DNA from: Myxococcales bacterium
Lineage (GTDB): Bacteria > Myxococcota_A > UBA9160 > UBA4427
DNA length: 37,598 bases
Reading direction: 5' to 3'
Assembly (NCBI GenBank): GCA_022563535.1
Contig: JADFNE010000042.1
Span: 1 to 37,598, forward strand
Shown: positions 1-37,598 of the stretch, piece by piece
Layout: each line of letters opens with the position of its first letter
How positions within the stretch are numbered: position 1 is the stretch's first letter
Program-made: the position numbers and the translations under genes
The notes under the pieces: generated by a model
What the model was told of the DNA's origin: nothing
Databases searched by the model: none
What the model saw: the letters and a program-made list of their open reading frames with translations, nothing else

Positions 1-229
1 CGCAGGTCGCGGCCATCGTCTTGGTCGTCGAATAGACGTTGACGATGGTGTCTTTCTCCCAGGACGTTCCATCTTCGTCGGCATCACCCGCCCATAGATC
101 GACGACGAACTCCCCGTCCCGGGTCACTGCCACGCTGGCCCCGACGTCTAGACCCTTCTCGAAGTTCGAGATGAATGCCTCACGCACCCTTTCGAAACCG
201 GGCTCACAAATTCCGTGTACTTCGACCAT
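1..229 (-). CDS. Beta-lactamase-family serine hydrolase (EstB/class C-like), N-terminal fragment
   Basis: The reverse strand from an ATG at 229 reads into the window edge without a stop, giving about 76 residues beginning MVEVHGICEPGFERV. Near the edge it carries YSTTKTM, which fits the SxxK active-site motif (Ser nucleophile, Lys base) of class C beta-lactamase-related esterases and peptidases. It is preceded by a sequence of the form VTRDGEFVVDLWAGDAD, typical of that family just before the motif. A GGAG ribosome site lies directly upstream and overlaps the stop of the dioxygenase gene, which ends 7 bases away, so the two are co-transcribed. The substrate cannot be told; the rest of the gene lies outside the window. 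Confidence 0.85.
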   Translation of the reverse strand, partial: MVEVHGICEPGFERVREAFISNFEKGLDVGASVAVTRDGEFVVDLWAGDADEDGTSWEKDTIVNVYSTTKTMAATC

Positions 230-236
230 GAGGCTC

Positions 237-1106
237 CTACAGCGTCCAGGTGTTGCTGAAACTTTCTCCGGCGACGGTGGTGCGGGCCATCACCCGGGTC
301 TGATCGCTCGGCCAGGACCGAGCTCGATGGAGCACGCAGCGGTTGTCCCAGATGGCGATGTCCCCAGCGCGCCAGGTATGGGAGAAGACGCGGGGTGGTG
401 TTGCGGCTTCGTCGGTGAGGCGATTCAAGATCGCGCGGCTCTCTTCGACATCACGTCCGAGGATATGCGAGGTATGGCGTCCGATGAACAGATACTTGCG
501 GCCCGTCGCAGGGTGGGTGCGCACAATTGGATGTTCGACCGGGGGGAGAGCTTCCCAGCCTTCATCGCTCAAGACGTCGGTCCCCCCGATCAATTCTTGG
601 GAATAGCGATAGCTGTGCACCCCGACGGCGTCTTCAATTTCTTCGCGATCGGATGGGTTGAGTGCGTCGTAGGCGGCGCGCATGTCGGCCCACTCTGTTT
701 CGCCGCCAACGTCGGGAACCGTCCGCGCTGAAAGCAGGCACGCCTTGGCGGGCACAGTCTTGAACGAACGATCGGCGTGCCAGAACGTGTTTCCCAGCAG
801 GAAGAGCGCATAGGGCCCCTGGGGTTCGATCAACTTTCCGTTGGGCCTGATGTCGACGAGCAGGGCGACGTCGGGTCGATCGCCCCGCTCGGTGGAGAGC
901 CGCTCGAGGGAACCGAAACGGCGGGAGAACTCCTCTTGCTCGTCGTCGCTCAAAAACTGTTCGCGAAAAATCAGTACCCCATGTTCATGCCAGGCGTCTT
1001 CGATCTTTTCGAACATTCCATCGCTCAGATTCCGCAGCTGGACGCCTGTCACGACGGCGCCAAGGGTCGCCCCCTCGATCGGATGAATGGCCAGCGTCCG
1101 GCCCAT
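237..1106 (-). CDS. TauD/TfdA-family Fe(II)/2-oxoglutarate-dependent dioxygenase
   Basis: This predicts a 289-residue cytoplasmic oxygenase. The start at 1106 is chosen over an upstream ATG at 1136 because GGAGGT sits 5 bases before it and the protein then begins MGRTLAIHPIEG, where family homology starts. The iron-binding triad is visible as H110 and D112 (in FWHADRSF) and distal H260 (in CVLHRARSW), with R271 as the likely 2-oxoglutarate-binding arginine. Family members hydroxylate small substrates such as taurine, aryloxyacetates or alkyl sulfates. The true substrate is not readable, although a sulfotransferase and an alkylsulfatase-like protein lie elsewhere in the window. It is followed 7 bases later by the serine hydrolase gene. 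Confidence 0.9.
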   Translation of the reverse strand: MGRTLAIHPIEGATLGAVVTGVQLRNLSDGMFEKIEDAWHEHGVLIFREQFLSDDEQEEFSRRFGSLERLSTERGDRPDVALLVDIRPNGKLIEPQGPYALFLLGNTFWHADRSFKTVPAKACLLSARTVPDVGGETEWADMRAAYDALNPSDREEIEDAVGVHSYRYSQELIGGTDVLSDEGWEALPPVEHPIVRTHPATGRKYLFIGRHTSHILGRDVEESRAILNRLTDEAATPPRVFSHTWRAGDIAIWDNRCVLHRARSWPSDQTRVMARTTVAGESFSNTWTL

Positions 1107-1276
1107 GTTCGACCTCCGTTTCGGCGCCGAAAACATATCCCGGTATTGGCGCTCTCGCCGCCGCCGCCAGGGCAGGCCAGCACGTCCCCGCGAGAGCGGT
1201 ACTCTTTGCTCTCACACCCACGGTGGCTTAGTCGAACGGCGAGTGACTTGCGCGGCCCGCTGAGAAACCAGAGCTG

Positions 1277-1666
1277 CTAGCTGAGGGATTCCACGATCTT
1301 TCGAAATTGCATCTTGAAGGTCTCAATATCGCGAGTCTTCGAAAGCGCACCCCGTGCGCCGCTCTTTTTGGCCAATTTTTGCAGTTCGTCGTGGTCCATT
1401 CCCGAGTGCAGGATCACAGCGGGCCACGGCTGATCATCTTTCCATTGATTCTCGTGGATCAGATCTACGAGTTTGTCTCCGTCGAGGCCGGGGAGTTCGA
1501 CATCCAAGAGGACGATGTGAGGCTTTACTTTGACCACCATCGAACTCGTCCCAAGGCCGCGGTCATGGGTCGTGGTGGGGTGCCCCATGCTCTCGAGCAC
1601 AGCGCGCGTCACTTCCAGGACCACGGGGTCATCGTCTACGAGCAAGACACGCAGTAGAGAGTCCAC
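1277..1666 (-). CDS. Stand-alone response-regulator receiver domain protein (CheY-like)
   Basis: A 129-residue single receiver domain with no output domain. The acidic pocket D11-D12-D13, the phospho-acceptor D55 in IVLLDVELPG, S88 as the conserved Ser/Thr position and K110 are all present, so it should be phosphorylatable. The start is GTG at 1666, placed by a perfect AAGGAGGT ribosome site 5 bases upstream. There is no histidine kinase nearby, so its partner is encoded elsewhere. It probably acts by protein-protein contact as a phosphorelay intermediate. It is divergent from hppA across a 469-base gap. Confidence 0.9.
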   Translation of the reverse strand: MDSLLRVLLVDDDPVVLEVTRAVLESMGHPTTTHDRGLGTSSMVVKVKPHIVLLDVELPGLDGDKLVDLIHENQWKDDQPWPAVILHSGMDHDELQKLAKKSGARGALSKTRDIETFKMQFRKIVESLS

Positions 1667-2135
1667 TCAATACCTCCTTGGAGTACGCGAATTGAACGCC
1701 CAAGTTTTCATCATCGTCGATTCGCTCCACATGTGCACTAGTGGATAAGAGGTAACCGTTGATGGCAGAGAATACTGGCTTGTCAGCATGGACCGCCAAA
1801 ATTTGCTAAAGGGACGGGGACTTACCTCGATCTATCCGTCCAACCTGCCGGCGGCGGTCGCCCCCCAGGCTGCGAGCCCATGCGCATTCCCGTGTCGCCT
1901 CGTCTCGGCAAGGCCGCGAAAAAACAGGACAAATTGCTTGCCCGGGGTGCGCGGAGTCGCTACTCAGATGCCCGAGAAGTTTTGCCTGCCAAGCCCCTTG
2001 GGAGCACGTCCCTGGGCTCGGCGCTGGGTCTGGAGCGATCGCTGCTCCGCAAACCAGAGCCTCCCGAAAACAAGAGCCCGCCTTCGGCAATCGCGACGGG
2101 TGCGATTGCCTCGACTCCGACAGGATGGAATCCAG
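1667..2135. other. Intergenic region between divergent receiver gene and hppA
   Basis: The 469 bases hold the leaders of two divergent genes. An open frame runs through most of it into hppA, but its product is Arg/Pro-rich and unlike pyrophosphatase N-termini, so I treat it as non-coding leader. A 9-bp perfect inverted repeat lies at 2086-2110. I see no convincing sigma-70 promoter, tRNA or named riboswitch. Confidence 0.5.
2086..2110 (+). promoter_or_regulatory. Perfect 9-bp hairpin in the hppA leader
   Basis: GGCAATCGC at 2086-2094 and its exact reverse complement GCGATTGCC at 2102-2110 flank a 7-base loop, ending 25 bases before the hppA start. No T-run follows, so it is not a standard intrinsic terminator. 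It could be a leader structure affecting translation or mRNA stability, or a protein-binding palindrome. Its function is inference only. Confidence 0.4.
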
Positions 2136-4232
<2,097 letters not shown>

Positions 4233-4259
4233 TCGAAATCTAGATCGCGGGAAGTATGC

Positions 4260-6488
4260 ATGCCGATACGGATCACATTTGGCCTGTTGACGGTGGCTTT
4301 TGCCGCGCTGATCTTCGTTCGAGCACTTAGCTACGGTTGGTTTGTCGACCACGACATTGCGGGAGACGTTGTACCTGTGGCGCGGTCCGAGTCGGTGATC
4401 GCGAGCCATGAAGCAACCCAGGCTGTAACGACTGCCGCTCTCGGTGCGGCTCCGACGAAGCAAGTTTTGTTCGGGGACTTCCACGTACACACCACCTTCA
4501 GCTTCGACGCATTTTTCATGAATCTTCCGATGTCGGGAGGGACCGGTGCTCATCCACCGTCCGATGCCTGTGATTTTGCGCGCTACTGCTCGGCGCTCGA
4601 CTTCTGGTCGATCAATGATCACGCAGAAGCGCTGACGCTGGAGTTGTGGCGGGAGACCGTCGAGAGCGTGCGGCAGTGCAACGAGGTGGCGGGCGATCCG
4701 TCCAATCCCGACCTGGTCACGTATCTCGGCTGGGAATGGAGTCACATCGGCACGACCCCTCGCAATCACTACGGTCACAAAAACGTGGTGTTGCTGGGAA
4801 CTGACGACGCTGAGATTCCCACGCGGCCGATCGGCGCGCGCATTCCGACGGCCAACCCGCGTGTTCTCAGCCCCACAACGCTTCAACGGATGGGTCTGGC
4901 GGCGATCAATGGGGCGCGAGGCGTCGCCTTCAATCGCATGCTTACCGTTGCCGCCGCGACTCCACGCTGCGAAGACAATATCTCGGTGCGCGACCTGCCC
5001 GCAGATTGCCTCGAGACCACGGCGACGCCCGAAGGCTTGTTCGCCAAGCTCGATGACTGGGATTTTCCCTCAATCGTGATTCCCCACGGTACGGCCTGGG
5101 GGATGTACACGCCTGCTGGCTCGGATTGGCGCAAACAGCTTCCGGGCCACGATTCCAAGCGACAAACCCTGGTCGAAATCTACTCGGGGCACGGCAACTC
5201 CGAGCAATTTCCCCCTTGGCGCGAGGTCATCGTCGGCAAGAAGGGCGCTCTTTCGTGTCCGAAGCCCAGCGACGATTATCTGCCGAGTTGTTGGCGGGCG
5301 GGTCAGCTGATCGAAGCAGAGTGTCTCGAGGTCGGAGAGGGCGCCGATGAGTGCGCCCGTCGCGCCGGCGATGCCCGGCGCAACTACCTCGATGCGTATC
5401 AAGCGGGCTGGAAAACCCTGCCCGGATTCAAAGCGAAGGATTGGCTCGATGCGGGACAGGAACGCAATGGCTTCCAGCCCGCATTCAACTACCGCCCCCG
5501 CTCTTCGGTCCAGTACATGTTGGCGATCCGCGACTTCAGCGATCCCGAGAATCCAAAGCGCTTCAACTTCGGCTTCTTGGGATCGAGCGACACCCACACG
5601 GCCCGCGCGGGTACCGGCTACAAAGAATTTGCGCGGGGAGAAATGACTGACGGACGCGGTCGGGGTGAAGAAGGTGTTTCGAGTGCCGGCTCTTTGTTCG
5701 GTTCTCCGGACACTCGATCCGAACGCGTGTCAGAGTCCGTTCGGTTCGATCCAGCCGGTGAATCCCCCCTGCGACTCTTCGAGATTGAACGCGGTTCCGC
5801 CTACCTGACGACTGGGGGGCTGGTTGCGGTTCACTCTGAAGGGCGCGATCGACACGCCATCTGGGATGCTCTCACCCGCAAAGAAGTCTATGCCACCAGT
5901 GGTCGCCGCATCTTGCTGTGGTTCGACATGATCGAGGGAAACCAGTCCATTCCCATGGGCTCGACGACGCGACGCATGACATTGCCGCGCTTTCGCGTCC
6001 GTGCGGCGGGTTCGTTCGAGCAAAAGCCGGGTTGTCCCGACTACGCGACGTCCGCGCTCGGGGTTGAGCGCGTCGATCATATCTGCCAGGGCGAGTGCTA
6101 TCACCCGAGCGACACCCGCAGGCCGATCACGCGAATTGAAATCATTCGCATCCGCCCGCAGATCAGCGCGGATGAGCCCTTGGAGGGGTTGGTCGAAGAC
6201 CCCTGGCGGAGTTTTCCGTGTCCCGCGGACGGCGGTGGTTGCGTGATCGAATTTGCCGACACGCAATTCGTCGCCGGCGAGCGCGACACCCTCTATTACG
6301 CTCGGGCGATCGAAGCCCCGGACCAGTTGATCGAGGGCAGCAATCCCTTGAGGTGCAGCTACGACGATGCGGGAGTCTGTGTTTCGATCGACCCCTGCGG
6401 GCTCGGCGCACCTCCGGAAGAGGATTGCCTCTCCGAGGCCGAGCCGCGGGCCTGGTCTTCACCGATCTATGTCGACTTTGGCCTGTAG
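4260..6488 (+). CDS. DUF3604 protein, PHP-like metallo-hydrolase fold, exported/anchored
   Basis: This predicts 742 residues. An N-terminal hydrophobic segment (about residues 5-22) looks like a signal anchor, so the bulk is likely periplasmic. FGDFHVHTTFSFDAF (from about residue 71, with H75 and H77) is the HxH metal motif of the PHP-like DUF3604 family. Further conserved motifs follow in order: SINDHAE, GWEWSH, NHYGHKN and GSSDTHTARAG. Numerous cysteines fit an extracytoplasmic location. It starts 27 bases after hppA behind GGGAAG and is probably co-transcribed. DUF3604 enzymes have no well-established reaction. A metal-dependent hydrolase acting on a phospho- or sulfo-ester is a guess from fold only. 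Confidence 0.9.
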   Translation: MPIRITFGLLTVAFAALIFVRALSYGWFVDHDIAGDVVPVARSESVIASHEATQAVTTAALGAAPTKQVLFGDFHVHTTFSFDAFFMNLPMSGGTGAHPPSDACDFARYCSALDFWSINDHAEALTLELWRETVESVRQCNEVAGDPSNPDLVTYLGWEWSHIGTTPRNHYGHKNVVLLGTDDAEIPTRPIGARIPTANPRVLSPTTLQRMGLAAINGARGVAFNRMLTVAAATPRCEDNISVRDLPADCLETTATPEGLFAKLDDWDFPSIVIPHGTAWGMYTPAGSDWRKQLPGHDSKRQTLVEIYSGHGNSEQFPPWREVIVGKKGALSCPKPSDDYLPSCWRAGQLIEAECLEVGEGADECARRAGDARRNYLDAYQAGWKTLPGFKAKDWLDAGQERNGFQPAFNYRPRSSVQYMLAIRDFSDPENPKRFNFGFLGSSDTHTARAGTGYKEFARGEMTDGRGRGEEGVSSAGSLFGSPDTRSERVSESVRFDPAGESPLRLFEIERGSAYLTTGGLVAVHSEGRDRHAIWDALTRKEVYATSGRRILLWFDMIEGNQSIPMGSTTRRMTLPRFRVRAAGSFEQKPGCPDYATSALGVERVDHICQGECYHPSDTRRPITRIEIIRIRPQISADEPLEGLVEDPWRSFPCPADGGGCVIEFADTQFVAGERDTLYYARAIEAPDQLIEGSNPLRCSYDDAGVCVSIDPCGLGAPPEEDCLSEAEPRAWSSPIYVDFGL

Positions 6489-6500
6489 AAATGGGATTGT

Positions 6501-6520
6501 AGCGGGGGCGGAGCCCTGCT
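6501..6520. terminator. Possible bidirectional terminator hairpin
   Basis: Between the converging ends of the DUF3604 gene and trkH lies AGCGGGG, a 6-base loop, then CCCTGCT: seven pairs with one G-T wobble. No T-run is present on either side, so termination is only suggested by its position in the 48-base convergent gap. Confidence 0.3.
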
Positions 6521-6536
6521 CGGCGGATGTGCCTGC

Positions 6537-7979
6537 TTACTTCTGCCAGAACCGCCGTTGAAAGAGAGCCATCAGGGCAAAGAATTCCAGCCGACCGCAC
6601 CACATCAAGAACACCATCAGTAACTTCTGCCATGCAGCAAAGTGGAGATAGTTTTCAGTCGGGCCCGCCGCTCCGAGGGCTGGACCAATGTTCGAGACCA
6701 TGGCGATTGAGGCGGAAGCAGCGGTGACGATATCAACATCACCCGCGCTGAGCAGAACCGCGCCGACACCCCAAGCCAGCAGCCAAAGCAGAAGCAGGGC
6801 CACTACGCTGCGAACCGACTCCTCGGGTACGGCCGCGCGCTGGATCACGACCGCGATGACGGAATTTGGGCTGAAGGTGAGCCGGACCTCTCGGAATATG
6901 GCTTTCCAGCCAATGATTCCGCGGACGATCTTGAGGCCGCCCGACGTCGAACCCGCGCAGCCACCGAATACCATCAAGAAGACGAGCATGCTGCAAGCGA
7001 AGGTTGGCCACGCGGCAAAATCCGTTGTTGTGAAACCGGTGGTGGTGAGGATCGAGGTCACCTGAAATGCAGCGTGGAGGAAAGTCGAAAACGGATCGCG
7101 GCTGGAGTCTTGCAACAGCACCGCAGCGACCCCGACGCTGAAAAGGAGGATGGTTGTCAGGTAGACCTTGAATTCGAAATCGCGAAATGCGCTTGCATTT
7201 CGAAGTCGGCTCGCCACCAGGTAGAGAGAAAAATTGACCCCCGAAGCGATCATGAACACCAGAACAATGATCTGGGCCAGCGTCGAAAATGCAGAGATGC
7301 TCTCCGAATGAGGCGAGAAGCCACCCGTCGCCACGGTTGAAAAGGTGGTAGTCAGCGCGTCGAAGAAACTGAGACCGCAGGCCAGCAGAGCGAGTAATTC
7401 GGTGACCGTGAGCACGAGATAGATTCGTGCCAGTGCCGCTGCCGTGTCCCGAACGTGAGCGTGCAGGACTTCCGCTCGGGGCCCGGGCACTTCCAGTTTG
7501 AACAGGAAGCGGGCGCCGGGACCCAGTTCCGAGAGCAGTGCGACGAACAGCACAACGATTCCGATGCCACCCAACCACTGGCTGAAGCTCCGCCACAACA
7601 GGATGGGATGTCCAGCGGCTTCTATGTTCTGGAGCACCGTGGCGCCGGTCGTCGTGAAACCCGAAGCCGATTCGAACAGCGCATCGACTGGATTGGGCAG
7701 TACACCACTCACGAGATAGGGGATGGCCCCGATCACGGATGCGAGAAACCAGGAACCGACGACGATCAAAACCCCTTCACGACGGTAGAGATCGCCGCTC
7801 GATTTCCCGAGCAGGCGCATCAGCAGGCCCGCAACAATCGCCACGAAAGCGGCCACCGCAAACCCGGCGGAAGCAGCTTCGTCTTCCAGGTAGACGCTCC
7901 ACCCCAACAGTCCGAGCAGTGCTCCGGCCAGGACCATCAGGACCACACCCAAGAAACTCAGGACGTAGCGAATGTTCAT
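6537..7979 (-). CDS. trkH: Trk-type potassium uptake channel subunit TrkH
   Basis: A 480-residue inner-membrane K+ translocating subunit. The repeated pore loops are readable in order: SASGFTTTGATV, STVATGGFSPHSES, TTTGFTTTDF with FGGCAGSTSGGLK after it, and a final loop around SNIGPALG. Each of the four carries the selectivity-filter glycine expected of the Ktr/Trk/HKT superfamily. Length is typical. The ATG lies two bases after the stop of trkA, so the pair is one operon with translational coupling. K+ supply may matter for the K+-dependent pyrophosphatase next door. Confidence 0.96.
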   Translation of the reverse strand: MNIRYVLSFLGVVLMVLAGALLGLLGWSVYLEDEAASAGFAVAAFVAIVAGLLMRLLGKSSGDLYRREGVLIVVGSWFLASVIGAIPYLVSGVLPNPVDALFESASGFTTTGATVLQNIEAAGHPILLWRSFSQWLGGIGIVVLFVALLSELGPGARFLFKLEVPGPRAEVLHAHVRDTAAALARIYLVLTVTELLALLACGLSFFDALTTTFSTVATGGFSPHSESISAFSTLAQIIVLVFMIASGVNFSLYLVASRLRNASAFRDFEFKVYLTTILLFSVGVAAVLLQDSSRDPFSTFLHAAFQVTSILTTTGFTTTDFAAWPTFACSMLVFLMVFGGCAGSTSGGLKIVRGIIGWKAIFREVRLTFSPNSVIAVVIQRAAVPEESVRSVVALLLLWLLAWGVGAVLLSAGDVDIVTAASASIAMVSNIGPALGAAGPTENYLHFAAWQKLLMVFLMWCGRLEFFALMALFQRRFWQK

Positions 7980-7981
7980 TG

Positions 7982-9340
7982 TTAGCTGGATTCCGTCCCG
8001 GGAAATACCAGATGGGCCATGGAGATTTCTTCCTGGCGAACGAAAAGAATGACCTCGTCGCCCACTTCGAGCACGTGGTTCCCGCTCGGCACGACCGCGG
8101 TTCCATCCCGAAGAACCGCTGCGACGATCAGCCCTTGAGGAATCTCGACGTTTTCCAGTCGACTGCCCGCAGCCGGGCTTTGTTCGACAACTTGTCGCTG
8201 CATGAACTGAGCCGCGCCGTTCGCGAACGACACGATGTGGGGTTCATAGTCGTTGTCGATGTAGGTCTGAATTCGTTGCGCCGCCAGGGCGCGGGGCGAA
8301 ACGACGTCGACCATTCCGATCTTTTGCCAAAGATGGGAAGTGTCGCTCTTCTGAACCAGTGCCGTAATTTGCTCCACGCCGAGTTCGCGGGCGAGTAGGC
8401 ATGCCATCAGATTGCTTTCGTCGTGGCCCGTGAGTGCGATAAAGGCCCGTGCGCTTCCAATGCCTTCCGCAGAGAGGGTTGCGAGGTCGGTCGCGTCACC
8501 GTGCAAGATCTCGTAGTCCGGGTACTTCGAAGCGAGATATTGGGCTCGCTGCCGGTCGGATTCGATGATCTTGATCGTTTTGACCTGGTTGACGAGCCCC
8601 GCCGCTACCGGCTCGGCCGACCTTCCGCCCCCCGCAATTACAACCTGCCCCAACTTGCGCGCATGGCCACTGACCTGGCGTTCGACTTCGTCGATGACAT
8701 CCGTCGTTCCCAGGATGACGGCCACGTCCCCGGGTTCGGCGCGATCGGGGCCCGACGGAACCCGAAGCTCGTCCCCGGTGATGTAGGCCAGTACCAGACA
8801 ACCCTTGGGAAGGTCTACGTCGGCCAGGCATTTTGCATTGAGCAGCGAACCGGCTTCGATCCGTGTCTTGCGAATCTGGACTGCGCCGTCGGCGAGATAC
8901 TCGACGTCCTGGGTGTTGTAGCCGAGTACCGAGTTCAGGATCTGGGTGGTGGTGAGCACCTGGGTCGAAAGCAACAGATCTACTTTGAAGGTCAACTCGT
9001 AGGTTTTCCCAAACTTCGTGACATCCTCGGACAAGGCGACGCGAACGACGGTTCTGGGCGCGCCCAGGTGCTTGGCCAAAAGCGATGTCGCAAGGTTCGC
9101 TTCGTCCGAGCTGCTCGCGGCCACGAAGAGTTCGCAGTCATTCACTCGGGCGGCTTCGAGGGTGGGGAGGTTGGCCCCGTTCCCGTGCACGAACGCCGCG
9201 TCCAATTGTTCCTCGACAATTTGACGCTTGGAAGCATCCGAGTCGATCACCGTCACCCGGTGACCCTGGGCAGAAAGGGTCCGCGCCAGGTGACAGCCGA
9301 CTTCACCGGCACCCATAATGACGAAGCGTTTGTTCTTCAT
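7982..9340 (-). CDS. trkA: Trk potassium uptake NAD-binding regulatory subunit TrkA
   Basis: A 452-residue cytoplasmic ring-forming regulator with two RCK modules. The first has the Rossmann motif GAGEVG at the N-terminus with an acidic end (VIDSD). The second starts around VVIAGGGRSAEPVAAGL with IIESD. A TrkA-C-type domain ends the protein (PQGLIVAAVLRDG, GDEVILF). Nucleotide binding gates the TrkH channel. It is the first gene of the minus-strand trkA-trkH pair. No clear Shine-Dalgarno precedes the ATG, so the start is chosen from the Rossmann motif lying directly after it. Confidence 0.95.
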   Translation of the reverse strand: MKNKRFVIMGAGEVGCHLARTLSAQGHRVTVIDSDASKRQIVEEQLDAAFVHGNGANLPTLEAARVNDCELFVAASSSDEANLATSLLAKHLGAPRTVVRVALSEDVTKFGKTYELTFKVDLLLSTQVLTTTQILNSVLGYNTQDVEYLADGAVQIRKTRIEAGSLLNAKCLADVDLPKGCLVLAYITGDELRVPSGPDRAEPGDVAVILGTTDVIDEVERQVSGHARKLGQVVIAGGGRSAEPVAAGLVNQVKTIKIIESDRQRAQYLASKYPDYEILHGDATDLATLSAEGIGSARAFIALTGHDESNLMACLLARELGVEQITALVQKSDTSHLWQKIGMVDVVSPRALAAQRIQTYIDNDYEPHIVSFANGAAQFMQRQVVEQSPAAGSRLENVEIPQGLIVAAVLRDGTAVVPSGNHVLEVGDEVILFVRQEEISMAHLVFPGTESS

Positions 9341-9398
9341 GTGGACAGATTGTGGTTGAACATTCTCGTATTGTCCACTGCCCCAGAACGATTCGATT

Positions 9399-9424
9399 GG
9401 GCCGCTTCAATGGGGCCGCTTCAA
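9399..9424. repeat. Short tandem direct repeat in the trkA / VOC divergent region
   Basis: GGGCCGCTTCAA occurs at 9399-9410 and again at 9413-9424, a 14-base period, in the 163-base gap between the divergent trkA and VOC genes. It could be a pair of operator half-sites or a slippage product. Confidence 0.4.
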
Positions 9425-9503
9425 TTGGGCTTAGTCGAGCTGCCCGCGACGGTGTAAAGTCTCCGAGGCAACCCCAGAACCCTGTGAACAGGAGCTTTTT
9501 TCG

Positions 9504-10001
9504 GTGTCCAATTCGAGGTCAAAAACAAGCAATGCCAGTCCGGGTCCCCCCCCGACAAGTCTCGGGCTGCCCCCGATCGACCAGATCGGTTTTGTCGTCA
9601 GAAGCATCGATGAGGCAGAGCGGCGCTATGACGCGATGTTTGGGCCCTGGAGCCGAATCGACGGTTCAGTGCAGGCGGCGGACTATCGCGGCCAGGTCGC
9701 CGATGTAAAGCTCGATATTCTGTATGGGCACTCGGGTGAACTCGAGATGGAATTCATCCAGTGGCGGGAAGGAGACAGCCCCCATCGCGAATTCATCGAG
9801 CAGGGGCGAGAGGGAATTCATCACCTGCGTTATCGGGTGGACGACACAGACCAGTGGATCGAGCGGATGGCAGAGGTAGGGTACGAGCCCATTTGGTACA
9901 AAAAGATTTCCCCCGACATCGTCTTTGCCTATCTCGAACGCAAGGGCGATCCGCTGCTGATCGAATTTCTGCAAATGCCGCAAATGCCGCAGATCCCATA
10001 G
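9504..10001 (+). CDS. VOC-superfamily (glyoxalase/bleomycin-resistance-like) protein
   Basis: This predicts 165 residues starting at GTG 9504, with AGGAG 9 bases upstream. After a Ser/Pro-rich N-terminus, PIDQIGFVVRSIDEAERRYDAMFGPW starts a classic VOC beta-alpha-beta-beta-beta unit, and EGIHHLRYRVDDTDQWIERM starts the second. Acidic and His residues at the usual metal positions (EFIQW, GIHHLRY, and a C-terminal LLIEFLQ) fit a methylmalonyl-CoA-epimerase or glyoxalase-like metal site, but the substrate is not identifiable. An 8-C run at 9546-9553 lies in the poorly conserved N-terminal coding part. The sulfotransferase gene follows after 23 bases. Confidence 0.85.
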   Translation: MSNSRSKTSNASPGPPPTSLGLPPIDQIGFVVRSIDEAERRYDAMFGPWSRIDGSVQAADYRGQVADVKLDILYGHSGELEMEFIQWREGDSPHREFIEQGREGIHHLRYRVDDTDQWIERMAEVGYEPIWYKKISPDIVFAYLERKGDPLLIEFLQMPQMPQIP

Positions 10002-10024
10002 GCATTCTTGGAGTTCCGTTTAAA

Positions 10025-11284
10025 GTGACCCCCCGCAAACAGATTCGCATTGAAGATCTGCGCGACCCCGTGCTCAGCGACATCCAGAAAGCCGGGCTGG
10101 CCCTCGGTGAAAATAATCCCGTCGAATTGAGCGTTGCCGCAGTGGAGGCCGCTGCGGTCGATCGCACGGGTCTCGAGGATTTTGGCGACGACGGTTATCG
10201 CGAGCGTCTGGCACTATGGCTTTCAGAAGTCGATGAAGACCCCGAGCGCACTGCGATCGGTCGCTTTGGGCTGTACAACGACTGCGTTCGCTACGCGTCC
10301 AACCGCCTGCTCGTGAACGACCTGCTGGCTCGTCATCCCGAGATTCACGAGATCGAGATCGTGCGCCCCATCATCGTGGTCGGGTTGCCTCGATCCGGCA
10401 CAACTCACCTCGTCAATCTGATTGCCGCCGATCAGCGACTTCGCTCGATGCCTCTTTGGGAGGGGCAGGAGCCGGTACCCAACCCGAAAGACGAATCTCG
10501 AAACGACGGGATTGATCCGCGCTGGGCCCGTTCCGAAGAGGCGTGGCAGGGCATGAAGCTGGGGGCGCCGCTCATTGCCTCGATGCACCCGATGAACCCA
10601 GACCATATTCACGAAGAACTGGAGCTGCAGCTCCACGACTTCACCAGCTACAACCAGGAGTGGGTCGCCCGGGTGCCGCGCTGGCGCGACTACTACCTCG
10701 CTCACGACCAGACGCCGCACTACGAAAGGCTCAAGACAATGCTCAAGGTATTGAGCTGGTATCGACCGCGCGAGCGTTGGATCTTGAAGTGTCCCCAGCA
10801 CCTCGAACAACTGGGGCCCCTGATGACGACGTTTCCGGATGCGACGATCGTGGTCACCCACCGCGATCCAGTTTCGGTCATTCAGTCTGCCATCACCATG
10901 CTCACTTACGGCGCCCGGATGAACTACAAGACGCCGCGTCCCGATTTTTATCTCGAATACTGGACCGATCGCATCAAGCGGTTGCTCGAAGCCTCGGTGC
11001 GAGATCGGGATCTGCTTCCGGCAGACCGCACGATTGACGTGCTCTTCCACGACTTGATGTCGGACGATATGGGGACCGTCGAGCGTATTTACGAAGTGGC
11101 GGGCCTCGAAATGACGAGCGAAGCGCGCGGGCAGATCGCCCGCTATGTCGAGGAACACCCGCGCGGAAGGGACGGGCAGGTGGTCTACGACCTGCGCAAG
11201 GACTTTTTGGTCGAGCCAGCGGAAGTGCGCTCCGGATTCGATTTTTATCTGGATCGCTTCGAGATTCGAAAGGAAGTGCAATGA
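10025..11284 (+). CDS. Sulfotransferase family protein (Sulfotransfer_3-like)
   Basis: This predicts 419 residues. The open frame extends upstream through the VOC gene, so I place the start at GTG 10025, 23 bases after the VOC stop with GGAG about 11 bases upstream; the product then begins MTPRKQIRIEDLRDPVL. IIVVGLPRSGTTHL (about residues 115-128) is the 5'-phosphosulfate-binding P-loop-like motif of PAPS-dependent sulfotransferases. ERWILKCPQHLEQL and VVTHRDPVSVIQS match the later 3'-phosphate-binding region. It transfers sulfate from PAPS to an unknown, probably lipid or steroid-like, acceptor. Its stop overlaps the next gene by four bases. Confidence 0.88.
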   Translation: MTPRKQIRIEDLRDPVLSDIQKAGLALGENNPVELSVAAVEAAAVDRTGLEDFGDDGYRERLALWLSEVDEDPERTAIGRFGLYNDCVRYASNRLLVNDLLARHPEIHEIEIVRPIIVVGLPRSGTTHLVNLIAADQRLRSMPLWEGQEPVPNPKDESRNDGIDPRWARSEEAWQGMKLGAPLIASMHPMNPDHIHEELELQLHDFTSYNQEWVARVPRWRDYYLAHDQTPHYERLKTMLKVLSWYRPRERWILKCPQHLEQLGPLMTTFPDATIVVTHRDPVSVIQSAITMLTYGARMNYKTPRPDFYLEYWTDRIKRLLEASVRDRDLLPADRTIDVLFHDLMSDDMGTVERIYEVAGLEMTSEARGQIARYVEEHPRGRDGQVVYDLRKDFLVEPAEVRSGFDFYLDRFEIRKEVQ

Positions 11285-12558
11285 GCATTCAAGACGAGGT
11301 CGACCGCCTGATCGACGAGCGCCCGGGCCGCGAATTGCTTCACCCCGACTATGACGAAGAGGCGGTGCCATTTTGCGACTTCATCTACCGATCGGCGGGG
11401 ACCAGCGCGTCCTACCTGCTGACGACCGACGCAGGCCGAGTGATCATCAATACCGGCATGGGTTGGGAGGCCCCGCATCACCAGAGTCTTTTCGCGGCGA
11501 TCTCTTCTGACCCGACCACCTACATCATCACCACCCAGGGGCACGTCGACCATGTGGGCGGGGTCTCGCTGTTTCGCGACGCCAACACGCGCTATGTCGC
11601 CCAGGCGAACAATCCCGCTTGCCAGGCCGACGACGCGCGTTTGCCGCGGTTTCGCGCGGGTACCGCACTGCGGTGGTTTCCCAAGCTTCCGCAACAGATC
11701 CGCGACTTCGCCGAGCGGTATCCCGGGGTGTCCAAGGGCCAGGACGTCCCTACCCCGGACATCGTGTTCGATGAACAAATCTCGCTTTCGGAGGGCGGGC
11801 TCGAGATCGAGTTGATCGCGATGCCCGGGGGCGAAACCATCGACAGTCTTGCGGTTTGGCTGCCGCGACATCGCATCGCCATCTTGAGCAATCTATTTGG
11901 CCCGCTGTTCCCCCACTTTCCCAACTTCAATACATTGCGCGGGGACAAGTACCGGTTCCCGGTGCCGTACATGAAGAACACAGAGCGGTTGCGCGCGCTG
12001 CGGCCCCAGATGCTCATCACCGGACGAGGAATGCCGATCGAGGGAGAAGAACTGATCGACGCATGCCTGGGACGACTGCACGACGCGGTCGACTACGTAC
12101 ACCGCGAAACCCTCGCCGGAATCAACGCGGGCAAGACCTTGAACGAGATCATGGAAGAGGTCGAGTTGCCGAAGGAACTCCGGGTGGGACTGGGCTATGG
12201 CAAGGTCGCGTGGGGGGTTCGTACGATTTGGGAATCTTATACCGGCTGGTTCGAGCGCCGCTCGACCGCCGACCTGTATGCCACCGATCCGAACATCGCG
12301 ATCTCCGAACTGGCCGGCCTGGCCGGGGTCGAGTCGATTCTCGAACGAGCTCGGGCGCGCAGCCAGTCCGGAGATCAGGCCACTGCCATACGCCTGGCCG
12401 AAGCCGCCCTCGCCATCGCGCCGGATCACCGCGAAGCCGCGAGCGTGATGGCCGATGCCCATCAGACCCTGCTCAAGAACGGCGGGGACGTGAGCTTCTG
12501 GGAAAACGGCTGGTTGGAAAGCGAGCTGGCGCGTTGGCAAAAACTCGCTGGAAAGTAA
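11281..12558 (+). CDS. Metallo-beta-lactamase-fold hydrolase with alkylsulfatase-like C-terminus
   Basis: This predicts 425 residues starting at the ATG of an ATGA overlap with the sulfotransferase stop. The metal motif reads TQGHVDHVGG (residues 85-94): the first His of the usual THxHxDH is Gln, while H88, D90 and H91 remain, as seen in some MBL branches. MPGGETIDSLAVWLP with SNLFGPLFPHFPN follows at the next metal-ligand region. The C-terminal ~65 residues (from about ATAIRLAEAALAIAPDHREAA) form a helical repeat like the dimerisation domain of SdsA1-type alkylsulfatases. Coupling to a sulfotransferase suggests turnover of a sulfate ester. That is inference; a lactonase or thioesterase role is possible. 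Confidence 0.85.
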   Translation: MSIQDEVDRLIDERPGRELLHPDYDEEAVPFCDFIYRSAGTSASYLLTTDAGRVIINTGMGWEAPHHQSLFAAISSDPTTYIITTQGHVDHVGGVSLFRDANTRYVAQANNPACQADDARLPRFRAGTALRWFPKLPQQIRDFAERYPGVSKGQDVPTPDIVFDEQISLSEGGLEIELIAMPGGETIDSLAVWLPRHRIAILSNLFGPLFPHFPNFNTLRGDKYRFPVPYMKNTERLRALRPQMLITGRGMPIEGEELIDACLGRLHDAVDYVHRETLAGINAGKTLNEIMEEVELPKELRVGLGYGKVAWGVRTIWESYTGWFERRSTADLYATDPNIAISELAGLAGVESILERARARSQSGDQATAIRLAEAALAIAPDHREAASVMADAHQTLLKNGGDVSFWENGWLESELARWQKLAGK

Positions 12559-13050
12559 GACGGGCTCCAGGAGTAGTTTCCAGAAATAGCGCACCTGGAC
12601 CTCGAGCTGTTCCGCGAGATCCGCAGTTCGATGGTGTCTTGGATTAGGGCTCCCAAAAGTCCGAATGCTGCTGGCGGGCCAAGCTGGCGCAGTTTGGCTG
12701 GGGACGATGTCGTGATTCTAGCTTTACGAATACATATATATAGAAGGAAGGAATCATTTCTCGTATGCGGGAGCGAAAAATGGGCGCGGACAATTGTTGG
12801 GCCGCTTGGGTGATTTCTCGCGCAATCGGTTCTGACGCTGGGCTGAGTGGCTGTTTACCGATCGAGCGAGGTGCGGTGGACCGGCAACATCTTGTCAATG
12901 AAGCACTTTTCGCCGAGTAACTGCCGTTCTTGCCAATTCGACGGGTATGGCCACGCTAGATGGTCCAAGAAACCCGGAGCTTGCGATATCACATTATCGA
13001 GTATGCTAGGGCCCTGGCTTGGCGGACGGTATTCCTCTGGAGTCCCATTG
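12559..13050. other. Intergenic region upstream of the phosphatase-kinase locus
   Basis: In 492 bases I see no convincing gene. An AT-rich patch with alternating TA (about 12728-12742) stands out and may mark a promoter. Just after it an ATG at 12780 with GGGAG upstream opens a 46-codon frame to 12920; its codon use is not like the neighbours and I do not call it. Closer to the phosphatase, TTGCGA (12981) and TATGCT (13002) make a weak promoter-like pair with a short 15-base spacer. Confidence 0.4.
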
Positions 13051-14712
13051 ATGGAGACCGATCGACTGCTCAGTTCGTCATTGAGTGATGTTGGGCGAAC
13101 GCGTCAGGAAAACCAAGACGCGTGCGGTGAGTTTCGCAATGCACTCGGTGAGCGGCTGCTGATTGTCGCGGACGGCATGGGGGGACATGCCGGGGGTGTC
13201 ACCGCGAGTCGGATTTGTGTCGAGACCGTCGCCCGAATTTTCGAAAGCGGCGAAGGGCTGCCGGGTGACCGGCTGCGTCATGGTTTCGAGGAGGCTAATC
13301 GTGCGGTGTACGCTGCTTCGCAAGCGGACCCGACACTGAGCGGCATGGGAACAACCGGAGTCGCGCTGCTCTTTGACCGCAATGGCATGGTGACACTGGC
13401 GTGGGTAGGAGATAGTCGCGCATACCAGTACCGAGGTGGGGAACTCGAACAGTTGAGCGGAGATCATTCCGTGGTTGCCGACTGGGTTCGCCTGGGAACG
13501 ATCGACGAGGAGGAAGCGGAGAGTCACCCACGTCGCAACGAACTTTCGCGTGCGATCGGGCCGGAACCCAGCGTCGAGGTCGATCTTCTCAGCTTTGAGA
13601 TCGAGCCCGGAGATTCCTATCTCCTCTGCTCGGATGGGCTGTGCGGCTACCTGAGCAAGGCAGATATCTCTGCCATAGTCGGATTCGAAACTCCCGACGA
13701 GGCAGTGCGCCTATTGGTTGACATGGCCAATGTCGAGTACGACTCGCCGGACAACGTGACAGTCCAGATCATTGCGGTGCCCGACGATATCGCCAAATTC
13801 GCAGTACCGGATAAACGAGGAACTGGGGAAACTCGCGAATTGGAATTTTTGAACGCAGAGGAGTTGAACATCATGGCGGATGACACTAACGACCTTGGTG
13901 GCGCGAGCAGCACACGCAAAAAGAAAATGGTGCTGGTAGGCATTTCAGTTCTGATCGTTGCCGCACTGTTGGCGGGCTTCACTCGGCATCAGATGAACAT
14001 CCGACTCGCTCAGGAGGCCGCCGAAGCTGTGGCCGAGGCCGAGCGTGTAGCCCAGGAGCAAGCCTTGCAGGCCAAAACGGCAGCGGATCGCGCTGCGGCG
14101 TTGGTTGCAGAGTTCGAGGCCGAGGCTGCGCGGGAGGAGGCAGCCCGCTTGGAAGCGGCTCGCTTGGCGGAGTTAGCCCGCGAAGAGGCTTTGGCGCGCG
14201 AGCACGCGCTGGCTCTCAAGATCGCTGAGGCCAAAGAGGCGCTGGCTCGGAAGCAGGCAGCTTTGGCGGCGGCGATGCTGGAGGTTGAGCAACAGGAGGC
14301 TGCCGAACGCGAAAAACTCGCAGCCGAACAGGAACTGCTCCGGCTCGAGGCGCTTGCACTCGCGGAGGCTCGTGCGAAGGAGGCCGCCATCCAGACGGCA
14401 CGCGCGGTCGACGCGTTCGTAGCCTCATGGAAGCAGGCGCTGGGCCGGGGAGATTTCCCTCTCTACAAGGAGCTGGGTTTCCGCGAGAGCGAGTCTGAGT
14501 TTCGCGAACTCTATGGCGACGGCATCGCCGGATATGAAATTGCGATCGTAGAGAAGAGACAGTGGGAGGGGGGGTTTGTGGCGTTGCGTGTGACCGAGAC
14601 CTTCGATCCTCCCGGGGCCTGGCCGGGTTTCGATTCCAGGAAGACTCAGAGGGACCTGGTGTTGCGTCCGACTTCGAATGGGATGCGCTTTGCGGGCGAC
14701 CGAAAAGAGTAG
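13051..14712 (+). CDS. Membrane-anchored PP2C-type Ser/Thr protein phosphatase (PppA-like) with coiled-coil tail
   Basis: This predicts 553 residues. The start at ATG 13051 has CTGGAG 8 bases upstream and places METDRLLSSSLSDVGRTRQENQD at the N-terminus, where PP2C homology begins. Metal-binding motifs are RQENQD (D23), VADGMGGHAGG (D41, G42), SDGL (D195) and SPDNVT (D234), so the cytoplasmic domain (about 8-245) looks active. A single membrane helix at about 293-310 is followed by an Ala/Glu/Arg-rich coiled coil (about 315-450) and a C-terminal domain (about 452-553) that may be NTF2-like. T6SS phosphatases such as PppA reverse kinase action and are normally soluble, so this architecture is unusual. 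The kinase gene follows after 10 bases. Confidence 0.93.
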   Translation: METDRLLSSSLSDVGRTRQENQDACGEFRNALGERLLIVADGMGGHAGGVTASRICVETVARIFESGEGLPGDRLRHGFEEANRAVYAASQADPTLSGMGTTGVALLFDRNGMVTLAWVGDSRAYQYRGGELEQLSGDHSVVADWVRLGTIDEEEAESHPRRNELSRAIGPEPSVEVDLLSFEIEPGDSYLLCSDGLCGYLSKADISAIVGFETPDEAVRLLVDMANVEYDSPDNVTVQIIAVPDDIAKFAVPDKRGTGETRELEFLNAEELNIMADDTNDLGGASSTRKKKMVLVGISVLIVAALLAGFTRHQMNIRLAQEAAEAVAEAERVAQEQALQAKTAADRAAALVAEFEAEAAREEAARLEAARLAELAREEALAREHALALKIAEAKEALARKQAALAAAMLEVEQQEAAEREKLAAEQELLRLEALALAEARAKEAAIQTARAVDAFVASWKQALGRGDFPLYKELGFRESESEFRELYGDGIAGYEIAIVEKRQWEGGFVALRVTETFDPPGAWPGFDSRKTQRDLVLRPTSNGMRFAGDRKE

Positions 14713-14722
14713 GAAGTAGGTT

Positions 14723-16651
14723 ATGGGTTTCGACGTCGCCGCCCTCCGACGCATCGGTAGGTATCCAGTAGATCACTTCGTCGCCGAAGGCGGGATGGCC
14801 TGGGTATTCCGCGTGACTGACCCGGAACTCTTCAATGCGCCACGAGCATTGAAGCTGCTGAAGCCCCAGGCTGCCGGGGGCGAGGACTACCAGCGCTTCC
14901 TCGCGGAGGCACAGATCCTCGCAACGATTCAGCATCCGAACCTGATTCACGTCTACGATTTTGGTCAGGATGCCGGGACCGGCTGCCATTTCTACACCAT
15001 GGACTTTATCGAGGGTTCGACCCTCTGCGACATTCCGCCGGATTGGTTGGATGAAACGGACGAGGAGGAGGAGGAAGACGAAGAGGAAAGCGTCGATGTC
15101 GCGCCGGTAGAAACTGAGATCGATCCCAACGCAACGAGCTTCATCCATGTTCGCCCGGCACCTGCCAGAGTTCGATACACGGTGACCGATGTCTGCGAGT
15201 ACTTTTGCGGTGTGCTCGCAGCCTTGGCCCGGTTGCATCGGGAAAATGTCGTCCATCGAGACATCAAGCCCGAGAACATCTTCCTGACCCACGACCGGAT
15301 CCCGATTCTCGGCGATCTCGGCATCGCCACGGGAAGACACTCCGCGAAAATTTCCGAGGTTGGCCGCGTTCCGGGTACACCGCTCTACATGTCACCCGAG
15401 CACGCACTGGGTGAGCCGACTACGGTTCGAAGTGACGTCTTTTCGTTGGGTCTCTCGCTCTACACCGTGCTGTCCGGTGAGACCGTCTACGATCAGATCG
15501 ATGATCTCGACGCCACCGACGGGCAAGCGGTCTTGCAGCACCTGGTTTCGCTTCAGGCGGAAGACAAAGAGTTCGAATTCTTCGGTCACGAGTCAATTCC
15601 AGACAGTGTGTTGGACGTCATCGAAACCGCGTGCAGCATCAAGGAAAGTGAGCGGTTCGCGAGCGCCGACGACTTTAATAACGCACTGCGAGATGCTCTC
15701 GACGGAGTTTCGGGGGCGTACGCGGGAGGGATCCGTCCGCTGGTCGCGGCTGCGATTGCCCTGCCGGTACTTGCGCTGACCGGCTATTTCGCCTGGCAGG
15801 TGCTCATCGAGGAAAGTCAGATAGGCCCGACCCAGGAAGACGTGGACAAGATCCTCGAAGTTGAGCGCCAAAACATAAGAGACCGCGAATTGGCAGCCCA
15901 GCGGGACATCGATGCGCTGAAGGATAAGCTCGAACGAGCCATGAAATCGGTTGGTGACGGGGCGTCCGCCCAGCGGGACATCGACGCACTGAAGGCCGCG
16001 CTTGAAGAGGCCAAGAAGCAAGGCGAGGCTGAGGCAGAGAGCAAGGCGGCCCTGACGGCCGCGCTTAATGAAGCCAAGATTCAAAGCGAGGCTGAGAAAG
16101 AGAACAAGGCGGCCCTGCTGATCGCTCAGAAACGTGCGAAGGAGTTGGAGGACGCACGACTGTCCGAGAATCTGCGCCTCGAGGAAGAACGCAAGATCGC
16201 CGCGAAACGGGAGGCTGACGCGCGCAGGCAGTTGGAGGAATTAAGGTTGGCGCTCCTGCAAGAGAAGAACAAGCCTCCACCGGTCGCGTTACCTCCGCCT
16301 CCGGCCGAGGACCTCGGCCTGCGCAAGGCCATGGAGAGCTATGAATCTGCCTACGAGTCGCGGTCGATCGAAGATCTGAATCGCGTCTGGAGCATGTCAC
16401 GCTTTCAGCGGGTTTTCCTAGAGCAGCTGTTTGAAGACTGCGGCCAGATACGCGTGCTTCTCAGTTTTACGGACTCGAATATCACAGGCAGCGACGCACA
16501 GGTCGACTTTGACGAGAACATTCTGTACAACAAGTGCAACAAAACCAAGGCTGGTTCGCGCTATTCGGAGTTGACCGCCTTGCTGGCTCGTCGTGGCGAC
16601 GAGTGGCAGATCAAGGAAATTCGGGAACGCAACGAGCGATCAAAGAATTGA
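14723..16651 (+). CDS. Membrane Ser/Thr protein kinase (PpkA-like) with coiled coil and C-terminal NTF2-like domain
   Basis: This predicts 642 residues, starting behind AGGAAGTAGG. The Hanks-type domain (about 11-325) has the glycine-loop region VAEGGMAWVF, ALKLLK (K44), HRDIKPEN (D180), DLG (198-200, replacing DFG) and SPE (224-226). A poly-acidic insert (about 110-124) and an extra loop to ~150 separate the lobes. A membrane helix at about 337-358 is followed by a coiled coil (370-515) containing AQRDIDALK twice, a proline-rich linker (517-528) and a domain at 532-642. That last domain is repeated twice in the lipoprotein at 23741-24703. By topology it would be periplasmic and could sense a signal that controls T6SS threonine phosphorylation. 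Catalytic residues are intact. Confidence 0.94.
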   Translation: MGFDVAALRRIGRYPVDHFVAEGGMAWVFRVTDPELFNAPRALKLLKPQAAGGEDYQRFLAEAQILATIQHPNLIHVYDFGQDAGTGCHFYTMDFIEGSTLCDIPPDWLDETDEEEEEDEEESVDVAPVETEIDPNATSFIHVRPAPARVRYTVTDVCEYFCGVLAALARLHRENVVHRDIKPENIFLTHDRIPILGDLGIATGRHSAKISEVGRVPGTPLYMSPEHALGEPTTVRSDVFSLGLSLYTVLSGETVYDQIDDLDATDGQAVLQHLVSLQAEDKEFEFFGHESIPDSVLDVIETACSIKESERFASADDFNNALRDALDGVSGAYAGGIRPLVAAAIALPVLALTGYFAWQVLIEESQIGPTQEDVDKILEVERQNIRDRELAAQRDIDALKDKLERAMKSVGDGASAQRDIDALKAALEEAKKQGEAEAESKAALTAALNEAKIQSEAEKENKAALLIAQKRAKELEDARLSENLRLEEERKIAAKREADARRQLEELRLALLQEKNKPPPVALPPPPAEDLGLRKAMESYESAYESRSIEDLNRVWSMSRFQRVFLEQLFEDCGQIRVLLSFTDSNITGSDAQVDFDENILYNKCNKTKAGSRYSELTALLARRGDEWQIKEIRERNERSKN

Positions 16652-16947
16652 TCTTCCGGGTGTCACTTGTTTGTGGCATTTTACTTGATTGTGATAGAAG
16701 ATTGCTAGTCTGAATTTGTTCCCTGGTGGCTGCCGAGTACTAACGCGTAGAACTGCAGAGGTATTTGCCTTACGTAGATCGACTGATTGAAAATATTTTT
16801 TTTACGTGCTTCGGGATCTCCCCGTCCCGCGGGCGCGTCCTTGGCTGGGTGAGACCATCCGGGTTGCTGTTCGAAAAAATGCAGTTGCCGCGAAGCCCGA
16901 CATTAATTTCGCGGCTCGAATGAAACTCAATTCGGAGCCCGCGGACG
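16652..16947. other. Intergenic region upstream of the TPS transporter gene
   Basis: These 296 bases separate the kinase and the TpsB gene. The first half is markedly AT-rich for this genome, with an 8-T run near 16795-16802. A weak sigma-70-like pair, TTGTTT (16667) and TGTGAT (16690) with 17 bases between, could start transcription of the TPS genes. No strong hairpin terminator is seen, so read-through from the kinase gene is also possible. Confidence 0.35.
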
Positions 16948-19074
16948 ATGAATTCTCCCCCCCAATTCATTTATCGCATCCGGTGTCGTTTTCGGTCGTC
17001 GCTCATTTTGAGCATCGCCTGGGGACTTGTCCTCTGCATGGACTCATCCGTTGCCTGGTCACAAGCAGAGTTGCAGACAGGGCCGGAGCCGGTCATCGAT
17101 CCTGCGGCTGTCGAAACGGCCGCTGGAGAAGCCGCCACGCCCGATAACGCTTTTGCAGAATCCACTGCGGAAGAAGTCGACACTTCCGAAACGGATGGGG
17201 TCGAAGGTGAGACGGGCGACGCCAACGAACTGGTTGTTGAATCGCCTGAGACCGAGTCACTCGAGGTTGTCACTTATCACGTAACACGGTTCCAGTTGGA
17301 CTACTTGAACGAAACGCCCAACGCTCCTTCGATCTCATTTTTGCGTAGGACTCGGATCAAGCTCGGAATGATGGAGTTGATCGAATGGGAGGGCAACGTC
17401 TTCGTAGCCCCGGAGAAGTCCGAAGCGCAGGTGGACTTCAGGCTGGACGAAATTCCGGCCGATAGTCCCACCCACTTTACCGCGGCGGCACTGGCCAGCA
17501 TCAACCGGCAGATCGTCAAGGCGGTATCGCACGAGGGGCTCGGGAGCATCATCGTTGCGCCAGACGGAGAAGACATCGGCTTCACTACGGGACAGGATTT
17601 GAGGGCGGAGGGGAATACAACCCTGCGCCTCACAATTTTTCTGCCGACCATCAAGGAACTTCAGAGCTTCGCCACCGGCGAACGAATTCCCGAAGTCGAC
17701 GCGACGAACAACCGGGCACACTCCCGCATTCTGAGGGAATCGCCGGTGCAGGCGGGGGAGTTGTTCTGGCCGAGCGAGGTGGATGACTACGTTGCGCGAC
17801 TCAACCGCCACCCGGGACGCCGCGTAATCGCACAACTCTCGCCCTCAAATGACAAACAGCAGCTGTACCTCGACTATCAGATTACGGAATCGAAGCCTTG
17901 GATCACTTACGGCTCGATTTCGAATACCGGTGGCGAGCAGACCGGGCGGACGCAGGCACGGGTCGGCTTCGTGGATTTGCAGCTGACTAATCGCGACGAC
18001 ATCTTTGCCCTCGACTATGTGATGAATACCAATGGCAATGTTCGGGCAACCAATGGCATCTATCAGTTGCCTCTCTGGATCGATACCGTACGGATGGAAG
18101 TTGCCGGATCGTATGCAGACTACGAAGGAACAGCTGGCGAGTTTCAGAGCCCAACCGATATCGACGGAAAGCAGGCCCGAGGCGAATTGAATCTCGTCTA
18201 CAACTTCTTCCAGTTCGAAGAATATTTCCTCGACGTGATGGGTGGGGCCACGTACGAATACATTGAGACCAAGACCAAGACCAGCGGCCTGGTTACCGGC
18301 GGAACCGAAAACTTCTTGATCGCCCGTCTCGGTCTCAGGTTGGAGCGCAAGAACCCAAAGCTGAAACTTCGAGCCAGTACATGGGTCGATTTCGGAACGC
18401 TGAACCACGACGACTCGGACCCGATGTCGGACTTCAACAATCTTGTGCGCCTGTTGCCGGACGACAACCCGGTAGTTCTGCGTTGGGATGCAAAGTTAGC
18501 GTTCTTCATCGATGGCCTCCTGGCCGATCCGAAGAACCCGAGCCCAACTCTCGCCCACGAATTTGTCATCCGATACCGGGGGCAGAGCACCTTCGACAAA
18601 TATCGCCTGCAGTCCCATGCGCTTCAGATTGCCGGCGGGATGGAAACCGTAAGGGGATACGAACAGGGAGTGACGGCGGGGGACTCGGTTCATCTCGGCA
18701 GCCTCGAGTACCGCTACCACGTGCCTCGCATCTTCAAACCGCGCCCTGCTACCACCGTTTTTCCCTTGATTGGCGAGTTCGCGATTGCCCCTCGTGGTCC
18801 CGGAGAGCGTCCCGATTGGGATTGGGTCCTGAAGGTCTTCTATGACGTGGCCAGCATCCGTCAGACAGATCGTCAGGTGGCCGAGTTCAATGACACCTTG
18901 CAGTCGGTTGGCGTTGGGACCGAGTTGTTCATCAAAAGGAATGTTCAGCTGCGCCTCGATTGGGGAATTGCTCTCGAAGACGCTCACTGCACCCCCCTTG
19001 GTGGTGGTGGATCCCTGTGCACGATCAAGAAGCACGAATCGGAGATTAATTTTTTGGCGAGCATCTTCTACTGA
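16948..19074 (+). CDS. Two-partner secretion outer-membrane transporter (TpsB, FhaC/ShlB family)
   Basis: This predicts 708 residues. It has an N-terminal signal peptide (basic RIRCRFRS, then a hydrophobic stretch ending near SVAWSQA). An acidic, Ala/Glu/Thr-rich low-complexity linker runs to about residue 100. A POTRA-type region is followed by a C-terminal beta-barrel. The diagnostic L6-loop motif VRGY is at 568-571 inside GGMETVRGYEQG, and the protein ends in an aromatic residue (ASIFY) as barrel proteins do. It would move the partner exoprotein encoded next, at 19241, across the outer membrane. FhaC-type proteins are usually shorter; the extra length is mostly the acidic linker. GGAG lies 10 bases before the ATG. 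A 7-C run sits in codons 3-6. Confidence 0.9.
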   Translation: MNSPPQFIYRIRCRFRSSLILSIAWGLVLCMDSSVAWSQAELQTGPEPVIDPAAVETAAGEAATPDNAFAESTAEEVDTSETDGVEGETGDANELVVESPETESLEVVTYHVTRFQLDYLNETPNAPSISFLRRTRIKLGMMELIEWEGNVFVAPEKSEAQVDFRLDEIPADSPTHFTAAALASINRQIVKAVSHEGLGSIIVAPDGEDIGFTTGQDLRAEGNTTLRLTIFLPTIKELQSFATGERIPEVDATNNRAHSRILRESPVQAGELFWPSEVDDYVARLNRHPGRRVIAQLSPSNDKQQLYLDYQITESKPWITYGSISNTGGEQTGRTQARVGFVDLQLTNRDDIFALDYVMNTNGNVRATNGIYQLPLWIDTVRMEVAGSYADYEGTAGEFQSPTDIDGKQARGELNLVYNFFQFEEYFLDVMGGATYEYIETKTKTSGLVTGGTENFLIARLGLRLERKNPKLKLRASTWVDFGTLNHDDSDPMSDFNNLVRLLPDDNPVVLRWDAKLAFFIDGLLADPKNPSPTLAHEFVIRYRGQSTFDKYRLQSHALQIAGGMETVRGYEQGVTAGDSVHLGSLEYRYHVPRIFKPRPATTVFPLIGEFAIAPRGPGERPDWDWVLKVFYDVASIRQTDRQVAEFNDTLQSVGVGTELFIKRNVQLRLDWGIALEDAHCTPLGGGGSLCTIKKHESEINFLASIFY

Positions 19075-19196
19075 GCATGAGCACCGCGCGCGAGTAGCGG
19101 GCGGCAATGGATGACCGTGACTGCCGGTGAATGACGAATCCAAACAGTCAGGAAAGCTGAGAGAAGAGAAATCGAATGGATGGCTAGAGAGCAAAG

Positions 19197-19218
19197 CGAA
19201 TTGGCAAAGGCCAATTCG
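19197..19218 (+). promoter_or_regulatory. Perfect 9-bp hairpin with AAAG tetraloop in the tpsA leader
   Basis: CGAATTGGC at 19197-19205 and its exact complement GCCAATTCG at 19210-19218 flank a four-base AAAG loop. It ends 9 bases before the GTGGGAGG ribosome site of the exoprotein gene. No T-run follows. It may limit translation or set transporter-to-exoprotein ratio by RNA processing or attenuation. Confidence 0.5.
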
Positions 19219-19240
19219 ATCGGAAGTGGGAGGTTCGAAC

Positions 19241-22200
19241 ATGAGCTGGTTGCGGACATCGAAAAATTTTTACGGATTGCGCGGTGAAATCACTGAATGG
19301 ATGAACCTGTTGTGTGTAGCTTGGCTTGTCGGATGGGTTGCTGTGGGGCTTCCGAAACTTGCGTTCGCCGGGCCTGAGGGTGAGCAGGTCATCCATGGCG
19401 ACGTGACCATCGACCGGATAGACGACCTCACGGAAATTATCGCCTCAGATGGCGCCATCATTCAATTCGACAGCTTCGACATCCATCATCACGAGACTGT
19501 GGAGTTCATCCAACCGAATGCACAATCTTCTGTTCTCAATCGTATCTACGGCAGCCCCACCCAGATCATGGGCACCCTCAGGGCCAATGGCCGCGTCTAC
19601 CTGCTCAACTCTGCGGGTGTTTTCTTTGGCGGCACCGCCATCGTCGACGTCGGTGGGTTGTATGCCGTCGCCGGATCGATGTCGGACCGAGACTTTCTCG
19701 ATCAGGTAGATCGCTTTACAAGTTTGACTGGAGATGTGGAGAACTGGGGCGAGATCCGCGGCAACGTCGTTAACTTGATTGGCCGGTTCGTTGCGAATCA
19801 CGGATTGATCGTTGCAGATTCAGGATTGGTCGCCATGGTGGCCGGGGACGAGGTCGCAATTGGACACCTCGGCGGAAATATCGTCGTCAAGATCGACTCT
19901 CAACGGGATGTGTCTGAAGCGAGTGTTCCCGGTGTCGAGAACAGTGGTTTGATCGATGCCGCCGGGGGACGTGTCATTCTGGCCGCCGGAGATCTCTACT
20001 CACTCGCCGTGCGTCATCCGGGGATGATTCGGGCCGATCGGATCGCGCTGGAAGGAGGCGCAAACGGTCAGGTCCTGGTCCAGGGAACCCTCGACGCTTC
20101 GAATCTTGAAATTGGGCAGACCGGGGGCACGGTGCATGTGCTCGGAGACGAGGTTGTCATCGACGGTGCGACCATCGATGCATCCGGTGAAGCGGGTGGC
20201 GGAGAGATCTTGGTTGGCGGTGACTACCTCGGTGGTGGCGATGTGCGCACCGCGTCGAGGACCTACGTTGGTTCAGACAGCGAGCTGCTCGCTCGGGCGA
20301 CCGGCGACGGCGATGGTGGCAAGATCATCGTCTGGTCTGACACCGACACCCGGGTTTTCGGCACGATCGACGCGCGGGGAGGTGAACTCGGCGGCGACGG
20401 TGGCTTTATCGAGACCTCGAGCAAGGATCGACTCTATGTCTTTGGGGCCCACGTGGACGCGAGCGCGTCGCAAGGCGCAGGCGGGACCTGGTTGCTCGAT
20501 CCTCGCAACGTGGTGATCAGCAACGACCCCACATCCCCCGATGTTCTCCTCATTGGCGATACCTACTTTCCGGCTGATCCGGCCGCTGCCAGCGATCCGC
20601 CTTCTGTCGTTCAGGCACTCGATATTGAAACGACACTGAACCTCGGAGGCAACGTAACGATCACCACCCAGAGTCTCCCCGATGACTCCGGTCTGCAATT
20701 CGGCGACATCGCAGTAAACGCCAGCATCACGAAGACGATGGGGGGTGAGGCGACCCTTACTCTCGACGCGGGCCGTGATATCGCGATCAACGATACGATC
20801 TCATCGACGCTAACGGGCAATGAGTTACACGTAGACCTCCAAGCGGGCGGAAACGTCGATATCAACGCGACCATCACTACCAACGGCGGGACATTTGCGA
20901 GCAGTGGTGTCGATCTAAACATGACCGCAGGGGCCCCGATTGATACGAGGGCCGGCGTTGACGGCACGATAACCCTGAATCATTCGGGCAATGCAACCCT
21001 GTTCACAGCGGGTGGAATCGACTTTGCGGCGAGTACCGTGGGCGGCGACCTGTCCGCGACGGCCGCTACCGGGAGCATCATCAATAGTGGCGCGCTTGTC
21101 GTGACTGGGAATGCGATTTTCACGACGGTTACCGACGACGCGGATATCACACTCGGGACGGTGAACCCGCTGACGGTTGGAGGCACGATCGCGGTCAACA
21201 CGAACGGAAGCGCCGGCCACGCGACGATCGAGCACGATGGTGGCATCGAAGTCGTGGCCAGCACTGTTGGCGGCGACCTCACGGTTAGCTCGGCGACCGG
21301 CGACGTGACGGTGTCGGGTCAGCTGTTGAGCGGTGGAGACACGGGGATCGAGCTTCGGTCGGATACGGGCAACATCATCCTTGCCGTAGACATGAACGAG
21401 TTGCTGATGGCCAGCGGCGGAGTGGGTTCGGGAGTGACGCTGAGTGCGGTAGCGGGTGCGATCACAGTGGCCGCCGATTCCCCCTTAACCGCGGAGATCG
21501 TCGCTTCTAACGTGACTCTCGTCGCAGAGCAGATCGTGAACCCGTTGGATATCGGGGGCGCGACGACGCTTACGCTGCGGGATACGGGCGTCGGTGAGAT
21601 CCAGGTGCGGGAGCACGGAGTCCAGACGCTAGCCGAGACGTTCTTGACGCTCGACGCGGCGGCGCAGGGAACGCTGACGGTCGACTACGTCGGCGACAGC
21701 AATACTTTGACCGTGACGACCATGGCCGCAGGGGGTACGACGACGGTCGCTACAGACGTCAACGGTGCGCCGAGCAACCTGACGCTGACGACTGCCAATA
21801 CGGAGATCGATTTTGCAGCCACAACGATCACCGGTGACACCGGTGACCTGACTGCGACGGCAACCGACGGGAGCATCACCAACATCACCGGCGCGCTTGT
21901 CGTGACTGGGAATGCGATTTTCACGACGGTTACCGACGACGCGGATATCACACTCGGGACGGCGGACCCGCTGACGGTTGGAGGCACGATCTCGGTCAAC
22001 ACGACGGGATCGGGTGGTGACGTCGATCTGGTCACGACGGGTGGGATCGACTTTGCAACAAGCAACATCGGAGGCGACTTCAAGGTCACGGCTGGTAAGA
22101 TTTCAATGGGAGTCGTGAACAGCGGTGGGTCGCAGACCTATGCGGGCCCAGTGGTCTTGACACGAGACGCCGTCCTCACTGCAGGTTCTGACAGCGACGG

Positions 22201-23599
22201 CGATGCATTTTTGTTCATGGACACGATAGTCAGCGACACCACGATAGTCGACCCGAATGGTTTCGGTCTCACGATCGCTGCCGCGGGCAACGTCCAATTT
22301 GACAATGACATCGGTAGAGACGAAAACGGCGAATCGCGTCTCGATTTCTTCAAGATTCAGATCGACGCTACAACGGAGGGCCTGGTTCGGTTCGCGAAGC
22401 TCACAGGGGAACAGGTCCTGTGGGCAGTCAACAGTATCAGTCTCAATCCAGCTGGACGGACGCCGAGCACAGATCCCAGCGGAAATCGTGCGACGATGTT
22501 CCGGACAGTTAACGGAGACCTGACGCTCGATTCCGCGAACGGTGACATCACCATGGGGCGAGGCGAACGACTCAGTGTGCCGGGTGATCTCTTGATAAAT
22601 GCGCTGAGCGGAACCGTCACGATTGCAGATCTAACCGCTCGCACGCTCGAGATCGGCGCCGGAAGCGTCACCATATTGTTGCGCACCGCCAGCCTGGTCG
22701 ACCTCGCTGACCCGGAGGCCGATCCAGTCAAAGATACTGGTGTGGATATCGTCGCCAATACAATTCTGATCTCGGCCACAGACGACACGTTGACGCTCGA
22801 CGGGATAGGTGTCGCGACCTTCGGCGTGAGGCACGAGCCGGGCTCGGCGAGTGACCAAGGTGAATTGACGATTCCGACTATCTTGGTCACATCACAGCCA
22901 CTACCCGAAGACAAGTTGCGGCTCGCCGCGATCAATCTGGACAGTACGCCGATCCTGACCTCCGATATCTTGCGCGATTCGGTTGGCTACGACGGCATTG
23001 CACGCGGTGCGTTCCAACAAACGACCTTCCCAACGCTTCCAATTTCACCCGAGCCGCCCGAGCCGCCCGAAGTTGGCCCGGCACCTCCGAAGAAGGAGGA
23101 AATTCTTGCTTGGATGCAGTGTGCTCAATTAGAGGAGGGCGATGAAGTTTCCGAGGCCTGTAAAGAAGTGATGGCTCTGGCCGGGGACTTCGAGGAGGAT
23201 ACGTTCCGAGATTCAAGTGCTCTCGGAGTTCTCCAACTCTACCGGGCGCTGATTCGTTCCAGCGCTACAACCGAGCGAATTGGACCGGCCTTTCAGACCG
23301 CGATTCGCACATATCGCGAGGAGGCAAATAGTGATCAAGTTCTGGATAAACTCTTCCGACAATTCCTGACGGAATCTGCGGGGCACGAGGAGGCCGGAGA
23401 GTATCTCCAGCAGTTTGAGTTCCTCTTTCAACAGCTGAAGCTATTGAATATGTTGCCAAATGACTACGCTGCTATCCGAGATGAGCTTTTGATCGAGATT
23501 GTGCAAGAGCTTGAATTGACTGAGTTGGCCACCGTCGAGGGACTTAGCGCCACGTTCATTCCAAGTGAAACTCTAGACACGAGTGCTCCAAGAGTCTGA
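19241..23599 (+). CDS. Two-partner secretion exoprotein (TpsA, filamentous haemagglutinin-like)
   Basis: This predicts 1452 residues. I choose ATG 19241 over an in-frame ATG at 19127 because GGGAGG lies 7 bases before it and the product begins with a long signal peptide (cleavage likely after AFA, residue 43). The TPS/haemagglutination domain follows, with VLNRIYGSPTQIMGTLRANG (from about 98) and VYLLNSAGVFFGG, closely matching the usual NRV-G-PSQI-GTL and NPNGI-FG motifs. The middle is a long Gly/Thr/Asp-rich beta-helix with repeated GGDL and ATxGSI units. A Pro/Glu linker (about 1267-1283) leads to a helical, cysteine-containing C-terminal domain of ~170 residues that I do not recognise. 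It is predicted to be secreted through the barrel encoded just upstream. Confidence 0.9.
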   Translation: MSWLRTSKNFYGLRGEITEWMNLLCVAWLVGWVAVGLPKLAFAGPEGEQVIHGDVTIDRIDDLTEIIASDGAIIQFDSFDIHHHETVEFIQPNAQSSVLNRIYGSPTQIMGTLRANGRVYLLNSAGVFFGGTAIVDVGGLYAVAGSMSDRDFLDQVDRFTSLTGDVENWGEIRGNVVNLIGRFVANHGLIVADSGLVAMVAGDEVAIGHLGGNIVVKIDSQRDVSEASVPGVENSGLIDAAGGRVILAAGDLYSLAVRHPGMIRADRIALEGGANGQVLVQGTLDASNLEIGQTGGTVHVLGDEVVIDGATIDASGEAGGGEILVGGDYLGGGDVRTASRTYVGSDSELLARATGDGDGGKIIVWSDTDTRVFGTIDARGGELGGDGGFIETSSKDRLYVFGAHVDASASQGAGGTWLLDPRNVVISNDPTSPDVLLIGDTYFPADPAAASDPPSVVQALDIETTLNLGGNVTITTQSLPDDSGLQFGDIAVNASITKTMGGEATLTLDAGRDIAINDTISSTLTGNELHVDLQAGGNVDINATITTNGGTFASSGVDLNMTAGAPIDTRAGVDGTITLNHSGNATLFTAGGIDFAASTVGGDLSATAATGSIINSGALVVTGNAIFTTVTDDADITLGTVNPLTVGGTIAVNTNGSAGHATIEHDGGIEVVASTVGGDLTVSSATGDVTVSGQLLSGGDTGIELRSDTGNIILAVDMNELLMASGGVGSGVTLSAVAGAITVAADSPLTAEIVASNVTLVAEQIVNPLDIGGATTLTLRDTGVGEIQVREHGVQTLAETFLTLDAAAQGTLTVDYVGDSNTLTVTTMAAGGTTTVATDVNGAPSNLTLTTANTEIDFAATTITGDTGDLTATATDGSITNITGALVVTGNAIFTTVTDDADITLGTADPLTVGGTISVNTTGSGGDVDLVTTGGIDFATSNIGGDFKVTAGKISMGVVNSGGSQTYAGPVVLTRDAVLTAGSDSDGDAFLFMDTIVSDTTIVDPNGFGLTIAAAGNVQFDNDIGRDENGESRLDFFKIQIDATTEGLVRFAKLTGEQVLWAVNSISLNPAGRTPSTDPSGNRATMFRTVNGDLTLDSANGDITMGRGERLSVPGDLLINALSGTVTIADLTARTLEIGAGSVTILLRTASLVDLADPEADPVKDTGVDIVANTILISATDDTLTLDGIGVATFGVRHEPGSASDQGELTIPTILVTSQPLPEDKLRLAAINLDSTPILTSDILRDSVGYDGIARGAFQQTTFPTLPISPEPPEPPEVGPAPPKKEEILAWMQCAQLEEGDEVSEACKEVMALAGDFEEDTFRDSSALGVLQLYRALIRSSATTERIGPAFQTAIRTYREEANSDQVLDKLFRQFLTESAGHEEAGEYLQQFEFLFQQLKLLNMLPNDYAAIRDELLIEIVQELELTELATVEGLSATFIPSETLDTSAPRV
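21089..21203 (+). repeat. Intragenic tpsA repeat, copy 1 (115 bases)
   Basis: First copy of a near-identical 115-base unit inside the exoprotein gene; the second begins 801 bases later, exactly 267 codons. It encodes a beta-helix stretch starting ALVVTGNAIFTTVTDDADI. I count three base differences between the copies, far fewer than between other rungs, so duplication or gene conversion is recent. Confidence 0.85.
21890..22004 (+). repeat. Intragenic tpsA repeat, copy 2 (115 bases)
   Basis: Second copy of the unit at 21089-21203, in the same frame. Two of the three differences fall together, changing VNP to ADP in the protein, and the third changes Ala to Ser. Recombination between the copies would delete or add 267 codons without a frameshift. 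Confidence 0.85.
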
Positions 23600-23740
23600 C
23601 GGCTGGCAGAGCTTTGGTTCGGAGTTTGGTAACGTACTGTTCTCATCGAATCCCCCCCGGGATAGGTGTGCTGAATGCGCGAGTTTCGTGGCGGTGAATC
23701 AAGGACCCTTGGTCGAGTGATTTGCAGGAAGGTTGGAGCG

Positions 23741-24703
23741 ATGCTGTATCGGGCTCGCTTGAGCCTTCTCGTAGTTGTTGTACTACTGGCCTGTGGGGGC
23801 ACGAGTAAATCTGTTCAACCGGACATCGAGCAAACTAGGCAGAGCTTCGACATTGCCGGTTATCGGGCTGATCAAGTAGATCCGGCACAAGGTTCACTGG
23901 ATGTCGAAATCAGGGTCTTGCGCCCGAATTTCGAGTCGAGTGAAACCGAACCCATGGAAGAGGCAGACGCGGAGCTGCGTTCTGCCTTGAGCTGGGCTCT
24001 GATGGAGTACCGGGCCGCTTTCGTGGGCCGCGATCTCGAGAAGCTGCAGTCCATCTGGTCGATGGGCGCAGTCGAGCGTATGTTGATCAAGAATGCCTGG
24101 TCGAGCTGTGAGAACGTCGACCTGTCCATTGAGACCTCAAAAATGTTGGTTGCCGGTCGTAGCGCTTTGGTCGACTTTGACCAGTGGCTGAGGTTCCGGT
24201 GCCCCGGCGAAGCAAAGACGCGCCATTCGATGCTATCGGCCTCGCTCGAGTTCAATGGCGATGGCAAGTGGGCAATTTCGAGAATTGGCAGTCGTGGTCC
24301 TCAGCCGACCCTTCGAAAGACAGCTGCGGGTCCCGCTCATCTCGCGCCGGATCGGCAGAATCCCGAGACCGAAGCAACCATGCATCGCGCGCTAGAGGCC
24401 CTGAGCGACTATGAATCGGCATTGCAGCGGTGCGATCTCGACGGTCTCGCACGCGTCTGGATCATGACCGATCTCGAGCGGCAGATTCTACAGGGATTGT
24501 GTTTCCGCCGCGGGCGGCTCGAAGTGACGATCTCAGAGCCGCAAGTTTCGACAAATCAAGGGCGGGTCAGTGTCGATTTTATCCACGATTTCACCAGCCA
24601 GCGACAGGGAAATTCGACTCAGACTCGCTCGAGGTTGACCGCGCTTCTGGTTGAGCGAGACGACGGAAATATGACCATCTGGAAGGTCCGCGCCACCCAG
24701 TAA
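23741..24703 (+). CDS. Lipoprotein with two tandem copies of the kinase C-terminal (NTF2-like) domain
   Basis: This predicts 320 residues from ATG 23741, with AGGAAGG 8 bases upstream. The N-terminus MLYRARLSLLVVVVLLAC is a signal peptide with a lipobox and acylated C18. Residues 79-184 and 215-320 are two copies of one domain. Both resemble kinase residues 532-642: a helix with a YESAL/YRAAF-like segment, DLxxLxxxWxM, an ER or QR pair, then VDF and a strand before the C-terminal W. The second copy reads LARVWIMTDLERQIL against LNRVWSMSRFQRVFL in the kinase. It is predicted to sit in the periplasm on a membrane and may bind the same ligand as the kinase or pair with it. No enzyme motif is visible. 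Confidence 0.85.
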   Translation: MLYRARLSLLVVVVLLACGGTSKSVQPDIEQTRQSFDIAGYRADQVDPAQGSLDVEIRVLRPNFESSETEPMEEADAELRSALSWALMEYRAAFVGRDLEKLQSIWSMGAVERMLIKNAWSSCENVDLSIETSKMLVAGRSALVDFDQWLRFRCPGEAKTRHSMLSASLEFNGDGKWAISRIGSRGPQPTLRKTAAGPAHLAPDRQNPETEATMHRALEALSDYESALQRCDLDGLARVWIMTDLERQILQGLCFRRGRLEVTISEPQVSTNQGRVSVDFIHDFTSQRQGNSTQTRSRLTALLVERDDGNMTIWKVRATQ

Positions 24704-24827
24704 TCGCCTCATCGGGCCCCCGAGATCGCGACTGGCCGGAATCCGTAAAGATCGCGATACTCTCAACGTGATGCAGTGTTATCAGCTGCGTGTCACGAAT
24801 AGGGAGTAGGACTGAGAGAGGGTCGGC

Positions 24828-25448
24828 ATGTTCGACTGGTTGAAAAGCGGCAAGGACAAAGGAAGGGCGCGCCGCCGCTCTAGCGCCGGGCGCAGCAGCT
24901 CCGGCAAGCGTCGGCCGCCGCGCCGAAGCTCGTCCAATTCTACCGAGTTCATGGGCGGACAAAAATCCAGCCCCATCCCAATGCAGGATCAGCTGCCCCC
25001 GACTCCACAACCGCTGCCGGACAACGTCTCGGTTCGCCCGGATCCCACTCCAAACGTGAGCCCACCACCGCCCGTTAGCCACGATGCCGCCGCCACAAAT
25101 TATCACCCGATCAGCGCCGCAAAGGGCAGCTTGGTCGGAGTCCTGATCGTCGTGGAAGGCGCCGCCAAAGGCGAGCTTTACAAAGTTTTCGACGGCGAGA
25201 ATACAATCGGTCGTGGTGACGCATCTCGTGGCGACACCGTAGAGATTCGCACGGACGAGCGAGATACCGCCGTATCGCGGAAGCACGCCACCATCATCCA
25301 CGAGTCCGGCAATTTTGGAATCAAACCCCTGAAGGAGGGAATGAACCCGACCTTTCTGAACGGCGATGAAGTAACGGGTGGCGCCACACTTACCGACGGC
25401 GATCTGATTCGAGTCGGCAACACAACCATGAAGTTTAGGTTGAGTTAA
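24828..25448 (+). CDS. FHA-domain protein with basic/proline-rich N-terminus
   Basis: This predicts 206 residues. The first ~45 are Arg/Ser/Lys-rich and the next ~45 Pro-rich, probably disordered. A single forkhead-associated domain spans about 103-206, with the phosphothreonine-contact residues in NTIGRG (R129) and AVSRKHA (S150, R151, H153), and LNGDEV later. It should bind a phosphothreonine peptide, as Fha1 does in T6SS post-translational activation, but it lacks the long extra regions of Fha1. It is cytoplasmic. It sits 2 bases upstream of the VWA-FHA gene. The upstream 124-base gap holds an imperfect hairpin (24767-24797) and no clear promoter. Confidence 0.9.
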   Translation: MFDWLKSGKDKGRARRRSSAGRSSSGKRRPPRRSSSNSTEFMGGQKSSPIPMQDQLPPTPQPLPDNVSVRPDPTPNVSPPPPVSHDAAATNYHPISAAKGSLVGVLIVVEGAAKGELYKVFDGENTIGRGDASRGDTVEIRTDERDTAVSRKHATIIHESGNFGIKPLKEGMNPTFLNGDEVTGGATLTDGDLIRVGNTTMKFRLS

Positions 25449-25450
25449 TC

Positions 25451-26776
25451 GTGGGGTGGCGTACTGCAGGAGCGGCGCTCCTGTTGTTTTTGCTCATGTC
25501 CTCGAGTGCCCTGATTGCCCAAGAGCGTGCTCCGCTTTCATTACAGAAGGTCGCTCGGATCGGCTTTGACGACGCCGTGGCCGGGACGGATGGCGAACGG
25601 GTCGTAGACCTCTACGTGAGGGTGCTCACCGAGTACGGTTCCCCGATTCGCAATCTCTCGCCTCAAGCCCTCGAGGTCTGGCAGGACGACGAGCGAATCG
25701 ACGTCGATAAATTGAGCGTGCGCTCACTCGACACGACCGGTCGCGGAATCACCGCAGTGCTGGCGATCGACGCCAGCGGAACAATGCGGGGCGAGCCCTT
25801 TGCGAAGGCCCGAGAAGCCGCGATTTCTTTTCTCGACCAATTGCGTCCAGAGGACCGCGTCGCAATCGTTACATTTTCAGAGGACATCAATATCGTGTCG
25901 CGCTTTGGGCAGCAGCGCGCTGAGACCCGTCTGGCCCTGCGTGATCTCGAGATCGATATCGAGCGCAGCCGGCATACGCTTTTATTTGACGGGGCATTCC
26001 GTGCCCTTAATCTGATTCGTACAACGTCGGGGCTACCGCGACGCGGGTTCGTAATCTTGTTCTCCGACGGCAAGGATGACGGAAGCGACCGAACTCGTGA
26101 CGAGGTTCTCGCCGAGGCGAAAGGACGCAATCACGAATCTCACATCCTTATTTTTTCTGTGGGATACGCGCGCTTCGGCGGGGCCGGCCTCGACGAGATG
26201 CGCAAGCTCGCAGAGAAATCTGGTGGCGAATTCATGGAAGCGGTCTCGATCGCCGAGGTGAGCGACTTCTTCGATCTGGTCGGCCAGCAGATGACGCAGA
26301 GCTACCTCGTGACCTACCCATCGAATATGGACGGAGAGCAGCACAGGATTCGAATTACCGTTGCAGGACAATCGGGAGAACGAACAGCCTATTTTCCAGA
26401 CATCGCCGGCCCGCGTTGGCCCTGGCTGGTTGCTGTAGGGGCTCTGGGGCTGATCCTGCTGGTCGTCGAGTTGGTGCGCAGGATTGGGACGGTCGGACGA
26501 ATTTCTATCGCATCCGGTCCCTTTGCGGGAACCCAGGTTGCTCTCCGTAAAGGCAAGACTCTAATTGGAGCGTTGGAGGACAACGATCTCGTGTTGGCGG
26601 GAACAAAAGTCTCTCGCTACCACGCGGAAATCGTCGTCCGGGGTCGAATGGTTGAGATTATCGATCTCGACTCCACTAATGGTACTCAGATCAACGGCCA
26701 ATTCGTGAAGCGCGGCCCCCTCGAGTTGGGCGACACAATCACCGTCGCCGATGTCGAAATACTCTTCGACAGGTAG
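25451..26776 (+). CDS. VWA domain - transmembrane - FHA domain protein
   Basis: This predicts 441 residues starting at GTG 25451, two bases after the FHA gene stop. A signal sequence (1-23) leads to a von Willebrand A domain with a MIDAS site: DASGT (D107, S109, T111) plus FSDGKDD (D206). One membrane helix lies at about 324-342. A C-terminal FHA domain (350-441) has VSRYHAEI and STNGTQING motifs. The likely topology puts the metal-dependent adhesion-type VWA domain in the periplasm and the phosphothreonine reader in the cytoplasm, so it could couple an envelope contact to kinase output. Its stop forms half of a palindrome shared with the stop of the opposing gene. Confidence 0.9.
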   Translation: MGWRTAGAALLLFLLMSSSALIAQERAPLSLQKVARIGFDDAVAGTDGERVVDLYVRVLTEYGSPIRNLSPQALEVWQDDERIDVDKLSVRSLDTTGRGITAVLAIDASGTMRGEPFAKAREAAISFLDQLRPEDRVAIVTFSEDINIVSRFGQQRAETRLALRDLEIDIERSRHTLLFDGAFRALNLIRTTSGLPRRGFVILFSDGKDDGSDRTRDEVLAEAKGRNHESHILIFSVGYARFGGAGLDEMRKLAEKSGGEFMEAVSIAEVSDFFDLVGQQMTQSYLVTYPSNMDGEQHRIRITVAGQSGERTAYFPDIAGPRWPWLVAVGALGLILLVVELVRRIGTVGRISIASGPFAGTQVALRKGKTLIGALEDNDLVLAGTKVSRYHAEIVVRGRMVEIIDLDSTNGTQINGQFVKRGPLELGDTITVADVEILFDR

Positions 26777-26778
26777 CG

Positions 26779-28128
26779 CTAGCCGAGTAACGATCGCATG
26801 CCGACTACTCGAGCGCTGTCTCCGCCGACGATTCCAACCAGACAAACGAAGCCGGCGTCATTCAATTCCTTGATCCGCGCTTCGCTCAACAGCTCGGCGA
26901 CCGGGCCGATGGACCGAATTTTGTCCTGGCTGCGGAACACATGTATTGGAAGTGAAGTGATTTCGCCGAATCCGCCGCCTCGTGCGTCCCAACTCGAAAG
27001 TGCAATCCCCAACGCCAGCGCGGCACTGCCCCAGAGATAGCGAGACCGCTCTGGTTCCAACCTGGCTTCAGCTTCTTCGTCGAGTTCCTCGAACCTAAAC
27101 TCGTCTATGGGGTCGGTCTCTTCGCCGTAGGGCAGCCGGAGCAGGATCTGAGGATGCGCGAGCATCACATTGTTACTCGCGCTTTGAGTTAACTGTTGTC
27201 GCCATATCGGTGATGGCAGCCCACCGTCCCTCATCAGCGCGGGCTTGACCCCAATTAGCAACGTTGCGCTGCACTCAGCGGCCAAGACTGACAGATGGGA
27301 ACAGGCCAGCTGCCCTTGGTCGTCGTCATTGATCTCCATGGCGCAGAGCATGTGAGAGAATCTAGTGGCCAACAGTCCGGGGTCGGCACGCCAACCCATA
27401 CGTTCGACAAGTGTGTCGCGCCTATCCGGTTGCTCTGCATCTTCGACAGTTTCGTCGAGTCGTAAGTCAAAGAGATTCAGTGGTATGTCTTTTCCCGCTC
27501 GTACGATTTCGCGCACAGCACACCAGCTGGCTTCGAGGCTCTGGAATTTTGGGTGGTGGAGTATCGCTCGAATGCGTCGCCCCAACTCGTCATCAATCGC
27601 TGCGCGCCGCGTGTCTTCTCGCGCGAAGTCGTTTCTCGCTGCGGATTCTTCGACGATGGCTCGGACCAAATTGTCGAAGCTAGAAAGAGACGAGCTGGAG
27701 TTGCGGGTCGGTGCAGTGGATGGAGTGAGGATCGATTCGAGCAGGTCTTCGTCTGCTACGGGTTCGGTGCTAGTCGCAGGGATGTCCGCGCTGTTGGGAG
27801 AATTGGTTTCGATTTCCTGGGAGGCTCCCGCCTCCTCGAGGTGTACGCGCATTGCTGCGGGGTTCGCGACTTCAGCACGTGCATAGAGCAGCGCCTTGAG
27901 CGCAGGAACACGTTCGGCAATTTGGTCGGGCCGAAAGTCGTCGAAGCTCGAAATACGCAACGAGCGACAAAAGGGAAGCTGCAGAAGAGCTACCGGCCGG
28001 ATGCTTCGGATTGCGTCATCGAGGGTATCGCGGTCGACCCTGACGAAGCGCCGCTCAGCAAGTGGTTTACATGCGCTGCCGGCGAAGTCGGCCAGCACGC
28101 AAAGCGAAATGATCTCGTGTCTTTTCAT
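26779..28128 (-). CDS. Divergent TssB-TssC sheath-like fusion protein, C-terminally short
   Basis: This predicts 449 residues. The start at ATG 28128 has GGAG 10 bases upstream. Residues 5-88 resemble TssB: RRFVRVDRDTLDDAIRSIRP matches [19 protein letters not shown] of the tssB product here. A Ser/Thr/Pro/Glu-rich linker (about 100-150) follows. Residues 178 to the end resemble TssC: ILHHPKFQSLEASW against ILHHEDFQKLEASW, LRLPYGEETDPIDEF against RRLPYSPENNPVEDF, then YLWGSAA and LPIHVFRS. The protein stops near the point equal to about residue 365 of TssC, so roughly the last 130 residues are absent. It may be a sheath-associated accessory, cap or decoy rather than a sheath subunit. It is transcribed away from tssA. 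Confidence 0.85.
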   Translation of the reverse strand: MKRHEIISLCVLADFAGSACKPLAERRFVRVDRDTLDDAIRSIRPVALLQLPFCRSLRISSFDDFRPDQIAERVPALKALLYARAEVANPAAMRVHLEEAGASQEIETNSPNSADIPATSTEPVADEDLLESILTPSTAPTRNSSSSLSSFDNLVRAIVEESAARNDFAREDTRRAAIDDELGRRIRAILHHPKFQSLEASWCAVREIVRAGKDIPLNLFDLRLDETVEDAEQPDRRDTLVERMGWRADPGLLATRFSHMLCAMEINDDDQGQLACSHLSVLAAECSATLLIGVKPALMRDGGLPSPIWRQQLTQSASNNVMLAHPQILLRLPYGEETDPIDEFRFEELDEEAEARLEPERSRYLWGSAALALGIALSSWDARGGGFGEITSLPIHVFRSQDKIRSIGPVAELLSEARIKELNDAGFVCLVGIVGGDSARVVGMRSLLG

Positions 28129-28628
28129 GGTGATCGCACTCCAGATTAGAATCGAGATGGGGCTCATTCCCGATTTCCCGACCCGACTAGACTACGAAAA
28201 ATCACCTCAGGTGGACAAGCCTGCGGAAGTTCGACGCACCAATGTGATTAATTGTGCCAAAAAACACACAATTTTGTGATAAAAAATTTTAGGGTGATCT
28301 GAATTCGAGTTTCGGTTTCGACCCACGCGGGTTCCGCTGGCTTGCTGGAAGCGTTAGCCTCTTCGGTGCCGCGCGATTGGGTCGTATCTCGATCAAGTTT
28401 CGCGGACGAAAGATTCATGCTTCTCAACACCGCTAACTGGTGTTGGTGTGTTGCGAGGGGCAAAGCAAGTACTACGGAAACGTCGGCAGTACTACCTGAC
28501 GCAGATGCTCGTGCGGTTTGGTGGCGGCCTCTAGCCGCACCCGCGAACCGCGAACCTCAGATCTGAATGTGGAGTTCGAATAAAAGAAAAACACTAGGTA
28601 CGTAGCAAGAGGAGCGTGAATCCCCCCC
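28129..28628. other. Divergent promoter region between the sheath-like fusion gene and tssA
   Basis: These 500 bases should hold both promoters. An AT-rich block at 28241-28292 contains the inverted repeat AATTGTG (28250) / CACAATT (28267). Another exact 7-bp inverted repeat, CAACACC / GGTGTTG, lies at 28425-28445. AGTACTAC is directly repeated at 28468-28475 and 28488-28495, a 20-base period that puts both copies on the same helix face. I looked for a sigma-54 -24/-12 element and found none convincing. Seven Cs lie directly before the tssA ATG. Confidence 0.45.
28468..28495. promoter_or_regulatory. Candidate activator site: AGTACTAC direct repeat, 20-base period
   Basis: Two identical AGTACTAC octamers two helical turns apart, about 130-160 bases upstream of the tssA start. 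The spacing suits a dimeric or paired regulator; no named regulator can be assigned. Confidence 0.3.
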
Positions 28629-29741
28629 ATGCTTGAGCTTGACGTAGAACGCCTTGTATCCCCTATTCGAGATGATTCACCAGCGGGCGACGACCTGCGG
28701 CTGAAGTCCGCTGACATCACCCTGCAAACCATCAACGACGCGCGTACTGAAATTCCCGTCGAAGACGATCCGGGTGGAGTAGGACGCAGCGCGGACTGGG
28801 TGCTGTCGTTTCGCACTTGTGAGGAGGCTCTCGCCAGCAAGACCAAGGATCTCGAGATTGCAGCGTGGCTCACCGAGGCTCTCACCCGGATCGATGGTTT
28901 CAGCGGTTTGCACGCAGGGCTCCAACTCGCAACAAAGCTCGCGCGGACCTTTTGGCAACACATCCATCCCGGAATCGACGAGGACGATGGCGAGATCACG
29001 CTGTCCATCCGTGCCCGTCCCCTCACCTGGATGGGCGCGTCAAAGGATTTTCTGCGGGCTGTAAGCAGTTGTCCGATCGTTGATTCGGCAGATGGAAGAA
29101 TGCTCTCCTGGTTTGACTACAAGAACTCCGAGCTCGTCGATCGACGGGCCCGTCAGTCGGATCAGACTGCCTACAACGAGTTACTGGAAATTGGCTATAT
29201 CAGCGGTGACGACTGGATTGCTTGCATCAACTCGACGGATCTGGGCGCGTTGCGGCAGACTGTGGCCAATGTGCGCGATTGCGAAGCCGCCTTGGACGAG
29301 CTGCGAACGGAGTGCAACGAACTCTTTAAAGAGGACGAGCCTAACTTCGTGGGTCTCGCAGAGTTGTTGCTCGATGTTCGTGAGTATCTCGAGGCGCGCA
29401 TTCCGGCCCCAGGCGAAGCCGAATCAGAAGGAATGAGCACCGCAGAGGGCGGCGAAGGACAACAGGTTCCCGCAGGCCCCGGTGCTAGCTCGGGACCGGT
29501 TGCGAGCCGCGAGGACGCATTGCGGCGTCTCACCGAAGTCTCCGACTACTTCAGGAGGTCCGAACCCCACAGCCCGATTGCGTATCTGATCCAGCGGACG
29601 ATACGCTGGGGCCAGATGCCCCTTCCGGAATTGTTGAAGGAGATCGTCAAGGACGACAACGTGCTGAGCCGTATCTGGGACACCCTGGGAATTCAAGGTG
29701 GGGCCGGCGAGGTCAAGAATAACGATCATGACGATAACTGA
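28629..29741 (+). CDS. tssA: T6SS protein TssA (ImpA N-terminal domain)
   Basis: This predicts 370 residues, first gene of the T6SS operon. The N-terminus (LVSPIRDDSPAGDDLR, then DWVLSFRTCEEAL) and the FWQHIHPGIDEDDGEIT region mark the ImpA_N domain. The C-terminal YFRRSEPHSPIAYLIQRTIRW block is typical of TssA tails. TssA binds the baseplate and/or the growing end of the sheath and helps polymerise the tail. A Gly/Ala/Ser-rich linker separates the two parts. The best ribosome site, AGAGGAG at 28608-28614, is 14 bases from the ATG with a 7-C run between, an unusually long spacing. Confidence 0.93.
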   Translation: MLELDVERLVSPIRDDSPAGDDLRLKSADITLQTINDARTEIPVEDDPGGVGRSADWVLSFRTCEEALASKTKDLEIAAWLTEALTRIDGFSGLHAGLQLATKLARTFWQHIHPGIDEDDGEITLSIRARPLTWMGASKDFLRAVSSCPIVDSADGRMLSWFDYKNSELVDRRARQSDQTAYNELLEIGYISGDDWIACINSTDLGALRQTVANVRDCEAALDELRTECNELFKEDEPNFVGLAELLLDVREYLEARIPAPGEAESEGMSTAEGGEGQQVPAGPGASSGPVASREDALRRLTEVSDYFRRSEPHSPIAYLIQRTIRWGQMPLPELLKEIVKDDNVLSRIWDTLGIQGGAGEVKNNDHDDN

Positions 29742-29778
29742 TTACTAGCAAAACGAACAACATTAAGGAGAGCCGTTC

Positions 29779-30363
29779 ATGGCCGACAGCGTATTTGACA
29801 AGAAAGCCCGGGTGCGAGCACCGCGCGTCCACATTACCTACGAGGTCGAGACAGGCGGAGCCCAGGTCATGAAGGAAATTCCCTTTGTGATGGGTGTGAT
29901 GTCGGATCTTTCGGGACAGCCGAAAGAGGCGCTCGCCAAACTCAAGGATCGAAAATTCGTAGAAATCGATCGCGACAACTTTGACGACGCCCTCAAGAGC
30001 ATGAAGCCGCGGCTCGCGATGCGGGTCGACAATACACTGGCTGACGACGGCAGTGAATTGTCGGTGGAGTTGAACTTTGAAAAGCTCGCAGATTTTTCTC
30101 CCGAAGGAGTCGTCAAGCAGGTTGAGCCCCTCAACAAGCTGCAAGACGTGCGAAATCAGTTGAAGGATCTACTGGGTCGGATGGAGGGAAACGATCGTCT
30201 CGAAGAGCTCCTGGCCGAAGTCTCGTCCAATGACGCAGTGCGCGACAAGTTGGCTGGCGCGTTGGGTAGTGAAGCAAGCGGCGACGCCGCAGGAGAGGGT
30301 GAAGGCGACAGTTCCAGCGAAGCGGGCGGCGACGAAGCTCCGGCCGATGGAAAGGAGAGCTAA
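29779..30363 (+). CDS. tssB: T6SS contractile sheath small subunit TssB
   Basis: This predicts 194 residues with AAGGAG 8 bases before the ATG. It matches TssB/VipA/Igl[39 protein letters not shown] and a C-terminal helix ([20 protein letters not shown]). TssB pairs with TssC to form the sheath that contracts to drive the Hcp tube. The C-terminal ~40 residues are a Gly/Ser/Ala/Glu-rich tail longer than needed for the fold. The N-terminal region is the site at which TagJ binds in systems that have tagJ, and tagJ is present downstream. Confidence 0.97.
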
Positions 30364-30365
30364 TC

Positions 30366-31850
30366 ATGGCGAAAGCAAAGAAAGTCAAGATTGACCAACT
30401 CGAGGAACTCGAGAGCGACGACCTTCTTGCCCAGATGATCGATACGGGCATCAAGCCCAAGGGTGACGATCAACGAAATCGCGCTCAGGACCTGATCAAG
30501 AACTTTGTGGATACGATTCTGGATCCAGGTACGAAGATCGACAAGAGTGTGGTCAAGACGATCAATGCGCGCATCGCGGCGATCGACGAGATCATGTCAA
30601 AGCAAGTCGACAAGATCCTGCACCATGAGGATTTTCAAAAGCTCGAGGCATCGTGGCGGGGTCTCAACCATCTGATCATGAACACCGAAACGTCCGAGAC
30701 GCTCAAAATCAAGGTTTTGAACATCTCAAAGAAGGACTTGAAGAACGACTTCGGTGCAGCTGCCGAGTTTACCGAATCGGCTCTTTGGAAGAAAATCTAC
30801 GAGTACCAGTTCGGCCTTTTCGGTGGCGACCCATTTGCTACTTTGATTGGAGACTTCCAGTTCGACAAGGGTCCGCAAGATATTGCGCTGCTGTCATCCA
30901 TCACTGAGGTGGCCGCGGGTGCGCACGCGCCATTCGTCTCGGGTGTAGCACCCGAGATGTTTGGCATGGAAAGCTTTACCCAGATGCCGGACCCGCGAGA
31001 CTTGTCCAAGATCTTCGACAAGAGCAATCCAGAGAACACGAAGTGGCTCTCCTTCCGCGATTCGGAGGACTCTCGCTTCTGCGCCCTGGTTCTGCCCCAT
31101 ACACTGAGGCGCTTGCCCTACTCGCCGGAGAACAATCCAGTCGAGGACTTCAATTATGAAGAGGACGTGAGCGGTTCTCACGAGTCGTACTTGTGGGGCA
31201 ACGCAGCGTACGACTACGCCAACCGACTGACGGCTGCCTTCGCGAAGCATCATTGGTGCGTCGCGATACGTGGACCCGAGGGCGGTGGTATGGTCGAAGA
31301 CTTGCCCGTGCACGTGTTCAAATCTCGCGAAGGCGACGTGAGTGCCAAGATCCCCACTGAGGTGGCGATCCCGGATACTCGCGAAAAGGAACTCTCTGAC
31401 CTGGGCTTCATCGGCTTGCTGCACTGCCAGAATACGGACTTCGCCGCATTCTTCGGTGGTAACTCGGTGCAGCGAGCCAAGAAGTATGACACGCCGGAAG
31501 CAACAGCCAACGCCCAGCTTTCAAGTCAGATTCCGTATTTGATGTGCACGTCGCGCATCGCCCACTACCTCAAGTCGATCTGTCGAGACAAAATAGGTTC
31601 GTTTTTGTCTCGCGGCGATTGTGAAATGTTCCTGAATAGATGGATCACGAACTACGTGTTGGCCCAGGACGATGGAACTCAGGACGCCAAAGCGGCGAGG
31701 CCCCTGCGAGAGGCCCGCATCGACGTGGTCGACGACAAGGCTCGGCCCGGTTGTTACAAGGCGATCGCGTACTTGAAGCCCCACTTCCAACTTGAAGAAA
31801 TTGGCGTTTCATTGCGTCTGGTGGCGGATCTTCCGGCGCCGATAGGTTGA
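30366..31850 (+). CDS. tssC: T6SS contractile sheath large subunit TssC
   Basis: A 494-residue protein starting two bases after tssB with AAGGAG inside the tssB end. Family landmarks in order: ILHHEDFQKLEASWRGL, FGLFGGDPFATLIGD, LRRLPYSPENNPVEDF, YLWGNAAY, the GPEGGGMVEDLPVHVF block, and the C-terminal PLREARIDVVDDKARPGCY with LKPHFQLEEIGVSLRLV. Length is normal for TssC/VipB. It builds the sheath with TssB and is recycled by ClpV (TssH). Confidence 0.98.
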   Translation: MAKAKKVKIDQLEELESDDLLAQMIDTGIKPKGDDQRNRAQDLIKNFVDTILDPGTKIDKSVVKTINARIAAIDEIMSKQVDKILHHEDFQKLEASWRGLNHLIMNTETSETLKIKVLNISKKDLKNDFGAAAEFTESALWKKIYEYQFGLFGGDPFATLIGDFQFDKGPQDIALLSSITEVAAGAHAPFVSGVAPEMFGMESFTQMPDPRDLSKIFDKSNPENTKWLSFRDSEDSRFCALVLPHTLRRLPYSPENNPVEDFNYEEDVSGSHESYLWGNAAYDYANRLTAAFAKHHWCVAIRGPEGGGMVEDLPVHVFKSREGDVSAKIPTEVAIPDTREKELSDLGFIGLLHCQNTDFAAFFGGNSVQRAKKYDTPEATANAQLSSQIPYLMCTSRIAHYLKSICRDKIGSFLSRGDCEMFLNRWITNYVLAQDDGTQDAKAARPLREARIDVVDDKARPGCYKAIAYLKPHFQLEEIGVSLRLVADLPAPIG

Positions 31851-31928
31851 TTGCGAATTACGGAACCGATGGCGGTTGCTTTGGAACTAATCAACAGTGA
31901 ATTTCAATGAAAAAGGAGCGAGTCGATC

Positions 31929-32417
31929 ATGCCTAGCGATATTTACGCGAAGTTTGGACAAATTGAAGGTGAAAGCACAGACGGTGTATACAAGGGCCAA
32001 TGCTCGTTGAATTCAATTTCGCATGAGCTGGAAAACGAGGCGAGTGGGGATCGGAGCACGGGTGGAGGCGGCGCCAAGAGCATTGCAACGCATAGGGAAA
32101 TTACGTTTACGAAGAGTTTCGATGCAGCGTCTCCAGGGTTGATCAAGGCTTGTTTGATCGGTGAACACATGGATATCGTAATTTCCCTGTGTCGACAGAG
32201 TGGCAAAGACAAGCAGGAGTATCTCCAGTACGCACTCACGGATGCGTACCTTTCGGGGCTTAGTCACCAATCAGCAGACGGTGGCGGCGTTGAGGAAGTT
32301 GGGGTGATCAACTACGGAACCATCAAGTGGACCTATGACAAGACCGATACCAAGGGGTTTTCCTTAGGCAAAATGGAAGCCAGTTGGAACCGGATCAAAA
32401 ATTGCGAAGAAATATAG
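31929..32417 (+). CDS. hcp: T6SS inner tube protein Hcp (TssD)
   Basis: This predicts 162 residues, with AAGGAG 11 bases upstream. It shows the Hcp1-family pattern: DIYAKFGQIEGES at the start, ITFTKSFDAASPGLIKACLIG in the middle, then YALTDAYLSGLSH and IKWTYDKTD near the end. Hexameric rings stack into the tube expelled by sheath contraction. It is separated from tssC by 78 bases and from tagJ by 151 bases that include a hairpin, which would allow extra hcp transcript relative to downstream genes. Confidence 0.97.
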   Translation: MPSDIYAKFGQIEGESTDGVYKGQCSLNSISHELENEASGDRSTGGGGAKSIATHREITFTKSFDAASPGLIKACLIGEHMDIVISLCRQSGKDKQEYLQYALTDAYLSGLSHQSADGGGVEEVGVINYGTIKWTYDKTDTKGFSLGKMEASWNRIKNCEEI

Positions 32418-32495
32418 ATTCGGATCGGCCGAATGGTTGAGCGCCATGTAAGCCTGAGGCGCGAAAAGTCAGAGGCTGGAGACGGAGTGTGGTGG

Positions 32496-32518
32496 GGGGA
32501 GGACGCAAGCGCCTCTCC
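32496..32518 (+). terminator. Possible attenuator hairpin between hcp and tagJ
   Basis: GGGGAGG, a bulged A and CG pair with CG and CCTCTCC across a CAAG loop: nine pairs with one G-T and one bulge. It lies about 80 bases after hcp and 51 before tagJ. No T-run follows, so it would be a partial attenuator or an mRNA-end stabiliser at most. Confidence 0.3.
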
Positions 32519-32568
32519 TCTCCGCGCGGACCTGGCGCGATCGTGTCGAAGAACGCGCGGAGTAAATC

Positions 32569-33396
32569 ATGACTGCACGGGAACTCTTCGATCAAGGACG
32601 TCTGGAAGAGGCGATCTCCACCCAGAATGAAGTGGTGAAACTCCAACCGACCAATCTCGATGCGCGTCATGAACTCTCGGTCTATCTCTGTTTCGCCGGA
32701 AATCTCGATCGCGCATTTCTGCAGCTCAATGTGATGGGCCAGCAGAATCCAGAGTTGGCGAAGTCGAGTGATGTTTATCGCAGTCTATTGATCGCCGACC
32801 TTCAGCGGCGCAAGGCTTATCAAGAAGACGTAGATCCCCTATTGCCACCCGATTGTCCGTCGCATGTCGAAGCGCGCCTGGCCGCACTGCACGCCCGCAG
32901 GACGGGAGACGAGAACGCCGCGAGCGCTGCCCTCGAGCAAGCCGCCCAATCCGAATGGAACCGCCCAGGTAAACTCAACGGCGAAATGTTTTTGGGCGTT
33001 CGAGACTTCGACGATCTACTTGGTTCTGTGCTCGAAGTCTACGCTGGTGAAAATTATCTCTGGATGCCCTTCGAGCACATCCGCAGGCTCAAGATCAACG
33101 AACCCAAGCATTTACTCGACCTGCTCTTCGTTCCCGCGGAGCTAGAAGATTTCAACGGTGCGGAGGCGTCGGTGCATTTGCCCACCGTTTATGAGGGTTC
33201 GCATTTGTCGGAGGATCGTCAGTTGCGAATCGGGCAGAAGACGGACTGGGTCGAGGTGCCGGGTATCGGTTTCTGTGGAGTGGGACAGAAGCTCCTGTTC
33301 AGCGCCACCGAGGGCGAAACGCGCGAGACAGGTCTCTTGGAGGTCCGCTCGCTCGAGTTCGAGTCTTCGACCCCGGATGGATCCGTCGTTGGCTGA
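32569..33396 (+). CDS. tagJ: T6SS accessory protein TagJ (ImpE/SciE family)
   Basis: This predicts 275 residues with GGAG 6 bases before the ATG. The N-terminal third is TPR-like (LFDQGRLEEAISTQNEVVKLQPTN), and the C-terminal part carries the ImpE block with GVRDFDDLLGSVLEVYAG, YLWMPFEHIRRLKI and LLDLLFVPAEL. In P. aeruginosa HSI-1, TagJ (HsiE1) binds TssB and ClpV and is thought to modulate sheath disassembly. Its position between hcp and tssE matches clusters of that type. It overlaps the tssE start by 20 bases. Confidence 0.93.
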   Translation: MTARELFDQGRLEEAISTQNEVVKLQPTNLDARHELSVYLCFAGNLDRAFLQLNVMGQQNPELAKSSDVYRSLLIADLQRRKAYQEDVDPLLPPDCPSHVEARLAALHARRTGDENAASAALEQAAQSEWNRPGKLNGEMFLGVRDFDDLLGSVLEVYAGENYLWMPFEHIRRLKINEPKHLLDLLFVPAELEDFNGAEASVHLPTVYEGSHLSEDRQLRIGQKTDWVEVPGIGFCGVGQKLLFSATEGETRETGLLEVRSLEFESSTPDGSVVG

Positions 33397-33880
33397 GCGT
33401 CACAACGATGCGCTGCGACCGTCGATTCTCGACCGGTTGATGGCCGGAGAAACGGGAGCGGGAGCCCGCGCCGCATACGAATACATCGGCGTGCGGGAGT
33501 TGCGGAACTCCGTTGCGCGGGATCTCGAGTGGTTGCTCAACACGAAGTTCACCCAATCTCTAGACCTGGATCAGTTTCCTGAGGCGCAGAATTCAATCTT
33601 GACCTATGGCGTTCCCGACTTCTCCACGTATTCCTGGCGAAATGCTTCGGATGCCCATTCGATTGCTCGAATCCTTGGAGACACGATCCGTCGATTCGAG
33701 CCGAGGCTTCTGCCTCGCAGTATCAAGGTCGAAGTTCTGCCGAACCCGGATATCGAAAATTTTTCGATCGCGTTTCGTATCGAAGCGATCCTCAATGTCG
33801 ACCCCATTCGCGAGACCGTGAGCTTCGACGTGGCGATCGATTTCGAAAGTACCTCCGTCTACGTGAAGGGGGCGGACTGA
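33377..33880 (+). CDS. tssE: T6SS baseplate protein TssE (gp25-like)
   Basis: This predicts 167 residues. The start at ATG 33377 lies within the end of tagJ; the longer open frame upstream is antisense-like and Arg-rich. The product starts MDPSLAERHNDALRPSILDRL, the usual LRPSLLDRL opening, followed by ELRNSVARDLEWLLNTK, ILTYGVPDFS and the gp25 core (IEAILNVDPIRETVSFDVAIDF). It forms the baseplate wedge with TssF, TssG and TssK and starts sheath polymerisation. Its stop shares a base with the tssF ATG, so translation is coupled. Confidence 0.95.
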   Translation: MDPSLAERHNDALRPSILDRLMAGETGAGARAAYEYIGVRELRNSVARDLEWLLNTKFTQSLDLDQFPEAQNSILTYGVPDFSTYSWRNASDAHSIARILGDTIRRFEPRLLPRSIKVEVLPNPDIENFSIAFRIEAILNVDPIRETVSFDVAIDFESTSVYVKGAD

Positions 33881-35712
33881 TGCGCGACGAGCTGCTCCAT
33901 TATTTCGAGCGGGAACTGACCTTCATCCGTCGCGGTGTTTCGGATTTTGCAGATCGATATCCAGAAGTCGCGAGTCGCATGATGATCGAAGAGAATCGCT
34001 GTGAGGACCCGCACGTCGAGCGGCTCATTGAAGCGTTCGCAATGCTGGCCGCTCGAATCCAGATGCGCCTCAGCGACGACTTCAGCGACATCAGCGAAGC
34101 GCTTCTCAGTGTACTCTATCCCCACTATCTGTGTCCCATTCCCTCGATGACCATTGTGCAGATGAACGCGAACACGGGACAGTTGCCCGCGAAAGGCCTG
34201 CAGATCGAACGTAAGGCAGAGCTCTATTCGAAACTTGTAAAAGGAGTTCGCTGCCGCTTCCGCACTACGTATCCAGTGACGCTCTGGCCAATCGAAGTGG
34301 AATCGGTCGAACTCGTGACCACCACCGGGCTTGATGGCGTGGTGCCGAATTCGGCTAGATCCGCACTGCGAATTAGCCTGCGTTCCCAGGGCGAGGCCAG
34401 CTTCGCCGATATGGGGCTGGATCACCTGCGGTTCTACCTGGATGCGGAGAGTGGTGTGCTGCACCGACTGCACGAACTCTTTCTGAGAGATTCTCAGGGC
34501 CTTGCGCTGCGATCCGCCGAGAACGGCGCGGTGACCGTCTTACCCCCAGATTCGATTCGCCCGATGGGATTTGGGCGCAATGAAGGCGCACTCGAGTATC
34601 CGGACGAATCGTTTCTCGGGTATCGATTACTGCAGGAGTATTTTGCGTTTCCGGACAAATTCATGTTTGTCGAGTTGGCCAACCTCGATCGTCACGCCGG
34701 CAGGATGTCGGGTGACAAGCTTGATATATTTGTTCTTCTCAGTGAGTCGGTAGGGAACCTCGACATCCGGGTCGAAAAGAACAACCTGAAACTCGGTTGT
34801 GTCCCCGCCATCAATTTATTCAAACATCAGGCGGATCCGATTCGCATGACCCATACTTCGATCGAGTATCCCGTCGTGCCTGACGTGCGCCAACCGGATT
34901 CGTTTGAGGTCTATTCGATTACTGACGTGTCCAGCACGTCCATGGGTTCCACAGAGTCCGTAAAGTACGACCCGATCTACCGCATGCGCCACGCGGGCAA
35001 GGAGGGCGAGGCGAATGCCTTTTGGAGCCTCACCCGGCGCCAATCGATTCGGAAAGGCGACAACGGGACCGACGTTTCGATCTCGCTGGTAGACGAAAAT
35101 CTCAACCCGTTGATCCCGCCGACCGAGGTGCTTCACCTCGAGATCCTTGCGAGCAATCGGGAGCTACCCTCGCGACTTTCTTTCGGTGACCCCAACGGCG
35201 ACTTCGAAATCGCGGGCTACCCAGCGATCAAGTCCATCTGTTGTCTGCGCAGTCCCTCTGCTTCGCTTCCCCCACCGGTTGGTTCGGGCGCTCGCTGGCG
35301 AATTATCTCTCATCTCGCTCTAAACCACTTGTCATTGACCGGAGATGACGATGAGGATGAGGATCGAGCCGTCAACGCGCTGCGGGAAATATTGAAGCTC
35401 TACGATTTTTCCGATTCTCCTGTGACCCGGCAACGCATCTCCGGCCTCACCGGATTGAAATCGCGGCGCACCGTGCGCAGGGTTGGGCGGGGAGCTGATT
35501 CGGGATTCGCTCGCGGAGTGGAGGTCGAATTGACCTTCGACGCGAGCCAATACACCGGCGCGGGCGTCTTCGTCTTTGCGTCGGTCCTCGAGGCATTCCT
35601 CGGTCTCTACTGTTCAGTAAATTCGTTTAACCAGACCGTCGCGCGGATCACGCGGCGTGAGGGAGTATTCAAGAGATGGTCTCCGAGAATGGGAGAGAAG
35701 CAGCTTCTCTGA
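33880..35712 (+). CDS. tssF: T6SS baseplate protein TssF
   Basis: This predicts 610 residues, a normal length. The N-terminal MRDELLHYFERELTFIRRG and FADRYPEVASRM, then DPHVERLIEAFAMLAARIQ and LSVLYPHYLCPIPSM, are the hallmark start of the ImpG/VasA family. The C-terminal RISGLTGLKSRRTVRRVG and FASVLEAFLGLYCSVNSF are also typical. It is a wedge component of the baseplate. It overlaps tssG by 37 bases. Confidence 0.97.
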   Translation: MRDELLHYFERELTFIRRGVSDFADRYPEVASRMMIEENRCEDPHVERLIEAFAMLAARIQMRLSDDFSDISEALLSVLYPHYLCPIPSMTIVQMNANTGQLPAKGLQIERKAELYSKLVKGVRCRFRTTYPVTLWPIEVESVELVTTTGLDGVVPNSARSALRISLRSQGEASFADMGLDHLRFYLDAESGVLHRLHELFLRDSQGLALRSAENGAVTVLPPDSIRPMGFGRNEGALEYPDESFLGYRLLQEYFAFPDKFMFVELANLDRHAGRMSGDKLDIFVLLSESVGNLDIRVEKNNLKLGCVPAINLFKHQADPIRMTHTSIEYPVVPDVRQPDSFEVYSITDVSSTSMGSTESVKYDPIYRMRHAGKEGEANAFWSLTRRQSIRKGDNGTDVSISLVDENLNPLIPPTEVLHLEILASNRELPSRLSFGDPNGDFEIAGYPAIKSICCLRSPSASLPPPVGSGARWRIISHLALNHLSLTGDDDEDEDRAVNALREILKLYDFSDSPVTRQRISGLTGLKSRRTVRRVGRGADSGFARGVEVELTFDASQYTGAGVFVFASVLEAFLGLYCSVNSFNQTVARITRREGVFKRWSPRMGEKQLL

Positions 35713-36764
35713 AGCGGCTCATGCTGGAGCAGACGGGCCGCTTCGAGTTTCTCCAAGCGGTACGCCTGATGAAGAAGATCTGGCCGGATCGCAAACCCGT
35801 GGGTGGGGATTTCGATCCGCGGGCTGAGGTTGTTCGCTTCGTCACGGATATCTCGCCGGTCTTTGCGAAATCCGACATTCAGGAAGCAGTCGAGCACGAC
35901 GATGGCCGACCCGCCGAGCTTCAGGTGAACTTCATGGGAGTTGCCACCCCGGGGACTTTTGGTGCGCTTCCGCGCCGCTATGCAGAAGAAATTCGCACGC
36001 TGTCGAAACAGAAGAATACGGCGCTCCGCGAGTTTCTAGATCTGTTCAATCATCGAATGATTTCGCTGTTCTACCGGGCTCGGGAGAGGAACCTTCCGAC
36101 GCTGGCTTACGATCGAGGTGGCGACAATGCCTTCGAGAGCGCGCTGTCTGGAATTCTCGGCACCGGGACGCCAGGTTTGGCTGGCCGACTCGCGTTGGAC
36201 GATTGTATGATCATGGGCCGGGCTGGACTGCTCGCCATGAAGCCAATAGGTGTTTCAGCTCTCGCCGGTCTGATTCGAAGCATCTTCGGTCAGCCCGTAG
36301 AGATTGAACAGTTCTGTCCCGCGAATTATCCGATCGAAGTTGACGACCGCAACGCACTCGGTTTCGCAAACTCGGTATTGGGTGAGGATCTCTATCTGGG
36401 CGTCAAAGTTACCCTGGTGCAGTCGAAGATACGGATCTGCCTTGGCCCGATGTCTCGGGAGGCCTACGAAGAATTCCTGCCCCACGGCCCGGGCTTCCGG
36501 CGGCTGGCAGATCTGGTCCACTTCGCGGTCGGCGAAGAGCTCGACTTTGAGATCAAGTTGAGCCTGCTAGCCGAAGATGTGCCGTCGATGCGGCTAGGTG
36601 ACACCAGCCCCGAAGCGGGTCGGCTCGGTTGGTCGAGTTGGATTGGCGACGAGGAACGCAGCGAACCCGCGGAAGACGCAATGATCGATCCGAGATTTAA
36701 TCGCGGCGGTCCAAATTTATACAACGTGGCGCAGCAAATGGCGCAAATGGAGGCAAGACCATGA
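35676..36764 (+). CDS. tssG: T6SS baseplate protein TssG
   Basis: This predicts 362 residues of the ImpH/VasB family. Conserved blocks are FEFLQAVRLMKKI near the start, then VNFMGVATPGTFGALPRRYAEEI, LREFLDLFNHRMISLFYRA and LGEDLYLGVKVTLVQSKIRI. It pairs with TssF in the baseplate wedge. The start at 35676 inside the tssF end is chosen because the product then begins close to the family N-terminus. The stop overlaps the tssH ATG (ATGA). Confidence 0.95.
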   Translation: MVSENGREAASLKRLMLEQTGRFEFLQAVRLMKKIWPDRKPVGGDFDPRAEVVRFVTDISPVFAKSDIQEAVEHDDGRPAELQVNFMGVATPGTFGALPRRYAEEIRTLSKQKNTALREFLDLFNHRMISLFYRARERNLPTLAYDRGGDNAFESALSGILGTGTPGLAGRLALDDCMIMGRAGLLAMKPIGVSALAGLIRSIFGQPVEIEQFCPANYPIEVDDRNALGFANSVLGEDLYLGVKVTLVQSKIRICLGPMSREAYEEFLPHGPGFRRLADLVHFAVGEELDFEIKLSLLAEDVPSMRLGDTSPEAGRLGWSSWIGDEERSEPAEDAMIDPRFNRGGPNLYNVAQQMAQMEARP

Positions 36765-37381
36765 GTGTCGACCTGCGTTCTCTCATCGGACGCCTGAGTC
36801 CGACCACCCGACGTGCGCTCGAAGGTGCTGCGGGACTCGCAATGTCGCTCACCCACTACGACGTCGAGCTCGAGCACTGGCTGGAAAAGATGCTGGAAGA
36901 GTCCGCAGGGGATCTCCCCAAGATCCTGCGCGACTCTGACGTCGAGCCCGATCGATTCATGGCCGATCTCAACCTGGCCCTGAACAGCATGAAGACCGGC
37001 AACGGGCGTCGTCCCGATCTTTCCGAAATCATTGAGCAATTGGCGAGCGAGGCCTGGGTGCTCTGTTCGATCAACTACAACCTCGGCAAGGTAAGATCCG
37101 GCGCGATCCTGTTGGCGGCCCTAAACGATTCTCGTCTCCGCAGACGTCTGGTTGATATCCACCGGCCGGTCGAGAAGATCAACGTTGAGGCCCTGTCCAA
37201 GGACTTTCTGAGCATCGTCGAGGGATCGGCCGAAGACAGAGAGGTCGGGGTTGTCGGTTCGGGGAGTGTGCAGCGCGACCTTTCCCAACCGGGCGCTACC
37301 GGCGCCGGACGAAAGACGCCCGCGCTCGATCAATATACGGTTGATGTGACTGCCCAGGCGCGAGCGGGAGAGATCGATCCC
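36761..37381 (+). pseudogene. tssH: tssH (clpV) AAA+ sheath-recycling ATPase, 5' part only, broken by a junction
   Basis: From ATG 36761 about 207 residues read as TssH/ClpV: MSVDLRSLIGRLSPTTRRALEG and the ClpN repeats (HYDVELEHWLEKMLEES, VRSGAILLAALND). They continue to ALDQYTVDVTAQARAGEIDP, which opens the first AAA+ domain. There the family continues with VLGRD and a Walker A site, but here homology stops abruptly at 37371-37381. The frame stays open to the window end only because it runs antisense through a different gene. ClpV disassembles contracted sheath for reuse. If this junction is real the ATPase is not functional; if it is an assembly or amplification chimera, the true gene is intact elsewhere. 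Confidence 0.85.
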
Positions 37382-37598
37382 ACGCACCTTGGCTCGTCGC
37401 GCGATGTGCGCCTGAGCCGACGGATAACCGAAAAGCATTTTGGGACGGACACGCTCGAGGGCTTCGATGAACTCATCGACACGCGCGTCCGACATCTCGA
37501 ACGCGGGAAGCAACCGAGTGCGAAACAACCGATCCCGAAGCTCGCGAACGCGATCCTGTGCACCGAGCTCGACCGGAGAGCCCCAGATGACGATTTCC
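37371..37598 (-). CDS. CapK/PaaK-like AMP-forming CoA-ligase family fragment
   Basis: The minus strand from the window edge reads EIVIWGSPVELGAQDRVREL, then LLPAFEMSDARVDEFIEAL and RPKMLFGYPSAQAHIARRAK, ending at GIDL. This matches the central part of phenylacetate-CoA ligase/CapK-type adenylating proteins, whose GYPS motif is distinctive. Upstream it runs out of the window; downstream the homology ends at the ATCGAT palindrome, where tssH sequence (opposite strand) begins. It is therefore an internal fragment bounded by a junction. The acyl substrate is unknown. Confidence 0.75.

What the first reader, a model, noticed from the sequence alone, without database searches (positions are those of the whole stretch)
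26779..28128. Single-chain TssB-TssC-like protein that lacks the TssC C-terminus, divergent from a full T6SS operon
Side-by-side reading with the tssB and tssC products of the same window shows TssB-like residues 5-88 and TssC-like residues 178-449 in one protein, joined by a low-complexity linker. It stops where about 130 residues of TssC would still follow, including the strands that link sheath subunits. An intact tssB/tssC pair sits 1.6 kb away. I infer a paralogous, sheath-mimicking accessory: a cap, an assembly regulator, or a fusion that locks one sheath layer. It ends against the VWA-FHA gene, so it belongs with both modules.
Basis: partly seen in the sequence, partly recalled or inferred. 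Interest (0 to 1): 0.8.

Follow-up and report, generated by a model that had tools for sequence, protein, structure and literature searches.

The report
Truncated single-chain T6SS sheath mimic
Next to a bacterial injection machine (type VI secretion system) lies a gene whose protein joins shortened versions of the machine's two sheath proteins and lacks the parts that weave sheath rings together; relatives recur in distantly related bacteria that almost always also carry the machine, so it is probably an undescribed controller of sheath growth or recycling.

Summary
The gene at 26779-28128(-) (alternative start 28167) encodes a TssB core, a disordered linker and the TssC N-domain. It ends at position 365 of 493 of a TssC model, just before the gp25-like C-domain; no frame beyond the stop resumes TssC. 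It is not a sequencing error or a decaying copy: 32 short relatives (Acidobacteriota, Planctomycetota, Gammaproteobacteria, the window's own phylum) form one clade, apart from canonical TssC, and nearly all stop at the same place. A longer sister clade keeps a divergent C-terminal part. 27 of 28 carrier genomes checked hold tssF, even where the gene is unlinked. Close pairs show purifying selection. The predicted structure aligns end to end with single-chain phage/pyocin sheath subunits, minus the N-arm and last ~100 residues, which weave the sheath. RefSeq calls such proteins "T6SS sheath large subunit"; I found no paper describing them. Roseobacter versions carry 500-790-residue acidic tails with LDxLLxxL repeats. 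Best reading: a non-polymerising sheath-subunit mimic acting as cap or brake on sheath growth (mechanism inferred, not shown). Main rival: a ClpV decoy or adaptor, weakened because the window's ClpV has the blocked-groove residues.

The parts
26779..28128 (-). single-chain TssB-core/TssC-N-domain protein, 449 aa (alternative start at 28167 gives 462 aa)
   Evidence: Pfam/NCBIfam, hhalign, AlphaFold2 model pLDDT 80.7, pTM 0.81; homologues start close to this methionine or have a longer N-extension
27863..28104 (-). TssB-like core (about residues 9-88 of 449), including the TssC-binding helix; TssB N-terminal strand absent in the 449-aa form
   Evidence: PF05591 positions 30-121; pLDDT 90-98 across residues 11-90; helix region defined in PMC3840085
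27602..27862 (-). low-complexity linker with one conserved element, DLLESIL, in the position of the TssC N-terminal helix
   Evidence: low pLDDT at 107-145; LLxxIL motif at -48 from the VipB core in most short members; aligned with TssC DLLAQMI
26782..27601 (-). TssC N-domain (VipB, PF05943), ending before the gp25-like C-domain
   Evidence: Z 25.4 over 276 residues with P. aeruginosa TssC1
25451..26776 (+). VWA-FHA gene, convergent, 2 bp from the fusion's stop
   Evidence: PF00092 and PF00498; same convergence in L075 and L077
24828..25448 (+). FHA-domain gene upstream of VWA-FHA
   Evidence: PF00498
28629..29741 (+). tssA, divergent from the fusion gene
   Evidence: TIGR03363 above cut-off
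29779..30363 (+). canonical tssB
   Evidence: PF05591, TIGR03358 above cut-off
30366..31850 (+). canonical tssC, full length
   Evidence: PF05943 plus PF18945, TIGR03355 above cut-off
31929..32417 (+). hcp
   Evidence: PF05638
32569..33396 (+). tagJ (ImpE)
   Evidence: PF07024
33407..33880 (+). tssE (gp25-like); start codon chosen by me inside ORF 33158-33880
   Evidence: PF04965
33880..35712 (+). tssF
   Evidence: PF05947
35676..36764 (+). tssG
   Evidence: PF06996
36761..37598 (+). clpV, N-terminal 279 residues, cut by the contig end
   Evidence: ClpV family built from loci; groove positions Arg6 and Asp86

Best explanation
The protein is a natural, non-polymerising mimic of one sheath subunit. 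TssB core and TssC N-domain fold in one chain as the TssB-TssC heterodimer does (supported by homology and a predicted structure). It lacks the parts that weave rings together: the gp25-like C-domain with its C-terminal strand and, in the 449-aa form, the TssB N-terminal strand (shown by sequence). Inferred: made beside the real subunits, it binds the growing (distal) end of the sheath, or free TssB/TssC, through the outer surfaces it keeps, but offers no socket for the next ring, so it caps or brakes sheath polymerisation. Most relatives keep a strand-like N-terminal extension that could plug into the ring below; the window's clade has lost it and is the most stripped form.
For: Uniform end point at TssC position 354-371 of 493 in the short members measured, bar one poorly matched member at 298. 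32 short members monophyletic (support 0.99), separate from 56 canonical TssC (0.86). dN/dS 0.05-0.22 in close pairs. tssF in 27 of 28 carrier genomes, including those where the gene sits in housekeeping DNA between mnmE and mnmG. In Acidobacteriota all 13 short-fusion genomes listed also have a second, canonical hit, against about 39 of 247 with any hit. Model aligned over 1-449 with pyocin sheath residues 18-283 of 383. Literature: the mesh consists of the TssB N-strand plus TssC C-strand augmenting the TssC C-domain sheet of the disc below; removing either strand still allows heterodimers and foci but abolishes secretion (PMC5924787). TssC residues 1-384 suffice to bind TssB, needing the TssB helix that the fusion keeps (PMC3840085). 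In Acidobacteria the gene abuts tssK (L043, L173); in the window it diverges from tssA.
Against: No experiment; docking on a sheath end is inferred. The window's own clade lacks the N-terminal strand, so it would have to dock by other surfaces. The gene is accessory (about a third of T6SS-positive acidobacterial genomes sampled), so it is no universal cap. One carrier genome (G845) showed neither tssF nor canonical tssC.
Confidence: 0.4

Rival explanations
1. [quoted passage not shown]
For: LLxxIL is the only conserved element in an otherwise variable linker, at -48 from the VipB core, in register with the TssC helix. VipB LLDEIM binds the ClpV groove (PMC4239648). Roseobacter members carry long acidic tails with repeated LDxLLxxL motifs (18 found vs 1.7 expected after shuffling in Leisingera).
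Against: The window's ClpV reads Arg6/Asp86, the charged type whose groove is reported blocked, and its system has TagJ (PMC4239648). The motif is degenerate in several gammaproteobacterial members. LLxxL is a short pattern, and the low-complexity tails may have another role.
Confidence: 0.22
2. Structural adaptor: a ring or bridge between sheath and baseplate or the FHA/TssK apparatus, analogous to the special sheath paralogues at the base of eCIS particles.
For: Gene abuts tssK in L043 and L173 and lies near FHA, kinase and PP2C genes in the window, L041, L164, L093 and others. eCIS and phages use paralogous sheath proteins near baseplate or cap (entries).
Against: Those paralogues keep the C-terminal handshake region (own knowledge), which this protein lacks; threonine-phosphorylation genes are common T6SS neighbours, so the link is weak.
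Confidence: 0.15
3. Chaperone or storage partner for free TssB/TssC subunits between firing rounds.
For: Keeps the parts needed for TssB-TssC binding; one chain gives a fixed 1:1 surface.
Against: Its own TssB and TssC parts should satisfy each other inside the chain, leaving no free site of that kind.
Confidence: 0.1
4. Remnant of a duplicated or fused tssBC without function.
For: The window copy is divergent (20-33% identity to relatives) and missing a loop.
Against: Same architecture across several phyla, one clade, purifying selection in close pairs, intact reading frames, T6SS co-occurrence.
Confidence: 0.05

Closest known systems
TssC/VipB, T6SS sheath large subunit (TIGR03355, PF05943+PF18945)
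   Same: N-domain homologous over its full length; same predicted fold (Z 19-25)
   Different: C-domain absent; scores 88 bits against a cut-off of 271.5; preceded in the same chain by TssB
TssB/VipA, T6SS sheath small subunit (TIGR03358, PF05591)
   Same: core strands and TssC-binding helix
   Different: no N-terminal strand in the 449-aa form, no C-terminal part, below cut-off, fused to TssC
Single-chain contractile sheath proteins (R-pyocin, PVC/AFP, phage)
   Same: TssB-part then TssC-part in one chain, aligned end to end with the pyocin subunit (Z 14)
   Different: N-arm and last ~100 residues (handshake) missing; belongs to T6SS lineages by sequence and context
TagA/TssA-type distal-end proteins
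   Same: proposed site of action and effect (limits sheath polymerisation)
   Different: no ImpA_N domain, no sequence relation found
TagJ/HsiE1
   Same: accessory T6SS protein touching sheath subunits, possibly ClpV
   Different: unrelated ImpE fold; tagJ is a separate gene in the same cluster

Membership tests
TssC (TIGR03355 equivalog) | score above the curated cut-off of 271.5 bits | tested here: not met
   88.2 bits
TssC (TIGR03355 equivalog) | gpW/gp25-like C-domain (PF18945) with C-terminal strand | tested here: not met
   no match; ends at model 365 of 493; nothing downstream
TssC (TIGR03355 equivalog) | VipB N-domain | tested here: met
   PF05943 85.3 bits, cut-off 27; Z 25.4
TssB (TIGR03358 equivalog) | score above the curated cut-off of 97.25 bits | tested here: not met
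   47.1 bits
TssB (TIGR03358 equivalog) | helix that binds TssC | tested here: met
   aligned and predicted as helix, residues 61-88; region defined in PMC3840085
TssB (TIGR03358 equivalog) | N-terminal strand that joins the mesh | tested here: inconclusive
   absent in the 449-aa form and in L074, L075, L077; the 462-aa start adds MSPISILIWSAIT; present as a strand-like extension in most relatives
Contractile sheath superfamily (fold) | sheath subunit core fold | tested here: met
   Foldseek E 1e-14; aligned over 1-449 with pyocin, PVC and phage sheath proteins, Z 11-15
T6SS accessory protein | occurs with a T6SS | tested here: met
   27 of 28 carrier genomes have tssF; exception G845
ClpV-recognised protein | LLDEII-type helix and a ClpV with open groove | tested here: inconclusive
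   LLESIL present, but the window ClpV has Arg6/Asp86
TagA-type sheath cap | ImpA_N domain | tested here: not met
   no Pfam match besides T6SS_VipA and VipB
Sheath cap by function | location at the distal sheath end and effect on length | not testable with these tools
   needs microscopy or genetics

The most novel reading that the evidence does not exclude
An undescribed, phylum-spanning class of T6SS proteins in which a single-chain sheath subunit has been stripped of its weaving strands to become a dedicated terminator or brake of sheath growth (with roseobacter versions carrying long, acidic, motif-repeat tails that recruit many partners, perhaps ClpV).
Probability: 0.35. Interest if true: 0.78.

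Novelty: new variant of a known kind. Interest (0 to 1): 0.62.

Why it matters
How T6SS sheaths stop growing where no TagA cap exists is open, and these proteins are natural counterparts of engineered mesh-null subunits. They are recorded in RefSeq as ordinary TssC, so surveys that count tssC genes or build TssC trees may include them unawares. Cultured carriers (Leisingera, Ruegeria, Eleftheria) make the question testable by gene deletion and microscopy.

Tried and rejected
Sequencing error or frameshift at 26779: rejected, no C-domain in any reverse frame and the same end point in relatives from several phyla. Orphan function outside T6SS: unlikely given co-occurrence, one exception kept (G845; the held genome may be incomplete). 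Phage or eCIS origin: sequence and context are T6SS. PADLOC: no defence-family match. Missing TssM in relatives: PF06761 gave no hit, but a profile built from loci finds a TssM-like gene beside tssK, so not a real absence. Literature searches for native TssB-TssC fusions gave nothing relevant; the library lacks most subscription journals, so this does not prove novelty. Viral contigs were not searched. The alternative start (28167 vs 28128) could not be decided from ribosome-binding sites.

Full report
Check of the observation. Pfam finds T6SS_VipA (TssB) and VipB (TssC N-domain) in it and no VipB_2, while the window's own TssC has both VipB and VipB_2. NCBIfam scores are far below the equivalog cut-offs of both TssC and TssB, so by those criteria it is neither. 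Profile-profile comparison gives 100% probability with TssC over 356 columns and 99.1% with TssB over 107 columns. On a TssC model of 493 positions the match ends at 365; three reverse frames beyond the stop hold no C-domain. The stop lies 2 bp from that of the convergent VWA-FHA gene.

Relatives. One scan of genome contigs and several searches of whole genomes found the same architecture widely. Short members (442-592 aa) occur in the window's phylum (5 genomes in a sample of 379), in at least 13 of 247 genomes of an acidobacterial centre's phylum, in 10 of 274 of the class of the Ketobacter genome, and in a Planctomycetota MAG. With one exception (L163, whose weaker match ends at 298) they end at TssC position 354-371. 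A second, longer set (573-810 aa as ORFs, including uncertain starts) in the window's phylum has a divergent C-terminal part that Pfam does not recognise as VipB_2 in the members tested. A tree of the shared domain separates 32 short members (support 0.99), 16 long members (0.99) and 56 canonical TssC (0.86). Close pairs give dN/dS 0.05-0.22; a distant pair gives 0.40 with large dS.

Link to T6SS. The gene lies in or beside T6SS clusters in the window, L013, L041, L043, L074, L077, L163, L164, L173, L174 and L176, and apart from them in others, for example between mnmE and mnmG in Pyrinomonadaceae. 27 of 28 carrier genomes tested hold tssF. The exception, G845, shows neither tssF nor a canonical TssC. 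Many carriers are close relatives, so this is not 28 independent events. In the window's class the neighbourhood is conserved: fusion and VWA-FHA genes converge tightly in the window, L075 and L077, and FHA, VWA-FHA and two-partner-secretion genes also sit beside tssK-tssL-tssM in relatives. tssK was not found in the window's assembly, probably because the contig ends in clpV and the other operon's contig is missing.

Structure. AlphaFold2 with 27 aligned rows gave mean pLDDT 80.7 and pTM 0.81; the linker 107-145 is disordered. A relative (L014) gave 86.6 and 0.83 with the same layout. Best matches are T6SS sheath large subunits (Z 19-25). Single-chain sheath proteins of pyocin, PVC/AFP and phages align across residues 1-449; for a pyocin entry the aligned range is 18-283 of 383 residues. 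So the chain looks like a single-chain sheath subunit lacking its N-arm and its last hundred or so residues. According to the reviewed structures these are the mesh-forming parts, and deleting either strand in Francisella leaves heterodimers and foci but no secretion (PMC5924787). The TssB helix and TssC N-domain that suffice for TssB-TssC binding are kept (PMC3840085).

Two refinements. First, most relatives carry a short N-terminal extension with a strand-like pattern at about the same distance from the core as the TssB N-strand (for example FESFVSLESEKVGIVEEIPF in L014 beside [19 protein letters not shown] in the window's TssB); the window, L074, L075 and L077 lack it. This was read by eye, and the L014 model does not order it. 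Second, the linker keeps one element, LLxxIL, in register with the ClpV-binding helix of TssC. That would suggest ClpV binding, but the window's ClpV has Arg6 and Asp86, the type whose groove is blocked (PMC4239648).

Cultured members. Plasmid T6SS clusters of Leisingera, Ruegeria and Qingshengfaniella encode the module inside proteins of 1370, 1136 and 1063 aa, with N-terminal tails of about 500-790 residues in which D+E make 28-41% and K+R 0-4%, with repeated LDxLLxxL motifs; Eleftheria has a 592-aa form with a C-terminal tail of the same flavour. RefSeq names all of these 'type VI secretion system contractile sheath large subunit'.

Interpretation. Shown: architecture, conserved end point, clade, T6SS co-occurrence, purifying selection in close pairs, predicted fold. 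Inferred: that it binds sheath ends or subunits and limits polymerisation. I prefer cap/brake (0.40) over ClpV decoy or adaptor (0.22), structural adaptor (0.15), chaperone (0.10) and remnant (0.05). Membership: it belongs to the sheath superfamily by fold but fails defining features of both TssB and TssC, so it should be filed as a separate, undescribed sheath-like T6SS accessory family. No paper in the searched library describes a native fusion.

Noticed in passing
L196:11589-15701, L198:12345-15755, L199:8456-11647: Roseobacter relatives carry roughly 500-790-residue, very acidic N-terminal tails with repeated LDxLLxxL motifs, and an Ion_trans channel gene lies next to them in the T6SS cluster.
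   Followed up: partly
window 16948-23599; also L076 and L202: A two-partner-secretion pair (ShlB/FhaC-like and a TPS-domain protein of 1490 aa) sits inside the kinase/FHA/T6SS neighbourhood; a similar pair lies beside tssKLM in L202.
   Followed up: partly
window 23675-24703: 342-aa protein without a Pfam match that resembles part of the neighbouring Ser/Thr kinase protein; a homologue lies beside the fusion gene in L076.
   Followed up: no
window 12847-16651: PP2C phosphatase and Ser/Thr kinase genes in tandem, a likely threonine-phosphorylation pair for the T6SS.
   Followed up: no
window 36761-37598 and G000: Contig ends inside clpV; tssK was not found in an assembly scored 98% complete, so the second T6SS operon is probably on a missing contig.
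   Followed up: partly
L017, L018, L022, L023, L025, L029, L030, L041 and others: Second, divergent full-length tssC next to the canonical one, reminiscent of the TssC40/TssC41 pair I recall from Agrobacterium.
   Followed up: no
G845 (L162, L200): Gammaproteobacterial genome with the short fusion but no tssF or canonical TssC found; either incomplete or a real T6SS-independent case.
   Followed up: partly
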